60,485 nucleotides of DNA from Verrucomicrobiia bacterium (lineage in GTDB: Bacteria; Verrucomicrobiota; Verrucomicrobiia; Limisphaerales; CAIMTB01). Position numbers and translations under genes: made by a program. Below are positions 1-60,485 of the stretch, piece by piece (the first letter of the stretch is position 1; the number at the start of each line of letters is the position of its first letter). The notes under the pieces are model-generated. The model searched no databases and had not been told where the DNA came from. It saw only the letters and a program-made list of their open reading frames with translations. The DNA lies in assembly GCA_019634625.1 (NCBI GenBank), contig JAHCBA010000041.1, forward strand, positions 1 to 60,485, in the 5' to 3' direction.

Positions 1-75
1 CCATTCGGCCATTCGGCATCACGACGCATCCAGGATTGACCTCAGCCGGGTATTCCGGCAGAGGAAGGTCGGTTC

Positions 76-1197
76 ATGAATCCCAGACACCTCGGCCCCG
101 CGCTTGCGCTGATCGCGTTCCACCTGCCGGCCGCCGCTGCGGATACGTTCTTTCCGTTGCCGACCGCCCCGCTGGCGTCGCTCATCCCGTCCCCACCCGG
201 CACGCTCGCCAGCCAGGCCACCCTGGCCCATGTCATCCAGGCCGGCCATCCCGCCCCCCATCCGCTCTCCGGCATCCTCCCGGACAACCCAACCCTCCGG
301 ATCGACCCGAATACCACCACGTCCCCTTTCGCCGGAGTCGGCAGCCTCTTCGCCAACGACGATCCCTCCACTCCGTTCGGCGTCCTCTGCACGGCCACCC
401 CCATCTCCTCTTGGCAGGTCCTCACCGCCGCCCATTGCCTCGATATCGTCGATGGCGACGGCCGCTCCGATGTCCGCCCCGAAAACGCCCTGTTCATTCT
501 CAATTACGGCAGCGACTTCAGTCACATCATCCCCGCCGCTTCCATCACCCTGCACCCCGACTACAACGGCTACTCCGGCCTCGGCGTCTCGGATGACCTC
601 GCCATCCTCCACCTCACTTCACCCCTGCCTCCCGGCGTTCCCATTTATCCCCTCGCCGATCCCAACTGGCTCAGTGTCGCCCCCGTCATCCTCGTCGGCT
701 ATGGCGACTCCGGGGATGGCGTCAATGGCTACTCCGTCGGCTCCCAGTTCTCCATCAAGCGCGTCGGCGTCAACCTGATCGAATACGCCGAACTCGACGA
801 TGATGGCGGGCCCGAAGTCGAGATCATCGCCTGGGACTTCGAATACGAGGGCGACCCCGGCCGGTACGACCTGTTCGGCATCCCCTTCGCCTTCCCCAAC
901 CGCCTCGAAACCACCCTCGGCAGCGGCGACTCCGGCGGTCCCGCCTTCATGCTCAATCCCTACGACCCTTCCGACCCGCAATTGTACCTCGCCGGGGTCA
1001 ATACCTTCTCCTTCTGGTTCGAAGGCGTGCCCAACCATGACCAACCCGGCCGCTTCGGCTCCGGAAGCGGCGGCATCTGGCTCAATGCAGAATACCAGGC
1101 CTGGATCACGAGCGTCCCCGAGACCTCCACCTGGCTCGCCGGCGGCGCCCTCCTCAGCCTCTTCCTCCTCACCCGCCGCCGCCCAGCCTCCCGCTAA
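76..1197 (+). CDS. Exported trypsin-like serine protease with PEP-CTERM-like tail
   Basis: A 373-residue secreted protease of the chymotrypsin (S1) fold. The N-terminus is a signal peptide ending near AAAA-D. The catalytic triad is visible: His120 in LTAAHC, Asp174 in SDDLAIL and Ser286 in GSGDSGGPA. The last 27 residues read VPETS, then a hydrophobic stretch, then an Arg-rich end, which is the layout of a PEP-CTERM/exosortase sorting signal, although the usual VPEP is VPET here. An AGGAAGG ribosome site lies about 9 bases before the ATG. It probably acts in the envelope or outside the cell; substrate unknown. It converges on the yhbY-like gene, and the two stop codons overlap by 4 bases. Confidence 0.88.
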   Translation: MNPRHLGPALALIAFHLPAAAADTFFPLPTAPLASLIPSPPGTLASQATLAHVIQAGHPAPHPLSGILPDNPTLRIDPNTTTSPFAGVGSLFANDDPSTPFGVLCTATPISSWQVLTAAHCLDIVDGDGRSDVRPENALFILNYGSDFSHIIPAASITLHPDYNGYSGLGVSDDLAILHLTSPLPPGVPIYPLADPNWLSVAPVILVGYGDSGDGVNGYSVGSQFSIKRVGVNLIEYAELDDDGGPEVEIIAWDFEYEGDPGRYDLFGIPFAFPNRLETTLGSGDSGGPAFMLNPYDPSDPQLYLAGVNTFSFWFEGVPNHDQPGRFGSGSGGIWLNAEYQAWITSVPETSTWLAGGALLSLFLLTRRRPASR

Positions 1198-1556
1198 CCC
1201 GAACGGTCGCCCGAGAGTTCGCCTGCCCCATCCGCCCGCCCCTCGCCCCCCTGCGTGCGCGACAGCTTGCGCTTCGCCGGATCCGGATTGCCCCGGTACA
1301 ACACCACCACGTGGCCGACCCGCTGCACCACCTGGCTGCCCGTCCGCTCTGACAATTGCGCCGCCAGTTCCTTCTTCCGATCCTTCCACGCCTCCAGTTT
1401 CACCTTGATCAACTCGTGATCTGCCAACGCCTGGACGGCCGTCGCCACCACGGCGTCCGTAAGCCCCTCCTTTCCGACAAACACCACCGGTCGGAGGTGC
1501 TGCCCCAAGGACTTCAAGCGGCGAAGTTCGGTCCCCCCCAGTGCGGCGCCATTCAT
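1194..1556 (-). CDS. yhbY: YhbY/CRS1-YhbY-type RNA-binding protein
   Basis: A 120-residue protein with one CRM (CRS1-YhbY) domain. It opens with LRRLKSLGQHLRPVVFVGK and continues with the GLTDAVV segment and the helix containing ADHELIKVKL, all typical of the family. YhbY proteins bind pre-50S ribosomal particles and help assembly in the cytoplasm. The family is about 95-100 residues long; the extra C-terminal 25 residues (Arg- and Gly-rich) look unstructured. The gene stands alone, converging on the protease gene and facing away from the CstA gene. The start at 1556 is the most upstream Met, and the true start could be a few codons later. Confidence 0.85.
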   Translation of the reverse strand: MNGAALGGTELRRLKSLGQHLRPVVFVGKEGLTDAVVATAVQALADHELIKVKLEAWKDRKKELAAQLSERTGSQVVQRVGHVVVLYRGNPDPAKRKLSRTQGGEGRADGAGELSGDRSG

Positions 1557-1717
1557 GCGGACCCCAGCCTAGGCGCCGCCGGCCCCAATCGCCAGCGCAT
1601 CCCATCCCGCTCCCCGGTTCAACCACGGCTGGCAATTCCGGGGCGATTCCGGTTTCCTCCCCGGGTTCCGCCACCGGGTCGGGCCGGCATGCCGATCCTG
1701 ACGGGAACCCCAGCGCC

Positions 1718-3613
1718 ATGGGCACCCTGACCATCGCCATCCTCTCCGGCCTCGGCTTCCTCGTCGCGTATCACACCTACGGCCGCTGGCTCGGCAGCCG
1801 GATCTTTGCGCTGTCCGCCCGCGCGGTCTGCCCTTCGTTCCGGCTCCGCGACGACACCGACTACGTGCCGACGCCAAAGTTCGTGGTCTTCGGACACCAC
1901 TTCACTTCGATCGCCGGGACGGGACCGATCGTGGGGCCGGCCATCGCCATTCTCTGGGGCTGGCTGCCCGCCCTGCTCTGGGTGGTTCTCGGTTCGATCT
2001 TCATCGGGGCGGTCCACGACCTCGGGGCCCTGGTGGTCAGTCTCCGCAACAACGGCCGGTCGGTGGGCGACATCGCCGGCCGGGTGATGAACCGGCGCGT
2101 GCGGTTCCTGTTCCTCTTCATCCTGCTGCTCGCCCTCACGGTGGTCCTGGCCATCTTCGGACTGGTCATCGCCAACGTCTTTCGCCAGTACCCCGCCGCG
2201 ATCGTCCCCTGCGTGCTCCAGATTCCCCTCGCCATCGCGGTGGGCGCGTGGCTGCGACGGCGTGGCTCCAGCCTGTTCGGGCCTTCCCTGGTGGCGTTGG
2301 GCCTGATGTACCTCACCGTCCTCTACGGAGATTCCGGGTGGCTCCACACCCTCAACGTCGCCATGGCCGGCTGGTCCCACCTGACCTGGGTGGTGGTGCT
2401 CCTCCTCTATGCCTATGTGGCCTCGGTCCTCCCCGTCGGCACCCTCCTGCAACCCCGGGACTACATCAATTCGCTGCAACTCCTGAGCGCCCTCGGCCTG
2501 ATCGTCCTCGGGCTGGCGGTGGCCGCCTTCGCCGGCGGCGCCCCCCTGGCGGACGGCTCCCGCCCGGCGCTGACCCTGGCGGCTCCGATGATCGATCTCC
2601 GCCCCGCCGGTGCGCCGGCCATCTTTCCGTTCCTGTTCATCACCATCGCCTGCGGGGCCATCAGCGGCTTCCACTGCCTGGTCAGCAGCGGCACCAGCAG
2701 CAAGCAGTTGTCCAGCGAAACCGACGCCCGCTTCGTCGGCTACGGCGGCATGCTCACCGAAGGCTTCCTGGCCGTCCTCGTCATCCTCGCCTGTTCTGCC
2801 GGCCTCGGGCTCGGCATCACTGCGGGCGGTTCCACCCTCATTGGCTCGGAAGCCTGGGCCGCCAAGTACCGCGACTGGGCCTCCATCGGAGCCATCGGCG
2901 CCTTCGTCGAAGGGGCTGCCAACTTCCTCCGCGCCGCCGCCGTTCCCTCCACGGCCGCCGCCGCGCTCATGGGGGTGCTGGTGGCGTCCTTTGCCGGAAC
3001 CACCATGGACACCGCCTGCCGCCTCCAACGCTATGTCGTCCAGGAACTCGCCCGCACCCTCCGAACCCCCATCCCGGCGCCTGCGCCGAACCTCCAACCC
3101 GTCCGAGCCGTCGCGTGGCATCCGCTGGCCTGGCTGCAGAACAAGCACGGCGCCACGCTATTCGCCATCACCATCGCCGCCCTCCTCGCTGCCGCACCGC
3201 CCCCCGGCAAGGCCTGGGGCTGGGACACCGCCGGCCAGGGCGGTTTGATTCTCTGGCCCCTGTTTGGCGCCACCAACCAGCTCCTGGGCGGCCTCTCGTT
3301 TCTGGTGATCACCTTCTATCTCTGGCGCCGCGACAAGCCGGTCTGGTTCCTCATTCCGCCCACCCTGTTCATGCTCGCCATGCCCCTCTGGGCCATGTCG
3401 GTGCAGTTGTTCATTGGCAGTGGCAGCGCTCCCGGCTGGATCTCCGGCGGCAACCTCGCCCTCGTCGCCCTCGCCGCCGGCACCCTGATCCTTCAGGTGT
3501 GGATGATGGTCGAGGCCATCGCCATGTTCCCCAAAGCCCGCGGCATCCTCGAACCCGGCAGCCTCGAGGCCCTGCCAGCCCGGGAACCGACCCCCTCCCC
3601 CGCCCCGCACTGA
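1718..3613 (+). CDS. cstA: CstA-family carbon-starvation transporter
   Basis: A 631-residue polytopic membrane protein of the CstA family (peptide or pyruvate uptake under carbon limitation). Family landmarks are the early FTSIAGTGPIVGPAIAI segment, the GAVHDLGALVVSLRNNG stretch, the mid-protein FHCLVSSGTSSKQL and the GTTMDTACRLQRY segment. About 15 hydrophobic helices can be counted. The open frame extends 59 codons upstream, but that part is Pro/Arg-rich and not membrane-like, so the ATG at 1718 (MGTLTIAIL) is chosen. No partner gene lies beside it, so the choice between peptide and pyruvate substrate cannot be made from this sequence. Confidence 0.88.
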   Translation: MGTLTIAILSGLGFLVAYHTYGRWLGSRIFALSARAVCPSFRLRDDTDYVPTPKFVVFGHHFTSIAGTGPIVGPAIAILWGWLPALLWVVLGSIFIGAVHDLGALVVSLRNNGRSVGDIAGRVMNRRVRFLFLFILLLALTVVLAIFGLVIANVFRQYPAAIVPCVLQIPLAIAVGAWLRRRGSSLFGPSLVALGLMYLTVLYGDSGWLHTLNVAMAGWSHLTWVVVLLLYAYVASVLPVGTLLQPRDYINSLQLLSALGLIVLGLAVAAFAGGAPLADGSRPALTLAAPMIDLRPAGAPAIFPFLFITIACGAISGFHCLVSSGTSSKQLSSETDARFVGYGGMLTEGFLAVLVILACSAGLGLGITAGGSTLIGSEAWAAKYRDWASIGAIGAFVEGAANFLRAAAVPSTAAAALMGVLVASFAGTTMDTACRLQRYVVQELARTLRTPIPAPAPNLQPVRAVAWHPLAWLQNKHGATLFAITIAALLAAAPPPGKAWGWDTAGQGGLILWPLFGATNQLLGGLSFLVITFYLWRRDKPVWFLIPPTLFMLAMPLWAMSVQLFIGSGSAPGWISGGNLALVALAAGTLILQVWMMVEAIAMFPKARGILEPGSLEALPAREPTPSPAPH

Positions 3614-3649
3614 CCCGGGATGGGCCCGGTTCCATCGCGCCGCCGACGA

Positions 3650-3905
3650 TGAAATGACCCCTGATACCAAAACTGATGGTCGGAACCGAATTCCAGCCTG
3701 ACCGCCCCGCCCGCTGACGTGCTGCCGCTGGTGAGAGACACCGAGGTGTTGGGGCCGTTGGGATGTCCGTCGAACAGCGCCCCCTGATTGCCGGAGAGAA
3801 ACGGGGCGGCGTATTGGCCACTCAACGATCCCTGCACCGCCTTCGCATCCCCGACAACCGTCACCACGCCATCCCTCCCGCCTGCCCCGTGGGCAGATGC
3901 CACAC
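3650..3905 (-). pseudogene. Remnant of a PEP-CTERM-type surface protein (tentative)
   Basis: Read on the minus strand, this stretch gives a protein-like segment with VVTVVGDAKAV, then LSGQYAAPFLSGNQGALF and PNTSVSLTSG and finally VRLEFGS. The pattern resembles the N-terminal part of exosortase-dependent surface proteins, in which SGxYxxPFLSGxNG is followed by TxLTTG and a short beta strand. No start with a ribosome site and no matching C-terminus or sorting tail follows; the frame runs into unrelated sequence after about 70 residues. I read it as a decayed fragment. The family match is from memory and weak. Confidence 0.4.
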
Positions 3906-3932
3906 CCGGACCAGTCCACCTGTAACCTAGTC

Positions 3933-3973
3933 TTCCTTGCATTTGTGGATCTATACTCCATAAATGCAAGGAA
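3933..3973. promoter_or_regulatory. Perfect 12-bp inverted repeat just upstream of the ATPase gene
   Basis: TTCCTTGCATTT at 3933-3944 is repeated exactly in inverse at 3962-3973, with a 17-base AT-rich spacer that includes TATACT (3952-3957). The right arm ends 3 bases before the ATG at 3977 and contains the only purine run that could serve as ribosome site. It could be an operator for autoregulation, or an mRNA hairpin that hides the ribosome site. Confidence 0.6.
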
Positions 3974-3976
3974 ATC

Positions 3977-5158
3977 ATGATTCCTCGCCAGCTCATGGGC
4001 ACCGTGCTGGAGCGTCTTTCGATCCAGTCCGCCGTCGCCCTACTCGGTCCCAGACAGATGGGCAAGACCACCCTCGCCCTGCAAATCGCCGAATCGCGCC
4101 CCTCCCTGTACCTCGACCTCGAATCCGAGGCCGATCGCAGCAGGCTCGCCGAGCCCGAATTGTACCTGGCGGGGCATGTGGACAAGCTCGTCATCCTCGA
4201 CGAGGTGCAACGGCAACCGGGGCTGTTCCAATCGCTCCGTGGCCTGATCGACCGCGGTCGCCGGCACGGCACGCCCAACGGACGCTTTCTCCTCCTCGGC
4301 TCGGCGTCGCCCGAACTCCTCCGGCAATCCGGGGAAACCCTGGCCGGACGCATTTCCTATCTGGAACTTCCCCCGTTGGGCCTGGATGAGGTGGACCCCT
4401 CGGCCTCCCATCCACTCTGGGTGCAAGGCGGCTTTCCGGAGAGCTATCTGGCCCGGGACATCGAGGCCAGCCTCCTGTGGCGACGCGACTTCATCCGGAC
4501 CTACCTGGAGCGCGACATTCCCCAACTCGGACCGCGCATCGCCGCCGAAACCCTGAGGCGCTTCTGGACCATGCTGGCGCATCGTCACGGGCAATTGCAC
4601 AACGCGGCCGAACTGGCCCGTGGCCTCGCGGTGGCCGGCAAGACGGTGGCCGCCTACGTCGATCTCTTCGTGGACCTCCTCCTCGTCCGCCGCCTGGAAC
4701 CCTGGCACGCCAACTCCGGCAAGCGGCTGGTGAAGTCGCCCCGGCTCTACCTTCGCGATTCCGGACTGCTCCATTCCCTTCTCGGAATCTCCGACCTGGA
4801 ATCCCTCCTCGGTCATCCCATCGTTGGCAGCAGTTGGGAGGGATTCCTGATCGAGAACCTGCTCGCCGCCGCACCCGAATCCGCCCGGGCCTGGTTCTAT
4901 CGAACCGCCGCCGGCGCCGAAATCGATCTCGTGCTCGACCTGCCCCGCCGGGAACGGTGGGCCATCGAAATCAAACGGACCCTCGCCCCTTCCATCCCAA
5001 AAGGTTTCGCCTGCGCCTGCGCCGACCTCGCTCCCACCCGTCGTTGGATCGTGTACCCGGGCGAGGAACGCTTTCCGCTCGACCCGTTCACCGAAGCCAT
5101 CCCGCCCCTCGAACTCCTGGCCGAACTCCGATCCTTCCCCAAACCTCCCGCCGGTTGA
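3977..5158 (+). CDS. AAA ATPase with DUF4143 domain
   Basis: A 393-residue protein of the family often annotated as ATP-binding protein (AAA_14 plus DUF4143). Walker A is GPRQMGKTT (residues 24-32), Walker B is LVILDEVQ, and a sensor-like FLLLGSAS follows. The C-terminal half has LYLRDSGLLHSLLG and the WEGFLIENLL segment, followed by a nuclease-like core ending in IDLVLD...AIEIKR, a restriction-endonuclease-like D-(x)n-ExK pattern. The family is common in bacteria and archaea, and its role is not firmly known; some members sit with toxin-antitoxin or mobile DNA. It is a single gene behind an inverted repeat, converging on the kinase gene 27 bases away. Confidence 0.85.
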   Translation: MIPRQLMGTVLERLSIQSAVALLGPRQMGKTTLALQIAESRPSLYLDLESEADRSRLAEPELYLAGHVDKLVILDEVQRQPGLFQSLRGLIDRGRRHGTPNGRFLLLGSASPELLRQSGETLAGRISYLELPPLGLDEVDPSASHPLWVQGGFPESYLARDIEASLLWRRDFIRTYLERDIPQLGPRIAAETLRRFWTMLAHRHGQLHNAAELARGLAVAGKTVAAYVDLFVDLLLVRRLEPWHANSGKRLVKSPRLYLRDSGLLHSLLGISDLESLLGHPIVGSSWEGFLIENLLAAAPESARAWFYRTAAGAEIDLVLDLPRRERWAIEIKRTLAPSIPKGFACACADLAPTRRWIVYPGEERFPLDPFTEAIPPLELLAELRSFPKPPAG

Positions 5159-5169
5159 TCCGAACCGGC
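5150..5169. terminator. Short hairpin shared by two convergent genes
   Basis: GCCGGTT (5150-5156) and its inverse AACCGGC (5163-5169) form a 7-bp stem with a 6-base loop across the stop codon of the ATPase gene, 17 bases from the stop of the convergent kinase gene. There is no T tract on either side, so a terminator role is only suggested by position. Confidence 0.25.
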
Positions 5170-5185
5170 CACCCTCCGCCCCCTG

Positions 5186-7966
5186 TCACCGGGGCATCCC
5201 ACCCGCCGGCCCTGCGGGCAGACGCCACACCCCGATGCCCGGCGTCCCGCCCGCCTCCCAACGCCCGCGAATCGCCAGCACTTCCCGACCCGGTCCTTCC
5301 CCAAAACCGGTCGCCCGTACCTGCACGCCCCACTGCGGCGCCTTCGCCGCTCCTCCCGGTCCGATCCATCGGAGCGGGTGCCCGTGGACGAACGCCTCGC
5401 CTTCCTCCAACCCCGAGATCCGTGCCGCCCATCCCGGTTCCAATCCGCCCCCGTCCCAGACACCCCTCAACCACCACCCGCCCTCCCCTTCGGGCAGTCC
5501 GTCCTCCCATGCCGTATCGTCGAAGCCGGCGTCCGTCCACCCGACCGGCGGCGGCTCGCGTCGGTGCCGCCAGCGGACCCGTGGCCGCGCCGCCTCAACC
5601 GTCGCCGCCTCCCGGGCCCGCCAGGCTTCGAGCCACCGCCACAGGTGCGGCGCCAGACCATGCCGCTGCGGCCGCCACACCTGCATGGTCAGCAGATGGC
5701 CCAGCGCCTCGTCCGGCCGGTCGGTCGCGTCGTAAAGCAGCGCCAGGTTCTGCCGCAGGGTCAGTGTCAGTTCGTGGTTCTCCCCGCCCAACCGGACCAG
5801 CGTCGCCAGCGATTCCCGGTACAGCGATTCCACCTCATCCCAGCCCCGCCGGTAATCGTACAGGTACGCCCCAAGGTTGTTCCGGGCCCGCGCCGTCCGC
5901 AGGTGGTGCGCCCCGTACCGTTCCTCATGCGCGCGCAATCCCCGTCGCAGCCACCGTTCCCCCTCCTCCTCGCGGCCCGCCGTTCCCTCCCGACGTGCCA
6001 GCAGATGCAAGGCCGGATAGGCATCCACTTCCGGCACCGCCGCCGCCCGTTCCGCCAGCGCCCAGGCCTCCGACGCGGTGGCAAAGGCCTCCTCGTGACG
6101 TCGCAGCCGGTAGAAGTTCCAGGCCAGCCGGATCCGGGTTTCGAGGGTGACCGGATGGTCCTCGCCCAGAAGCGCCTTCGCCCGCCCGGCCGCCTCCTGC
6201 GCCAGGGCCAGCGCCGGGGTGGTCTGCCCCCCCTGCTCAAGGGCCCCGCTCAAGGTTGCCAGCGCCCGGACGGTCCGCTCATCCCCTTCCCCAAACTCGC
6301 CCCGCCACAAGGCGTAGGCCTCCCTCAGATGGGCCTCGGCCAGGACATGCTCGCTCAGGTTCAGGTACACCCGCCCGAGCACGGTATGGATGGAGGCGAG
6401 GACGCGCGCCTGGCCTTCGAGGCCGCCGGGCAACCGGCCTGCCGCCCGATCCATCACCGCCCGCAAGGTCACCTCCCGCTCCGGTTCGCGATCCGGATCG
6501 GCAAGGCCAAACAGGTCCTCGGTCACGAACTGCGTCACCGCTTCCGCCGCCGCCGCCTCCGTACGCGCCCGGCGCGCCTCGTCGTCAGCCCGCTGCCGGG
6601 CCTCCTGCAACTGCGCCAGCAACCGCTCCAATTGCTCGCGCGCGGTCTGCTCGGTCTGCAACTGCGCGCTGGTCGTCTCCTCGGCCTCGAGGGCCCGCAG
6701 CGCCAGTCCCAGACTCGCCAGGCTCGTCGCCACCAGCAGCACCACCACACCCGCCGCCACCCCCACCGCGGTCCCATGCCGCCGCACGAACTTCCCCGTC
6801 CGGTAGGTCCAGGTCGGAGCGGCCGCCGAGACCGCCTCATTGGCCAGATGACGTCGGATGTCCTGGGCCAGGGCACTGGCCGACTCGTAACGCCGGCCCC
6901 GGTCCTTCTCGATGGCCTTCATCACGATCCAGTCGAGGTCCCCCCGCAATCCCCGGCTCCAGTGTCGCGCCTCGACCCCCCGGCGCCTGGCGAGCTCCTG
7001 TCGCTCCGGCTCCTCCAGCATCCGCACCCGCGTTGAAGGCTTCACCGGGTCCCGTTCGAGCACCGCGCGCCGCAACGCCTCGTACACCGGCCCGGAAGTC
7101 GTCCCCGCCTCGAACGGCGTCCTCCCGGCCAGCAACTCGTACAGCAGCACCCCCAACGAGTAGATGTCCGTCCGCGTGTCGATGTCGGCGTCCCCCAACC
7201 GCGCCTGCTCGGGACTCATGTACGCCGGCGTGCCCAGGAGTTCGTGCCGGTGCGTCAACACCTCCCGCCCGGTGATCGGCCCCTGGATGGCCTTGGCGAT
7301 CCCGAAGTCGATCACCGTGGGAACCGACCGCCCGTCCTGGTCGGTCACCAGCACGTTGCTCGGCTTGATGTCGCGGTGCACCACCCCCTTCTGGTGCGCG
7401 TGCTGGATCGCCGCGCACACATCGAGAAACAACTCCAGCCGCTCCCGCGTCGTCGCCGCCCGCCCGTCACAAAAGTCCGTCAGCGGCTTGCCCCGCACCC
7501 ATTCCATCACGAAGTACGGACGTCCCCGCCCGGTCGCCCCTCCGTCCAGCACCCGCGCGATGTTGGGATGGTCCATCAGCGCCAGGGCCTGACGTTCCAC
7601 CTCGAACCGGCTCACCACCTGCCGGGTGTCCATGCCGGGTTTGAGGATCTTCAACGCCACCCGCCGGCGCACGGGCTCCCGCTGTTCCGCCAGATAAACC
7701 ACCCCGAACCCGCCCTCCCCGATCCGCTCCAACAGCCGGTACCGCCCCACCTCGCTCCCCGGCCCTTCGGCCAACGCCTCCCCCCGCCCGCCGTCCCCGG
7801 CCGGTTCCAGGAAATCCGGCACCACCCCGCCGTGAGCCGCCAGCAGGGAGCGGACCGCCTCCAGCAATGCTGCGTCCCCTCCACAGGCCTCGCGCACCCA
7901 TGCCTCCCGTTCCCCCTCCGTCCCCAGGGCCAGCGCGTCGCAGAAAATCTCCCGTTCCCGGCTCAC
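5186..7966 (-). CDS. Membrane Ser/Thr protein kinase with TPR sensor region
   Basis: A 926-residue Hanks-type kinase of the architecture common in Planctomycetes and Verrucomicrobiota. Residues 1-55 form the short helical lead seen in this group. The kinase domain covers about 76-345: glycine loop GEGGFG (83-88), Lys106 in VALK, HRD at 197-199 followed by IKPSN, DFG at 220-222, and YMSPEQ. One membrane helix lies at about 399-422, followed by an Ala/Arg/Glu-rich coiled coil (425-475). Tetratricopeptide repeats occupy about 500-760. The last 130 residues are Trp/Gly-rich and unrecognised, perhaps a beta-sandwich. It starts 31 bases after the ECF-like sigma gene, and such kinase-sigma pairs are thought to signal together. 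All catalytic residues are present. Confidence 0.92.
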   Translation of the reverse strand: MSREREIFCDALALGTEGEREAWVREACGGDAALLEAVRSLLAAHGGVVPDFLEPAGDGGRGEALAEGPGSEVGRYRLLERIGEGGFGVVYLAEQREPVRRRVALKILKPGMDTRQVVSRFEVERQALALMDHPNIARVLDGGATGRGRPYFVMEWVRGKPLTDFCDGRAATTRERLELFLDVCAAIQHAHQKGVVHRDIKPSNVLVTDQDGRSVPTVIDFGIAKAIQGPITGREVLTHRHELLGTPAYMSPEQARLGDADIDTRTDIYSLGVLLYELLAGRTPFEAGTTSGPVYEALRRAVLERDPVKPSTRVRMLEEPERQELARRRGVEARHWSRGLRGDLDWIVMKAIEKDRGRRYESASALAQDIRRHLANEAVSAAAPTWTYRTGKFVRRHGTAVGVAAGVVVLLVATSLASLGLALRALEAEETTSAQLQTEQTAREQLERLLAQLQEARQRADDEARRARTEAAAAEAVTQFVTEDLFGLADPDREPEREVTLRAVMDRAAGRLPGGLEGQARVLASIHTVLGRVYLNLSEHVLAEAHLREAYALWRGEFGEGDERTVRALATLSGALEQGGQTTPALALAQEAAGRAKALLGEDHPVTLETRIRLAWNFYRLRRHEEAFATASEAWALAERAAAVPEVDAYPALHLLARREGTAGREEEGERWLRRGLRAHEERYGAHHLRTARARNNLGAYLYDYRRGWDEVESLYRESLATLVRLGGENHELTLTLRQNLALLYDATDRPDEALGHLLTMQVWRPQRHGLAPHLWRWLEAWRAREAATVEAARPRVRWRHRREPPPVGWTDAGFDDTAWEDGLPEGEGGWWLRGVWDGGGLEPGWAARISGLEEGEAFVHGHPLRWIGPGGAAKAPQWGVQVRATGFGEGPGREVLAIRGRWEAGGTPGIGVWRLPAGPAGGMPR

Positions 7967-7997
7967 CGTCCCGCCCCTCCCGCTCGCGCGTGCCCGG

Positions 7998-8573
7998 TCA
8001 CCCCGCGCCCTCCCTCCGCGCCCGCTCGATCTCCCGGTGCAACCATGCCCGGGCGTAGGCCCAAAGCCGGGTGGCGCTCCGTTCAGGAATCCCCAGCGAC
8101 GCCGCCGCCTCCTGGGCCCCCAGCCCTGCGAAGAACCGCAGCTTCACCAGCTCCGCCGCCTGGGCGTCCGCCCGTGCCAGTCCGTCCAGCGCCGCATGGA
8201 CCTCCAGCACCTGGTCGTCGTCCTCCGGACCCGCCAGTTCCAATTCATCCAGATCCATCCGCGCCGCCCCGCCACCCCGCTTCAAGGCCCGCCTCCTCCG
8301 TGCCCGCTCGACCAGGATCCGCCGCATGGCCTCGGCCGCCGCCCCGAAAAAGTGCCCGCGCCCCTCCCACTCCCGTTGCTCGTCCGATCCCACCAGCCGC
8401 AGCCACGCCTCATGCACCAGCGCGGTCGGCTGCAGGGTCTGACCCGGCCCCTCCCGCGCCATCCGTGCCGCCGCCAATCGCCGCAATTCCTCGTACACCA
8501 GCGGCAGCAACTCGTCCGCCGCCGCACCCTCCCCCCGCGCCATCGCCGCCAGGATCGCCGTCACCTCGCTCAT
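7998..8573 (-). CDS. ECF-like RNA polymerase sigma factor paired with kinase
   Basis: A 191-residue sigma factor of the ECF-like group found beside TPR kinases (TIGR02999-like). Region 2 shows LVYEELRRLAAARM, QTLQPTALVHEAWLRL and the HFFGAAAEAMRRILVERAR stretch. Region 4 shows ELVKLRFFAGLGAQEAAASLGIPERSATRLWAYARAWL, a helix-turn-helix. The start is set at 8573 (MSEVTAILA); the eight residues upstream are Gly-rich. It lies 2 bases after the dinG stop and 31 bases before the kinase, so the three genes very likely share a transcript. It probably directs a regulon controlled by the kinase; the target promoters are not visible. Confidence 0.9.
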   Translation of the reverse strand: MSEVTAILAAMARGEGAAADELLPLVYEELRRLAAARMAREGPGQTLQPTALVHEAWLRLVGSDEQREWEGRGHFFGAAAEAMRRILVERARRRRALKRGGGAARMDLDELELAGPEDDDQVLEVHAALDGLARADAQAAELVKLRFFAGLGAQEAAASLGIPERSATRLWAYARAWLHREIERARREGAG

Positions 8574-8575
8574 CG

Positions 8576-10669
8576 CTACACCACCTCCACCGGGCACTTG
8601 GGGATCGCGTCCAGAAAGGCCTGCCCGTAACGCTTGCCCAGGATCCGGTTGTCCAGCACCACCACCATCCCGGTGTCGGTCTTCGTGCGGATCAGCCGGC
8701 CCACCCCCTGCCGGAACTTCAAAATGGCCTCGGGCAGCGAATAGTCCCCAAAGGCGTTCCCGCCCCGCGCCTCGATGGCCTCCAGACGCGCCTCGATCAG
8801 TGGATGATCCGGCACCGCGAACGGCAGGCGCGTCAGGATCACGTTGCTCAAGGATTCCCCCGGCACATCCACCCCCTGCCAGAAACTGTCCGTGCCGAAC
8901 AGCACCGAGTTCACGTCCTCCTTGAACCGCTCGAGCAGCGTCGAGCGCGGCACCCCCTTCCCCTGAACCCAGCAGGTCAGCCCCAGCTTCTCAAAAAACG
9001 GCTTCATCCGCTCCGCCAGCTCCTGCATCAGCCGCGTGTTGGTGAACAGCACGAAGGCCTTCCCATGGCTCTTCTCCACAAAATGCTCGATCCATCGCAC
9101 CAGCGCGTCCCGGTACCCGTCCTCCCGCGGGTCCGGCATCCGGTTCACCACGTACACCCGCATCTGCCGCTCATAGTCGAACGGCGACCCGACCTGCAGC
9201 GCCCGCACCCCGTCCGCGCCCACCCGCCGGGTGAAATACCCCAGGGCCGCCGCGTCCGCCCGGTCCCCGGCCTTGCTGCCTTCCTTGGCCCGGATGCCCA
9301 GGGTCGCGCTGGTCATCACCACCGAGGTGTCGCTCCCGAACAGACGTCGCCGCAGATACGGCGCCACGTCCACCGGCGCCGCGTTCAACGCCAGGTTCCG
9401 CTGCGTCCGCCCCCCGCGCTCCACCCAGTACACATAGTCCTCCTCCACCTGCCCCAGAAAGGAAGCCAACTGCCCGCGCACCTCCCCCAGCCGGCGCTGG
9501 CAATCCTGCAGTTCCTCACCCGTCTCCAGATCCTCGGTGGCCTTGATCAATTCCCCCAACGCCTCCCGCAACCGCTGCAACGGCAGCGTCAGGTTGTCCT
9601 CCACCCACCCCGCCCGCCGGATCCGCAATTCGGTCCACTCCCGGCGTCCTCCGTCCCCGGTGCTCTTGGCCGACCGCGCCTCCGCCGCCGCCGCGTCGCA
9701 CCGTTCCTCGACCGCCTTGAAGAATCCGTCGCTCTCCCGCAGCACCTCCGCCACCAGCTTCACCACCGACCCCTGCCGCAACGTCGCCAGCAGCCCCTTC
9801 TCCGTCCGCGGATTCCACAGCCGGTTCAACGCAAACCGGAACTGCCCGCTCGAGACGCTCAACCCGATGTGCCGGGCCGCCACCTGCTCCACCGTGTGCG
9901 CCTCGTCGAACACCAGGAAGTCGTTCCGGAACAGCACGCCCCCCTCCTGATCCTCGTCCACCCCGGCCAGCAGCGAGAAAAACAGCGTGTGGTTCAGCAC
10001 CAGCACGTCGGCCGTGAGGATCTTCTGCCGCGCCCGCTGGAAGAAGCACACGCCGTGCTCCTTCCCGAACTCGCTCGGATACCCGCACTGCTTCGGCGAA
10101 CACAACCCCCGCTCGGAACACACATGCGCCCACACCTTCGGGTCCGGCTCCACCTCGAAATCCGACAAGGTCCCGTCCTCGGTCGTCTGCGCCCAGGCCT
10201 CGATCCGCTTCAGCTCCTCCTGCTCCGGCGAGGTGAACAGCCCATCCACATGCAGCAGCGCCTTCCGCAGCCGTCGCCGGCACAGGTAATTCCCCCGGCC
10301 CTTCAACATCCGATACTCGAAGGTCACCGGCATCACCCCCGCCAGCATCGGAAGGTCCTTCTCGATCAACTGCTCCTGCAGGTTGATCGTGTGCGTCGAG
10401 ATCACCGCCTTCTTCTTCCGCGCCACCGCAAACAGAATCGACGGCACCAGGTACGCCAGGCTCTTCCCCACCCCGGTGCCCCCCTCCACCACCAGGTGCT
10501 CCCCACCCTCCAACGCCCGCGCCACCGCCACCGCCATCGCCTGCTGTTCCGGCCGGTACTCGAAATTCCGCGCCCGCGACAGCGGCCCGGACGGCGAAAA
10601 GAACGCCGCCACCTGCTGTTCCAGGTCCGCACACGGCGCGGAGGACGTTGGCTCGGCCAGACTGATCAT
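8576..10669 (-). CDS. dinG: DinG/XPD-family ATP-dependent DNA helicase
   Basis: A 697-residue superfamily-2 helicase. Walker A is GGTGVGKS (63-70), followed by ISTHTINLQEQLI (motif Ia). A four-cysteine segment (NYLC, then HVCSERGLCSPKQC) matches the iron-sulphur cluster of XPD/DinG helicases. The DEAH box lies in LVFDEAHTVEQ, preceded by ADVLVLNHTLFF. The C-terminal helicase lobe carries FGTDSFWQGVDVPGE and VGRLIRTKTDTGMVV. It unwinds DNA with 5'-3' polarity in repair and R-loop removal. The frame is open 270 codons upstream, but that part is repeat-derived; the ATG at 10669 gives the normal family start. It heads the operon with the sigma factor and kinase. Confidence 0.92.
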   Translation of the reverse strand: MISLAEPTSSAPCADLEQQVAAFFSPSGPLSRARNFEYRPEQQAMAVAVARALEGGEHLVVEGGTGVGKSLAYLVPSILFAVARKKKAVISTHTINLQEQLIEKDLPMLAGVMPVTFEYRMLKGRGNYLCRRRLRKALLHVDGLFTSPEQEELKRIEAWAQTTEDGTLSDFEVEPDPKVWAHVCSERGLCSPKQCGYPSEFGKEHGVCFFQRARQKILTADVLVLNHTLFFSLLAGVDEDQEGGVLFRNDFLVFDEAHTVEQVAARHIGLSVSSGQFRFALNRLWNPRTEKGLLATLRQGSVVKLVAEVLRESDGFFKAVEERCDAAAAEARSAKSTGDGGRREWTELRIRRAGWVEDNLTLPLQRLREALGELIKATEDLETGEELQDCQRRLGEVRGQLASFLGQVEEDYVYWVERGGRTQRNLALNAAPVDVAPYLRRRLFGSDTSVVMTSATLGIRAKEGSKAGDRADAAALGYFTRRVGADGVRALQVGSPFDYERQMRVYVVNRMPDPREDGYRDALVRWIEHFVEKSHGKAFVLFTNTRLMQELAERMKPFFEKLGLTCWVQGKGVPRSTLLERFKEDVNSVLFGTDSFWQGVDVPGESLSNVILTRLPFAVPDHPLIEARLEAIEARGGNAFGDYSLPEAILKFRQGVGRLIRTKTDTGMVVVLDNRILGKRYGQAFLDAIPKCPVEVV

Positions 10670-11042
10670 CGAAGCGCGACAGATTGGCGCGTCCGGCCAC
10701 CGTTGCAAGGCAGCCGTGTCCCCGGACTCGCTTCTGCGACCCAGCTCACCCGTCACGTTCCATCGAAATCGAAATCGTGATCGGAATCGGACCTTCAGAC
10801 TCCCCCATGCCCTTCCAAGACGCATTCCAGGTCGTGTCGCTCGTCGGGTGCACCACGCGGCAAGGGCGGATGGGATGGAAGGATGGTACCAGATTCGGCC
10901 ACCCTCCGTTGGGTGTACACGCTTCAGCGTGCCGGGGTCGTTGGAGAGGCTCACGCTGAAGCGTGTACACCCAACCGTCTCTGGAATTCCAGCGACTCCC
11001 ATTCGCTTGCGGCGAATCCCCGGCCCGTCGAGCATCCCTCCC
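10670..11042. other. Divergent intergenic region, dinG / histidine kinase
   Basis: No gene is supported here. It holds a low-complexity run of ATCGAAATCG-like words (about 10761-10790) and the 24-bp inverted repeat at 10908-10975. Both flanking genes read outward, so promoters for both should lie here, but no convincing -35/-10 pair was found. Confidence 0.6.
10908..10975. repeat. Perfect 24-bp inverted repeat with nested small hairpins
   Basis: The arm 10908-10931 begins GTTGGGTGTACACGC and is matched base for base in inverse at 10952-10975; the loop is 20 bases. Each arm also contains CACGCT-TC-AGCGTG, which can fold alone, so two alternative structures are possible. It sits 68 bases upstream of the histidine kinase start and looks like a REP-type intergenic repeat. 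Confidence 0.75.
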
Positions 11043-14000
11043 ATGCCCGGGCGGCCCTGGAACCTCCACGCGCTCCTGCTTGCGAGCTGGCTGACCCTGC
11101 TGCCATCCGCACCGGCCCAACCCTCCCCGCGCCTGGTCGCGTGGCGGGCTGCCGACGGTCTCCCGCAATCGGCGACGTTCGGCGTCTGGATCGAACCCGA
11201 CGGCCAGATCCTCACCGCCCATGGCCCCAACTGGCCCGCCGCCCGCTTCGACGGCTTCCGCATCCACAGTCTCACCAACTCGACCGGCGCCCCCCATCGC
11301 GTGTACGCGGGACCCGGAGACACCCACTGGGCCGTCGATCGAAACGGTCTCCTCGAGCGCAACGCCTCCGGCTGGCAATCCCACCCTGTCGCCGAAATCG
11401 CCGCCGATGCCCGCGCCCACCCCATCCGAGCCGTCCGCCCCGTCCCCCTGCTGCCTGCCGACCGGCATCGGGTCCTCATCCTCCTCCCCGACCGCCTCCT
11501 CCTCTATGATGCGCGGGAACGAAGAATCGAACGTCTGCGCAGCGCGGAGGAAACGGTCATCGGAACCTTCAACGAATTCGCCCCCGGCGTCGGCGATACC
11601 GCCTGGATCTCCGGCAGCCGAGGCCTCCTCCGCATTCCTCAACCCCTCCATCGCGTGACCGCTTCCACGGTCTTCGAGGAGTTCGCCGTTCCCGCCGACC
11701 TCGCCTTGGCCGAACTCCAGCGGCCCTTCGAAGGCCCCCCCGGGACCGTTGTCTTCGCCGCCGAAGACCCGTCCACCCGCGACAAACTCATCGGTCGTTT
11801 CAGCCGCGGACAGTGGGAGGCGTGGACCGTTCCCAATCAGACCCTCCGCCAGGCCTGGGGCGGCCCCGACGGCGAACTCTACGCCCACACCGGCGGCACC
11901 CTCTTCCGGTTCGATCACGCGGACGCCGCCCTCGCCTCGCGCTCCCTGCTCCAGGTCGCGCGCATCGCCGATGTCGCCGTCGATCCCCGCGGCGTCGCCT
12001 GGCTGGCCACCTCCGAAGGACTCATTCGTGTCGCCCCCCTCCCCTGGCGCCCCCCCCCCGGCCTCCCCGGCGATGCCGGACCCGCCTTCGCCGTGGCGCC
12101 CGATCGCCGCGGCCAGGTGGTCACCCTGACCGCACGGGGAGTCCACTGGTTCGAAGGCACCCGCTGGCGCACCGTCCCTTTCCCAGGCGAACCCCGCGAA
12201 GACCCGCCGCCGCGCGGCCCGCTCCTGGTGCCCCTCCCCGACGGCAGCCTCTGGATCCGCCTGGCCGATGCCAACACCCTCGTCGGTCAGGATGGCACCC
12301 TCCGTCCCATCGACCCCCTGCTCCTCGGCGCCCATCCGCTCGGGTCCCTCCCCGACGGACGCATCCTCGTCTGGGCCCCCGATCTCGAACCGGCGCAACT
12401 CCTCGCCTACGACGGCGCCTCCCCCCCGGTGTCCTATGCCACCCTCCCCGTCGAGGCCGCAACCATCGCCCCCCTGGCCTTCGCCCTGAACACCCGCGAC
12501 GGCGAACTGTGGCTGGGCGGCGAAGGCGGCCTCCTGGTCCGCCGCGGCGACCTATGGGAATCCCTCGACGAACCCGAATCCGGGACCGCCGACGGCGCCC
12601 TCGCCGCCCTCGAACTCCCCGATGGCCGCCTCCTGATCGGCGGCGCCGAAAGCGTCCGCGAATTCGACCGTCGGCGCTGGAGGGTGCTGCGACGCGGCTT
12701 CGACCGGGTCCGCAGCCTCATCCTCGCCCGCGACGGCGCCGTCTGGATCGCGTCCGGCAGCGGACTGCACCGGTTCAAGGACCAGTCCTGGCTCACCCTG
12801 GGCGAGGAGGAGGGTTTTCCCGCCACCGCCGCGTTCGGGGTGTTCGAGGACAGCTCCGGCCGCCTCTGGGCGGGCACCACCGGCGGGGTATCGGTCTTCG
12901 ATCCCACCGCCGACCTCGACCCTCCAAGGGCCGAGATCGTCGAAGCCGACGTGCCGGCAAGCGGTGGAGACAACCGCGCGCTCTTCATCGTGGGCGGCGA
13001 GGACCGCTGGCGTTTCACCCCGCCCGGCCGGCTGGTCTTCTCCTCCCGCCTCAACAGCGACCCGTGGTCCGCCTGGCGCCCCGCCGGGAGCGTCCAGTTC
13101 ACCAACCTCCCCGCCGGCAACCATCGCTTCGCCATCCGCGCCATGGACCCCGGCGGCAATGCCCAACTCACCCCCGCCCTCTTCGAGTTCACCGTTCCCC
13201 TGCCCTGGTTCAGGGACCTCCGCCTGGTCGGAGCTTCCGCCGCCGTCGCCCTCCTTCTCGTCGCCCTCGCCGTCCAGGTCCTCCTCGGCTACCGCCGTCT
13301 CAAACGCTCCTACGCCGAGGTGGAACGTCAGGTCGCCGAACGTTCCGCCGCCCTCGAACGCGCCAACTCGGAACTCCTCCACGCCCACAAAATGCGCGCC
13401 CTCGGCACCCTCGCCGCCGGGGTCGCCCACGACTTCAACAACCTCCTTTCCATCATCCGCGGCTCGGCCCAACTCGTCGAAAACCAGCTCCACGACACCG
13501 ACAGGGCCCGTCAGCGCCTTCAACGCATCCGCACCGCCGTCGATCAGGGCGCCGGTCTCGTCCGCGCCATGCTGGGTTACAGCCGCGGCTCGGCCGCCCC
13601 ACGCCAGCGCATCGACCCCGCCCAGGCCGTGGACCGTGCCGTCCGCCTCCTCGACGAACGCCTCAAGGCCCGGCTCCAGTGGACCCCGCCCCACCGGCCC
13701 CTGCCCTCCGTCTTCGCCCCCCCGGAAATGCTCCAGCAGATCGTCCTCAACCTCGTCCACAACGCCGATGAGGCCATGGACTGCCTCGGCGAAATCCTTG
13801 TCGCCGTCGCCTCCAACCCATCCCCCCCCGACGGCCTCCTCAAACCCGTCCCCGCCCCCGCCTACGTCGAACTCACCGTCGCCGACAGCGGCCTCGGCAT
13901 CCCCCCCGAAATCCTCGGGCGCATCTTCGAACCCTTCTTCACCACCAAGGCCTTCAGCAGCCGTCGCGGCACCGGCCTCGGCCTCTCCATGGTGTACGAA

Positions 14001-14201
14001 TTCGCCAAGGAACTCGGTGCCGGCATCGCCGTCGCCTCCACCGTCGGCCAGGGCACCACCTTCCGCATCATCCTCCCCGCCACGGACGAAACTGCGCCCG
14101 GGCCTCCGGAATCCATTCCCGGATCTGCCGGATCCGCGCCTCGTCCAGCGGATGCGTCCGCAGGAACCACGGCGTGTTCGCCCCCCCCGCCTGCCGGTTG
14201 A
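11043..14201 (+). CDS. Exported-sensor histidine kinase with two-component propeller
   Basis: A 1,052-residue hybrid-type sensor. Signal peptide 1-25 (ends PSAPA). Residues about 30-620 carry beta-propeller units of the Reg_prop kind, such as DVAVDPRGVAWLATSEGL, LILARDGAVWIASGSGLHRF and FEDSSGRLWAGTTGGV. A Y_Y_Y-like Ig domain follows, then one membrane helix (726-750). The kinase core has the phospho-acceptor His796 in GVAHDFNN, the N box LNLVHNADEA, and the G boxes DSGLGIPPE (near 948) and GTGLGLSM. No receiver domain is present and no response regulator gene is adjacent. The last 44 residues lie opposite the coding strand of the convergent M48 gene and are Pro-rich. Codons 336-339 include a C10 run (12050-12059). 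Confidence 0.9.
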   Translation: MPGRPWNLHALLLASWLTLLPSAPAQPSPRLVAWRAADGLPQSATFGVWIEPDGQILTAHGPNWPAARFDGFRIHSLTNSTGAPHRVYAGPGDTHWAVDRNGLLERNASGWQSHPVAEIAADARAHPIRAVRPVPLLPADRHRVLILLPDRLLLYDARERRIERLRSAEETVIGTFNEFAPGVGDTAWISGSRGLLRIPQPLHRVTASTVFEEFAVPADLALAELQRPFEGPPGTVVFAAEDPSTRDKLIGRFSRGQWEAWTVPNQTLRQAWGGPDGELYAHTGGTLFRFDHADAALASRSLLQVARIADVAVDPRGVAWLATSEGLIRVAPLPWRPPPGLPGDAGPAFAVAPDRRGQVVTLTARGVHWFEGTRWRTVPFPGEPREDPPPRGPLLVPLPDGSLWIRLADANTLVGQDGTLRPIDPLLLGAHPLGSLPDGRILVWAPDLEPAQLLAYDGASPPVSYATLPVEAATIAPLAFALNTRDGELWLGGEGGLLVRRGDLWESLDEPESGTADGALAALELPDGRLLIGGAESVREFDRRRWRVLRRGFDRVRSLILARDGAVWIASGSGLHRFKDQSWLTLGEEEGFPATAAFGVFEDSSGRLWAGTTGGVSVFDPTADLDPPRAEIVEADVPASGGDNRALFIVGGEDRWRFTPPGRLVFSSRLNSDPWSAWRPAGSVQFTNLPAGNHRFAIRAMDPGGNAQLTPALFEFTVPLPWFRDLRLVGASAAVALLLVALAVQVLLGYRRLKRSYAEVERQVAERSAALERANSELLHAHKMRALGTLAAGVAHDFNNLLSIIRGSAQLVENQLHDTDRARQRLQRIRTAVDQGAGLVRAMLGYSRGSAAPRQRIDPAQAVDRAVRLLDERLKARLQWTPPHRPLPSVFAPPEMLQQIVLNLVHNADEAMDCLGEILVAVASNPSPPDGLLKPVPAPAYVELTVADSGLGIPPEILGRIFEPFFTTKAFSSRRGTGLGLSMVYEFAKELGAGIAVASTVGQGTTFRIILPATDETAPGPPESIPGSAGSAPRPADASAGTTACSPPPPAG

Positions 14202-14859
14202 ACTCCCCAAACCGCTGCCAGAACGCCACCGCCGCCTCAGGATCGAAGCCGGCCCGCGCCATGTAGATCAGGCCCATCCGGTCCGCCTCGGATTCGTTCG
14301 CCCGGCTGTGCGGCAGCGCCACCAGAAGCTGCGATCCCACCCCGTACGCCTGCCCCACCGCCGCCCCGTACTTCGACTGGCTGCCCGCCACCGACACCAC
14401 CGTTCCCAACGCCTGCGTCGCCATTGCCCGGCTCACCCGCTCCCCGCCGTGCCGCGCCACCGCATGCGCCACCTCGTGCCCAAGCACCGTCGCCAACCCC
14501 GCCTCGTCCCGCGTGATCGGCAGAATCCCCTTGTACACCCCCACCTTCCCCCCCGGCAGGCAAAAGGCGTTCACCTCCGGACTATCGAACACCACGAACT
14601 CCCACTGCGCATTCGCCAGCGGCGCCACCGACGCAATCCGGTGCCCCACCCGCTGCACCATCGCCGTCACCGCCGGGTCCTGCAGGACCGGCACCTCCTG
14701 CTTCATCCTCTCGAACTCGCTGAACCCCAGCTTCATCTCCTCCCCCTCGCTCAGGAAGTTCAACGCCCGCCGCCCCGTCTCCGGCACCGTGTAACACCCC
14801 ACCCACACCCCCGCCGCCAGGACCACCGGGATTCCAATCCGCATCCAGTGTCGCTTCAT
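14068..14859 (-). CDS. M48-family Zn metallopeptidase lipoprotein
   Basis: A 263-residue BepA/LoiP-like periplasmic peptidase. The N-terminus is a lipoprotein signal with lipobox VWVGC (Cys22). The metal site is HEVAH (128-132), with a third ligand at Glu189 in NESEAD. FDSPEVNAFCLPGGKVGVYKG is the classical strand-edge motif of the family, and WFLRTHPLDEARI is the conserved C-terminal signature. Such enzymes act in outer-membrane protein quality control. The Met at 14859 is chosen because the signal peptide starts there; the upstream frame is repeat DNA. Its 3' end overlaps the histidine kinase gene by 134 bases in the opposite direction. Confidence 0.9.
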   Translation of the reverse strand: MKRHWMRIGIPVVLAAGVWVGCYTVPETGRRALNFLSEGEEMKLGFSEFERMKQEVPVLQDPAVTAMVQRVGHRIASVAPLANAQWEFVVFDSPEVNAFCLPGGKVGVYKGILPITRDEAGLATVLGHEVAHAVARHGGERVSRAMATQALGTVVSVAGSQSKYGAAVGQAYGVGSQLLVALPHSRANESEADRMGLIYMARAGFDPEAAVAFWQRFGEFNRQAGGANTPWFLRTHPLDEARIRQIREWIPEARAQFRPWRGG

Positions 14860-14923
14860 CCCCCATTCCCTACCGGCCCCCATCCCCCCGCTCAACGCCG
14901 AAAACGTCATTTCCCATCTCCCC

Positions 14924-15044
14924 ATGCACCCCGGAGTGGTGGGGCGAGGTGCGGGTTTCGCAAAGCGTCATCTCGGAGCGCCGGGTTCCACGAGGCCGCA
15001 GCGGAGTGGTGCAATGGACTGAGGACTCGCGGACCTCCCCACTC
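14924..15044 (+). repeat. Dispersed hairpin element, copy A (right end lost)
   Basis: This copy has the left terminus (ATGCACCCCGGAGTGGTGGG) and the internal arm around CCGGGTTCCACGAGGCC, then GAGGACTCGCGGA, and breaks off before the right terminus, where CCTGAAA repeats begin. Same orientation as copies B, D and E. See copy E for the full structure. Confidence 0.7.
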
Positions 15045-15048
15045 CGAG

Positions 15049-15104
15049 ACCTGAAACCTGAAACCTGAAACCTGAGACCTGAAACCTGAAACCTGAGACC
15101 TGAA
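15049..15104. repeat. 7-bp tandem repeat, ACCTGAA x8
   Basis: Eight uninterrupted 7-bp units (ACCTGAA with ACCTGAG at units 4 and 7). The same unit family recurs at 16601-16663 on the other side of the prepilin-like gene. It lies upstream of that gene and of the M48 gene. There are no spacers, so this is not a CRISPR array. Confidence 0.9.
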
Positions 15105-15230
15105 GGCGGAAGGGTGTATCTCCGAGTTGTCGAAAGGAGCAACAGGATCGGGGTCGGTATCGGAATCGTTATCGACAGGAGCAACGAAGTTTCGCTCATA
15201 CCCGGAGATCGGTCCGGTCCCATTCCGATT

Positions 15231-15319
<89 letters not shown>

Positions 15320-15383
15320 GCCAGACCGGAAATCCGACGCAAGAAACCATTGACAGCCGCTCTTCGTTTGAGGATAAGCACCG

Positions 15384-16391
15384 ATGAAATGCACAGGCAG
15401 CATCCACCTTTGCGCTTCGTGTTCCAAGGGGATCTCGCCCCGTCGGGGGGGGGGGGGTAGAACCAGCCGGCTTGATCGAAGACGGCCCGCCCCTGTTGCT
15501 TCTCCGAACGCCTTCACGCTGATCGAACTGCTGGTGGTCATCGCCATCATTGCGATCCTGGCCAGCCTCCTCCTTCCCGCCCTCGGCCGTGCCCGCCACG
15601 CCGCCCACGGCATCCAGTGCATCAACAACCAGCGCCAGATCGCCCTCTCCCACCGCCTCGCCCTCGATGAAGACCCCGGGGATCGTCTGGATGAACCGGC
15701 GGTGGCGGATTGGTATCTCGATACCGTGGGGCTCAAGGAGCACGGCTGGATCTGTCCCAGCGCGCCGCATCGGCCGGAGCGCGTCATGCCAGGAGGCGGT
15801 GGCACCGGTCGTATCGATCAAGCCTGGAAATATGACAACTTCACCAGCATGCGTTTGGAATTCGCCCATCTGACCGAAGATCGCCATGTGGCCCAGCCGT
15901 TCCGTACAGGCAGTTACAGCATGAATGCACACGCGTTGCGAACCGATCGACATTTCATCCACGGCTCGTTGCCGTACCCGGCCGTCATTTATTCCTTTTA
16001 CAGCGAGTCCCGCATAGCGCTTCCCTCCAAGACCCCTGTCGTTTCAGATGGCGTTGGTGTGACCTCCGTGTGCGTGCCGAATACAGACCTCCGAGGCACC
16101 GAAGTTCCGCCGACGTGGAAGTACGTTCCGGGAGTTAATCCTCAGTTCGCCGAGGCCCAACGTGGGTTGGGTGAGACTGGATTGGCTCGAGTCATGATTG
16201 CCCGCCATGGTCGCCGTCCATTGTCCATACCGGAGCACTGGGCGTCGGGGCAGCGACTTTCCGGCTCCATCGGGATTGCGTTCTTCGACGGGCATGTGGC
16301 GATGGTGCCGCTGGAACGGCTTTGGGGCGCTGCCTGGCATCATGGCTACCAGCCTGTGGAGGGAGGAAGACCCGGTCCGCGGACCCGATAG
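15384..16391 (+). CDS. Prepilin-like (H-X9-DG type) secreted protein
   Basis: A 335-residue protein with a type II secretion/prepilin N-terminal methylation motif, [18 protein letters not shown], at residues 43-60 and a long basic leader in front. The rest resembles the DUF1559-like / H-X9-DG pseudopilins of Planctomycetes and Verrucomicrobiota: conserved [18 protein letters not shown], and the C-terminal [11 protein letters not shown]. It would be processed by a prepilin peptidase at the inner membrane and assembled or exported. The ATG at 15384 is the first Met, and there is no in-frame ATG, GTG or TTG between the G13 tract (15445-15457) and the motif, so the tract lies inside the translated leader. 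Composite repeats flank the gene on both sides. Confidence 0.82.
15445..15457 (+). other. Homopolymer of 13 G in the prepilin leader
   Basis: Thirteen consecutive G encode part of Arg-Gly-Gly-Gly-Gly. With 14 G the next codon in frame becomes TAG (15458-15460); with 12 G the frame ends at a TGA overlapping the FTLIE codons. Either slip therefore stops translation before the membrane segment. This would suit phase variation, or it may be a sequencing length error. Confidence 0.65.
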
Positions 16392-16600
16392 TACCGTGAC
16401 GCCGGAAGGTGTGAACCTTTGCCACGTACCTGCACCTGAAGACCGAAGGCGTGGTGTTCGAACCGAGTCTCGCGGACCGGTGGCACTCCCGCGGGTAAGA
16501 CTGCCATTCCTCCCCTTGGCGTCTTCGCGCCTTCGCGTGAGACCGGCCTTCCAGCCCACCCACTTACCGCACCCTCCCATTGCGTGGAAGTCGGACTGAA

Positions 16601-16663
16601 GCCTGAAGCCTGAAGCCTGAAGCCTGAAGCCTGAAACCTGAAACCTGAGGCCTGAAACCTGAA
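16601..16663. repeat. 7-bp tandem repeat, GCCTGAA/ACCTGAA x9
   Basis: Nine uninterrupted 7-bp units, five GCCTGAA followed by mixed ACCTGAA, ACCTGAG and GCCTGAA. It is the counterpart of 15049-15104. A GGAAGGGYRYATCTCC bridge follows both arrays. Confidence 0.9.
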
Positions 16664-16680
16664 GCCGGAGACCGGAAGGG

Positions 16681-16757
16681 CGCATCTCCATGGTGTCGGG
16701 GATGCAATCGGTCGAGGGATACGACGAGGGGACCGTCGGGGTCGGGGTCGGGGTCGG
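16681..16757 (+). repeat. Second dispersed repeat with GGGGTC minisatellite, copy 2
   Basis: The block CTCCATGGTGTCGGGGATG...GGTCGAGGGATACGAC runs to 16734 and is followed by about four GTCGGG units and GGTATCGGAATCG. It matches the inverse copy at 15231-15319 closely but has a different number of hexamer units, so the hexamer part appears to vary in length. Confidence 0.8.
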
Positions 16758-16779
16758 TATCGGAATCGAACCGGAACGA

Positions 16780-16924
16780 ATTCCGGGGAGGCGCGAACTC
16801 CGCCAAGCGTTGCCTCGGAGGGCCGGGTTCCACGAGGCCGCAACGGAGTGGCGCGTTGGGGTGAGGACTCGCAGAACTCGTCCCTCCGATTCGCCGCCTC
16901 CTCACCCGCAACTCCGGGATGCGC
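16780..16924 (+). repeat. Dispersed hairpin element, copy B (left end degraded)
   Basis: It contains the internal arm TCGGAGGGCCGGGTTCCACG, the centre ...GAGGACTCGCAGAACTCGTC and an intact right terminus CTCACCCGCAACTCCGGGATG. Only traces of the left terminus remain. It lies downstream of the prepilin-like gene in the same orientation as copy A upstream. Confidence 0.7.
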
Positions 16925-17242
16925 CCGCCGTGCGCCAGCCCTTCCGATTTTTGCCGTCAATCGGCGGGCTTTCCGATATACCCGGGGACCAGCGTCCGGC
17001 CGCCGCCGGTGCAAACCATGAGCGAGCCGTTCAACATTGCCGCGAATTTCATCGCCGATCTTCGGCCTTGGAACCCGCCCGCGGAGGAACCGTTCCCCGC
17101 TCATTCCCCCGGAAGGTCCCCATCGCGGCCACGGGTCTTGGAGCCGAACCCTCCCCAGATCCCCATTCATCCCCATCGCGAACCGGCTCGCGTGCGACCT
17201 TTCCTCCCATCGTCGAGCTTCGCTTCCTAGCCGTTCGAGCCC
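16925..17242. other. Intergenic stretch without a supported gene
   Basis: Between copy B and the Ig-protein gene. A 71-codon frame starts at 17018 but has no ribosome site and a Pro/Arg-rich, repeat-like composition. Nothing else was recognised; the promoter of the Ig-protein gene should lie here. Confidence 0.5.
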
Positions 17243-19183
17243 ATGCGCCTGGTCGTTCTCTTCCTTGCCGTTTCGGCCCTGATCGCGTCCTGGACGGAGA
17301 CCTATGCGACCTCCGGAACGACGGCCGTGGGTCCGCGCATCATCGAACAACCCATGGGCGGCAAGGCGGAACTGGGGGGCGATTTCATCCTGCAAGTCGG
17401 CGCCACGGGCATCGGAACCCTCCAATTCCAATGGTTCCTGGACGGCCAGCCGCTTCCCAGCGAAACGAGTGCCAGCCTGGCGCTGGTGAACCTCGACGAA
17501 GACCAGTTCGGTGCCTACACCGTCGTGGTCGCGGACTCGACAGGTTCCGTCATGAGCGAACCGGCCTTCCTGACCCTGGCCGCAAGCGCCTATCCGGTCT
17601 GGTTCGAACAACCGCGCGACGTCACGGCGGCGCTGGGCTCCGCTGCCCGATTCACCGCCGTGGCAACCGGTCCCGCCCCGATCGCCTATCGCTGGCGGCT
17701 CAACGGCAGTGACATCCCGGATGCCAACGGCCCGACGCTCGATCTGCCGTCGGTGAGCCTGGCGGACGGCGGCGCCTACACCCTCTTCGTGACCACGTCG
17801 ATGGGAACGCTTCGAAGCCAGCCCGCGGTTCTCCGCCTCGATCTTCCCGCCCTCCCGGCGACCTCGCGGTTCGCGGATCGTCCGCTGATCACCGAGGCGT
17901 CCGGGGCCGGCACCCTGCACAACGCGGGCGCCGTGTCGGAGACTGCGGCCGGCGAACCGCGCCATGCCGGCAAGCGGGGCGGATCCTCGGTCTGGTTCTC
18001 ATGGCAGCCACCGGATTCCGGGCAGGCCAGTGTCTCCACGGTTGGATCGAGCTTCGACACCCTCCTGGGCGTGTACACCGGCGACACCCTCGGCTCGCTG
18101 ATCGAGGTGGTCAGCGACGACGATCGCGGCGGCTACCGGACCAGCGCGGTGCGCTTCAACGCCGAGGCGGGCACGGTGTACCACATCGCCGTGGACGGCT
18201 TCGCCGGTGCCCAGGGCCAGGTGGTGGTGTCGTGGGATCTGCTGGCCAACGCCGGATTGCTCCCGCGCATCCTGATCGCCCCCGAGGACGACATCGCCAT
18301 CTCCGGAGGGGACAAGGCGCTGACCGTCAAGGCCGAAGGCGACGCCCTCACCTACCAGTGGTATTTCAACGGCATTCCCATCCCCGGCGCGTCGGATGCC
18401 ACCATTCCGCTGGGCACCGTTTCCGAAGGCCGGGCCGGGCTCTACGTCGTGCGCGTTTCCACCCCCGCCGGGGATACCATCGAGACCGTCGCGGCGCGCG
18501 TCGAGATCGCCTCGGGACCCGCGGCGGCGGCTCAGGACAAACTGGACGACCTCTTCGAGAACCCGCCGGCCTCGCCCCTCGCCCGACATGTGTTGAGTGC
18601 GGGCGGGTTCACCTCGGTGGCCCCGGGGATCCCCGGCTGGCGGGAAACCACCAATGAGGGAGCCCAACGGTCCCCGGAGGATCCCATCGTGTACGGCGAA
18701 CTGGGCGGCGCCACGCTGTGGTTCCGATTCCAGGCCACCGCCAGCGGCTGGATGCGGCTGAGCACCGAGGGCAGCTCGATCCCCGTCGTGCTGGGCGTCT
18801 ATACCAACCGCCACCGGCTCCAGCCCATCTCCGAAGCCAGGCCGACCCCGCCCGGGACCCATTGCGAACTGCTCTTTCCCGCGCACGCCGGCACCGACTA
18901 CATGGTCATGATCGATGGAGTGAACGGTGCCCAGGGAATCTTCCGCCTGTCCTATTCGATCGAACTCGCCCCGATCGACTCACCCCTCCTCACCCACACC
19001 TCCGAGGGCCTGCTCTATCAGCGACGGCTGCCTCCCGGACGGTATGCCATTGAAGCTGGAGACAGCCTCGCCCGCATGACCCCGTTGCTGGTCACCAACG
19101 CCGTTGACGGCGTGCTCCGGTTCCTCGACACCCGGTCCGGAGGGAGGACCCGCCACTTCTACCGGGTCACCGGACTCCCGTAA
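17243..19183 (+). CDS. Exported Ig-domain protein with PPC-like domains
   Basis: A 646-residue secreted protein. Signal peptide 1-23. Three Ig-like domains are visible: about 30-113 (IIEQP...LQFQWFLDGQPL...YTVVVAD), 115-197 (EQPRDVTAALGS...YRWRLNG) and 340-425 (LTYQWYFNGIPIPGAS). Two bacterial pre-peptidase-like beta domains lie between and after, one around SSVWFSWQPPDSGQ...TLLGVYTGD...YHIAVDGFAGAQG and one around ATLWFRFQATASG. The same WFSW/FDTLL/IAVDGF pattern recurs in the large protease at 19299-24980, so the two genes share module stock. The C-terminus ends in a short FYRVTGLP motif common on exported proteins of this group. Likely surface or secreted; ligand unknown. Confidence 0.82.
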   Translation: MRLVVLFLAVSALIASWTETYATSGTTAVGPRIIEQPMGGKAELGGDFILQVGATGIGTLQFQWFLDGQPLPSETSASLALVNLDEDQFGAYTVVVADSTGSVMSEPAFLTLAASAYPVWFEQPRDVTAALGSAARFTAVATGPAPIAYRWRLNGSDIPDANGPTLDLPSVSLADGGAYTLFVTTSMGTLRSQPAVLRLDLPALPATSRFADRPLITEASGAGTLHNAGAVSETAAGEPRHAGKRGGSSVWFSWQPPDSGQASVSTVGSSFDTLLGVYTGDTLGSLIEVVSDDDRGGYRTSAVRFNAEAGTVYHIAVDGFAGAQGQVVVSWDLLANAGLLPRILIAPEDDIAISGGDKALTVKAEGDALTYQWYFNGIPIPGASDATIPLGTVSEGRAGLYVVRVSTPAGDTIETVAARVEIASGPAAAAQDKLDDLFENPPASPLARHVLSAGGFTSVAPGIPGWRETTNEGAQRSPEDPIVYGELGGATLWFRFQATASGWMRLSTEGSSIPVVLGVYTNRHRLQPISEARPTPPGTHCELLFPAHAGTDYMVMIDGVNGAQGIFRLSYSIELAPIDSPLLTHTSEGLLYQRRLPPGRYAIEAGDSLARMTPLLVTNAVDGVLRFLDTRSGGRTRHFYRVTGLP

Positions 19184-19200
19184 GTCGCATAGGCCCTAAC

Positions 19201-19280
19201 GGCCCAACGGCCCAACGGCCCAACGGCCCAACGGCCCAACGGCCCAACGGCCCAACGGCCCAACGGCCCAACGGCCCATA
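19201..19280. repeat. 8-bp tandem repeat GGCCCAAC x9
   Basis: Nine perfect GGCCCAAC units (19201-19272) plus a partial one and a variant unit before (GGCCCTAAC). The array fills the space between two convergent stop codons (19183 and 19299). It could affect termination or simply be a slippage-prone minisatellite. Confidence 0.9.
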
Positions 19281-19298
19281 CGCCCCGTCCCCGGCCCA

Positions 19299-22200
19299 TC
19301 ACGGCACCTGTCGTGCCCGATAGTAGCGCGACGCCTGGCGTGGCATCTCGGCGTCGCGGAACTCCAGGGTCCCGTCGGTCAGCGTGAACGTGCCGCGCTC
19401 GGTCCAGGACCGAAGGTCGGGCGACATCTCGATGGCCACCCGGCTTCCGGCGGCGCCCTCGACCGACAACACGAACGCTCCATCGGCCTGAGGCGCACCC
19501 GCCATCAAGCGGATCGGCACGATCTGCGGCACGGCCAGTTGGGCGGCGTCACTAACAACGGAACCGTAGTAGTTCCCGACGACCACCGAATACGTGCCGG
19601 CCTGGGTGGTGGCGACATTGGGCAGGCGAAGCACCGGATCGCTGGCTCCCTGCAGATCGGCCCCGTTGAAACGCCACTGGTAACTGACGGGTTCCCCGCC
19701 CTGGGCTCCCACGCTGAAGGTCACGTTGGCACCCGGCGGCGCCGTCTGGCTCTTCGGCTGGAGGACGATCGACGGAGCCTGACTTCCCTCGGCGGCCACC
19801 CGGTAATTGTCGAACACGAGGTAATTGTCGCCCGGGAAAAAGTCGTCCCGCGGAATCCACACCGCATCGATGTCCCCGAGATCGAGCGGCAACCCGGTGG
19901 TGGTGATGGGAGCGTTGTCCACCACCGGCTCACCATCGATGAAGGCCGTCCAGCGGTTCGCCGCGAAATCCATGACCACCACCAGGTCATAGATGACGTC
20001 GTTCTCGAAATCGTACCCGGTGTAGATGTAGCCCGAAGGGCCGTCGAGCCGGTAGAAGATGCCCAGGTTCGAGTTGTCGAAACTCAGCGTGAACAACCGC
20101 TCCGCACGGCGGTTGTACACGGACCATTCGAAGTCGTCGTAGGCCAGATTCCACGAATCCACGACCATCATCAGCACCGAGAACCGCACCACGGGTTGCG
20201 TGGCGGGGTTGGGCACGTAATCGAGCGGGCGCCACACATAGAGCGCATCCCCAAACCGGGTCGGGGGCCGGAACCCGACAAACGCCTGCTGACCCAGCCC
20301 GAAGAACGCACTGTCCACGATGCCGTTGCCGCCCGTTCCATCGCCCATCCAGCCGCCCTGCCCGACCAAAGGCAGCGCCGGGTTGAATCCTTCCAGCCGC
20401 TCGAACCGGGTCTCATACAGCACCTGCGGAGGGGCAACGGGCATGAGCCGGACGACCAGGAAGCCGCGGTCGCCTTCGTACCCGTCCACCGCAATGTGAT
20501 AGGTGGTGCCCTCCACCGCGGACAGCGCGACCTGGCTGGTGAGCATCCCCGGGGCGTCATCGTTGGAGGCCACTTCGATGAGGTTGCCCAGGCCGGTTCC
20601 CCGATACACCGCCAGGGTCGTGTCGAACCGGCTGCCAAAGGTATCGACGGACCAATCCCCGCTGGCAGGCGCCACCCATCGATACCAGACCGAACGTCCG
20701 CCCGGGGCCTCCGCGTGATCCGGTTCACCAGGTTCCACGGTCGCGCCCACATTGCTCCCGGAGGCCACCGCCGCCGCGCCCTCCAGGATCTCCGCGCTGG
20801 CGAAATGATCGTTGTTGGGACCCCCCGTCACACTGAACGCCACCGAACTCACGGCGTTGCCTCCAGGTGTCGTGACCCGTATCGCCCCCGGGGTCGCATC
20901 GGCCGGCACAATGGCCGTGATCTGGGTGGGCGAATCGACCGTGAAAGCGGCCGCACCGGTCTGGAAGTGGACCGCCGTGGCTCCCGCCAGATGGATCCCC
21001 TGGATGATCACGGTGGTGCCCACACCACCCGATGTCGGGCTGAACTGCGCAATGGACGGCGCATCCGGCGTGGAACCCCAGCGCAGGACGTAATCCCCGG
21101 CCAGGCCGACATAGCCGTCGATCGCAATGGCGTACTGGGTGCCACCCTGGGCGGTGAAGGTGACGCGGCTGGCCCGGTTGGCCAGATCCGGGGCGTCGTC
21201 GTTCTCCGCCACCAGCGTCAACGCCGTCACCTGCGTGCCGCGATACACCGCCAGCAGGGTGTCAAACGTGCTGCCCCCGGTGTCGAACGACCACGTGCCA
21301 TCCGCCGGCGCGGTCCAGACATACCACACCGATCGCCCGCCCAGATTGCCGGCGTGACCCGGTTCCCCAAACTCCTTCGTCGCGCCGACATTGCTCCCGG
21401 TGACGGTTCCGCTGGAACCGCTCAGCGGCATCGCCCCCGCGAAGAGATCGTTGGCCGCTCCGCTGTCGAGGGTGAAGGGCTGCGCACTCACAGCCGATCC
21501 GATCGATGTCGTCACCCGGATCGGCCCGGTCATGGCCCCGACAGGAACCGTGACGGTCAGCCGGTCCGCAGCGTGTACCGTGAACGTCGCCGCGGGAACG
21601 CCGCCAAAATCGACCGCAGTCGCCCCAATAAACCCGCTCCCCTCGAGCGTGACCACGGTCCCGGCCGCTCCGCGGACAGGGAAGAAGCGGGTCAGCGTGG
21701 GACCGGCCGTGATCGGGGCCCAATTGAGCAGGACCGATCCCGAGGCGGCCTGGGCTGGATCGGACGGGTTGGCATTGAACCCGTCCACCGCGATTCGGTA
21801 CGGCACGCCGGCCCGGGCGGTGACGATGACGCTGCTGTTGGTGCCTCCCCCGGCATCGTCGTTGGCGGCCACCTGCGCCAGCGTCGCCAGCGATTCGCCC
21901 TGATAGACCGCCAGCAGCGTGTCGAACGAACTCCCGAACGTGTCGAACACCCAGTTCCCATCCGTCGGCGCCTGCCATCGATACCAGATCGAGCGGCCCC
22001 CGCTGATGCCCGCATGGGCGGGTTCCCCGGCCTCCTTGGAAGCGCCGACCGTGCTCCCGGTCACCGAACCCGAAACGCCACTCAACAGCGCGGCATCGGC
22101 GAAGGCATCGTTGTTCGCACCCAGGACCACCGCAAAGGAAGCCGCACTCACCGCCGATCCCGAGGGCGTGACGACCCGCAGCGTCGCCGTCCCAGCCCCC

Positions 22201-24980
22201 GGCGGCACCACCGCCGTCAATCGTGTCGCGGATTCCACCTGGAAGCCGGCGGCCGGAACGCCACCAAACTCGACGACCGTCGCGTTGAGGAAATGGTCGC
22301 CCTGCAGAATGACGGTGGTTCCAACGGGCCCGCTCGACGGGGCGAAGCCGGCCAGCACCGGAGGAGGCAGGACGGTAAAGCTCCCGGCACTGGTGGCCGT
22401 TCCCTGGGGCGACGTCACGGCGATGGGCCCGGTGGTGGCGCCCGGCGGCACCGTGATGCCGATGCGGGTCGCCGATTCGACGTTAAACACCGCCGCCTGC
22501 CCGTTGACCGTCACCGCCGTGACCCCGGTGAAACTGGAGCCCAGGATGGTAACGGCCGTGCCGGCACCACCGCTCACCGGGCTGAAGCTGCCGATGACCG
22601 GAGCGGACGTCACCGTGAAGTTGCCTGCACTCGTCGCCGTTCCGCCCGGCGTCGTCACCGCAATCCGCCCGGTCGTCGCCTGGGCCGGGACAGTGGCCGC
22701 AATCTCCGTGTCCGAGCGGATCTGGAAGGTTGCACTGACGCCGCCGACAGTGACCGCCGTGGCGCCCGTAAACCGGGTGCCCTGCAGGGTGACCGTGCTC
22801 CCCGGCGCACCCCCCGGGGGTTGAAAGCTGGTGATGGCGGGACCGGCAGTCACCTCGAACGTCTGCGCGCTGGTGGCCGTGCCGCCCGGAGTCGTGACCC
22901 GGATCGGACCCGTCAGCGCCGCAGCCGGCACGACCGCCGTGATCTGCGAGGCGGACTGCACCGTGAACGGCGCACTCACCCCGTTGAACGTGACGGCGGT
23001 GGCATCGGTGAACTTGGTGCCGGTGAGCGTGACACTGGCCCCCACGTTGCCGCTGGCGGGTGCGAATCCCGTGATCGTGGGCGGACTCGAGGGGCCGTCC
23101 AGGATCGGTTCGCCCATGCGCACCCTCGCCCGAAAGGAGTTCCAGGTGCCCGTATCGCCCTGGAAGGCGTCCCGCACCGTCAGGGTCCAGGTGCCGGAAG
23201 GGTTCTCGCCCCAGAAGGCATTCGAGACGAACCACCAATCGAGGCTGCCCTGGTTGGAACGGTCGGCCAGTCCGTTCCGGATGAACAACCGGCTCGAGGT
23301 TCCCCGCGGGGAGGTGAGGTACGCCTCCAGGTCGCCCCGGAAGGTATGCTGGATGTTCAGGTGGATCTCGACCTCCTCCATCGGCGTGGTCGCGTCGATG
23401 TTGAACGTCCGGCTGATCTCCCCCTGGTCCGGAATCGGCGCGTTGACCGTCACCGGCTGGTTGTGCTCCGCCACCGTGAGCGGGGTGACGCCGCTGTACA
23501 ACGCCACCTGGCGCGTGAGGGCATCCGCATCGATCAGTCCGAACCCGTAGTTCGGATTGAAGGCGAACCCGGCGGCGTTGGTTCGCCACCCGCCATGGCT
23601 CGACGCCGTGCTGTCGCCGACGTCCACCACCCGGCTCGTTCGGGCCAGCGCATGCTTCGCGAGGCGCACGTTCATGGCGGGATTGGCCTGAACCGCGAGC
23701 GCCAGAATCCCGCTCACCAGCGGGGCCGCCGAGGACGTGCCCCCAAAGTCCCCCGTGTAGGCCCGGTCCGGAAACCCGTTCACCCCCGCTTCCGCAGGCC
23801 CCGGATTGTATCCCGGACCGGCCGAGCGGTCCGTCGTCGCGATGCCCGTCCAGGTGCCCGGCTGGCCATGCTCGCCCTGGCGCCGGCTGTTCGAGGGCGC
23901 GGTCACGAACACGTTCGCCCCGTAACAACTGTAGTCGGAGAAGATCCCGGCGCTGCCCAGCGCCGCCACCGAAATCACGTGCGGGCTCGCATTGATCGGA
24001 TCCTTGTTGGAGTCCTCCTTCGACTTGCCCCGCTCATTCCCCGCCGCCCACACGTGGATCGTGCCCACCCCGGCCGACGCCGCCGCCGCATCGCGCTCGC
24101 CGTCGCTGTTCACAAACGGCGCCCCCACGCCGTAACTGTGGTTCTTCACCTTGATCGTCTGGATGTTCCCGAAACTGTGGAACTTGATGACATCCACGAA
24201 GTCCGAAAGGCTCCCCCCACCCCCCAGCGGCACCCGAAGACCGGACAGACTCGCCAGCGGCGCCGCGCCCGTCACCCCGATCCCGTTGCCCCCGCGCGCC
24301 ACCGCCACCCCCGCCACCGCCGTGCCATGATTGTCGTCGGTGCGCACCGGATTCGGATTCGAATTCCGCTCCACGAAATTCCAGCTGTCCGCCGCCACGT
24401 AATTCGGCGCCAGATCCGGATGCGCCGTCTCCACCCCGTCATCCGCAATCCCCACCATCACCCCCGCCCCCGTCAGATTCCGGTTCCATGCCCCGCGCAC
24501 GTTGCTGTCCATCCCCGGACGCGCCGCGTTCACCAGGTGCCACTGACCCGGAAATCCCGCCGGATTGTTCGGACTGAAGAACGGGTCGTTCGGGACGAAG
24601 GCGCGGCGCCGGTTCTCCGACGGACGATCAAAGTACGCGGTCTGCACGCCTCGGTCCCCAAGCAGATCCCGCATCCGCTCCCGCGCCGCCTCGTCCGACG
24701 GCGCCTTCAGCACCGCCATGTTGGGATCACTGCGCAACCGCCGCACCACGTTCAACCCCCACCGGGCCGCGAACGCCTCGATGTCCGTCCCCTCCTTGAA
24801 TTCGATCAGCAACTCGGCCACCGGACCCAGCCCCTCCGGCGCCGGCAACCTCGCAATGCCCTCGTAATCCTTCACCAGCGGATCCGGCCCGGCCGCGTCG
24901 GCACCGGCACCCGGCAACGAAACCAGCATCATCCCTGTCAGGATCGCGATCAGGGCCGTCATGCGATGGAGTGGGCTCAT
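19299..24980 (-). CDS. Giant secreted kexin/subtilisin-like protease with TIG, PPC and Ig modules
   Basis: A 1,893-residue S8 protease. Signal peptide 1-30; prodomain about 40-120 (LLIEFKEGTDIEAFAARWGL); peptidase 140-460 with Asp180 (GIADDGVE), His218 (DDNHGT), oxyanion Asn315 (WAAGNERG) and Ser416 (GGTSSAAP). A P/proprotein-convertase domain follows (PIPDQGEISRTFNI...GTWTLTVRDAFQGDTGTW). Then come four TIG/IPT domains, a PPC-like domain, TIG, PPC-like, TIG and PPC-like, a LamG-like jelly roll, and a C-terminal Ig domain (VSYQWRFNGADLQGAS). The last residues, YYRARQVP, are a common tail in exported proteins here. It is translationally coupled to the upstream lipoprotein gene by an ATGA overlap. 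Likely a surface or secreted degradative enzyme; all catalytic residues are intact. Confidence 0.92.
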   Translation of the reverse strand: MSPLHRMTALIAILTGMMLVSLPGAGADAAGPDPLVKDYEGIARLPAPEGLGPVAELLIEFKEGTDIEAFAARWGLNVVRRLRSDPNMAVLKAPSDEAARERMRDLLGDRGVQTAYFDRPSENRRRAFVPNDPFFSPNNPAGFPGQWHLVNAARPGMDSNVRGAWNRNLTGAGVMVGIADDGVETAHPDLAPNYVAADSWNFVERNSNPNPVRTDDNHGTAVAGVAVARGGNGIGVTGAAPLASLSGLRVPLGGGGSLSDFVDVIKFHSFGNIQTIKVKNHSYGVGAPFVNSDGERDAAAASAGVGTIHVWAAGNERGKSKEDSNKDPINASPHVISVAALGSAGIFSDYSCYGANVFVTAPSNSRRQGEHGQPGTWTGIATTDRSAGPGYNPGPAEAGVNGFPDRAYTGDFGGTSSAAPLVSGILALAVQANPAMNVRLAKHALARTSRVVDVGDSTASSHGGWRTNAAGFAFNPNYGFGLIDADALTRQVALYSGVTPLTVAEHNQPVTVNAPIPDQGEISRTFNIDATTPMEEVEIHLNIQHTFRGDLEAYLTSPRGTSSRLFIRNGLADRSNQGSLDWWFVSNAFWGENPSGTWTLTVRDAFQGDTGTWNSFRARVRMGEPILDGPSSPPTITGFAPASGNVGASVTLTGTKFTDATAVTFNGVSAPFTVQSASQITAVVPAAALTGPIRVTTPGGTATSAQTFEVTAGPAITSFQPPGGAPGSTVTLQGTRFTGATAVTVGGVSATFQIRSDTEIAATVPAQATTGRIAVTTPGGTATSAGNFTVTSAPVIGSFSPVSGGAGTAVTILGSSFTGVTAVTVNGQAAVFNVESATRIGITVPPGATTGPIAVTSPQGTATSAGSFTVLPPPVLAGFAPSSGPVGTTVILQGDHFLNATVVEFGGVPAAGFQVESATRLTAVVPPGAGTATLRVVTPSGSAVSAASFAVVLGANNDAFADAALLSGVSGSVTGSTVGASKEAGEPAHAGISGGRSIWYRWQAPTDGNWVFDTFGSSFDTLLAVYQGESLATLAQVAANDDAGGGTNSSVIVTARAGVPYRIAVDGFNANPSDPAQAASGSVLLNWAPITAGPTLTRFFPVRGAAGTVVTLEGSGFIGATAVDFGGVPAATFTVHAADRLTVTVPVGAMTGPIRVTTSIGSAVSAQPFTLDSGAANDLFAGAMPLSGSSGTVTGSNVGATKEFGEPGHAGNLGGRSVWYVWTAPADGTWSFDTGGSTFDTLLAVYRGTQVTALTLVAENDDAPDLANRASRVTFTAQGGTQYAIAIDGYVGLAGDYVLRWGSTPDAPSIAQFSPTSGGVGTTVIIQGIHLAGATAVHFQTGAAAFTVDSPTQITAIVPADATPGAIRVTTPGGNAVSSVAFSVTGGPNNDHFASAEILEGAAAVASGSNVGATVEPGEPDHAEAPGGRSVWYRWVAPASGDWSVDTFGSRFDTTLAVYRGTGLGNLIEVASNDDAPGMLTSQVALSAVEGTTYHIAVDGYEGDRGFLVVRLMPVAPPQVLYETRFERLEGFNPALPLVGQGGWMGDGTGGNGIVDSAFFGLGQQAFVGFRPPTRFGDALYVWRPLDYVPNPATQPVVRFSVLMMVVDSWNLAYDDFEWSVYNRRAERLFTLSFDNSNLGIFYRLDGPSGYIYTGYDFENDVIYDLVVVMDFAANRWTAFIDGEPVVDNAPITTTGLPLDLGDIDAVWIPRDDFFPGDNYLVFDNYRVAAEGSQAPSIVLQPKSQTAPPGANVTFSVGAQGGEPVSYQWRFNGADLQGASDPVLRLPNVATTQAGTYSVVVGNYYGSVVSDAAQLAVPQIVPIRLMAGAPQADGAFVLSVEGAAGSRVAIEMSPDLRSWTERGTFTLTDGTLEFRDAEMPRQASRYYRARQVP

Positions 24981-25537
24981 GGAGTGGAGTCGGGTCGGGT
25001 CCGGCGGGGAACGTGAGGAACTCTGATGTCGAGGTACGCCGAGCGGACCGCAGGGTCGCCCTGAAGCCGGGACAACGCCCGGCGCGCCTCCTCCTCCGAA
25101 GGCGCCGACAGCACATGCATGTCCGCGTCACTTTGCAGCGTGCGCACCCAGGTCAGACCATACTGCGCCGCCAGATCCCGCGCCGCCGTGCCGGGTGCCA
25201 GCGAAACCAGCAGATCGCTCGTTCCCGGCTCCGGTACCGGCGAGTCCTCGGGCATGGGTGGTTCCTTGACGGCGTTGGCGTCCTCGATGGCGGCCCCCCC
25301 CTCCGGTCGCGACCCCGCTCGATCGAACGGCTCGGCGGCCTGCACGGGCGCGGGGTCGATGGCGTGCCTCGTCCCCGTCCCGACATCGCCCGGCATGGGC
25401 GCGCATCCCATGGCACCCAGGGCCGCCACCAGGCACCCCAGGCTGCCCGTCAGGCGCCCCCCCGGCCCACCGGGCAATTCCCCCCGCCGCCCCCGTGAAC
25501 GGGCCGGTCCAACGGTCCCCTTGATTGCCGGTTGCAT
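24977..25537 (-). CDS. Lipoprotein with stand-alone subtilisin prodomain-like domain
   Basis: A protein of about 186 residues, start uncertain (25537 chosen; no good ribosome site). A lipoprotein signal ends in LGAMGC (Cys45). Residues 50-105 are an acidic, Pro-rich linker. Residues 108-171 (DLLVSLAPGTAARDLAAQYGL, then LQSDADMHVLSAPSEEEARR, then AVRSAYLD) align by eye with the prodomain of the protease encoded next (ELLIEFKEGTD...ALKAPSDEAARERM...VQTAYFDR). The stop overlaps the protease start in ATGA, so the two are made together. A likely role is folding helper or inhibitor held at the membrane; this is inference. It could also be a remnant of a second protease cut off after its prodomain. 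Confidence 0.7.
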   Translation of the reverse strand: MQPAIKGTVGPARSRGRRGELPGGPGGRLTGSLGCLVAALGAMGCAPMPGDVGTGTRHAIDPAPVQAAEPFDRAGSRPEGGAAIEDANAVKEPPMPEDSPVPEPGTSDLLVSLAPGTAARDLAAQYGLTWVRTLQSDADMHVLSAPSEEEARRALSRLQGDPAVRSAYLDIRVPHVPRRTRPDSTP

Positions 25538-25676
25538 GGATGTCGGGAGGTCACCCCCTGCCGACGGCAAAACGCTACCATGCCCGTCAACACCGCGAAC
25601 CCCTTCCCGGCCACGCTGCCCGGAATCCATTCATCCAACGGTGTCCGATCCTCGAACTCACAGGCTTGCGTCAAGA

Positions 25677-25934
25677 TCAGCGGCGGGGTGAAAGGCGTGG
25701 GGCTTCACCGACCCGCGATTGGGCGGATCCTGGCGGAGACTTCGTCTCCGGAATGGGCTGAACCTGGCCGCTTCGGAGCTCCTCCAGACGTCGCTCAACC
25801 TCCGCCTTCCACGCGGCTTCGATTTCGGGATCGACGGCATGCAGCCGCTCCCCGAGACGGTCCGCCAACTGGATGCGCGGTTCCTGCGCCCAATCGCGGC
25901 TTTCCTCAACGATCTGTTCCACGGTCCGTGGCAT
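25677..25934 (-). pseudogene. Frameshifted addiction-module antitoxin (Unstab_antitox-like)
   Basis: The frame starting at 25934 gives MPRTVEQIVEESRDW, RIQLADRLGERLHAVD and EAAWKAEVERRLEELRSGQV, the pattern of the short PF09720-type antitoxins. After VQPIPE it becomes unrelated sequence. Reading one base out of phase from about 25755 gives GDEVSARIRPIAGR and a stop, which is the expected family ending. A one-base loss is therefore likely. No RelE/ParE-type toxin gene follows on the minus strand. If the read is right, the module is dead. Confidence 0.6.
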
Positions 25935-26188
25935 GGCGCTACGGCAGGCGTTCGGGGCTGGCATTCAACGTCTCTCCTTGCGGGGTGGTGCGCCTACGGG
26001 CGCATCTCAGTTCTTTGCAGCAGGTCTCGTAATCGCACTCGTGATCGTGATTGTCCTCCCCAGTGCCCACGTTGAATGGGAGATCCGAGCGGGACAGATC
26101 CCATCGGGCCAAGGCGACGCTCGAAGAACTGACCCGTTTAAGGGTCTCAGAGGTTCCGATCCCCGCCGCCACCGGGCCTTGAGCCACG

Positions 26189-26347
26189 GTGCATCCCCAA
26201 GTTGTCGGTACCGGGCCAGCGAACCGGAGGGACGAGCTCCGCGAGTCCTCAACCCAACGCTCCACACCGTTGCGGCCTCTTGGATCTCGGCCCTCCGAAG
26301 CGCCGCATGGCGGAGTTCGCACCTCTCCCCACAACTCCGGGATGCAC
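26189..26347 (-). repeat. Dispersed hairpin element, copy C (complete, inverted)
   Basis: A full-length 159-bp copy in the orientation opposite to A, B, D and E. Both termini are present (GTGCATCCCCAAGTTGTCGG at the left, CACAACTCCGGGATGCAC at the right), and the internal arm CTCGGCCCTCCGAAG is intact. It begins 43 bases beyond the stop codon of the giant adhesin-like gene. The 250 bases on its left side (25935-26188) hold no recognisable gene. Confidence 0.8.
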
Positions 26348-26390
26348 TGCTTGAGCCACCCATCCCAATCCCTTCCTGTAACGACGCGGG

Positions 26391-29300
26391 TCATGGCTCT
26401 TCAATGAGGCGGAAGAACCGGTGGGGCGACGCGTCGCCGTGGTCCGGCTCGGGGTGGAACGGCCATGCGCCAGGCGGGAACCCACCGTCGAGACGCCGCC
26501 ATTCGAGGAGATCGGTCGAGGTTTCGAGCCGGTAGGTCCGATGGGATTCGCCCGTCACGCGGAGAAGCCAGCGTCCGTCGGGAAGAGGTTCGACACCGTC
26601 GAGGCGCGGCGGTTCAGGAGGCCGCGATTCCAGCGTCGCGGTCTGGGGAAGGAGCGGGATCAGTTCGAACCCATCCGGACTGATCTCCCCTGCCGTCAGT
26701 TCCACCCGCCAAACAGCCCGGGCGGTGGCGCCGGGCAGCACGATGAACGGAATCTCGGCGACGAGGGCGTCGGCATCGGCATGCCAGGACCGGGCACTCA
26801 CGACGGCGAAGTCGAGAAGCCCGTCCGGATTCCCGGATTCCGGTTCGGAGTCGAGGCGCCAGCGACCGAGGGTTTGCAGGGCCGGAAATCCATGGGCGCG
26901 TGGCGTGAGGTTCGCCGGGATGCGCAGCGCGTCGGCGGGATAGCGTATCCGGAAGACAACGCCGGCGACGTCCGGGAGCAGCGGGGAGGCATGCAGGCGT
27001 GCCACGGTGGTTTCGCCGGGCGTGGCCCGCGGGGGATGAAGGCTGAGCCGCAGAGGTGGAGGTGGGGCGTGGGTGGGCATCGAGGCGAGCGCCGGACGCG
27101 GGGACGGAAGCGGGGACGGAAGCGGGAAGCCATCGAGGAGCGCGAAGCTCGCGATGGCCGGGTCCGCCGAGTCCAGGGTGCCGTTGCCGTCCAGATCATT
27201 GCCGGTGAGATCCCAACGACGGGGAATGTCGTGCAGGGTCACATACCGGAACATCATCGCGGCATCTCCGACATCGACGCGCTCGTTGGCATTGATGTCG
27301 CCGACGACGGAGCGCGGAAGGATGCGGACGTCCGTGCCGGCGAGGTCGGTGCCGAGTTCCAGGGAAGCCCCAAGGGCATCGGTGAGGGTGAGCAGTTCGA
27401 GGCTGACCGGAGTGGCCACGGGTTCCGGGACGGAGCGGCACCGGAAACGGAGGGTCACCGGATGGCCGGAGCCGTCCGGGAGGCGGCGTCCGTCCACCAT
27501 GAGTCGAAGCTGGCCCGGTTCATCGAGGACCGCCGAGACGGCGTCCGCGGCGGCGGAGTTGGGGAACAGAAGCTGGGGCGAACCGAGGTGATCCGGATCG
27601 TAAAGGATCCGCAGGCCGGCCTGCGAGATGACGTTCGGGATGTCCCATCGGAGGGGGACGTCGGTCCAGGTGCCTTCCTGACGGGGTTCGGGTGGATCCA
27701 GCCAGAGGCGGCGTACGGCGGTGACCTGGAGCACGGCGGCATCACTGAGGGAACTGCCGCCGTGACCGCGGATGGCGACGGTGTACCGGCCGGCATGGTG
27801 GGAGCGGAGCGGACCAAGCTCGAGGGTGGACTGGATGGCGCCGGGGACGGGGGATCCTTCGAACATCCATTGGTAGGTCAGACCTTCGCCCATGGCGGCC
27901 ACGGCAAGGCGCACCGTGTCGCCGGCGGGCGCGGACTGGCTCCGGGGCTGGGTCACGATGACCGGCGGGAGTCCGGATCGCAGTGAGAACGAGGTCAGGC
28001 TGGTGAGCGGGGCGGGCGGCGTCGTTCCGCCTCCGGCGATGACCGTGACGATCTCGGATTGGCCCATCCGGCCAGCCTGTGGATTGGCGTCTTCCCACGT
28101 GTGGCCCGCGGCCAGGTCCCAGGCGCGCAGCCGGACGTAGGCGATGCCGCCGGGCTCCACCCCGGGAACCAGGCGCATGGCGGACGGGGCGGCGTCCACG
28201 TACCCGGCGTCCGTGCCCGACAGGAACGGGGCGGCGGGACCCAGGGGCGTGAGAGCATCCGGAGTGGGGCCGGCGAGGAGGTCCGCACGAAACTGGGAAC
28301 CACTGACCGGCGTCGCACCATCGACATCGAGCACCGGGGCGTCGAGCAGGCCCACGATGCGGTTGGCGAGCAGAACGCTGCCCAACGGGACGGAGGCGGC
28401 ATTGAGGTTCACCTGCACGACGGCGGGCTGGCTGAGGGCGGATCCGGCGACATTGGAGACGCGGACCCGATACGTTCCGTTATCGGAGGGCAGACTGATC
28501 GGGACAACCAGCACCGGGCCGGTGTGACCCGGAAGAAGCTGGTCGTTGCGATACCATTCGAAGGTCAGGGGCGCCGTCCCGGAAGCTTCGACCGCCAATG
28601 CGAACGGATAGGCAATGAGGACTTCGACATCGGCCGGATGGGAGCGGATGACGGGTGGCTCGGGGATCTCCACGACGAAGGTGGCCACGACGGGTTCGCC
28701 GGCCGGGACGTCGTCCCGGAAGGGCGCGGCCCGGAGCACCGTGGAAGCGCCCAGGACCAGGGGACCCGTGTAGCGGGGTGAACTGGCCGTCGGGGCGAGG
28801 CCGTCGGTGGTGTAGCGGAGAATGAGTTCGGGGAGGTTGGCCAGCAGGCGCACCGTGACGGGAGCGGTGTAGGCGCCGCCCGGTGGAACGATCTGAACCG
28901 ACGCCGGATCCCGCGCCGCCGTGGCGCCCGGATGGGCGTAGAGAAAGGCAACCTGGGCGTCGGTGAGGGCGATGTCGTACACCTGCAGTTCGTCCAGATC
29001 GCCCTCGAAGGTGCCGACGATCGCTCCGGCATCGAAGCCGCCGATCACGGCACGGGCGGGAGACGGTACGGGCGTCTGGGCGAAGTCACCCGCCTCGGCG
29101 GGGCGACCGTCCACAAGGATCTCCATGCGCCCTCCCTGGTGCGACCGCAGCACCACGTGATGCCAGGCACCGTCGTGGACCGGCGTGATCCCGGTGATCT
29201 GCATGCCCCCGACCAGGGCGCTGGCACGTCCGGCCGTGTCCGGAATTCCCACCGGGTTGAGGAAGAGTCCGTAGCCGTTGGGCTGTCCCGGCCGGTGACG

Positions 29301-32300
29301 GGTGAGAATGGCCGCCAGTTCGGACGCCTGGCCGGGAGGAGTTCGAACCCAGGCGGCAACGGTGAAGCCCGGGCTGTCCAGCGGCAGGCTCCTCCCGAGA
29401 TCGACGTAGCCGTTGTCGGCACGCCGGAGCGACAGGGCCCCACCGGCCACACCGTCGGGAATGAACGAGGCCCCTCGCGGCGAGAGCACGCCCGGATGGC
29501 GTCCGGTGGTGTCCTCGACCCCGGGACCAGCCAGCTCGTCGAACCGCCAGTGGGCCAGCAGGGAACTGACGGGAGCGGCGGCATCCCGGTCGATCTCGAA
29601 CGATGCGGTCTCGATGGCGGTGACAGGTTGGCCGTCAAGGAATCCCCGCACGCGCAGGGTGCCCGACGTCGTCAGGACCAACGGCTGCGTGTAGATCGAA
29701 GACTCGATCCGGGGTTCCGTGCCGTCGGTCGTGTAATGGATCCGGACGTTGTCCAGGACGATCGCCACCCGCACCGTCACCGCGTCCCGGAAGATTCCTC
29801 CGCGGGGCACCAGATGGAGTCGGGACGTGGCGATGGCGTCGAGGGACCGGTCCGGGTGGGCGAAGAGGGCGTCCACCTCCGCATCGTTCAGCGCGAAGTC
29901 GTACACCTGGACCTCGTCGAGGTACCCGGTGAAGGTGCCGGTGGGGACTCCGGGATCGTGCCCTCCGAGGAGGGTCAGGGCCCCGGTGGGTTCGCTGGCC
30001 CCGGCAGGTGCGACGGCGCGAGGCGGGGTGCCATCCACGTAGAGGCGGACCGTTCCGCCGGTTTCCCGCACGACCACCACATGGTGCCAGCCGCCGTCAT
30101 TGACCGGAACGCGCGTCGCCACAACCGAGCCCGGGCCGGCGCTGGCGGCCAGGGTGTGGCCAAGGTAGTTGAGGGCCAGGAAGTGCCCGTTGTGGGATCC
30201 AGGTCGGTGTCGGGTGAGAAGGCCGGCGAACGGGGTGACATCTCCCGGCGGCAACCGGAACCAGAGCGAGATGGAATGCGGCGAGTCGCCGGGCGGCAGG
30301 AATTCGCCCAGGCGGACATGTCCGTTGGCGCTCCGGCTCAGGAAGAGACTGCCGCCCGCCACCCCTTCCGGAACGAACGTGGCCCCGGATGCGGAGAGGA
30401 CACCCGGCCAACGGCCGGTTTCGTCCGGGGCGGAAAGTCCGCCGAGCGAATCGAGGCGCCAGTGGGCGAGTAGCGTTCCACGATGGGTGGGGTTGGGTTG
30501 GAGGAGGTATTCCTCGACGACGACGGGCGAGATCGGGATCCCGCCCACGAAGGCGCGGGCGCGGAGGGTCACTCGGGCTGTGAAGGTGAGCGGACCGGCG
30601 GCCAGCAGGGATTCCACCGTGGGTTCGGTCCCGTCGGTGGTGTAGCGGACTTCGGCCTCCGGCCGGGGGGAGACGCACTGCACCTGAATCCCGCCGGTGA
30701 ACGTGGTGGACGAAGGCACGACGATCAGCGGGGACAGAAGATCGCTTGCCAGGGGAAGTCCGGGATGGGCGAAGAGCACTGCCACCTCGGCAGACGTCAC
30801 CGCCCTGCCATAGACCTGAACATCATCAATCGCCCCTCGGAACGTCCCCTTGGGCACACCCGGGTCGAGTCCGCCGAGCACGACCTGGGCGGGCGACGTC
30901 AGGACGGGCGGGGCGGGCGCCATGGAACCGACGCTCACGGCATCGATGAACAGCCGCGCCTCCCCCTCCGGATCGACGCTCAGGACGACATGGTGCCATG
31001 TCCCGTCGTTGATGCGGGGGCCCCCGGTGATCACCCGACCCGACCCGACATGGGCCGACACCGCGTGGTGGGCGCCGTCCATTGCAAGGAAGTAGCCATT
31101 CCCGGTGCCCGGCCGGTGTTTCGAAAAGAGGACCGCTCCAGAAGTCAGGGTGTCCGGCATGACCCGGACCCACAGCGCCACGGAGAACGGCGTGTCGAGC
31201 ATCGGCAGAACCTCTCCGAATGCGACGTGCCCGTTCAGGGAACTCTCGAACTGCAGCGCCCCGCCCGCGATTCCCCCCGGAACAAGGGTCACGCCCTGGG
31301 TGGACGCCCTGCCGGAATGCCGGGCCAGGTCGTCCAGAACGACCCCGTTGGGGAGGGCGTCCAGCCGGTAATGCGCGATCAACCCGCCGGACGACGGCGG
31401 CGCGGCGATCGAGGTGTATTCGGCCAGACCGACCGGGGACACCGCATGCCCGTCGAGAAACGCGCGGGCACGCAGCGTGGTGGTGGAGGTGAGGGGCACC
31501 GGAGCGTGATGGAGGGGGCTCGTCGGCGTGGGGTCCGATCCATCCACCGTGAAATGGATCGATGCGCCCGGCACCTCCGTGGTCAATCCCACGGCGACCA
31601 TGCCTTCGAAGGCCCCGGACGGCGGGTCGAACACGGGAGGATTCCAACTGGCGACCCGCAGTTCCGCAGCCTCGCTGAAGATCCCGTCCACCGGATTGGC
31701 CACCGCCACGTAATAGGTCCCGGCATCGGCAAAGGTGACCTGGTTCAGCACGAGGGTCGCGCCGTCGGGCCCGCGCTCGGATACCGGCACTCCTTCCCGG
31801 AACCACTCGTAGAGGATCGGCTCGCTTCGCGACTCCGCGACGACCCGGAATGTGGCGGTGGATCCAACGGGGATGGTCACATCCTGCGGTTCCTCGAGGA
31901 TGCGCGGGATCTCCGACAGCGGGAGCCTCGGCAGGACTTCCACGAGCCCGTTGCCGCTGGACACCACGCCGGCGGCATTGACGACGTCCACCCGGTAGTT
32001 CCCTGCGTGTTCCGGACGGGCCTCGGCGATGGAGATGACCGTACCCTCGACCTCCGGCATCGGCGCATCCTCAAACCACCAGACGTAATGCAGGGGTTCG
32101 GGACCCACGGCCTCGACGTGGAGGTACATGGGATGGCCGATCTGGAAGATGGCGTGCCTCGGGAAGTACCCGATCACCGGCAGACCCGGCGTGGGCTCGG
32201 CCCTGGGAACGTCGAGGGTCCGTCCTGGATGGGTTCGCAGGAATTCGATCTGGTCCCCCGAAAGCGCAAAGTCGTAGTACTGGACGTCATCCATCCGGCC

Positions 32301-35300
32301 CGTGAACAGGCCCACGGGCGGGTCGGTGTCCAGTCCCCCAAGCACCATCGCGGCGGGCGTCGAGAGGACGGGCCCGGCCATGCCGGACGCCACGGGCTCG
32401 GGGCCGTCGATATGGATTCGGACCCGGCCGGCGGCATCATGGGTCACGACAAGGTGATGCCATGCGCCATCGTTGACGGGGGTGTGGGCACCGAGAACCA
32501 GGGCACCACTGAAGGCCTCGACCGAGTGCCCGTTGGCATGGAGACGGAGGAAGTGGCCACGGTGGGAGCCCGGGCGGTGCTTGGAAACGATCATCAGATT
32601 CTGCGCGGTCGTTCCCGGTTCGAGCCGAACCCAGACGGAAAGGGTGTAGGGCTGATCCGCCATCCCCAGGACATCCCCCACCATGACCCGCCCGCCCCGT
32701 CCCTGATCCAGATCGAGCGCATGGCCGTCCACACCGTCAGCCGTCCAGCCGGCGCCGGAACCGACCAGGCGCCCGGGATAGGTTCCGGCGTCGTTATGGG
32801 CCAGCAGCCCGGAGCCCTCGTCGAAACGCCAGTGGGCCAGCAGCCGCCCCGTTGGGATCGGCTCCGGGACGACTTCGAAGGCGGCGGAACCCACCGCTGT
32901 CACCGGCTGGCCGGCACGAAACGCGCGCACCCGGAGTTCGGCCGTCGCAGTGAGTTCGATCGGCCCGGTGTAGCGCGGTGAGTCGAGGACGGGGTCCGTG
33001 CCGTCCAGCGTGAAATGGAGGTCCGCATCGGACCAGGGGACGATCAGATGGATCGGTCCGGTCCGGTCGGTGAAAATGCCTCCCCTCGGGAGGATCAACA
33101 CCTCTTCGGGGGCGGCCTCGTGGAGGGTTGAACCCGGACGATCCCGCAGACGGTCGATCTGACCGGGGGCCAGCGCGAAGTCGTACACCTGGACGTCATC
33201 GAGATCCCCAAGCAGGCCACCGCGGGCACCCTGGGTCGTGTCGTTGTATCCGCCGAGGAGGAACCCGGCGGTCGAGGGGACAATCCGCCCGACGCGGACG
33301 CGGGCGCGAAACAACCCGCCATCGACATAGAGCCGCACCGTCTCGGTGGCCAGATCGTAGGTCATGGCCACATGATGCCATGCGCCATCCTTGGGGAAGC
33401 CCTCCGCATGAACCATCGCCACATCCCCGCTGTAGGCGGTCATCTGACCCCGGTCAGGCTGGACACTGAGGAAGTATCCGTTGCCATACCCGCCGTTGTG
33501 CCTCGAAAACAGAGCCGCATCGGACGCCAGTCCATCGGCCGGCAACCGTGTCCAGAGGGCGATGGTCCACGACTGGTCGAGAAGAGGCAGGATGTCCCCG
33601 AAGCGGACGTAACCCGCCCCGTTTCGACCCAGCGACAGGGCGGCACCGGACACCCCATCCGGAATGTATCCGGCGCCTGCGTCGGAAAGGAGCCCGTGAT
33701 GGTCCCCCGCACTATCGGGCACGATGCCGTCCGGCCCCCCGTCGAGACGCCAATGGGCCAGCAGACGGCCCGTGCCTTCCGGAATGGGATCGATCACGAA
33801 GGACGCCGACACCTCCGGGGAGACGGGTTCGCCTCCCAGAAAGGCGCGGGCCCGGATCTCCGCCGACTGCCTCAGCAGGACCGGTCCGTCGTAATGCGGT
33901 GCCGCCTCGGTGGGGGCCGAGCCATCCAGGGTGTAGTGGATGCGCGAACGACGGTCCCAGGCGTCCATCGTGAACACCACTTCCTCTGCATGACGCCCCC
34001 CCTCCGGTTGGATGCGCAGGGGTCCCGCAGAGGTCTCGGGAAGCGGGGCCTCCGGATGGTCGAAAAGGTGTTGGGCCTGGAGATCGCTCAGCGCGAAGTC
34101 ATAGAGGCGCATCTCATCCAGGGCGCCGTCGAAATCGCCGACGGGCCGGTGAACCACATGGGCTCCGACAAGGCTCACGGCGTCGGAGGGCGGGACCGGG
34201 ACCCCTTCCGTCCGACCCACCCAGCGTCCCCCGTCCACAAGGACGCGGAGTTCCCCGCCGGGTTCGTAGGCCATGACGACATGATGCCATGCGCCGTCGC
34301 GCAGCCAGGGCTCAACCACCGCCGCGGCTGCCGTTCCGTTCTGGACCGTGACGGCGTAGCCACCGGCGTTGAGAACGATCTGCGGTCCGTCCCGCCAGAG
34401 AAAATGAGAGGTCCCCCCGCTCGCTCCGTCCGCCCGAATCCACAAGGAAACCGAATGGGTGCGGTCCGGCGACGGGAGGTGGCCGGGCAGTCGGACATGG
34501 CCGCTGGCGGCTGCCCGCAAGGCAAGCGCCCCCCCGACAAGACCGTCGTCGATCCAGCGGACCCCCGCTTCAGAGAGGGTCCCGTCGTACCGCCCCGTCT
34601 CGTCCCGGACCCTCCCTCCCGCCCCATCGTCGAAGGTCCACCGGGCAAGCAGCGGACCGGTGGGGACCGGAACGGGTGTGACCTTGAACCACGCCGCCAC
34701 GACATCCGAAACCGGCGTGTTCCCCGTGAAGGCCCGCGCCCGCAGCGGGGTGGGCTGGGTCAGCACCAGGCTGCCCTGGTAGAGCGTGGAATCCGCGTCC
34801 GGATCGCTGCCGTCCGTGGTGTAGCGGATCTGCGCGCCTGGTTGCGACGCGGACAGCACCACGCTCAGCCCGCCGATCGCCGAGGCGCCGGGGGGTACGA
34901 TTTGCAGGGGGACCTCCCATTCGGGAAACAACGGGACACCCGGCTGGGCGCGAAGAACCTCGAGCTGGGACTCGGTGAGGGCGACATCGTACACCTGCAA
35001 GTCATCAAGATGGCAGGACACCCCGCCGCCCATCACCGCAGGGGCCGGCGTGGCACCGACGGGTTCGGACGCCGCGACGACCCGGGGCGCCCCGCCGTCC
35101 ACGTACACCTTGAGCCCGGCCGTGGCGGAATGGGTCATCGCCACGAAATGCCAGTGGCCATCCCCGAGGGACGGCACCTTGGCGACCGCCTGACGGCTTC
35201 CCACCGTTGCCGTCACCGCCTGGAGTCCATCCGCCCAGCCGAGCGAAAAGGCGTACCCGCCCGGCTCGCCGGGCGCCGCCTTTGAAATCAGGTGGCCTTG

Positions 35301-36653
35301 CACCACGGACGAATGCGGCGGCAGCAGGACCCACCCGGCGATGGTGAAATCCGTGCCGAGCAAGGAAAGCCCCTGTCCCACATCCACACGGCCCCGAACA
35401 TTGCCATCGAGGCCAAGGGCGCGTCCGGAGACGCCTCCCTCCGATCGCCAGACGCCCGGCGGGCGCAGCGTTCCGTGATGGACGCCGGTGCCGTCGATCA
35501 CCAACTCGCCGTCCGGCTCATCGAAGGACCACCGAGCCAGAAGCCTGCCGGCCGGGGGCGGTGGGATCGCAAAGGTGAACGCCGCCGCCACCACCTCCGA
35601 TGCAGGCACCCCGTTGGTGAAGGCGCGGGCCTGGAGCACGGTGTCGGCCCGCAACCGCCACGGTTCGGTGTACCGCGGCGACTCCGCGGTCGGCGTCGCA
35701 CCATCCATCGTGTAATGCAGATCCACATGGGGAAGCGGAGTCAGGAGCGACACCGTGACCGGTTCCTCGAAGCGACCCCCCGCCGGGACGATCTGGAGCG
35801 GCGGCGGCAGCGGAATGAAGAGCGATTCCCCCGGATGACGGAACAGCTCGTTCACCTCCTCCTGGGTGAGGTCGAAGTCGTAGATCTGGACCTCATCGAT
35901 CCAGCCGGTGAACGCGCCGACCGGCTGTCCCTGGGCGCCCGTGCCGCCCAGGACGAGATGGGCGTTGGCGTGGCTCACCGGGCCAGCGGAGGCGGTGGCC
36001 ACCGGCATGCCGCCGTTCACGTACAGCCGGACCAGGCCGCCGGCCGAACGGGTCATGACGATGTGGTGCCAGGCATTGTGATCGAGCGCCGGTCCCCCCA
36101 CCACCAGCCCGCCGGGCCCAGCATAACCAACGACCGACCCCATCACATGAGGGGTTCCAAACGCAGTGAGATGAAGGAAGAGAAAGTAGCCCTCGTGCGG
36201 CGGACTCTCGTACCGGCCGATCAGCGCCGAGTTGGCCTCGCCACCCCCGGGAGGCTGGTGCACCCACAGCGAGATCGTGAACGGCGTGTCGGTCAGCAGC
36301 AGCACGTCCCCCGCTGACACGTAACCGTTCCCGCTCCGGCCCAGGACAAGCGCCCCGCCCGAGACGCCTCCATGCGTGAACGCGGCTCCAGTCGGCGACA
36401 GCGTGGCGGGATGGCGCCCGGTTTCGTCCGCGGCCACGCGGGTTCCGGGCGGTTCATCGAAACGCCAGTGAGCGAGCAGATGACGCAGCCTGGGCGGCGG
36501 TTCGATTCCGGGCTGGCCGTGGGCCGTCGTGGAGCCGTAGGGAAGGGCCAGGGACAGAGCCATCAGGCCGGTTGCGACACAAACGAGACGACATGCGCGG
36601 GAGAAATCGCCGGAGGCGACGCTCCACGCCCGTCCGGGTGGGTGGGAGGACAT
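26391..36653 (-). CDS. 3,420-residue LamG/chitobiase-like repeat protein with dockerin-like segment
   Basis: A giant exported protein with a long basic signal sequence (about 45 residues, ending TTAHG). The body is eight units of about 280 residues, each a LamG jelly roll (LLAHWRFDE..., HHVVMTxD, DDVQVYDFAL) followed by a chitobiase/beta-hexosaminidase C-terminal-like domain (LHYTLDGTDPT...SPRYTGP...LRARAF). Two Ig domains interrupt after the fifth LamG and two more follow the eighth unit. Then a cohesin-like beta domain and a dockerin-like calcium pair (GDINANERVDVGD, NDLDGNGTLDSAD), another beta domain, and a tail ending HRFFRLIEEP. There is no catalytic domain, so adhesion, polysaccharide binding or scaffolding is likely. 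Start at 36653: the 101 upstream codons are repeat DNA. Hairpin-element copies C and D lie just outside both ends. Confidence 0.88.
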   Translation of the reverse strand: MSSHPPGRAWSVASGDFSRACRLVCVATGLMALSLALPYGSTTAHGQPGIEPPPRLRHLLAHWRFDEPPGTRVAADETGRHPATLSPTGAAFTHGGVSGGALVLGRSGNGYVSAGDVLLLTDTPFTISLWVHQPPGGGEANSALIGRYESPPHEGYFLFLHLTAFGTPHVMGSVVGYAGPGGLVVGGPALDHNAWHHIVMTRSAGGLVRLYVNGGMPVATASAGPVSHANAHLVLGGTGAQGQPVGAFTGWIDEVQIYDFDLTQEEVNELFRHPGESLFIPLPPPLQIVPAGGRFEEPVTVSLLTPLPHVDLHYTMDGATPTAESPRYTEPWRLRADTVLQARAFTNGVPASEVVAAAFTFAIPPPPAGRLLARWSFDEPDGELVIDGTGVHHGTLRPPGVWRSEGGVSGRALGLDGNVRGRVDVGQGLSLLGTDFTIAGWVLLPPHSSVVQGHLISKAAPGEPGGYAFSLGWADGLQAVTATVGSRQAVAKVPSLGDGHWHFVAMTHSATAGLKVYVDGGAPRVVAASEPVGATPAPAVMGGGVSCHLDDLQVYDVALTESQLEVLRAQPGVPLFPEWEVPLQIVPPGASAIGGLSVVLSASQPGAQIRYTTDGSDPDADSTLYQGSLVLTQPTPLRARAFTGNTPVSDVVAAWFKVTPVPVPTGPLLARWTFDDGAGGRVRDETGRYDGTLSEAGVRWIDDGLVGGALALRAAASGHVRLPGHLPSPDRTHSVSLWIRADGASGGTSHFLWRDGPQIVLNAGGYAVTVQNGTAAAAVVEPWLRDGAWHHVVMAYEPGGELRVLVDGGRWVGRTEGVPVPPSDAVSLVGAHVVHRPVGDFDGALDEMRLYDFALSDLQAQHLFDHPEAPLPETSAGPLRIQPEGGRHAEEVVFTMDAWDRRSRIHYTLDGSAPTEAAPHYDGPVLLRQSAEIRARAFLGGEPVSPEVSASFVIDPIPEGTGRLLAHWRLDGGPDGIVPDSAGDHHGLLSDAGAGYIPDGVSGAALSLGRNGAGYVRFGDILPLLDQSWTIALWTRLPADGLASDAALFSRHNGGYGNGYFLSVQPDRGQMTAYSGDVAMVHAEGFPKDGAWHHVAMTYDLATETVRLYVDGGLFRARVRVGRIVPSTAGFLLGGYNDTTQGARGGLLGDLDDVQVYDFALAPGQIDRLRDRPGSTLHEAAPEEVLILPRGGIFTDRTGPIHLIVPWSDADLHFTLDGTDPVLDSPRYTGPIELTATAELRVRAFRAGQPVTAVGSAAFEVVPEPIPTGRLLAHWRFDEGSGLLAHNDAGTYPGRLVGSGAGWTADGVDGHALDLDQGRGGRVMVGDVLGMADQPYTLSVWVRLEPGTTAQNLMIVSKHRPGSHRGHFLRLHANGHSVEAFSGALVLGAHTPVNDGAWHHLVVTHDAAGRVRIHIDGPEPVASGMAGPVLSTPAAMVLGGLDTDPPVGLFTGRMDDVQYYDFALSGDQIEFLRTHPGRTLDVPRAEPTPGLPVIGYFPRHAIFQIGHPMYLHVEAVGPEPLHYVWWFEDAPMPEVEGTVISIAEARPEHAGNYRVDVVNAAGVVSSGNGLVEVLPRLPLSEIPRILEEPQDVTIPVGSTATFRVVAESRSEPILYEWFREGVPVSERGPDGATLVLNQVTFADAGTYYVAVANPVDGIFSEAAELRVASWNPPVFDPPSGAFEGMVAVGLTTEVPGASIHFTVDGSDPTPTSPLHHAPVPLTSTTTLRARAFLDGHAVSPVGLAEYTSIAAPPSSGGLIAHYRLDALPNGVVLDDLARHSGRASTQGVTLVPGGIAGGALQFESSLNGHVAFGEVLPMLDTPFSVALWVRVMPDTLTSGAVLFSKHRPGTGNGYFLAMDGAHHAVSAHVGSGRVITGGPRINDGTWHHVVLSVDPEGEARLFIDAVSVGSMAPAPPVLTSPAQVVLGGLDPGVPKGTFRGAIDDVQVYGRAVTSAEVAVLFAHPGLPLASDLLSPLIVVPSSTTFTGGIQVQCVSPRPEAEVRYTTDGTEPTVESLLAAGPLTFTARVTLRARAFVGGIPISPVVVEEYLLQPNPTHRGTLLAHWRLDSLGGLSAPDETGRWPGVLSASGATFVPEGVAGGSLFLSRSANGHVRLGEFLPPGDSPHSISLWFRLPPGDVTPFAGLLTRHRPGSHNGHFLALNYLGHTLAASAGPGSVVATRVPVNDGGWHHVVVVRETGGTVRLYVDGTPPRAVAPAGASEPTGALTLLGGHDPGVPTGTFTGYLDEVQVYDFALNDAEVDALFAHPDRSLDAIATSRLHLVPRGGIFRDAVTVRVAIVLDNVRIHYTTDGTEPRIESSIYTQPLVLTTSGTLRVRGFLDGQPVTAIETASFEIDRDAAAPVSSLLAHWRFDELAGPGVEDTTGRHPGVLSPRGASFIPDGVAGGALSLRRADNGYVDLGRSLPLDSPGFTVAAWVRTPPGQASELAAILTRHRPGQPNGYGLFLNPVGIPDTAGRASALVGGMQITGITPVHDGAWHHVVLRSHQGGRMEILVDGRPAEAGDFAQTPVPSPARAVIGGFDAGAIVGTFEGDLDELQVYDIALTDAQVAFLYAHPGATAARDPASVQIVPPGGAYTAPVTVRLLANLPELILRYTTDGLAPTASSPRYTGPLVLGASTVLRAAPFRDDVPAGEPVVATFVVEIPEPPVIRSHPADVEVLIAYPFALAVEASGTAPLTFEWYRNDQLLPGHTGPVLVVPISLPSDNGTYRVRVSNVAGSALSQPAVVQVNLNAASVPLGSVLLANRIVGLLDAPVLDVDGATPVSGSQFRADLLAGPTPDALTPLGPAAPFLSGTDAGYVDAAPSAMRLVPGVEPGGIAYVRLRAWDLAAGHTWEDANPQAGRMGQSEIVTVIAGGGTTPPAPLTSLTSFSLRSGLPPVIVTQPRSQSAPAGDTVRLAVAAMGEGLTYQWMFEGSPVPGAIQSTLELGPLRSHHAGRYTVAIRGHGGSSLSDAAVLQVTAVRRLWLDPPEPRQEGTWTDVPLRWDIPNVISQAGLRILYDPDHLGSPQLLFPNSAAADAVSAVLDEPGQLRLMVDGRRLPDGSGHPVTLRFRCRSVPEPVATPVSLELLTLTDALGASLELGTDLAGTDVRILPRSVVGDINANERVDVGDAAMMFRYVTLHDIPRRWDLTGNDLDGNGTLDSADPAIASFALLDGFPLPSPLPSPRPALASMPTHAPPPPLRLSLHPPRATPGETTVARLHASPLLPDVAGVVFRIRYPADALRIPANLTPRAHGFPALQTLGRWRLDSEPESGNPDGLLDFAVVSARSWHADADALVAEIPFIVLPGATARAVWRVELTAGEISPDGFELIPLLPQTATLESRPPEPPRLDGVEPLPDGRWLLRVTGESHRTYRLETSTDLLEWRRLDGGFPPGAWPFHPEPDHGDASPHRFFRLIEEP

Positions 36654-36749
36654 AGGCGGTCGCGACGCACAGGCGGGCGCGCGATGGGCGGACGCTGACA
36701 GGTCCGGAAACGGGTGCAAGCCACCCGGGGCGACTCTGGGTCCGACGGG

Positions 36750-36906
36750 GCGCCTCCCAGAGTGGAGGGGAGAGGTGCAGACTTCGCCAAGCGTGGCTTC
36801 GGAGGGCCGGGTTCCACGAGGCCGCAACGGTGTGGCGCGTTGGGACGAGGACTCGCGGAGCTCGTCCCTCCGATGCACTGCCGCCTCACCCACAACTCCG
36901 CACGGC
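36750..36906 (+). repeat. Dispersed hairpin element, copy D
   Basis: It retains both internal arms (TTCGGAGGGCCGGGTTCCAC and GCGGAGCTCGTCCCTCCGAT) and a recognisable right terminus CTCACCCACAACTCCG; the outermost bases at both ends are changed. It lies about 100 bases upstream of the giant gene, in the orientation opposite to copy C at the other end of that gene. Confidence 0.75.
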
Positions 36907-36923
36907 GGGCCCCGGGGTCGGCG

Positions 36924-37017
36924 CACCCCGGGGTCAGATCTGTGAATTTGACACATGGAACGGCAGCACCTGAGAGGGGGGACCGAATGTCAAATTCAGA
37001 GATCTGACCCCGGGGTG
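36924..37017. repeat. 30-bp inverted repeat of GGGGTCAGATCT...TTTGACA type
   Basis: CACCCCGGGGTCAGATCT (left arm start, 36924) continues to TTTGACA at 36953 and is mirrored at 36988-37017 with a single mismatch; the spacer is 34 bases. The words GGGGTCAGATCT and AATTTGACA are familiar from REP-like repeats linked to Y1/RAYT transposases in many bacteria; that link is from memory. No transposase is nearby, so it would be a non-autonomous copy. Confidence 0.75.
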
Positions 37018-37035
37018 AAAGCCTTGAAACGCCCG

Positions 37036-37061
37036 AAACGGCGTGCATATGCACGCCGTTT
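37036..37061 (-). terminator. 26-bp perfect palindrome after flgL
   Basis: AAACGGCGTGCAT followed directly by its exact inverse. It lies 62 bases beyond the flgL stop, at the end of the flagellar cluster, and shares the core GTGCATATGCAC with the palindrome at 45108-45149. There is no classical T tract; a terminator or mRNA-end hairpin is the best guess from its position. Confidence 0.5.
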
Positions 37062-37122
37062 GCGTCCATTTCCGTCCATTTGCAGCGCCTCCTTCCCCCA
37101 TCCCGCCACCCCGGGAACAGCC

Positions 37123-38058
37123 TCAGCGGATGTAGTCCATCAGGGACCGGCCGAGGATGGTGCCGCCGCTCTGGAGGGCGGCCTGGTAGGCGGTCTGGAC
37201 CTCGTTGAGGCGGACGAGGGTCTGGGCGAGGTCGGCGTCGGCCTCCTTGGAGATGAGTCCTTCAAGCGACTGGCTCCGCTGCTTGAGCAGGCTCTGCGAG
37301 GTTTCCAGCCGGGCCTGGACCGACGCGTTGGTGCCGAGGTGGTACACCACGCTGTCGGAGTCGGCCTCGAGGGCCGGGCGATCGACGGAGGCGATGGCGG
37401 CGACGTCCCCGGCAAGGAGATTGTCGCGAAGCGAGATCAGGTGGTTGAACAGGTCGGCGCCGGTGCGGGAATCGGTGATCAGGCCGCGCGGCCCGGTGCC
37501 GGTGGTGTTGGCGCCAAGGGTCTGGGCGGTGAGGTTCACCCCCGAGGCGATCTCGTTCTCCGCCAGCGTCGTGTTGCCGTGGTAGGTCACGCCCACGACC
37601 TTGCCTTCAGCATCGGTGACCTTGGAGAAGGGGGCGACATCGGCGCGGGTGCCGCCGAAAAGGGAGTCGCCGCGGTTGCGGGAATTGACCAGTTCGAGGG
37701 CCTGCCCGATGAGCTGGTCCACCTCGGCGGCGTAGGCCTTGAGTTCGGTGGGAGACTTGAGGCCATCGGCCAGCACGGCGATCTCGCTGGCGCGATCGAC
37801 CACCTTGCCGACGGCGCGGATGGGAGCGAAGGAGGCCGAGGCCAGCTCCTGGTTGCGGGCGACGTTGCGCAGGTACTGTCCGACCGAACTGGCCTCGCCC
37901 TGCATGTCCAGCACCCGGCGCATGGCGACGGGGTCGTCGTCCGGGGTGGTGATCCGCTGGCCGGTGGCGGCCTGGTTTTGCAGGCGGTACTGGCGGGTCG
38001 CCAGCCGGTTCAACTGGTCGATCAGCGAATTGGGGAAGGTGTTGGCGGTGACGCGCAT
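37123..38058 (-). CDS. flgL: Flagellar hook-filament junction protein FlgL (HAP3)
   Basis: A 311-residue flagellin-like protein. The N-terminus MRVTANTFPNSLIDQLNRL and the TGQRITTPDDDPVAMRRVLDMQ segment match FlgL, as does the helical C-terminus (VRLNEVQTAYQAALQSGGTILGRSLMDYIR). It links the FlgK ring to the filament outside the cell and is exported by the flagellar type III system. It is the last gene of the cluster, 54 bases after flgK. The length is normal for the family. No flagellin gene follows, so the filament gene lies elsewhere. Confidence 0.92.
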   Translation of the reverse strand: MRVTANTFPNSLIDQLNRLATRQYRLQNQAATGQRITTPDDDPVAMRRVLDMQGEASSVGQYLRNVARNQELASASFAPIRAVGKVVDRASEIAVLADGLKSPTELKAYAAEVDQLIGQALELVNSRNRGDSLFGGTRADVAPFSKVTDAEGKVVGVTYHGNTTLAENEIASGVNLTAQTLGANTTGTGPRGLITDSRTGADLFNHLISLRDNLLAGDVAAIASVDRPALEADSDSVVYHLGTNASVQARLETSQSLLKQRSQSLEGLISKEADADLAQTLVRLNEVQTAYQAALQSGGTILGRSLMDYIR

Positions 38059-38112
38059 GCGGGGAGGGCCGCGGGGCGGGCGGATGCGGAGTGGCCCGCG
38101 CCCGGTGACGGC

Positions 38113-39540
38113 CTAGCGTTTCATGTTGAGAACGGTGTCGAGCATCTGGTCCACGAGGGAGACGAGGCGCGCCGAGGCCTCGAAGGCCTTCTGGAACCGG
38201 ATCAGGTCGGTCATCTCCTCGTCCAGCGAGACGCCGCTGACGGAGTCGCGCTGCCGCAGGAGCATCGACTGGACCACATCCTGGTTGCTGAGCTGGGTGT
38301 TGACGGACGAGAGGGACTGGCCGAGCCGGGCGACGCTCTGACCGTAGTGCTGGAGAAAGGTCTGGTTGCCCAGGGCGGCGATCGGCTGGTCCCCCAGGCG
38401 GGCGAGGGCGAGGGCGACCTGGTTGTCGCCGGCGGCGCCGTCCTCTCCGCTGGCCTGGATGCGCGCGGGATCGTCGAGGAGGACCGCATTGACGCGGATC
38501 GAGGCGGCGTCGGTGCCGGTGAAGAATGCTTCGCCGGTGGTGCCGGCCAGACCGTAGCCCCCGGCATGGATGCCGTTGACCTGCGAGATCATCTCACTGG
38601 CAAGGCGTTGGATGTCACCGCGCAGGGTGGCGATGGCGCCGTCCCGTGCTTCGAGGGTGCCGTGCAGGGCGCCGCTCCCGAGACTCAGCGGGGTGCTGGA
38701 ACCCTGGGCGCGCACCAGGAGCTGTCCGTCGCCGGGATCGAAGGCCTCGAGGCGGTCGAGCACCGATGCCCCCGAGGTCATGGCGACACCGCCGATGGAG
38801 ACTTCGATCGAACCGGAGGGGAGTTCGGTGGTGGTGAAATCGACCAGGCGCCCCAGTTCCTCGAGGCGCTGCTGCCGGATGTCGCGCAGGTCATTCGCAA
38901 GGCCGCCGCCCACCTCGATGCGGATGATCTGATCGTTGAGCTTGGCGACGTCGCCGAGGAGGGTGTTGGCCGTGGACACGTCCGAGCGGACGGCGTCGTT
39001 GAGGAGGCTGTTGACGCCATCGAGCCGGGTGGAGACCTGGTTGAACTGGGTGGCGACGTTCTGGGCCTTGAGGAGAAGGACCTGGCGTTCGGCGGTGGAC
39101 GTGGGGTTGGTCGAGAGGCTGTGGAAGGCGTTGAAGAACGCGGAGAACTCCTCGGCCAGGCCGTGCTGCCCGCCCACGCCACCGGCCGCCGCCGCGCCTT
39201 CCGCGCCGCTGGTGTGGCGGTCGAGGAACTGTCCGAGATTGGCCTGGGCATACTGGAGGGCCCGCTGCTGCGAGGCGAGCGAACCCTGGACACCGCTCTC
39301 GGTGAGGATCTGGCGGTCGAGCAGCCCGTTGCGGAGCTGCACGATGGCCGTGCCCTCGGCTCCGGTGCCCTGCGGACCGAGCCCGGAGGGGATCGGGTTC
39401 GAAGTGGCAATTGAAAGCCGCTGCCGGGCGTAAGCCGGGTTGTTGACGTTGGCCAGGTTGTGCCCGGCGACTTCGGTGCCCAGCCGTTGCGTGGAGAGCG
39501 AGCGGGTGGCGAGGTTGAGCGTGCCGAAAAGTCCTAGCAT
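38113..39540 (-). CDS. flgK: Flagellar hook-associated protein FlgK (HAP1)
   Basis: A 475-residue protein with the FlgK start MLGLFGTLNLATRSLSTQRL and the rod/hook motif VAGHNLANVNNPAYARQR. FSAFFNAFHSLSTNPTSTAER is the typical mid-N segment, and the C-terminus LIRFQKAFEASARLVSLVDQMLDTVLNMK is the usual helix. It forms the first junction zone at the hook tip. It sits 14 bases after the flgN stop, which fits since FlgN is the export chaperone for FlgK and FlgL. The variable central domain is short. Confidence 0.94.
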   Translation of the reverse strand: MLGLFGTLNLATRSLSTQRLGTEVAGHNLANVNNPAYARQRLSIATSNPIPSGLGPQGTGAEGTAIVQLRNGLLDRQILTESGVQGSLASQQRALQYAQANLGQFLDRHTSGAEGAAAAGGVGGQHGLAEEFSAFFNAFHSLSTNPTSTAERQVLLLKAQNVATQFNQVSTRLDGVNSLLNDAVRSDVSTANTLLGDVAKLNDQIIRIEVGGGLANDLRDIRQQRLEELGRLVDFTTTELPSGSIEVSIGGVAMTSGASVLDRLEAFDPGDGQLLVRAQGSSTPLSLGSGALHGTLEARDGAIATLRGDIQRLASEMISQVNGIHAGGYGLAGTTGEAFFTGTDAASIRVNAVLLDDPARIQASGEDGAAGDNQVALALARLGDQPIAALGNQTFLQHYGQSVARLGQSLSSVNTQLSNQDVVQSMLLRQRDSVSGVSLDEEMTDLIRFQKAFEASARLVSLVDQMLDTVLNMKR

Positions 39541-39554
39541 GGGAGGAGGGGAAA

Positions 39555-40052
39555 TCAGCCGACCGCTTCATACCGGGCCGGCACCAGGGGATGCCGCATC
39601 GGGCGCTGGCCGTGGTCGTCGTACACCTGGGTGTCGCGCGACGGAAACAGCGTGGCGATGAAGCGCTGCATGAGTTCGAGGGAACGGGTCAGCAGGAGAT
39701 GGTTCTGGCGGGCCCGCTGCTGGACGCGGACCAGGAGCTGGTTGTTCTCGCGGATCAAGGCTTCGACCAGGGGCTGATAGTCGGACGGGAGCTGCGGGAC
39801 GATCGCGGTGATCGACGTGTCGTCGGGCTGGCGAAGGGCCCGGGCGAGGGCGGTGCGGTCATCCTCCCGGCGCGCGCGCGCCTGTTGAATGACGGCGGCC
39901 TGCATCTGGATGCTTCCGACGGTCTCGAACAGTTCGGCGCTCGCGCGCTGAATCACGAGTTCCTGCTCGCGGTCCAGCAGGGCCAGCATCTCGCCATACT
40001 GCTGCAGCTCGTCGCGGAGACCGGCGATCAGGCGTTCGAGTTGGGCAATCAT
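39555..40052 (-). CDS. flgN: Flagellar export chaperone FlgN
   Basis: A 165-residue helical cytoplasmic protein. It begins MIAQLERLIAGLRDELQQY, has the ALLDREQELVIQR segment typical of FlgN-like proteins, and a long second helix around LVEALIRENNQLLVRVQQRARQNHLLLTRSLELM. It binds FlgK and FlgL and guides them to the export gate. The family is poorly conserved, so the placement immediately before flgK and flgL, and 6 bases after flgJ, adds weight. The C-terminal 30 residues look flexible. Confidence 0.8.
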   Translation of the reverse strand: MIAQLERLIAGLRDELQQYGEMLALLDREQELVIQRASAELFETVGSIQMQAAVIQQARARREDDRTALARALRQPDDTSITAIVPQLPSDYQPLVEALIRENNQLLVRVQQRARQNHLLLTRSLELMQRFIATLFPSRDTQVYDDHGQRPMRHPLVPARYEAVG

Positions 40053-40058
40053 GGCGTA

Positions 40059-40433
40059 TCAACGATGGGGTTCGGCACCCTGAATCCCGGCGGCTCCAGG
40101 AAGACCGTCCGCCGCTGGATCGGTCCCCTTCCCCGACTCCAGCTGCACCTGCAAACTCCGCGCCAGCCCGAAGCCGCCGCTCTGGCTCATGGCGTCCGCG
40201 AGCTGGGTGTTGATCATATCCTGATAAATATCGGATGTGGCCGACTCACGGTTGAGGTCGGAGGGGATGACCGCCTTGCGCGCGTCGGTGAGCATCTGCC
40301 GGAGGAGGATCGCCTCGAACTGGCGGCAGGCCTCGGCGACCTTGTCGCCCTCGGAAAGTCCGCGGTGATGTTCGAGCCGTTCGACCGGGACGGAGGCCGG
40401 GGACGGCAGCGGGGTGAGGGCGGAGAAGGACAT
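40059..40433 (-). CDS. flgJ: FlgJ-type rod-binding protein without muramidase domain
   Basis: A 124-residue protein with only the rod-binding half of FlgJ: AEACRQFEAILLRQMLTDARK and SDIYQDMINTQLADAMSQSGGFGLARSL. The peptidoglycan-hydrolase half of the enterobacterial FlgJ is absent, as in many non-proteobacterial systems, so another enzyme must open the wall for the rod. One base separates its start from the flgI stop (40435), which suggests coupled translation. Confidence 0.88.
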   Translation of the reverse strand: MSFSALTPLPSPASVPVERLEHHRGLSEGDKVAEACRQFEAILLRQMLTDARKAVIPSDLNRESATSDIYQDMINTQLADAMSQSGGFGLARSLQVQLESGKGTDPAADGLPGAAGIQGAEPHR

Positions 40434-40434
40434 G

Positions 40435-41544
40435 TCAGCGGAGCACCAGTTCGGCCTGCAGCGCGCCGGCCTGTTTCATCGCCTGGAAGATGGCCATCAT
40501 GTCCCGCGGGGTGACCCCCAGGGCGTTCAGCGCCGAAGCCACGCGCTCGATGGTGGGCATCTCGGGCAGCGGCACCAGGGAGCCCGGCTCCTCCCTCACA
40601 CTGGTCTGAGTGCTGGGCGTGACCACCGTCTGCCCCTGCGGACTGAAGGCCGGCGGCTGCGACACATCGAGCGTCGAGGCCACCGTGATCGTGATGTTCC
40701 CGTGGGATACGGCGCAACTCGAGATCCGGATCCGCGAATTGGCCACGATGGTCCCGGTTCGCTCGTTGATGATGATGCGCGCCGGCGTGTCGGGCTGCAC
40801 TTCGAGCGCCTCCAGGCGGGCGATGAAGTCCACCGGCGATCCCTGGAGCCCAAAGGGCATCCGCACCCGCACCGTGGTCGAATCCAGGGCCGTCGCCGCT
40901 TCCGGGAACGCCTGGTTCACCGTCACCGCCAGCCGCGCCGCCGAGGTGAAGTCCGGTTCCCTAAGCAGGAGATCGATGCTGTTGTCCCGGACGATCTGGG
41001 TGGGAATCTCCCGCTCGATCAGGGCGCCCCCGATGATCTGGGCGGTGGTCGGATGGTTCTTCTGGACGGTGGCGCCGCCGCCGCCATCGGGTCCGGCGGA
41101 CAGTCCGCCCACCGAGAGCGCCCCCTGGGCCACCGCATACACCTGCCCGTCGGCGCCGACCAATGGCGTCTGGAGCAGCACCCCGCCCTGCAGGGTCTTG
41201 GCGTCCCCGAGCGAGGAGATGGTGATGTCGAGGCGGCTGCCCGGCTTCATGAACGCCGGGATGTCGGCGGTGACAAAGACCGCGGCCACATTCTTTGAGG
41301 ACAGCGTGGCGGCGGGCACGGTGATGCCATAGCGCTGCAGGAGGTTGGCCACCGTCTGCAGCGTGTACACCGGGTTCTTGTCCCCGTCCCCGGCGATCCC
41401 CGCCACCAGTCCGTACCCGACCAACTGGTTGTCGCGGGCGCCCGAGATCATGGCGATGTCCTTGACCCTCGCGCTGGCGGCCCCAAGGCCGGGAGTGGCG
41501 ATCAGGAGGGCGAGAATGGCACCCAGGCCGGCAAGACGTTTCAT
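40435..41544 (-). CDS. flgI: Flagellar P-ring protein FlgI
   Basis: A 369-residue protein with a Sec signal (MKRLAGLGAILALLIATPGLGAASA) and the FlgI signature ARVKDIAMISGARDNQLVGYGLVAGIAGDGDK. The C-terminal half has NERTGTIVANSRIRISS, LVPLPEMPTIERVASALNALGVTPRDMMAIFQAMKQAGALQAEL, all well conserved. It forms the periplasmic bushing around the rod in the peptidoglycan layer. The presence of P- and L-ring genes shows a two-membrane envelope. Start at 41544: the 20 residues upstream are not signal-like. Confidence 0.95.
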   Translation of the reverse strand: MKRLAGLGAILALLIATPGLGAASARVKDIAMISGARDNQLVGYGLVAGIAGDGDKNPVYTLQTVANLLQRYGITVPAATLSSKNVAAVFVTADIPAFMKPGSRLDITISSLGDAKTLQGGVLLQTPLVGADGQVYAVAQGALSVGGLSAGPDGGGGATVQKNHPTTAQIIGGALIEREIPTQIVRDNSIDLLLREPDFTSAARLAVTVNQAFPEAATALDSTTVRVRMPFGLQGSPVDFIARLEALEVQPDTPARIIINERTGTIVANSRIRISSCAVSHGNITITVASTLDVSQPPAFSPQGQTVVTPSTQTSVREEPGSLVPLPEMPTIERVASALNALGVTPRDMMAIFQAMKQAGALQAELVLR

Positions 41545-41548
41545 GGGA

Positions 41549-42178
41549 TCAAAAGGGGGCGACCTTGTCCCAGACCTTGGTGAACCAGCCCTTGCGCTGG
41601 GCATCGCTCACCGGGCCCTTGGAGAGGTACTGGATGGTGGCGTCGGCGACGTTGTAGCTGAACACGGTGTTGTTGGCGGTGACGTCCTCGACACGGACGA
41701 CCCCGCGCAGGATGGCCTCGGTGGTTTCGCCGCTGATCTTGGTCTGCCGCCGGCCCTCGATGACGAGGTTGTTGTTGGGCAGGACATCGACGACGCGCAC
41801 GGCGATGCGGGCGGTCATGCGTTCGGCGTTCTGCACCTGGCCACCGCCGTCGAAGGAGGTCTTGGCGGCCATGTTGACGGCCGGCAGCTTGCCGTTGTGG
41901 GTGAGCATGCCGCTGGCGGCGGGGCTGTAGAGGAAGGTGTTGATCGCGGCGTCGATCCCGCTGGATCGCGAGGTCTTGGTGCCGTTCTCCTTCGAGGCCG
42001 AGGTGCTCTCCTGGACCAGGATGGTGACGATGTCCCCGATGGCGCGGGCGCGCTTGTCGGCGAACATCGATTGCGACGTGTCGTCCTTCCAGAGGGACTG
42101 GGCGGCGACGGAAACCCCGGTGAGCGGCAGGGCTGCCGCCAGGGCGAGGCTAGTGAGGGATGAGGATGGTTTGTTCAT
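41549..42178 (-). CDS. flgH: Flagellar L-ring protein FlgH, lacking a lipobox cysteine
   Basis: A 209-residue protein. The core motifs are DDTSQSMFADKRARAIGDIVTILVQE, then NAERMTARIAVRVVDVLPNNNLVIEGRRQTKISGE and the end ISGETTEAILRGVVRVEDV, as in FlgH. It forms the outer-membrane ring around the rod. FlgH is normally a lipoprotein with L-T-G-C; here the matching place reads LPLTGVSVAAQS, with no Cys at all in the N-terminus, so it looks like a type I signal peptide. The start at 42178 overlaps the flgA end by 29 bases. An upstream start would not add a lipobox. Confidence 0.92.
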   Translation of the reverse strand: MNKPSSSLTSLALAAALPLTGVSVAAQSLWKDDTSQSMFADKRARAIGDIVTILVQESTSASKENGTKTSRSSGIDAAINTFLYSPAASGMLTHNGKLPAVNMAAKTSFDGGGQVQNAERMTARIAVRVVDVLPNNNLVIEGRRQTKISGETTEAILRGVVRVEDVTANNTVFSYNVADATIQYLSKGPVSDAQRKGWFTKVWDKVAPF

Positions 42179-43154
42179 TGAGGACCTTGCCCGCCAGTTC
42201 GCGGCGCGTGAGTTGATTCCGGACACGGATGTTTTCGCCGGGAAGACCGTCCTGCAGCGCCTCCACCTTGAGGGTGATGCTGAGCGCGCCGCTCTCCATG
42301 ACGGCCTCGACCAGTTGCCCACGGCGGATCACCGGGCGCGGACGGACCGAGCGTGCGAGGATCGGCTGCCCGGCAGCGATGTTCTCGACCAGTTCCAACG
42401 AGGGATCGCCCGGATCGAACACGCCAGGGGCACCGCGCAGGGCGAGAACGTCGCGGCGCTCGAGAATGACGGCGGCATCGGCGAGGGTCTGCCCCCGCAA
42501 CAACGGAACCTGGGCCACCGGGATCTCCCGCCAGATGCGGGCCGAGGCGGCCACCTGCCAGTTGCCGAGCCGTTCGGAGCCGCTCCACAGTTCGAACCGG
42601 ATGAAGAAGCTGGTCCCCGGCCCGGTGGCAGGCAGATCGACGATCTGAAGGGTGACCCCTTCGTCGGGAACCGGCAGCGAGGACCATGGGCGCGAAAGTC
42701 GAAGGTCCAGTTCGCCCCTCTCCTTCACATACTCGTCCTGCACAAGGGTGCGCAACCGCTCCCGGATCTCGATCTCGTCCATCGATCGCGAACGGCGGGT
42801 GACCCGCACGCGGTCCGCCCCGACCCATTGGGTGGGGTCCAGATCGGGGGCGTGCTGGCGCAGCCAGGCGTTCACATGGGCGCGGGACAGCATGGCGACC
42901 TGACCGAAGGGCGGTGCGGCAGCGACGCGGACATGCGGCAGATCGACGGGCGGAACCGTGCTGACCACCTGGGACAGATAGATGCCGTCCCCACTCACCT
43001 CGGCCATTCGCGGGAGTGTCAGGACCGGGTTCGTCGCCCAAAGCGCCCCCAGCGACGCCCAGGCGAAGCCGAGTCCGACAAACCACGGACAGGCGCTCCG
43101 GGAAACGGACGGGCCGACGACGGGTGGCTGGGCGATGGACCGCGGATCAGGCAT
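42150..43154 (-). CDS. flgA: P-ring assembly chaperone FlgA
   Basis: A 334-residue protein, longer than most FlgA. It has an N-terminal hydrophobic segment (WFVGLGFAWASLGALWA) and a C-terminal SAF-like domain: IPVAQVPLLRGQTLADAAVILERRDV, the PILARSVRPRPVIRRGQLVEAVMESGALSITLKVEALQDG segment, then GENIRVRNQLTRRELAGKVLNEQT. This is the standard FlgA ending. It escorts FlgI in the periplasm. It sits between flgG and flgH, and its last 29 bases overlap flgH in another frame. Confidence 0.9.
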   Translation of the reverse strand: MPDPRSIAQPPVVGPSVSRSACPWFVGLGFAWASLGALWATNPVLTLPRMAEVSGDGIYLSQVVSTVPPVDLPHVRVAAAPPFGQVAMLSRAHVNAWLRQHAPDLDPTQWVGADRVRVTRRSRSMDEIEIRERLRTLVQDEYVKERGELDLRLSRPWSSLPVPDEGVTLQIVDLPATGPGTSFFIRFELWSGSERLGNWQVAASARIWREIPVAQVPLLRGQTLADAAVILERRDVLALRGAPGVFDPGDPSLELVENIAAGQPILARSVRPRPVIRRGQLVEAVMESGALSITLKVEALQDGLPGENIRVRNQLTRRELAGKVLNEQTILIPH

Positions 43155-43170
43155 CGTGATGGGGGATGGG

Positions 43171-43953
43171 TTAGCGACGGAGGTTGTTGCTGAGCTGCAT
43201 CATCTCGTCGGCGGCCTGGACCGCCTTCGAGTTCACTTCGTAAGCCCGCTGGGCGACGATCATCTTCACCATCTCCTCGACCACCTTGACGTTGGACATC
43301 TCGAGGTAGCCCTGCTGGAGATCGCCGAAGCCGTTCTCGCCCGGATTGCCGATCTCGGCGGCGCCCGAGGCCGCCGTTTCGCGGTAAAGGTTCCGGCCCA
43401 TGTTCTCGAGTCCGGCGGGATTGGCGAAGCGCACCAGTTGCACGCGGAAGTTCTGGGCCCCGTTGGCGCCCTGCGTGGTGACCTCGCCGCTGGGGGAGAT
43501 GGAAATGGAGGTGGTCCCCGGGGGGATCGGCTGGAAGCCGCCCTGGAGCACAAGACCGTCGCTGGTGGTGATGCGGCTGTCCGCCGCCAGCTTGAAGGCG
43601 CCGTCCCGCGTGTAGGCCCGTGTGCCGTCGGGAAGCTGCACCTCGAAGAATCCGTCGCCCTGGATGGCCACGTCGAGGCGTTCGCCCGTCTGCGTGAGTT
43701 CGCCGGTCGTGAAGATCTTGGCCGTGGCCACGGGTTGGGCGCCATGCCCGATCTGGATCCCGGTCGGCAACTGGTTGCCGGCCCCCTGCTCGGCTCCCGC
43801 GGCGCGCGCCGTCTGGTAGAGCAGATCCTGAAACTCGATCTTGCTCTTCTTGAAGCCGGTGGTGTTGACGTTCGCCAGGTTGTTGGCGATGACGTCGAGA
43901 TTGAGCTGCTGGGACTGCATCCCGGCCGCGGAGGAATAGAGGGCACGCAACAT
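43171..43953 (-). CDS. flgG: Flagellar distal rod protein FlgG
   Basis: A 260-residue axial protein of normal FlgG length. It begins MLRALYSSAAGMQSQQLNLDVIANNLANVNTTGFKKSKIEFQDLLYQ, the FlgG signature. The middle has LDVAIQGDGFFEVQLPDGTRAYTRDGAFKL, and the C-terminus NVKVVEEMVKMIVAQRAYEVNSKAVQAADEMM is the conserved helix. It polymerises as the distal rod that passes through the P and L rings. It follows flgF by 20 bases, as in most flgFG pairs. Confidence 0.95.
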   Translation of the reverse strand: MLRALYSSAAGMQSQQLNLDVIANNLANVNTTGFKKSKIEFQDLLYQTARAAGAEQGAGNQLPTGIQIGHGAQPVATAKIFTTGELTQTGERLDVAIQGDGFFEVQLPDGTRAYTRDGAFKLAADSRITTSDGLVLQGGFQPIPPGTTSISISPSGEVTTQGANGAQNFRVQLVRFANPAGLENMGRNLYRETAASGAAEIGNPGENGFGDLQQGYLEMSNVKVVEEMVKMIVAQRAYEVNSKAVQAADEMMQLSNNLRR

Positions 43954-43973
43954 GGCGGGGTTCGAAGCCGGGT

Positions 43974-44720
43974 TCAGTTGGGAGTGCCGAGGTCGGAGAT
44001 GACCCGGGACATCCGCTCGTCATGCATCTGGATCAGGCGCTGGTTGGCTTCGAAGGTCCGCATCGCCGTGATCAGGTTGGCCATCTCCCCGACGACCGAG
44101 GTGTTCGCGCCCTCGATCCAGCCCTGCCGGACCGTGGACTCGGCAGCCTCCCGCCCCGCCAGCCCCGGATCGCCACCCAGGAACAGCCCGCCACTCAGCG
44201 GCTTCAACAGCGAGGGATCGTTGAACTCCGTGATCCGCAGCCGCCCCTTCATGTCCACGCCCTGACTCACCTCACCCGTGGCCGCGATCGACAACGGTGC
44301 CGGGTTGTCGAGATCGAGCTGGATCGGTCCGCCATCCCCGAGGACAGCGTAACCCTGCTTCGTCACCAACTGCCCCTGGGCACTCCAACGGAACTCCCCG
44401 TCCCGCGTGAAGGCCGAAGTCCCGTTGGGAAGCTGCACCTCGAAGAAGCCCCGCCCGTCGATGGCCGCATCCGTCGGCGACCCGGTGTACCGCAGCTCGC
44501 CCGCCTGGAACGACGTCACGGCCCGCGCCTGGGGCAACTGGAAGGTTCCCGAAACCGGCGCCGGTCCGGCAATGGCCTGGCCCGCCTGGACCGCGGAGAA
44601 GGAAATCTCCTGCTTCTTGTATCCGGGCACCCCGCTCGATGCCAGGTTCTGGGCGATCATCTCCTGCCATCGATCCGTCGCGTTCAGCGCAGAGGCCGCA
44701 TGGTACAGGCTGACATTCAT
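43974..44720 (-). CDS. flgF: Flagellar proximal rod protein FlgF
   Basis: A 248-residue rod protein related to FlgG. It has the N-terminal helix MNVSLYHAASALNATDRWQEMIAQNLASSGVPGYKKQEISF, DAAIDGRGFFEVQLPNGTSAFTRDGEF in the middle and the C-terminal helix ANTSVVGEMANLITAMRTFEANQRLIQMHDERM. The motif ASSGVPGYKK differs from the usual ANVNTTGFK but is within the range of FlgF. It is the first gene of the flgFGAHIJNKL block, preceded by tandem repeats and a palindrome. The ATG at 44720 is chosen; a GTG 12 bases upstream is possible. Confidence 0.9.
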   Translation of the reverse strand: MNVSLYHAASALNATDRWQEMIAQNLASSGVPGYKKQEISFSAVQAGQAIAGPAPVSGTFQLPQARAVTSFQAGELRYTGSPTDAAIDGRGFFEVQLPNGTSAFTRDGEFRWSAQGQLVTKQGYAVLGDGGPIQLDLDNPAPLSIAATGEVSQGVDMKGRLRITEFNDPSLLKPLSGGLFLGGDPGLAGREAAESTVRQGWIEGANTSVVGEMANLITAMRTFEANQRLIQMHDERMSRVISDLGTPN

Positions 44721-44937
44721 CCGCCATCCCACTTAGCAGCCGGCGTGCCATCGTCGGAAGCGGCCCATTCCGGCCCGAATCCCGCTCCCCAAGGCGTCTC
44801 CCTGGCAATTCCTTCCGCGTCCGCCGGTCGATTCTGCCGGGAACCCACCGTCTTCCCGCGGCACCCGGCAGGGTTGTCCCTCCAAGCCCTGCCCTTGAAA
44901 CGGCGTGGGAACGCAGGGGGGCGGCGTGCGCGCCAGA

Positions 44938-45107
44938 GACTCAAGGGACCCAAGGGACCCAAGGGACCCAAGGGACTCAAGGGACCCAAGGGACTCAAGG
45001 GACCCAAGGGACTCAAGGGACTCAAGGGACTCAAGGGACTCAAAGGACTCAAGGGACTCAAAGGACTCAAGGGACTCAAAGGACTCAAAGGACCCAAGGG
45101 ACCCAAG
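44938..45107. repeat. 9-bp tandem repeat GGGACYCAA, about 19 units
   Basis: About 19 units of GGGACCCAA, GGGACTCAA or AGGACTCAA run without interruption up to the palindrome at 45108. It lies between flgF and the motB-side genes, about 220 bases upstream of flgF. The frames through it give artificial Gly-Pro-Lys-like or Arg-Asp-Ser-like peptides and are not taken as genes. Confidence 0.9.
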
Positions 45108-45149
45108 AACGACGCAAACTTCGTGCATATGCACGAAGTTTGCGTCGTT
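45108..45149 (-). terminator. 42-bp perfect palindrome after the motB-side genes
   Basis: Twenty-one base pairs match exactly around the centre of GTGCATATGCAC. It starts 13 bases beyond the stop codon of the small CGCG-protein gene on the minus strand. It shares its 12-base core with the palindrome after flgL. Without a T tract it is not a textbook intrinsic terminator, but both copies lie just after the last gene of a flagellar block. Confidence 0.55.
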
Positions 45150-45162
45150 TTCTGAACCGATC

Positions 45163-45450
45163 CTAATAGACCAGTTCGAGGTCCAGCACCTGCCCGCAGC
45201 CGCACACCACCCGCACCCCGGTCACCCGGTCTCCATCCCGGCGCAGCGTCACCTGGGGGGGCGTGACGGGAGCCGGTGTCGAGGCTGGAGCGGCCGTTTC
45301 CGCGGCAGCGGCAGCCGGTGGGTGGCAATGCAGCGGGGCGAAGGCCGGCGCAGGGGAATCGCCCGGCGGCGGCAGCACCCGGACGCGGAATCCGCCCGGA
45401 TCCGCGGCCCGATGGGCGGGCACAGCAAGGGGAACGAAATCAGCCGGCAT
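45163..45450 (-). CDS. Small protein with C-terminal CGCG motif, flagellar cluster
   Basis: A 95-residue protein that I do not recognise. The first 60 residues are Pro/Ala-rich with a few His and look disordered. The last 30 form a compact pattern: VTLRRDGDRVTGVRVVCGCGQVLDLELVY. The Cys-Gly-Cys-Gly in a beta hairpin-like setting could bind metal or form a small fold. The start at 45450 overlaps the motB end by 11 bases in another frame, so it is probably translated from the same message. Given its place at the end of the motA-motB block, a role in motility is plausible but unproven. Confidence 0.65.
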   Translation of the reverse strand: MPADFVPLAVPAHRAADPGGFRVRVLPPPGDSPAPAFAPLHCHPPAAAAAETAAPASTPAPVTPPQVTLRRDGDRVTGVRVVCGCGQVLDLELVY

Positions 45451-46195
45451 GGGACAGTTGGGTGGCCGAGAATCTGGGGTCGGGGATCTTGAGCATGATG
45501 GTGACACGACGGTTCACTTCCGCCTCCGGCGGGTGGTTGGGCATGGGTGCGGTATCGGCGAAACCCGCCACCTTGCGCATCTGTCCGGCGCTCACGCCAT
45601 GCACGAGAAGCTTGCGCCGGGCGATGTTGGCACGGTCCGCGGACATCTCCCAGTCGCCGTAGCTGTCGCTCAGGGGCGGATGTCCCTGCTCGGTATGGCC
45701 CTCGACCTCGATGGTGAAGGATCTGTACCGGGCCAGTTCCCACGCGAGCGTGGACAGCACCCAGTCGCCGTAGGGGGTGAGGTTGATGGACTGGGGCTCG
45801 AAAATGGGCCGCTGCGAGCGGTCAAAGATGGTGATGCGCAGTCCTTCGGCGGTCAGTTCCAGCTCGACCGACCGCTCGGACGGGTCGTCATGCTCGTGCC
45901 GGAGCGTCTTCAACAGGTCCTCGTTGAGCCGACGCAGCACCGACAACTCGACCATGGAGGCGGCATCGAAATTGCCGCGGTCCTCGATCTTCATGGGGTC
46001 CGACTGGCTGGGGATGATCCCCATGCTCTCCTTGGTCAGGGCGCCGAAGGGATTCTTGAAGGCCCTCTCGACGGCCTCCTTGATCTTCTCGTCCTGGGCG
46101 GTGAGCCACAGGACCATGAAGAGCGCCATCATGGCGGTGACGAAGTCCGCGTAGGCCACCTTCCAGGCGCCGCCGTGATGCCCTTTGTGTTTCAT
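45440..46195 (-). CDS. motB: Flagellar stator protein MotB
   Basis: A 251-residue stator subunit. The single membrane helix is at about 11-31 (WKVAYADFVTAMMALFMVLWL), with the ion-binding Asp17 in place. The plug region follows. The C-terminal OmpA-like peptidoglycan-binding domain has YRSFTIEVEGHTEQGH, the ADRANIARRKLLVHGV helix and NRRVTIML. It pairs with MotA to convert ion flow into rotation. It lies 18 bases after motA. Choice of proton or sodium cannot be told with certainty; the sequence around Asp17 fits a proton-type MotB. Confidence 0.93.
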   Translation of the reverse strand: MKHKGHHGGAWKVAYADFVTAMMALFMVLWLTAQDEKIKEAVERAFKNPFGALTKESMGIIPSQSDPMKIEDRGNFDAASMVELSVLRRLNEDLLKTLRHEHDDPSERSVELELTAEGLRITIFDRSQRPIFEPQSINLTPYGDWVLSTLAWELARYRSFTIEVEGHTEQGHPPLSDSYGDWEMSADRANIARRKLLVHGVSAGQMRKVAGFADTAPMPNHPPEAEVNRRVTIMLKIPDPRFSATQLSHAG

Positions 46196-46213
46196 GACAG
46201 GAGGCTGCTCCGG

Positions 46214-47083
46214 CTACTTCTTCCCGGGGGCATTGAGGGATTTGAGCATCGCCTCGAGGGCGTCCACGGGCGGTTTGACATCGCTGGCCAGACCGCGGCG
46301 GGCGACTTCGACGGCCATGATGGGAGCCATGCCGTTGGCGAACCCGACGACCGACGTCGCGATGCAGCGGATGTAGGACATGCTGGCCTGGTTGAGGAAC
46401 TCCATGTTGACCGCCAGCGGATTGAGGAACCCGTAGGAAAGGAAGATGCCCAGGAAGGTGCCGACCAGCGCCGCGGCCACCTTGTAGCCGATCTCCTCGA
46501 TGGGGCCGGAGATGGCGCCCATGGTGATCACGATGCCGAGCACCGCGGCGACAATCCCGAAGCCGGGCATGGCGTCGGCCGCCTTGGTGAGGACCTGCAC
46601 CGGCTGGTGTTCCTCCTGCTCCATGCTCTCGATCTCGACATCGAGCAGAAGCTTCAACTGGTCCGGCTTGATCTTGCCATCCACGATCGGCCGCAGGCCG
46701 CTGCAGAGGAACTCGACCGCATGATGGTTGGCGAGGAACCGGGGGTACTTGGCGAAGATGCTGCTCGCCTTCGGATTCATCACGTGCTCCTCCAGCGCGA
46801 TCATCCCGTTGCGGCGCCCCAGCATGAACAGCTCGTACAGCGCCTTGAACAGCTCCTCGTACTCGGCCCGTCCGTAGGGCGCCCCCTTGAGGCTCGCCAG
46901 CGTGAGCTTGCCCAAGTCCACCAGAACCCGCTTCGGCGACATGATCACCAGCGCCCCCAGGGCGGCTCCGCCGATGATGATGAACTCGGACAGATGCATG
47001 AGCGAGCCCACGTGGCCGCCGGCCATCGTGAACCCCCCGATGACCGATCCGAGTACAATGATGGCGCCGATGATGATGATCAT
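46214..47083 (-). CDS. motA: Flagellar stator protein MotA
   Basis: A 289-residue inner-membrane protein with four hydrophobic helices (about 2-22, 33-50, 168-190 and 200-220). Landmarks are GGAALGALVIMSP, the cytoplasmic charged loop (FMLGRRNGMIALEEH) and the conserved AADAMPGFGIVAAVLGIVITMG with its key prolines. The C-terminal tail EVARRGL is also typical. The start codon overlaps the fliA stop in an ATGA, so sigma-28 and the stator are translationally coupled. Confidence 0.94.
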   Translation of the reverse strand: MIIIIGAIIVLGSVIGGFTMAGGHVGSLMHLSEFIIIGGAALGALVIMSPKRVLVDLGKLTLASLKGAPYGRAEYEELFKALYELFMLGRRNGMIALEEHVMNPKASSIFAKYPRFLANHHAVEFLCSGLRPIVDGKIKPDQLKLLLDVEIESMEQEEHQPVQVLTKAADAMPGFGIVAAVLGIVITMGAISGPIEEIGYKVAAALVGTFLGIFLSYGFLNPLAVNMEFLNQASMSYIRCIATSVVGFANGMAPIMAVEVARRGLASDVKPPVDALEAMLKSLNAPGKK

Positions 47084-47913
47084 GGGGTCGTCCTGCGGGG
47101 CTTCACGCCTCCGGATTCCGTGCGCCGCAGGTAGCTCTTCAACGCCAGGATCGCCTGGGCATGAATCTGGCAGATCCGGGACTCGGTCACTCCGAACACC
47201 TCCGCGATCTCACGCAGCCGCAGATCCTCGTAATAGTAGAGTGCCAGCACCTTTCGCTGCGCGTCCGGGAGCTGCTCGATGCGATCGGCCAGCAACTGCG
47301 CCAGCTCGCGCCGGGCAGCCTGTTCGCCGGGCGAGGGCTCCCGATCGTCCGACAGCGTTTCCATCGGCCGCGGCCGGTCTTCGTCGGCGCCGGTCTTGAC
47401 GGCGTCGAGGGAGACAAACGTCGCGGGCCGGATCTCGGCGAGCAGTTCGCGGTACTCCTCGAGGCCCAGCCCCATGGCCCGGGCCACCTCCCCCTCGCCA
47501 GGCACGCTCCCGCACTCCTGTTCGAGGCGCTGCATGACCTCCTGCACGCGCCGGGCCTTTTCGTGCACGGAGCGGGGCACCCAGTCCATGCGGCGCAGCT
47601 CGTCGAGCACGGCGCCTCGAATCCGCACCCTCGCGTACGTCTCGAAGGAGGCGCCGCCGAGCGGGTTGAACCGGCGGATGGCATGGAGCAACCCGACGAG
47701 CCCGGCGCTCTGCAGGTCCTCGATGTCCACGTGGGGCGGGAGAGCCATTGCCAGGCGGCCCACGACCGTCTTCACCAGGCTGACATGACGCTCCACCAGG
47801 TCGTTCTCGGCGGTGCTCCCGTGACCCGCCCGGGCATAGCAGGTCCAGACCTGCGAAAGGTTGGCGACCGGTGGAGGCCCTTCCTGGGTGGCTTGGGAAT
47901 AGGTGGCGATCAT
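47080..47913 (-). CDS. fliA: Flagellar sigma factor FliA (sigma-28)
   Basis: A 277-residue sigma-70-family factor of the FliA/WhiG group. Region 2 reads IEDLQSAGLVGLLHAIRRFNPLGGASFETYARVRIRGAVLDELRRMDWVPRSV. Region 3 follows (VQEVMQRLEQECG...EVARAMGLGLEEY). Region 4 is LPDAQRKVLALYYYEDLRLREIAEVFGVTESRICQIHAQAI. It directs late flagellar genes such as flagellin. The start at 47913 is preferred because the upstream extension lies over the small membrane-protein gene; it overlaps the stop of that gene in an ATGA. Confidence 0.93.
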   Translation of the reverse strand: MIATYSQATQEGPPPVANLSQVWTCYARAGHGSTAENDLVERHVSLVKTVVGRLAMALPPHVDIEDLQSAGLVGLLHAIRRFNPLGGASFETYARVRIRGAVLDELRRMDWVPRSVHEKARRVQEVMQRLEQECGSVPGEGEVARAMGLGLEEYRELLAEIRPATFVSLDAVKTGADEDRPRPMETLSDDREPSPGEQAARRELAQLLADRIEQLPDAQRKVLALYYYEDLRLREIAEVFGVTESRICQIHAQAILALKSYLRRTESGGVKPRRTTP

Positions 47914-48149
47914 CTCGAATCGGGGGTGGAGGTTGGCTGCGAGCCCAGCGCTGCATGCTCTTTTTCGATCAGGGCGTGACGGAGGTTCTCCTCCCAGCGA
48001 CGCCCCCACCACCGGAGCATCATCCCGGCGGCGTACGCCGCGATGCACGCGTGCCAGACGACGTTGGGCCACGGGCTCTCCCGCAGGAGGCTAAAGAGGA
48101 ATCCCACGCCAAATCCGACCAAGGCCCCGATCAGCATCAGAAGTTTCAT
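47910..48149 (-). CDS. Small two-helix membrane protein between flhF and fliA
   Basis: A 79-residue protein that I do not recognise. Two hydrophobic helices are clear: LLMLIGALVGFGVGFLFSLL (3-22) and WHACIAAYAAGMMLRWW (32-48), followed by a charged tail (RRWEENLRHALIEKEH). It ends in an ATGA overlap with fliA and begins 81 bases after the flhF stop. In most flagellar clusters the MinD-like flhG (fleN) occupies this place. The ribosome site is weak. It may help position FlhF or the export gate, but there is no direct evidence. Confidence 0.7.
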   Translation of the reverse strand: MKLLMLIGALVGFGVGFLFSLLRESPWPNVVWHACIAAYAAGMMLRWWGRRWEENLRHALIEKEHAALGSQPTSTPDSR

Positions 48150-48230
48150 AGCGCTGCTACCGCATCCCGTGTGTAGCAGGCCGCCTGCCAGAAGGGGGAC
48201 CATCAGGGGTGCCCGCTGATTCCAAAGGAC

Positions 48231-49322
48231 TTACGCCGGGAACTGACGGGACAGGAGGGCTTCGGGCGATCCCGCGATGAATTCACCCGGAATATTCTGC
48301 CCAGCGCTGAGGTACCGGACGGAGTAATTCGTGCCCAACACCAGGTTCCACAGCTTCCCCCACCGGGTCTCCTCATCCAGATGGGTCACGATCAAATCCT
48401 CGATCGGCAGCGCCGAAAACGCACGGGCCTGACGCATCAGCACCGACACGTCATAGGCCCCGTTCAACACCAGGTGGAGGCGTGCCGACGGCAGTCGTGC
48501 CACCTGTCCCGTCAACGCCTTCAACGCCGTCGCGTCCTGCCAGTCCACCCCCGGCAGATCCACGAAGGCGAGCCCGCCCTCGTCCACCTCCATCGACCCG
48601 CGCCAGGACCGTTCCAGGGGAACTCCCAGCACTTCGCAATACACGCTCAACGCCTCCGCCGTGTTGGCCGTCTGGCCATCCAGCCGCCAGACCTGCGCCC
48701 GCCGGGCCTCCACCAGCACCGCCTGGGTCAGCCACTTGCACAAGGCCGTTGTCTTGCCCACCCCGGGCGCCCCCAGCATCACATGAGCGCCACCCCGCCC
48801 GACCTCGCCCCGGGCCCGCGGCCAGAACGCCGTCAACGCCGACCGGGCCAGCGCCAGTTCGCGCGACAGCTCCGGAGGCGGTGCGTCCCCATGCCCGCGC
48901 CGCAGGGTGTCCACCACCCGCTGCGCGTGGCTGGGCTGGAATCCGGTCGCCTCGAGCAACCGCCCCACCCGCCAACCGCCCCCGCCGGAGAAGCTCTCCC
49001 CCCCGTTGGCGGACGCCTCCTCCAGCGGCAGGGACTCCACGGAACGCCGCTCCTCCCCGCCCATTCCGCCCCCGGCCGTGCCGTCCACCCCTGGCTCCAC
49101 CCATCGGGGCGCCCCGGACCAGCCCCCCGTCTCCCCCGCCTCCGGCCGATAGGCCAGGATTTCCAGCCGCTGACGCGGGCGCCGCAGGAAACGTCCGGAC
49201 TGCACCGGGATGCGCCGGACATGGACGACCACGGCCGAAGGACCGAGTTGGGCCCGCACCTGGGCCACCGCATCCTCGACGGAATCGGCCACGAACGGCA
49301 CCAGCTGGTCGTCGGCGCTCAT
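48231..49322 (-). CDS. flhF: Flagellar biosynthesis GTPase FlhF
   Basis: A 363-residue SRP-type GTPase. The N-terminal part is short and basic, with a Gly-rich disordered insert (about 65-120). The G domain begins near 175: P-loop GAPGVGKTT (184-192), then the WRLDGQTANTAEALSVYCEVLGVPLE segment, DLPGVDWQD, and the base-specificity motif LIVTHLDEETRWGKLWNL. C-terminal SVRYLSAGQNIPGEFI is the FlhF/Ffh-type ending. It places the flagellum, often at a pole. It overlaps flhA in an ATGA. Its usual partner FlhG is not found in the window. Confidence 0.9.
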   Translation of the reverse strand: MSADDQLVPFVADSVEDAVAQVRAQLGPSAVVVHVRRIPVQSGRFLRRPRQRLEILAYRPEAGETGGWSGAPRWVEPGVDGTAGGGMGGEERRSVESLPLEEASANGGESFSGGGGWRVGRLLEATGFQPSHAQRVVDTLRRGHGDAPPPELSRELALARSALTAFWPRARGEVGRGGAHVMLGAPGVGKTTALCKWLTQAVLVEARRAQVWRLDGQTANTAEALSVYCEVLGVPLERSWRGSMEVDEGGLAFVDLPGVDWQDATALKALTGQVARLPSARLHLVLNGAYDVSVLMRQARAFSALPIEDLIVTHLDEETRWGKLWNLVLGTNYSVRYLSAGQNIPGEFIAGSPEALLSRQFPA

Positions 49323-51439
49323 TCCGGACAGGGAATGGTGGTGGCGCTCTGCACCTCAACGCGGGCGGGGATCTCGGCGTACGACAGCACCGCCAGCTCG
49401 GCGAAAGTCGTCTCGAAAAAGCGCCGGAACGCCAGCCGGATCTGCGGCGCGCAAAGCACGACCGGGGGCTGCCCGACCGCCAGGAGCTGCTGGATCCGAC
49501 CGGACAATCCCTCGACCAGGTGCCGGGCCAGTCTGGGTTCCATGACCAGGGACACCTCCATGGGGGTCTGCCGCACGCCCTGCGAGATCTGCTGTTCGAG
49601 GCGCGGATCCAGCGTGATGGCCCGCAGCATCCCGTTGTCCTGCTGGTAGGGTTTCACGATCTGCCAACCCAGCGCCCGCCGGGCGTGCTCGGACAGCTCG
49701 TCGGGATTCTTGGTCACCGCGGCGTAATCGGCGACCTTCTCGAGAATGCCGGACAGATTGCGGATCGAGATGCCCTCGGCCAGGAGGTTCTGCAGGATCC
49801 GCTGGATCTGACCGAGGTTGAGCATCCCCGGAATGAGATCGCTGACGATCGCCGAGTGGGTCTGCTTGAGGTTGTCCACCAGGGTCTGCACGTCCTGCCG
49901 GCTGAGAATCTCGTGCGCGTTGCGCTTGATGGTCTCCGAAAGGTGGGTGACCAGCACGGAGGCCGCGTCCACCACGGTGTACCCGGCCAGCTCCGCGTTG
50001 CGGCGCTCGACTTCGGTGATCCAGGTGGCGGGCAGCTTGAACACGGGTTCCACGGTGGGCATGCCGCGCAGCACAGTCTTGCTGTTGGTGGCGTTCATGG
50101 CCAGCCACTGGCCGGGCATCAACTCGCCCTGGACCACCGGATTGCCCTTCAGCAGGAACCGGTACTCGTTGGGACCGAGCTGCATGTTGTCGCGCAGCCG
50201 GATGGGGGGCACCACCATCCCCATCTCCTGGGCGAAGGTCTTGCGCACCCCGGTCACCCGTTCGAGCAGATCCCCGCCGCGCCGACCGTCCGCCAGTCCG
50301 ACCAGCCCGTACCCGAGTTCGATTTGAAGGGTGTCGAGGGGCAGCAGGGACTCGAGCTTCTCGGCCGCACCGCCCTCGGGCTTGGCCGGTCCTCCGCCCG
50401 CTCCGCCCGCACCCTTGGCGCCGGCCCCCGCGCCACCCCCCGCCGCCGCCTCCGCCTCCTTGAGCTGCCCCTGGTGCTGCTTGAGCGCCCGGGCGAGCAG
50501 GAAGGTCACCACCGCCAGCCCGAGGAACGTCAGGGTCGGCAGGCCCGGCACCAGGGCGAAGATCCCCAGCATCCCCGACAACACGAACATCGCCCGCGGA
50601 AACAGGAAGAGCTGCTTGCTCAACTCCCGGCCCAGGTCGTCCTTGGCGGCCGCCCGGGTCACCAGAATGCCCGCCGCCACCGAGGTGATCAGGGCCGGCA
50701 CCTGCGAGACCAGGCCATCCCCGATCGACAGCAGCGTGAAGCGCTGGAGCGAATCCGCCACGGTCATGCCCTTCTGCATGATCCCGATCGCGAATCCGCC
50801 GATGACGTTGATCAGGGTGATCAGGATCGAGGCGACGGCATCGCCGCGGACGAACTTGCTGGCACCGTCCATCGCGCCGTAGAAGTCGGCCTCCTGCTCG
50901 ACCCGACGGCGGCGTTCCCGCGCCTCGGCCTCGTTGATGACCCCGGCATTGAGTTCGGCATCGATGGCCATCTGCTTGCCCGGCATGGCATCGAGGGTGA
51001 ACCGGGCGGCCACCTCGGCGATGCGGCCGGCGCCCTTGGTGATGACGATGAAGTTGATGATCACCAGGATCGCGAAGACCACCAGGCCGACCACGAAGTT
51101 CCCCCGCACCACGAAGTCCCCGAAGGACTGGATGATCTGACCGGCATAGCCGTCGAGCAGGATCAGCCGCGTCGAGGCGATGTTCAGGCCGAGCCGGAAC
51201 AGCGTCACGAAGAGCAGCAGGGTCGGGAACCCGCTGAAATCCGCCGGTTCCTTCACGTAAAGGATCACCAGCAGGATCAGGAGCGAGATGGCGATGCTTC
51301 CCGCCAGCAGGCCGTCCAGGAGGAACGGCGAGACGGGCAGGATCATCAGCAGGATGGTCCCGAACAGCGCCGCCGTAAGGAACAGGTCCCCGCTGCCGAG
51401 CAGGCGCGAAATCCTGGAAGGTGTCTGAGGGGCGGCCAT
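49319..51439 (-). CDS. flhA: Flagellar type III export gate protein FlhA
   Basis: A 706-residue inner-membrane protein. Eight hydrophobic helices occupy about 15-330. The FHIPEP-family motif RFTLDAMPGKQMAIDAELNAG is present in the cytoplasmic loop, followed by RRRRVEQEADFYGAMDGASKFVRGDA. An Ala/Gly-rich linker (about 335-365) leads to the large cytoplasmic domain that receives substrates and chaperones (NPDELSEHARRALGWQIVKPYQQDNG). It forms the nonameric gate. It lies 5 bases after flhB and overlaps flhF by 4 bases. Confidence 0.95.
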   Translation of the reverse strand: MAAPQTPSRISRLLGSGDLFLTAALFGTILLMILPVSPFLLDGLLAGSIAISLLILLVILYVKEPADFSGFPTLLLFVTLFRLGLNIASTRLILLDGYAGQIIQSFGDFVVRGNFVVGLVVFAILVIINFIVITKGAGRIAEVAARFTLDAMPGKQMAIDAELNAGVINEAEARERRRRVEQEADFYGAMDGASKFVRGDAVASILITLINVIGGFAIGIMQKGMTVADSLQRFTLLSIGDGLVSQVPALITSVAAGILVTRAAAKDDLGRELSKQLFLFPRAMFVLSGMLGIFALVPGLPTLTFLGLAVVTFLLARALKQHQGQLKEAEAAAGGGAGAGAKGAGGAGGGPAKPEGGAAEKLESLLPLDTLQIELGYGLVGLADGRRGGDLLERVTGVRKTFAQEMGMVVPPIRLRDNMQLGPNEYRFLLKGNPVVQGELMPGQWLAMNATNSKTVLRGMPTVEPVFKLPATWITEVERRNAELAGYTVVDAASVLVTHLSETIKRNAHEILSRQDVQTLVDNLKQTHSAIVSDLIPGMLNLGQIQRILQNLLAEGISIRNLSGILEKVADYAAVTKNPDELSEHARRALGWQIVKPYQQDNGMLRAITLDPRLEQQISQGVRQTPMEVSLVMEPRLARHLVEGLSGRIQQLLAVGQPPVVLCAPQIRLAFRRFFETTFAELAVLSYAEIPARVEVQSATTIPCPE

Positions 51440-51443
51440 GGGA

Positions 51444-52532
51444 TCAGGTTCCGGCGTGTTGCTCGCGGTAGTAGCGGTAGGCGTTCACCCGGTACACCCA
51501 GGCCAGCACCTCGGCGACCGCCGCGAAGACCTGGGCCGGGATCTCCCCGCCCACCCGCCCGTGCTTGAACATCAGCCGGGCCAGCGGCTTGTCTTCGAGG
51601 ATCGGCACCTGGTGCTGCCGCGCCACCTCGCGGATCCGCAGCGCATTCAGGCGCGATCCCTTGGCCACGATGCGCGGAGCCTTCATCGTCCGCCGGTCGT
51701 ACCGCAGGGCGATGGCAAGGTGGGTCGGGTTGGTCACCACCACGTCCGCCTGCGGCACGTCCATCAGCATCTTGCGCTGGTTGACGCCCTGGCGGCGACG
51801 GCGCTGCTGGGCCCGCACCTGGGGATTGCCCTCGGTGTTCTTCATCTCATCCTTGACCTCCTGACGGGTCATCATCATGTCACGGTGGTTCTTCCAGAAC
51901 TGGTATCCGTAATCGAGGGCGGCGATGACCATCAGGGCGAAGAGGACCCGCAGGATGATCTTCCGCGCCGAGTCGGCCATGAACAGGTTGATCCGCTGCA
52001 CATCCACCATCGCGGTGAAGATCGGGTCGTCGAGCACCCCGCGGATCACCTGCGCCGTCAGAGCCACGATCACCGTCAGCTTCAGCAGCGCGATGCCCGC
52101 GGTCACCGTCGAATGGATCGAGAAGACCCGCTTGAACCCGCTCACCACGCTCAACCGCTCCCACTTCGCCTCCAGAGCCTCCGGAGCCGTCCGAAACCGG
52201 CTTTGAATGCCGCCGGCGAGCAATCCGCCGAGAATGGTCGCCGCCATGATGGGCCAGAGGCACTGACCGAGGGCCACCGCCGTGCTCACCACATGCCCGT
52301 GCATGGCCACCGGCGTCAGCGGCACCTCGTGCAGGTGCCCGAGCGTCGAGCCCACCGCCACGCTCAGGATCCGCCAGATCTCCCGGCTGGTGAACAACAG
52401 CGCCAGGAAGCCGGCCCCCAGCACAAACACCGTCTGGATCTCCGTGCTCCGCGCGAACTGGCCCTTCTTCCAGGCGTCCTCCAGCCGACGCGGTGTCGGT
52501 TGCTCGGTCTTCTCGCCAACTTGCTCGCTCAT
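51444..52532 (-). CDS. flhB: Flagellar export switch protein FlhB
   Basis: A 362-residue protein with the FlhB start KTEQPTPRRLEDAWKKGQFARSTEI. Four membrane helices follow. The self-cleavage site NPTH lies at 268-271 within VVVTNPTHLAIALRYD, so the substrate-specificity switch should be functional. LARLMFKHGRVGGEIPAQVFAAVAEVLAWVYRVNAYR is the conserved C-terminus. It works with FliK, whose gene is at the right edge, to end hook export. It lies 28 bases after fliR. Confidence 0.95.
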   Translation of the reverse strand: MSEQVGEKTEQPTPRRLEDAWKKGQFARSTEIQTVFVLGAGFLALLFTSREIWRILSVAVGSTLGHLHEVPLTPVAMHGHVVSTAVALGQCLWPIMAATILGGLLAGGIQSRFRTAPEALEAKWERLSVVSGFKRVFSIHSTVTAGIALLKLTVIVALTAQVIRGVLDDPIFTAMVDVQRINLFMADSARKIILRVLFALMVIAALDYGYQFWKNHRDMMMTRQEVKDEMKNTEGNPQVRAQQRRRRQGVNQRKMLMDVPQADVVVTNPTHLAIALRYDRRTMKAPRIVAKGSRLNALRIREVARQHQVPILEDKPLARLMFKHGRVGGEIPAQVFAAVAEVLAWVYRVNAYRYYREQHAGT

Positions 52533-52560
52533 GACCTCATCGGGCGCTCCTCCCGCCCCC

Positions 52561-53340
52561 CTATGGCCGGACCCGCATCAGGGCCGCGATGCGGACCACG
52601 TCCTCCGGCAACCGCCCCAGGTAGTTGCCGATCTGGTGCGACATCAACTGGAACCCGAGCCCGAACACCACCAGGCCCGAGAACAGGCGCACGGCGAAAC
52701 TCTCCGTGAAGACGTTCATCTGGGACACCGCCCGTCCCAGAACCGCAAACACCAGCGAGATGATGAAGGACACCGCCATCACCGGCGCCGCCATCTGCAA
52801 CGCGATCACGAAGACCAGCCCGGCCCAGCGCAACACCTCGCCCAGCACCGCCTCCGGCAACCCCGCCGTCCCCACCGGCAGCAGCGCAAACGACCGCTGA
52901 AACCCCACCAGCATCCAGTGGTGCAGATCCAGCACCAGCCACAGCATCGTCGCCAGGTAGTTCAGCATCGTCCCCGGCACGCTCGCCTGCGAGTTGGTCA
53001 GCGGGTTGTAGCTCGGCGGCAGGCTCAATCCGATCTCCGCCCCGATGATCGCCCCCGCCATTTCGACCGCATAGAAGACCATCCGGCACACAAATCCGAA
53101 CAGCAGCCCGATCCCCACCTCCGCCGCCATCAGCCCGATCAACCCGGCCATGTCCATCCCCGACGCCACCCCGCCCGGCACCATCGGGCTCACCAGGAAG
53201 GCCAGCAGCGCGCCCAGCGCCACCCGGATCGGCACCGGGACCGACGGCGCGGAGAAAACCGGAAACACCATCAGCAGGCCGCTCGCCCGCAGGAAGACCA
53301 TCACCCACCCGGCCAGCCACTCGGAGGTCAACGGTATCAT
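52561..53340 (-). CDS. fliR: Flagellar export gate protein FliR
   Basis: A 259-residue polytopic protein with about six hydrophobic helices. The start WLAGWVMVFLRASGLLMVFPVFSAPSVPVPIRVALGALLAFLV is typical, and the ALQMAAPVMAVSFIISLVFAVLGRAVSQMNVF segment with GLVVFGLGFQLM is the classical FliR C-terminal half. It joins FliP and FliQ in the core export complex. It lies between fliQ and flhB in the same direction, 17 bases after fliQ. Confidence 0.93.
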   Translation of the reverse strand: MIPLTSEWLAGWVMVFLRASGLLMVFPVFSAPSVPVPIRVALGALLAFLVSPMVPGGVASGMDMAGLIGLMAAEVGIGLLFGFVCRMVFYAVEMAGAIIGAEIGLSLPPSYNPLTNSQASVPGTMLNYLATMLWLVLDLHHWMLVGFQRSFALLPVGTAGLPEAVLGEVLRWAGLVFVIALQMAAPVMAVSFIISLVFAVLGRAVSQMNVFTESFAVRLFSGLVVFGLGFQLMSHQIGNYLGRLPEDVVRIAALMRVRP

Positions 53341-53357
53341 TGCGTTCCATGCCCCTC

Positions 53358-53627
53358 CTATCGCGTCATCTGCGGAATGCGCTCGATGACCGCCACCGTG
53401 AACTCGATCACCGTCCGCAACATGTAGGGCAGCAGCACCAGCAGCACCCCGGTGATGCCCAGCGCCTTCGGCACGAACGTCAGGGTCTGCTCATGGATCG
53501 ATGTCACGGTCTGAAAGAGGCTCACCGCCAGCCCCAGCAGCATGGCGGTCAGCAGGAAGGGCGCCGCCAGGCCCACCGCCTGCATCATCATCGACTTCAA
53601 CAGTTCCGCCGCGAATTCCGGATTCAT
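53358..53627 (-). CDS. fliQ: Flagellar export gate protein FliQ
   Basis: An 89-residue protein with two membrane helices, the normal size for FliQ. Motifs include LLKSMMMQAVGLAAPFLLTAMLLGLAVSLFQTVTSIHEQTLTFVPKALGI, where FQTVTSIHEQTLTFVPK is highly conserved. Start at the Met of MNPEFAAELL (53627); the ten residues upstream are Gly-rich and not part of the family. It lies between fliP and fliR. Confidence 0.93.
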   Translation of the reverse strand: MNPEFAAELLKSMMMQAVGLAAPFLLTAMLLGLAVSLFQTVTSIHEQTLTFVPKALGITGVLLVLLPYMLRTVIEFTVAVIERIPQMTR

Positions 53628-53670
53628 GGTCTTGTTCTGGCCGCGTCCGCCTCCCACCCGTCCCCTCCCG

Positions 53671-54507
53671 TCATCCCCCGAAACTCAACACCACCGACCG
53701 CACGATGAGGTTCCATCCATCCACCAGCACAAACAGCAGGATCTTCAACGGAAGCGAGATGGTCATCGGCGGCATCATGAACATCCCCATGCTCATCAGC
53801 ACCGTGGCCACCACCAGGTCGATCAGAATGAACGGCACGAACAGCAGGAACCCCATCTGAAACGCCGTCCGCAGTTCGCTCACGATGAATCCCGGAATCA
53901 CCACCTTCATCGGCAGTTCCTCCGGTGCCATCGGACCCAGCTTCGCCAGTCCGACAAACAGCTCCACATCCTTCGGCCGGCACTGACGCAGCATGAACGC
54001 CCGCACCGGCCCGGTCGCCCGGTCCAGCGCCTCGGCCCCCTGGATCTCCCCGGCCCGGTAGGGTGCCAGCGCCTCCCGGTCCACTTCCTCCCACACCGGC
54101 GCCATGATGAACAAGGTCAGGAACAGCGAGAGCCCGATGATGATCTGGTTCGCCGGCGCCCCCTGCACCGACAACGCCGTTCGCACGAAGGACAGCACGA
54201 TCGCGATCCGGGTGAAGCTCGTCATCAGCAGCACCAGCGACGGCGCCAGCGTCAGCAGCGTGATGACAAACAGCACCTTGATCGCCGAATCGACATCCGA
54301 CGCCTGCGACAGACCGTTCACGCCGATGTTCAGGTTCATCCCCCCCGTCGAGGCCGGGGCCGGTTCCGGTGCCGGAACGGTCTGCGCCTCCGCCACCCCG
54401 CCCCACACCAGGCACGCCGCCAGCCCGACCAGCGCCAGCCCCCGAACGATCCACCCGGCGCTCCGCCTCATCCCCCACCCCGTCTGCATGGTCGATCCGG
54501 TCTTCAT
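53671..54507 (-). CDS. fliP: Flagellar export gate protein FliP
   Basis: A 278-residue protein. It has an N-terminal signal peptide (ends VAEAQ), a short periplasmic Pro-rich stretch, then LLTLAPSLVLLMTSFTRIAIVLSFVRTALSVQGAPANQIIIGLSLFLT, the FliP hallmark. The C-terminal FIVSELRTAFQMGFLLFVPFILIDLVVATVLMSMGMFMMPP is equally conserved. Five FliP copies form the entry ring of the export channel. The GTG/ATG start at 54507 overlaps the fliO stop in an ATGA. Confidence 0.94.
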   Translation of the reverse strand: MKTGSTMQTGWGMRRSAGWIVRGLALVGLAACLVWGGVAEAQTVPAPEPAPASTGGMNLNIGVNGLSQASDVDSAIKVLFVITLLTLAPSLVLLMTSFTRIAIVLSFVRTALSVQGAPANQIIIGLSLFLTLFIMAPVWEEVDREALAPYRAGEIQGAEALDRATGPVRAFMLRQCRPKDVELFVGLAKLGPMAPEELPMKVVIPGFIVSELRTAFQMGFLLFVPFILIDLVVATVLMSMGMFMMPPMTISLPLKILLFVLVDGWNLIVRSVVLSFGG

Positions 54508-54980
54508 GCGCGGCGCCCGAGGACCTGTCGAAACGCTTCCTGGAAATCCAGCGACGGCGCGGTCGGGACCACTTCGTCCTGGCCCGCCTCCGGCAGATGC
54601 GTCAGGAGGGACACACCGGATGGCGACGACGCCACCAGCATCCGCTGCTGCCGGTAGCCCACCACCCAGAGTGCCTGCCGGGCTCCGAGCGATCGCATCT
54701 CGATCACCTTCAGGTCCGGTCGCCCCGCCCTGCCCGCCGAAAGGCGCTGCCAGTTTCGCACCAGCCAGACACCGCCCAGGAACAATCCCAGAACGAGGGC
54801 CAACGCGCCCATCAACCGGATCATCGAAACGCCCAGGCCCGGCAGAGGCAGCGCCTCGTCACCCGGGACGCCCGCCGCCGACGGCTCGGCGGCGACCGCC
54901 AGTCCCGAGGCGGCGAGCAGGACGACAAGACCGGCCCTGGCCGGCAACCGGCAGCGGAAGGCTTGAATGGGGAATACCAT
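54504..54980 (-). CDS. fliO: Flagellar export assembly protein FliO
   Basis: A 158-residue protein. An N-terminal signal-like helix (VVLLAASGLAVAA) is followed by a second membrane helix (MIRLMGALALVLGLFLGGVWLV) and a cytoplasmic domain with LKVIEMRSLGARQALWVVGYRQQRMLVASSPSGVSLLTHLP, the FliO pattern. It helps FliP assemble. A GGAAGG ribosome site lies 8 bases before the ATG at 54980, which decides the start over a GTG at 54986. A dispersed hairpin element separates it from fliN. Confidence 0.85.
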   Translation of the reverse strand: MVFPIQAFRCRLPARAGLVVLLAASGLAVAAEPSAAGVPGDEALPLPGLGVSMIRLMGALALVLGLFLGGVWLVRNWQRLSAGRAGRPDLKVIEMRSLGARQALWVVGYRQQRMLVASSPSGVSLLTHLPEAGQDEVVPTAPSLDFQEAFRQVLGRRA

Positions 54981-55130
54981 CGACACGCCCTTCCAGAGCA
55001 GCGCCCATGCCGGACGTTCCGCAGGGCAAAAACGGCCCGAATCGACGGTTCCGATCCCCCATTGCGGCAGGAGTTGCCCCCATCCCCCGCCCTCGAGGCA
55101 ATTTCAACCGGGCTGGCAGGGTGTCGATCC

Positions 55131-55289
55131 GTGCATCCCGGAGTGGTTGGGCGAGGTGCAAGCTCCGCGAAGCGTGGCCTCGGAGGGCCGAGTTCCACGA
55201 GGCCGCAAGGGTGCGGAGCGTTGGGTTGAGGACTCGCAGAGCTCGTCCCTCCGATTCGCTGCCTCCTCACCCACAACTCCGGGATGCAC
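55131..55289 (+). repeat. Dispersed hairpin element, copy E (complete, inside flagellar operon)
   Basis: A 159-bp element with imperfect 25-bp terminal inverted repeats: GTGCATCCCGGAGTGGTTGG at the left and CAACTCCGGGATGCAC at the right. A second pair of inverted arms lies inside (TCGGAGGGCCGAGTTCCACG, and CAGAGCTCGTCCCTCCGAT on the other side). The whole element can therefore fold into one long stem with a branched top. It lies 66 bases beyond the fliN stop and 150 bases before the fliO start. No frame in it is taken as a gene. Confidence 0.85.
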
Positions 55290-55354
55290 CGTCCCCCATC
55301 CCCCATTCCCGATTCCCCTCGCCGCAGGCCGGCGCTCGGTTCAGGCGGGGTCGA

Positions 55355-55612
55355 TCAGCCGCTGACGATCTCGGTGATCTTGATGCCGAACCGGTCGTCC
55401 ACCACCACCACTTCGCCGCGGGCGATACGGCGCTGGTTGACGAAGAGGTCCACCGGGCTGTCGGCAACCTTGTCGAGCTGGACCACCGATCCGGCGGCCA
55501 GGCGCAGCACCTCCCGCATGGGCATGCGGCAGGCACCCAGCTCGACGGTCAGTTTGACCGGCACATCCAGGAGGACATCCAGGTTCGGGGAGGCGTTTGG
55601 GGAGGGATCCAT
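55355..55612 (-). CDS. fliN: Flagellar C-ring protein FliN
   Basis: An 85-residue protein consisting of a single SpoA domain: LLDVPVKLTVELGACRMPMREVLRLAAGSVVQLDKVADSPVDLFVNQRRIARGEVVVVDDRFGIKITEI. Every landmark of FliN is present, including the VDLFVN strand. It lacks the long N-terminal extension of enterobacterial FliN (137 residues), as in many systems. It forms the base of the C ring with FliM and binds FliH. Start at 55612; it follows fliM by 14 bases. Confidence 0.94.
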   Translation of the reverse strand: MDPSPNASPNLDVLLDVPVKLTVELGACRMPMREVLRLAAGSVVQLDKVADSPVDLFVNQRRIARGEVVVVDDRFGIKITEIVSG

Positions 55613-55626
55613 GGCGGGCGAAAAGG

Positions 55627-56646
55627 CTATTCCGTGCGGGGTTCGATCAATTGCACGGCCCATCGGCCGTCGCGGGTGCCCAGGCGGCCGCGGAATCGAG
55701 GCGAATCGTCGAGGCGCACGCTCACCTGTTCGGCGCTGGACGGCGACAACTCCACGATGTCACCCACCTTCAGGGCGGCGACGTCGCGGACCGCCATTTC
55801 GAGCCCCGACCACCCGGCACAGAGCGGGACGGGCACCTCATCGAAGCGCGAATCCCAGGCCAGCGGGGCATCGGCGGACGCGGCAGGCCGGTCGGCAGTC
55901 GAGGCATCGAGTGTCCGGCTCAGTTCGCGAATCAGGGGCTCGAGGGTGTAGTAGGGAAACCCGATCTGCATCGCCTCCATGCAGTCCCCGATCCGCGCCT
56001 CCATGCACAGAACGAGCATGACGGTGTCGTGGGGGGAGGTCTGCAGGAAACGCCCGTTGGTCTCCTGGCCGAGCAGCACCGGGCGCAGCTCCTGGATGCC
56101 GCGCCAGTGGTTGCACCACTCGCCGAGGATCACCTGCACCGCCTGTTGCAGCAGCGCCAGCTCGATCTCGGTGAAGTCGTGATTGGGATTGACCGAATGG
56201 GCCGGCCCTCCCAGAAGCCGGTCCACCAGGGTGAGGCCCAGCCGGGGGGTGATCTCGAGGATGCAAACGCCCGGCAGCGGTTCCGCCCGGAACAGGGTGA
56301 GGTGGGTCGGGTTGCCCAGGCTCTCCGTGAACTTCTTGTAGAGCAGGGTCTGGAGCTTCGACATCTGGAGCGTGAACTCCATCCGCAGATACAGGGAAAG
56401 CTGGGCCGCCAGGGCGCGCAGGAACTCCTCGTGACGCAGCCGCAACCGGCGCAGCTCGCCCTGCGACAGAAAGACCGGATGCCGGAAGTCGTAGGGCTGG
56501 ATCCGGTCCTTGGGCAGCCGCACCTGCCGGTTCTCCGCCGTGTGCACCAGGAGGGTGTTCTCCTCCTCGGTGACCTGCGCCAGGAGGTTTTCGACCTCCG
56601 ATTGCGACAGCACCTGGGCAAGAATGTCATCGGCACCAGCGTCCAT
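55627..56646 (-). CDS. fliM: Flagellar motor switch protein FliM
   Basis: A 339-residue protein. Near the N-terminus LSQSEVENLLAQV is the CheY-binding-type motif, and YDFRHPVFLSQGELRRLRLRHEEF is the standard start of the middle domain. The core includes LTLVDRLLGGPAHSVNPNHDFTEIELALLQ, and the C-terminal SpoA domain has LKVGDIVELSPSSAEQVSVRLDD. FliM couples chemotaxis signals to the rotor. The CheY-binding motif suggests chemotaxis genes elsewhere, since none is in the window. It follows fliL by 15 bases. Confidence 0.95.
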   Translation of the reverse strand: MDAGADDILAQVLSQSEVENLLAQVTEEENTLLVHTAENRQVRLPKDRIQPYDFRHPVFLSQGELRRLRLRHEEFLRALAAQLSLYLRMEFTLQMSKLQTLLYKKFTESLGNPTHLTLFRAEPLPGVCILEITPRLGLTLVDRLLGGPAHSVNPNHDFTEIELALLQQAVQVILGEWCNHWRGIQELRPVLLGQETNGRFLQTSPHDTVMLVLCMEARIGDCMEAMQIGFPYYTLEPLIRELSRTLDASTADRPAASADAPLAWDSRFDEVPVPLCAGWSGLEMAVRDVAALKVGDIVELSPSSAEQVSVRLDDSPRFRGRLGTRDGRWAVQLIEPRTE

Positions 56647-56661
56647 GGCGTGGGGCTCCCC

Positions 56662-57213
56662 CTACTGGATGGCGAACTCGGTGATGTACAGCTCCTGCAC
56701 CATGTCGGCGCCCAGGGCCTGGTTGAAGACGGTCAGCAATTCCATGCGGATCTCGTTGCGCGCCCCCGGCCGTTCCAGATCGGCTATGGTCTTGTTGCTC
56801 AACGCGCTGGATGCCAGATCCAGGAGCAGATCCCGATTCTGTTCCACCTTCGCCTTGAAGCCGGCGGTCGTGCCCACCAGCGTCATGCTGCTCAACAGGT
56901 ACCGGGTCCCCATCGTTCCCGCCACGTTGACCACCATCTTCGTCAGGGGCACCGACTCCTTGGTCCCGCTCCCGCCCCTGGCCGGGACGCCACCCGCCCG
57001 GGCCGGAGCCCCTCCCTCGCCGCCCTCCACGCCGGCCAGCGGCGCGACGGCCTTCTGGATCTGCGGCACAATGACGAACGTGGTCATCCCGTACGCCAGA
57101 GCCGGCATGGCCACAAGGGTGAGGATCAATGGCAACCAGGCCCCCAGTCCGCCCTTCGCCCCGCCCGGTGCCGCCGCCGCTGGGGCGTCGCCTTCTGGTT
57201 TGGTGTCCGCCAT
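56662..57213 (-). CDS. fliL: Flagellar basal-body-associated protein FliL
   Basis: A 183-residue single-pass membrane protein. A Pro/Ala-rich cytoplasmic start is followed by a membrane helix (WLPLILTLVAMPALAYGMTTFVI), a Gly-rich linker and the periplasmic domain: VNVAGTMGTRYLLSSMTLVG, then NRDLLLDLASSALSNKTIADLERPGARNEIRMELLTVFNQAL, and VQELYITEFAIQ at the end, a clear FliL signature. It rings the stator units and aids torque. It lies between flgE and fliM, with 9 bases to the flgE stop side. Confidence 0.92.
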   Translation of the reverse strand: MADTKPEGDAPAAAAPGGAKGGLGAWLPLILTLVAMPALAYGMTTFVIVPQIQKAVAPLAGVEGGEGGAPARAGGVPARGGSGTKESVPLTKMVVNVAGTMGTRYLLSSMTLVGTTAGFKAKVEQNRDLLLDLASSALSNKTIADLERPGARNEIRMELLTVFNQALGADMVQELYITEFAIQ

Positions 57214-57222
57214 GGGGCCGCC

Positions 57223-58476
57223 TTACCGCTTGAGGTTGACCAACTCCTGCAACATGTCGTCACTCACCGAGATCACCCGGGCGGTGGCCTGGAAGGCCCG
57301 CTGCGCGGTGATCATGGTCGAGAATTCGTTGGCCAGATCGACGTTCGAGAGTTCCAGCGCGCCGGACTGGATCCGACCGAGACCCTGCGTGCCGGCGGCG
57401 GCCATGTTCTCCAGCGGTCCGGCCATGGTGATGCCGGAATAGAGGTTGTTGCCCTCCTTCACCAGGCTCTGCGGATCGCGGAAGTTCTGCAGCAGGACCT
57501 GGCCCCGCACGAACTGGCTGCCGTCCGACAGGTTGATGTTCACCCGCCCTTCGGTGTCGATCGCGTACGACGCCAGCGTCGGCAGAGGCTTCTGCGCCAT
57601 GGCCGATCCGTAGGCGTCCTCGAGAAGCATCCGGTTCATCCGGGCCAGTTTTTCGCCCTCCATCCCCTCGCCCAGCAGAGAACGGGTCTCGTCCCGCAGC
57701 ACAACGCCGTCGAAGTGCTTGTTGTCGTCCGGATCCGCCTTCCACAGGCTGGGACCGCTGAGGGCCGCGTTCAGGTCGTCCACGACCCGCTTCGACAGGT
57801 CCGCCGAAATGGGCGGCCGATCCGGCGTGATGTCCTTCCAGGCGGCAAGCTGGGCCTGGGTGTCGGCGCTCAACTGTCCGAACAGGAAGCCGTCCATCGA
57901 TTCGGGATCGGTCGCCTCCGCCAGCCCGAGCGCGAAGGACTCGAGATCCGCGAAGGTGTCCAGGTTCAGCAACGATGAACCGCGCGGGGGGGTGGCATGG
58001 ACCAGCATGCCTTCCAGGTCGATCTTGATGTCGCCGATGCCGCTCAGCTTGGAGTCGTTGTATCCCTGCACCCGCATCCCGCCGTTGGTCACCAGGTGAC
58101 CGTTGCCGTCGAGACGAAAGTCCCCCGCCCGGGTGGCGAAGTTCGAGTTGCTCAGCGCATCGCGCACCACGAAATAGCCCTCGCCGGCGACGGCGAGGTC
58201 GGTCTTGACGTTGGTGCCGGTGATGGCGCCCTGGGTGTAGAGATTGCGGATGGCCGCCGTGGTCACGCCGGACCCGACCTGCATGGACGAGGTGCCACTG
58301 CTGGTGGGGCTGCCGGCGCTGGCGCTTCGGAGCGTCTGGCTGAAGGAGTCGGCAAAGTCCACACGGGCGGCCTTGAAGCCGGTCGTGTTGACGTTGGCGA
58401 TGTTGTTGCCGATGACATCAAGGCGCCCCTGGAAGTTCTGGAGGCCGCTGATGGCGGAGGTGAGCGAGCGTAACAT
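57223..58476 (-). CDS. flgE: Flagellar hook protein FlgE with unusual central region
   Basis: A 417-residue axial protein. The ends are standard: MLRSLTSAISGLQNFQGRLDVIGNNIANVNTTGFKAARVDFADSFSQ at the N-terminus and LSNVDLANEFSTMITAQRAFQATARVISVSDDMLQELVNLK at the C-terminus. AVAGEGYFVVRDALSN and INLSDGSQFVRGQVLLQNFRDPQSLVKEGNNLYSG are usual FlgE segments. Between about residues 165 and 290, where a beta-barrel D2 domain is expected, the sequence is charged and helix-like (LESFALGLAEATDPESMDGF, ADLSKRVVDDLNAAL, KLARMNRMLLEDAYGSAM). It polymerises as the hook. Confidence 0.92.
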   Translation of the reverse strand: MLRSLTSAISGLQNFQGRLDVIGNNIANVNTTGFKAARVDFADSFSQTLRSASAGSPTSSGTSSMQVGSGVTTAAIRNLYTQGAITGTNVKTDLAVAGEGYFVVRDALSNSNFATRAGDFRLDGNGHLVTNGGMRVQGYNDSKLSGIGDIKIDLEGMLVHATPPRGSSLLNLDTFADLESFALGLAEATDPESMDGFLFGQLSADTQAQLAAWKDITPDRPPISADLSKRVVDDLNAALSGPSLWKADPDDNKHFDGVVLRDETRSLLGEGMEGEKLARMNRMLLEDAYGSAMAQKPLPTLASYAIDTEGRVNINLSDGSQFVRGQVLLQNFRDPQSLVKEGNNLYSGITMAGPLENMAAAGTQGLGRIQSGALELSNVDLANEFSTMITAQRAFQATARVISVSDDMLQELVNLKR

Positions 58477-58498
58477 AGGATTCGGATCGTTATTGGAT

Positions 58499-58918
58499 TC
58501 AGGTCGTGACTGTCGGGGCGATGGCCAGCACCTCGCTCAGGGCGAAGAGCCGGTCACCGACCACCACCATAGGCCTCCCTGCCTCAATCTGGATTGCGTC
58601 CACCGTTCCCACGGCGCGCGTCTCTTCATCCACGCTGACCTCGACCGTCCGACCCAGCAGGCCGGTCGCCTGCGTGATCTGCTGGTCCGCCCGCAGGAGC
58701 GCAATGTCCGCCTGCATGACGCGGGTCTGTTCGAGCGTGCTGAAGGTCGCCATCTCGGCGAAAAAATCGGTGTCCTGCTTGGGCGCCATCGGATCCTGCG
58801 TGGTCAACTGGGTCACCAGCAGCTTCAGGAAATCCTCCTGGTTCAGGGTCTGGACCGGAATCCGCGAAACCTCATTGAGATTGCTGACTCCAGGGGTGAT
58901 GGCGTGAATGGCACTCAT
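58499..58918 (-). CDS. flgD: Flagellar hook cap protein FlgD, short form
   Basis: A 139-residue protein. The conserved N-terminal half has LNQEDFLKLLVTQLTTQDPMAPKQDTDFFAEMATFSTLEQTRVMQ, the classical FlgD signature. The remainder (LLGRTVEVSVDEETRAVGTVDAIQIEAGRPMVVVGDRLFALSEVLAI) is a small beta domain. The FnIII/Ig-like insert of enterobacterial FlgD (231 residues) is missing. It caps the growing hook. It lies between fliK and flgE, the standard order. Confidence 0.93.
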   Translation of the reverse strand: MSAIHAITPGVSNLNEVSRIPVQTLNQEDFLKLLVTQLTTQDPMAPKQDTDFFAEMATFSTLEQTRVMQADIALLRADQQITQATGLLGRTVEVSVDEETRAVGTVDAIQIEAGRPMVVVGDRLFALSEVLAIAPTVTT

Positions 58919-58930
58919 GACTTGAAATTC

Positions 58931-60485
58931 TCAGGCCCAGAATTCCCGGGCCGATTGGGAACCGCTGCCGCGATCGGACCGCCCGGCGGTGGCAGAGGCC
59001 GCGTCCCGTTCCGGGGCTTCCCCGCCCCGCTTCCGCTCGCCGTCTCCGTCCGGCATCATCCGTTCCTCCGCCGCACCGTGCTGTCGCGAGGATCGGTCGT
59101 CCGCGAACCCGGATCGGCCCTGGGCGATTCCCCCGGATTCCGTGACTGCGCCGCCCGACTCGGAAAGAGGCAGGAGCCGGACCTGCTGCTCGGCCAGGGC
59201 GTCGCGCAGCTGGTGCCAGTGCCCTTGCAGTGCCGCCGCGTCGCCCCGCTCAACGCGCACCGCCAGATCGATCCCGTCCGCCCGGTGCCGGATCCGCACC
59301 CGCACTTCGGTCCCGGCATCCGGCCGCAGCACCACGGAGACCGCATCTTCGCCCGAACGCCGGAACAGCACGATCTCCCGGGTCATCAGGGAGGCCAACC
59401 GCTGCACCTTCTCCACCGCCGCCTCCCCCGCTTCGGCACGCGGCTGCACCAGACCTCCATTTCCATCGGAACGCGCTTCGCGAATGGCCTGGGACGCCGT
59501 CTCCCGTCCGAATTCCTCCAAAACCCTTTCGACCGGAACGTCGCCGCGCCCCGGGGCCGCGATTCCTGCCCCTCCCCCACCCGGTCTCGGTGCCGTCATC
59601 CCGGTGACATTTCTGCCGACCGGCAGCCCAGGGCCGCCGGATTCGGCAAATTTGTTCATCGGACGGGCACTTTTCATCCCACCGCCGACTAGAGCAGCCC
59701 GCGTGCCACGGTCGTTTCCGGCAAAAACAGCCCCTGCCTCACCCGCCCGCTCCTCGGCAACCTCCCGCCTCGACGCCAACCCGGTTGCCGCCGCCATCCC
59801 ATGGGATCCGGCCGATCCGTCGCCGACCGGCGTGGCGCTGGCTCCGGCGATACCCGCTGACAATGCGGGCTGGGACCGCATCGGCTGGACATCCCCTGGC
59901 ACCGCGGGGCGCGCTTCCAACACCGGGCGACCCGGCAGTTCTTCCCCAGGGCGGGCAGGCAACCGGTCCCACGCGCCCAGGACGCTGCGGTCTGCCGGCT
60001 CCGTCAATGGGTGGCCGACTGGGATCTCACGACGGATTGCTTCAGCGGGGATCTCCGCCATCGCCGGCATGGCCATTCGCCCGCGGTCGAATCGCAGGAC
60101 ACGCGACGGATCCTGCCGCCATGGACCCTCGCCTTCCCGTAATCCCGCAGCGGAACGAGCATCCCCGCGTTGGGTCCCGACGAACCCGTCCTGTCGGGTC
60201 ATGTCCCCTTCGGCATCTCCGATCCCGACAGACCGGGGCAGTCCCCCCTGCGATGCGGTGCGGTCTCCGAGGGGGGGGCTTTGGGTGGGGTTGGGGACAC
60301 CCTGCGGTGCCACCGTGGGCGGAGTGGGTCGGAGGACAGCGGGTTGGGGCGCGCCTTCGCTCGGACTCGCGGCGCTCGTCCCTCCGATGGCAACCGGGCG
60401 GGGCGATTCCCTCTGCGGCGCGGTGCGGTCTGCGAGGGGGGCGCTTTGGGTTAGGGTGGGGACACCCTGCGGTGCCACCGTGGGA
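58931..60485 (-). CDS. fliK: Flagellar hook-length control protein FliK (5' end outside window)
   Basis: At least 515 residues, open to the right edge, so the N-terminus is missing. Most of it is Pro/Ala/Gly-rich and disordered, as expected for the ruler part of FliK. The C-terminal domain around EIVLFRRSGEDAVSVVLRPDAGTEVRVRIRHRADGIDLAVRVERGDAAALQGHWHQLRDALAEQQVRLLPL fits the Flg_hook domain that contacts FlhB. Two copies of a 55-residue unit (VAPQGVPTLTQSAPLADRT and VAPQGVPNPTQSPPLGDRT) are seen at the right edge. Between them IGGTSAASP derives from an arm of the dispersed hairpin element. It lies 12 bases before flgD. Confidence 0.82.
   Translation of the reverse strand, partial: PTVAPQGVPTLTQSAPLADRTAPQRESPRPVAIGGTSAASPSEGAPQPAVLRPTPPTVAPQGVPNPTQSPPLGDRTASQGGLPRSVGIGDAEGDMTRQDGFVGTQRGDARSAAGLREGEGPWRQDPSRVLRFDRGRMAMPAMAEIPAEAIRREIPVGHPLTEPADRSVLGAWDRLPARPGEELPGRPVLEARPAVPGDVQPMRSQPALSAGIAGASATPVGDGSAGSHGMAAATGLASRREVAEERAGEAGAVFAGNDRGTRAALVGGGMKSARPMNKFAESGGPGLPVGRNVTGMTAPRPGGGGAGIAAPGRGDVPVERVLEEFGRETASQAIREARSDGNGGLVQPRAEAGEAAVEKVQRLASLMTREIVLFRRSGEDAVSVVLRPDAGTEVRVRIRHRADGIDLAVRVERGDAAALQGHWHQLRDALAEQQVRLLPLSESGGAVTESGGIAQGRSGFADDRSSRQHGAAEERMMPDGDGERKRGGEAPERDAASATAGRSDRGSGSQSAREFWA
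60251..60485 (-). repeat. 165-bp direct repeat in fliK
   Basis: The block at 60251-60317 recurs at 60416-60485 (window end) with a period of 165 bases, that is 55 codons, so the frame is kept. Both contain GACACCCTGCGGTGCCACCG. The second copy is cut by the window end and more units may follow outside. The segment between includes ACTCGCGGCGCTCGTCCCTC (near 60365-60384), a match to the internal arm of the dispersed hairpin element. Confidence 0.8.

Follow-up and report, generated by a model that had tools for sequence, protein, structure and literature searches.

Stand-alone, prodomain-like inhibitors of subtilisins are known from fungi, plants, and apicomplexans, e.g. Plasmodium SUB1-ProM, Toxoplasma MIC5, the yeast proteinase B inhibitor, Pleurotus proteinase A inhibitor 1, and Arabidopsis propeptide-like inhibitor 1, and the SUB1-ProM gene adjoins subtilase genes (PMC6993865). 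Free propeptides are tight inhibitors of their own subtilases, in the nanomolar range for a hyperthermophile and in the micromolar range for Bacillus, and the free prodomain binds its enzyme with its tail reaching into the active site (PMC10580911). In the dentilisin operon prcB-prcA-prtP of Treponema denticola, a lipoprotein gene lies upstream of the gene for a subtilisin-family (S8) protease, and the membranes retain an acylated N-terminal PrtP fragment (PMC8167434).

The window analyzed here, i.e. the whole stretch of 60,485 nt, contains a small gene for a predicted lipoprotein with a subtilisin-type prodomain, which overlaps the gene for an S8 protease (Table 1). Like the eukaryotic stand-alone inhibitors, it is a small separate gene that encodes a prodomain fold without a catalytic domain, and it lies beside a subtilase gene as does SUB1-ProM. 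In contrast to them, it is bacterial, its product is a predicted lipoprotein with a putative inhibitory function, it overlaps the protease gene, and it shows clear sequence kinship to the prodomain of that very protease. It also differs from what characterizes such inhibitors in that the relatives sampled have no such separate gene, which is confined to this genome among those searched. The order of lipoprotein gene and protease gene is that of the dentilisin operon. However, a prcA-like gene is absent here, PrcB has not been described as a copy of a prodomain, dentilisin's acylated fragment is derived from PrtP itself and not from a separate gene, and the PrtP equivalog model NF033595 matches the protease with 13.5 bits, below its cut-off of 300. 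The cis-encoded S8 prodomains (Fervidolysin_NPro-like, S8_pro-domain, Inhibitor_I9) share the fold and a sequence relationship with the copy, but the copy sits in a gene of its own.

A limited literature search found no published account of such a lipoprotein gene in a bacterium. Annotated bacterial I9-type proteins without a protease domain do occur; the combination of a separate prodomain, a lipid anchor, and coupling to the protease looks new.

Table 1. Features of the lipoprotein gene and the protease gene; positions are those of the window
Feature	Positions	Strand	Details and basis
Lipoprotein gene with stand-alone subtilisin-type prodomain	24977..25537	(-)	186 aa, P0001; alternative TTG start at 25477
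Predicted lipoprotein signal, h-region and lipobox (LTGSLGCLVAALGAMGC, Cys45)	25403..25453	(-)	PS51257-type pattern, prediction only
59-residue Pro/Asp/Glu-rich linker from lipid anchor to prodomain	25226..25402	(-)	low confidence in the AlphaFold model
Prodomain copy, lipoprotein residues 105-170	25028..25225	(-)	BLASTP, AlphaFold, structure matches; modelled elements beta107-113, alpha119-125, beta129-133, beta140-145, alpha148-158, beta164-170
C-terminal tail of the lipoprotein, IRVPHVPRRTRPDSTP	24980..25027	(-)	alignment; position at which prodomain tails enter the active site
ATGA overlap, lipoprotein stop and protease start	24977..24980	(-)	stop TGA 24979-24977, start ATG 24980-24978
S8 protease	19299..24980	(-)	1,893 aa; ordinary signal peptide without lipobox, own prodomain, Peptidase_S8, P-domain, TIG/PPC repeats, Ig
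Own prodomain of the protease, residues 53-118	24627..24824	(-)	BLASTP, alignment

The prodomain copy and its predicted lipoprotein

The first-pass annotation had proposed the lipoprotein gene without naming a strand and had matched its residues 108-171 by eye with the prodomain of the protease. The gene proved to be real and lies on the minus strand, and its lipid anchor is a prediction. The match was borne out by BLASTP, in which residues 84-170 align with residues 36-118 of the protease (41% identity, 59 bits, E=2e-14). From a multiple alignment, the bounds were refined to 105-170, with 44% identity over the 66 residues shared with the protease prodomain. When the whole genome was searched with the lipoprotein, the only significant matches were the lipoprotein itself and the N-terminus of the neighboring protease (E=7e-10); one further, marginal match was to its low-complexity N-terminus (E=0.04). 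Sub-threshold Pfam matches over the copy were to Fervidolysin_NPro-like, S8_pro-domain, and ORF_2_N, and the Inhibitor_I9 profile (PF05922) was absent among the matches of the lipoprotein at E values up to 10.

In the AlphaFold model of the copy, which is based on an alignment of only 5 sequences, 61 residues have pLDDT values of at least 90. The prodomains of PC1/3, BPN', subtilisin E, and Tk-subtilisin are among its best PDB matches, and comparison with solved prodomains gave TM scores by target of 0.66-0.76 (isolated prodomains), Z values of 8.2-9.1, and an rmsd of about 2 to 5. Unrelated ferredoxin-like folds score just slightly below the prodomains. Because ferredoxin-like proteins share the fold, the fold alone is insufficient to identify a prodomain, and the sequence homology carries the weight. 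Judged by homology and prediction together, the domain is a complete, confidently modelled prodomain of the subtilisin type. The tail that follows it, 16 residues in length, ends in the alignment at the point where the mature enzymes of the relatives start (FVPND...).

The N-terminal half of the lipoprotein has no counterpart in the neighboring protease in the alignment. Its hydrophobic stretch closes with GAMGC, and the residue rules of PS51257 are satisfied at Cys45, so that the export signal is predicted from a pattern match. Counted from the ATG, this cysteine lies outside the usual range of 15-35; it would be residue 25 if the in-frame TTG at codon 21 were the start. A frame error at the G-runs (e.g. 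near 25300) was considered; the open frame and the high third-position G+C continue across them, but the N-terminal part of the gene may still contain such an error.

The protease and the gene neighborhood

The protease contains all three triad motifs, i.e. IADDG from residue 178 (Asp), DNHGT from 216 (His), and GGTSSAAP from 413 (Ser), and its Pfam domains comprise Peptidase_S8, a proprotein-convertase P-domain, six TIG stretches, PPC, and Ig. A model of the protease with its own prodomain, built from four sequences, had a mean pLDDT of 31. The overlap in ATGA noted in the first-pass annotation is present, the stop codon of the lipoprotein gene and the start codon of the protease gene sharing these four bases. 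No Shine-Dalgarno-like sequence was found ahead of the protease ATG, which, together with the overlap, fits coupled translation of the two genes. A plasmid search was negative.

Just upstream of the lipoprotein gene, an ORF at 25677-25964 (-) matches Unstab_antitox (PF09720, E=1e-11), with TIGR02574 below the cut-off; no obvious toxin partner adjoins it. Further upstream, a 3,521-aa protein (26391-36956, minus strand) combines eight Laminin_G_3 with as many CHB_HEX_C_1 repeats and also has Ig and a weak match to dockerin. On the other side, the gene of a 650-aa Ig-domain protein (17231-19183, plus strand) is convergent with the protease gene; the protein matches parts of the protease repeat region, and its two close paralogues (50-53%) are encoded at a short distance from each other on G000:C11. 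The large secreted proteins ending at 19299 (-), 26391 (-), and 19183 (+) have a similar aromatic-aromatic-Arg motif at their C-termini (RYYRARQVP, RFFRLIEEP, and HFYRVTGLP, respectively), and the protease of L109 ends similarly in FYRIMMP. A shared sorting signal is possible.

Distribution, divergence, and constraint

Close proteases occur in three of 320 genomes of the order, where identity is about 55-59% over the N-terminal 490 residues or over the part present, and a phylum-wide sample added a fourth, more distant relative (G535). All four proteases have a single prodomain, which lies within the protease. Whole-genome profile searches and inspection of the upstream regions revealed no separate copy in these four draft genomes, in which the upstream sequence present amounts to 354 bases in L109 and about 3,200 bases in L107. 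Four congeners lack the lipoprotein or prodomain copy as well, and their S8 proteases are distant only (39% identity or less). With the lipoprotein sequence alone as query, the GTDB contigs gave no match; with the prodomain alignment as query, they gave three proteases only, which are those of G099, G276, and G259. Candidate separate prodomains, short frames in G036 and G005 that match the prodomain profile of Fervidolysin, were rejected because they run off contig ends. The gene pair, for which a search in other Verrucomicrobiota had been proposed, was thus not recovered from the order genomes, the phylum-wide sample, or the GTDB contigs, and it is known from one genome only.

In the proteases of G099 (L109:373-780) and G259 (L107:3223-3630), the prodomain is directly preceded by a lipobox match, which suggests a lipid-anchored prodomain after self-cleavage. 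No lipobox was matched in the proteases of G276 and G535 or in that of the window. A membrane-tethered prodomain therefore fits this protease group, in which it may occur in two arrangements, either on the enzyme or in a separate gene.

The same lipoboxes make a degenerate origin the main rival explanation: a tandem-duplicated lipoprotein protease would have lost its catalytic domain by deletion and left a functionless N-terminus, and a truncation of the kind of protease seen in two of the four relatives would leave just such a lipobox-prodomain N-terminus. That the pair is without an orthologue in the sampled genomes is also in line with a remnant. However, the frame of the lipoprotein is intact and ends cleanly in the ATGA with the protease gene, and neither a remnant of a catalytic domain nor duplicated upstream DNA was found at the locus. 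A relative with two such proteases, the second one intact, which the first-pass annotation had named as the sign of a truncated remnant, was looked for and not found.

The divergence of the copy bears on the same question. The 66 aligned codons of copy and protease prodomain show differences at 59% of the synonymous and 40% of the non-synonymous sites (dN/dS 0.50). We simulated neutral evolution with the protease prodomain as the start and the observed synonymous divergence (pS 0.59) as the end point; the mean identity in 300 runs was 14% and the maximum 39%, and a purely neutral duplicate is rejected by the observed 44%. When G099, G276, and G259 serve as outgroups, 6, 7, and 8 changes fall on the copy, compared with 9, 14, and 9 on the protease prodomain, and the FastTree branch of the copy is the shorter one (0.39 vs 0.79). 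The two are weakly supported sisters (83 of 200 replicates), and the prodomains of the four relatives group together in 162 of 200. The duplication of the prodomain is old, and because its identity exceeds that of the simulation and its change is no faster than that of the protease prodomain, the copy has been constrained for most of its history. Such a rate speaks against a functionless leftover; constraint followed by a recent truncation would give the same signal, a catalytic domain, if there ever was one, may have been lost at any time, and the conserved residues may reflect folding alone. Taken together, we regard a remnant as possible but less likely than a functional copy.

A proposed membrane-bound partner of the protease

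In the explanation that we favor, with a probability of about one half, a lipid-anchored prodomain acts in trans and caps the coupled protease as an inhibitor or holder. The prodomain of the protease would have been duplicated into a separate, membrane-anchored gene coupled to the same protease, so that translational coupling would yield both proteins together. A lipidated cysteine would keep the copy in the envelope, and the flexible linker of roughly 60 residues would allow it to reach the emerging or mature protease. Its beta-sheet would dock on the catalytic domain, and the C-terminal tail would occupy the active site in the manner of a product-like inhibitor. The protease would thereby be kept inactive at the membrane during export, until release or activation, and the cell's own envelope proteins would be protected.

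It is also conceivable, though less probable even than a remnant, that the lipidated prodomain serves as a surface tether that keeps the mature protease on the membrane, much as the dentilisin lipoproteins do with PrtP, and that inhibition is secondary. The protease has an ordinary signal without a lipobox, as opposed to the lipoboxes of two relatives, and PrtP of dentilisin depends for its presence on PrcB, the lipoprotein specified by the first gene of the operon, with which it interacts (PMC8167434). However, blocking of the active site is the normal role of prodomains, the many TIG/PPC/Ig modules of the protease could alone provide surface attachment, and PrcB has been described as unique to oral treponemes. 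Least probable is a folding helper that acts in trans and on which maturation of the enzyme depends. In mesophilic bacterial subtilisins, the prodomain is an obligatory chaperone (PMC10580911), and the lipoprotein is translated just ahead of the enzyme; the protease, however, has kept a prodomain of its own, and one suffices for four relatives.

An inhibitor or holder is thus preferred over an obligatory folding helper. The first-pass annotation had left both options open; the duplicated domain and its fold agree with it, as do the predicted lipid anchor and the gene overlap, its folding-helper half is weakened by the protease's own prodomain, and a trans-acting inhibitor for self-protection appears to be the best reading. 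Somewhat more tentatively, we propose that a maturation domain acting in cis has been turned into an envelope-bound safety catch acting in trans, an immunity-like partner, in a group that elsewhere lipid-anchors the prodomain on the enzyme.

If true, the lipoprotein would be a bacterial, operon-coupled, and membrane-anchored counterpart of the eukaryotic stand-alone prodomain inhibitors. The origin of the latter may be convergent; that of the copy is traceable to the prodomain of the adjoining protease, and the locus could therefore illustrate the path from a maturation domain to a separate regulator.

Follow-up and report, generated by a model that had tools for sequence, protein, structure and literature searches.

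A REP-like and apparently genome-specific family of long palindromes in a member of the Verrucomicrobiia

REPs, together with their REPIN and BIME dimers, are described, in the part of the literature drawn on here, as short, high-copy, intergenic palindromes that lie near the 3' ends of genes. In the relevant sections of PMC3733652, the defining mark of the tagged REP superfamilies is an end, GTAG or CGTC, that stays unpaired; the same sections present REPs as occurring both singly and in tandem clusters, with some families restricted to a species, and place the repeats of REP-rich genomes predominantly in tandem and convergent gaps. Also named there are untagged palindromic repeats of Mycobacterium, Deinococcus, Bordetella, Brucella, and cyanobacteria, REP-like families in which the terminal motifs are not conserved. 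A mutational process that acts on such structures, quasipalindrome template switching, is described in part of PMC8794818 as perfecting imperfect arms in one step. The palindrome family analyzed here resembles REPs in being short, abundant, and intergenic, in its proximity to gene 3' ends, in its occurrence as single units and tandem clusters, and in its narrow distribution, and it resembles the untagged families in lacking conserved terminal motifs; judging from its sequence, we read it as a REP-like, untagged, dispersed repeat.

Two units of this family are located in the window, that is, the whole 60,485-nucleotide stretch of DNA that was analyzed (contig C41), which is part of a Verrucomicrobiia genome of 6.74 Mb in 88 contigs. 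The units and the features next to them are the following:

45106..45151, no strand: palindromic repeat unit of 46 bp, perfect at 45108-45149, with the core at 45123-45134; scores 65.1 bits against the family model, whose rows include this copy
37026..37071, no strand: palindromic repeat unit of 46 bp, perfect at 37036-37061, with the core at 37043-37054; 58.2 bits to the family model, of which this copy likewise was a row
37123..38058, minus strand: FlgL-like gene (Flagellin_N); 61 bases separate its stop from the 26-bp palindrome
45440..46195, minus strand: MotB-like gene, whose end is closer to the 42-bp palindrome than that of any other supported gene
44938..45107, no strand: tandem array of the 9-bp repeat GACTCAAGG, 18.9 copies, its last base directly preceding the 42-bp palindrome
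36924..37017, no strand: inverted repeat with arms of 30 bp (36924-36953 and 36988-37017), distinct from the 26-bp palindrome, which lies 18 bases away

Both palindromes, of 42 bp (45108-45149) and 26 bp (37036-37061), are loop-less, perfect, and centered on the 12-base core GTGCATATGCAC, as the preliminary description had it; in the outer arms of the 37026-37071 unit, full pairing is lost. When one mismatch is allowed, GTGCATATGCAC has two matches in the window, both of them the palindromes (mean in shuffled sequence, 0.01). The claim that the pairing exceeds chance was borne out as well: at the composition of the window, the expected number of loop-less perfect palindromes is about 0.004 for arms of at least 13 bases and about 1.6e-7 for arms of at least 21 bases. 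The distances to gene ends that had been reported fared unevenly. That of the 26-bp palindrome, given as 62 bases, comes to 61. The "13 bases" given for the 42-bp one depends on an open reading frame (ORF), 45163-45507, that has no Pfam match and was not called by the gene finder; between the edge of the unit and the stop of the MotB-like gene, the distance is 288-289 bases.

Other repeats occur in the same stretch. The inverted repeat at 36924-37017 contains GGGGTCAG, a fit to the GGGGWSAS motif that part of PMC3733652 gives for TIR-associated tyrosine transposases, and is possibly a non-autonomous copy, given the short distance of 34 bp between its arms. Another repeat, interspersed and about 165 bp long, has five copies in the window at 36752-36900, 55129-55291, 26187-26351, 16785-16925, and 14921-15047 and, among the matches listed, many further copies at other loci of the genome. 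The minus strand carries a very long ORF (26391-36563, about 3390 codons), the first 1000 residues of which include Laminin_G_3 and chitobiase-C-terminal-like domains.

Across the genome, the exact core GTGCATATGCAC is found 77 times, and the reversed pattern that served as a control is found 0 times. The first reading was made with 70 exact copies, and further copies and core variants were added afterwards: a half-site matrix detects at least 111 units in 62 clusters within 385,527 fetched bases (reversed control, 0). This count is a lower bound: the fetched loci cover all but four of the 77 exact cores and leave out two or more matches to the model (C33 and C84), and an exact core that a contig end truncates in locus L062 was excluded; the family model yields at least 150 rows in this genome, which do not amount to a copy census. 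The unit is 46 bp long and consists of two inverted 23-bp half-sites without a spacer, AAATSGMCSNAAACTTC-GTGCAT / ATGCAC-GAAGTTTNSGKCSATTT. Among the 111 units, the core is GTGCATATGCAC in 72 and GTGCATGTGCAC or its complement in 19, other types being rarer. In the fetched loci, loop-less perfect palindromes whose arms have at least 11 bases number 25: 24 have the TGCATATGCA center, and the remaining one is the same unit with its core changed symmetrically to GTGCCTAGGCAC. Base conservation is absent beyond 23 bp from the center (the commonest base reaches at most 39 of 69); within the arms, the near-fixed positions, counted from the center, are 7, 12-13, 16, and 21-22 (in the right half, G7, T12, T13, G16, and T21). 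In 172 between-locus pairs of copies that share a spacer, identity is 91% in the core, 85% at fixed arm positions, 68% at variable arm positions, and 71% in the spacer, an estimate of constraint that is inflated because the copies were found by motif score.

The units occur both singly and in arrays of 84-160-bp repeats, present at several loci, with one palindrome per repeat; in the regular arrays, every repeat keeps its unit and none is skipped. At L063:2939-3150, four units lie within about 210 bp as two pairs with centers 45 bp apart, so close that neighbors abut. The units at the contig ends of L029 and L054, and of L061 and L062, have flanks that are 95-96% identical, among the matches listed. 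Such contig-end units are probably arrays that broke the assembly, and the true copy number may therefore be higher. The location of several copies at contig ends could also be taken to indicate inverted chimeras formed during assembly or amplification, an explanation that we consider highly improbable: random fold-back chimeras are not expected to have a conserved motif, a graded decay at about 60 loci, and a common core, and the reversed control is again 0.

Outside this genome, the family all but disappears from the sequences searched. The exact core is absent from four congeners and occurs once each in two of the 35 other genomes of the set that includes them; a slightly looser core pattern, run against 320 genomes of the order, has 74 matches in the genome under study and at most one in each of the other 319 (34 have one). 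Arms plus core gave 0 matches in the genome_contigs and viral_contigs collections, from both of which the genome itself may be missing, and a covariance model of the family had no match in 10 relatives, with the best 150 candidates scored per genome. We also considered whether relatives carry the same arms around another core, and rejected this idea, the half-site matches examined there being without the core or the partner arm; the idea that the congeners have palindromes of their own, built on another core, was rejected likewise, with 0 loop-less perfect palindromes with arms of at least 11 bases in a small sample of about 242 kb. Among named records, those most similar in FlhA are Verrucomicrobiota MAGs (71 and 68%). 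A literature search of limited coverage found no published description of the family, GTGCATATGCAC appearing in print in unrelated contexts. As far as these sequence comparisons reach, the palindrome family is specific to this genome.

The placement of the units was analyzed with gene calls from a codon-score script, which were checked by eye and against Pfam for ten ORFs of the window, and with each cluster represented by its first unit, as in the pairing and covariation analyses below. By these calls, 61 of the 62 clusters are extragenic. The two window copies are surrounded by FlgL-, FlgK-, FlgN-, FlgI-, FlgE/F/G-, and Mot-like genes and had been described as marking the ends of flagellar transcription units. 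Elsewhere, the flanking proteins belong to many families, any one Pfam family accounting for at most 3 of 108 (of 109 flanking genes, one short ORF of L063 was omitted); since flanking genes are unrelated at other loci, the flagellar setting is coincidental to the window, and a signal of a flagellar regulon was rejected. Thus, the original observation is correct and its flagellar context is misleading. Of the 46 clusters with both flanks available, 32 are in tandem, 8 in divergent, and 6 in convergent gaps, compared with 89, 27, and 18, respectively, among background gaps of at least 46 bp in the fetched loci, cluster gaps included; the proportions are close to the background, so there is no preference for gene orientation. 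The notion that copies throughout the genome are placed relative to gene ends nevertheless holds for the tandem gaps: in the 32 of these, the unit is at a median of 52.5 bp from the upstream stop codon and 197 bp from the downstream start, compared with 140 bp from the stop under uniform placement (0 of 5000 trials as low as 52.5). This closeness to the upstream stop fits both the avoidance of promoters and a role at 3' ends.

The latter possibility, a bidirectional terminator or an RNA 3'-end signal that works without a T tract, draws on this placement and on the very stable hairpin that the RNA of 45098-45159 would form (-37.5 kcal/mol, z -7.4). We regard it as quite improbable: 8 of the 46 clusters use divergent gaps, and copies in arrays are poor folds (z -1.5 in L126 and -2.4 in L017). 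The lack of T tracts noted for the window copies extends to the family: of 41 oriented copies, 0 have at least four T among the 8 bases that follow (T content there, 13%). A terminator scan calls neither site of the window, and a canonical intrinsic terminator was rejected.

The pairing of the arms is itself informative. Arms of at least 16 bases are found in 15 of the 62 cluster representatives; when the halves are re-paired at random, 2000 times, the average is 0.94 and the highest value 5. Variable arm positions are complementary in many single copies and different between loci: across the representatives, 101 cells are changed on both sides, against 64.7 after shuffling (0 of 500 shuffles as high), although two of the five covariation measures, pairs with any change on both sides and further pair types, do not exceed the shuffles. 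The excess of pairing is strongest at positions 8, 10, 14, and 15, and there is none at 18 and 19. Palindromy extends past the motif by 8 bp in L024 and by 4 bp in L016. Locus L044 has a right flank homologous to those of L017, L028, and L059, and a right arm that differs from theirs and pairs with its own left arm at every base. In the paralogous segments of L050 and L058, which differ by one unit plus spacer, the single L050 unit starts as the first unit of L058 and ends as the second one, and the inner part of its left arm is complementary to that of the right. Because whole arms change symmetrically in sister copies and the L024 palindrome runs beyond the motif, the pattern alone points to rewriting of the arms by template-switch correction of quasipalindromes.

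Selection for a hairpin would likewise produce covariation of the arms. Selection on RNA predicts G-U pairs on the transcript strand, and none are preferred in the 41 oriented copies (35 G-U versus 42 A-C); a structured RNA family was rejected on this count and for want of an Rfam match in the window. In the spacer-sharing arrays, moreover, the variable arm positions diverge like the spacers, and the two array copies folded are poor folds; a process in which one arm is copied from the other fits the arm pairing better than RNA selection does.

A protein-binding site, another of the readings in the preliminary description, is still plausible from the sequence because the center and the fixed arm positions are conserved. 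As a rival account, this reading holds that the family is a dispersed site in double-stranded DNA under selection, a 46-bp dyad bound by a lineage-specific nucleoid, segregation, or regulatory protein, with the palindromy mainly mirroring the symmetry of the protein. The conservation of the center and of spaced arm positions on both halves, even in unpaired arms, agrees with it, and so does the occurrence of A/T-rich steps at about 0, 12, and 21 bp from the center, a roughly helical spacing that might be expected of bent or wrapped DNA. A symmetric protein, however, needs no match within a copy at the variable positions, and these covary; furthermore, the L024 palindrome continues 8 bp past the motif, all four congeners lack the units, and the flanking genes are unrelated. 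As a full account, we consider binding by such a protein possible but unlikely. A chromosome-organizing site akin to parS or matS would have a dedicated binding protein and a biased chromosomal position; the sequence at hand is a draft in 88 contigs.

Evidence on the spread of the units comes from comparison of half-sites between unrelated loci, for which 50 of the 62 loci were used and the 12 that share flanks were dropped. Between unrelated loci, 6 identical 22-base half-sites were counted (the null has a mean of 0.54 and, in 200, a maximum of 5); with a match of at least 21 of the 22 bases, the count is 33 (null mean 8.4, maximum 24). Among the matches listed, one array type with homologous spacers is found on several contigs, in both orientations. 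The sharing of identical half-sites and of homologous arrays between unrelated loci indicates copying within the genome, which is well supported at the sequence level. At the one locus for which the orthologous region of congeners was tried, the unit is absent there and the intergenic DNA is too diverged for a clean empty site.

The Y1_Tnp transposases, the RAYT candidates of this genome, are more numerous here (30 matches) than in three congeners (5, 8, and 5). These proteins (L253-L272, for example, L257:2459-3439) are mostly 308-326 amino acids long and have upstream, by eye, motifs like GTCAGNCNTTTTNAANTTGAC; the upstream sequences are unlike the palindrome family. No family unit is present in the 20 of the 30 Y1_Tnp loci that were fetched, where, by a rough density estimate, about 0.9 cluster is expected, so that this absence shows only that there is no systematic link to Y1_Tnp. 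No linked transposase or binding protein emerged from these 20 loci or, as a recurrent family, from the 108 flanking proteins.

Taken together, these observations make it fairly probable, in our assessment, that both palindromes of the window are REP-like, genome-specific repeats with a protein-recognized center, propagated as copied units, with arms shaped by template switching. The 12-bp center and the fixed arm positions would be constrained, most simply through a sequence-specific protein, and the family would spread by copying of single units and of whole arrays. The remaining arm positions would drift, and template switching during replication, at the hairpin, would intermittently rewrite one arm from the other, resulting in perfect palindromes with arms peculiar to each locus. 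Copies would settle between genes, mostly right after stop codons, where they presumably do the least harm. A more specific proposal, which we regard as rather unlikely, is that a dedicated nuclease or transposase recognizes the center on an extruded cruciform or hairpin, and that cutting at the core followed by repair both spreads the unit and rewrites the arm.

Compared with the known repeats, the family fits the broad sense of REP in its copy number, palindromy, and extragenic location. The unpaired GTAG or CGTC end tag is absent, CGTC being present only within the paired arm, on both sides; with the tag missing and no linkage at the Y1_Tnp loci fetched, a tagged REP with a RAYT was rejected, and the family differs in both respects from GTAG REPs and the REPtron. 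Relative to the GTAG and CGTC REPs as characterized in the sections of PMC3733652 cited above, this family is conserved at the center rather than at the end, its stems are loop-less, perfect, and up to 31 bp long, against 8-9 bp in CGTC REPs, and its use of divergent gaps is close to expectation, unlike in REP-rich genomes. The conserved center and covarying arms set it apart from the untagged families as those are described in the same sections. With quasipalindrome correction, in the relevant parts of PMC8794818, PMC7202029, and PMC8604942, the family has in common perfect arms produced in one event and multi-base compensatory changes; that process is presented, in part of PMC8794818, as a mutation mechanism at individual sites, whereas here an equal outcome is seen across a dispersed family. 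We accordingly file these palindromes under a kind already known, the REP-like repeats, and the untagged, center-conserved, long-stemmed variant as new.

For the interpretation of single loci, long hairpins at gene ends call for caution before they are read as terminators or operon signals. The conserved center marks a site with which the recognizing protein could be sought biochemically; if cut-and-repair at the core operates, it would give each locus its own self-complementary arms, and the family would represent a new class of dispersed palindromes. With more than 100 copies, from perfect to decayed half-sites, the family offers a natural test of quasipalindrome correction, in which sister copies with common flanks can help tell mutational from selected perfection, and it makes a good natural archive of the origin and repair of DNA palindromes.
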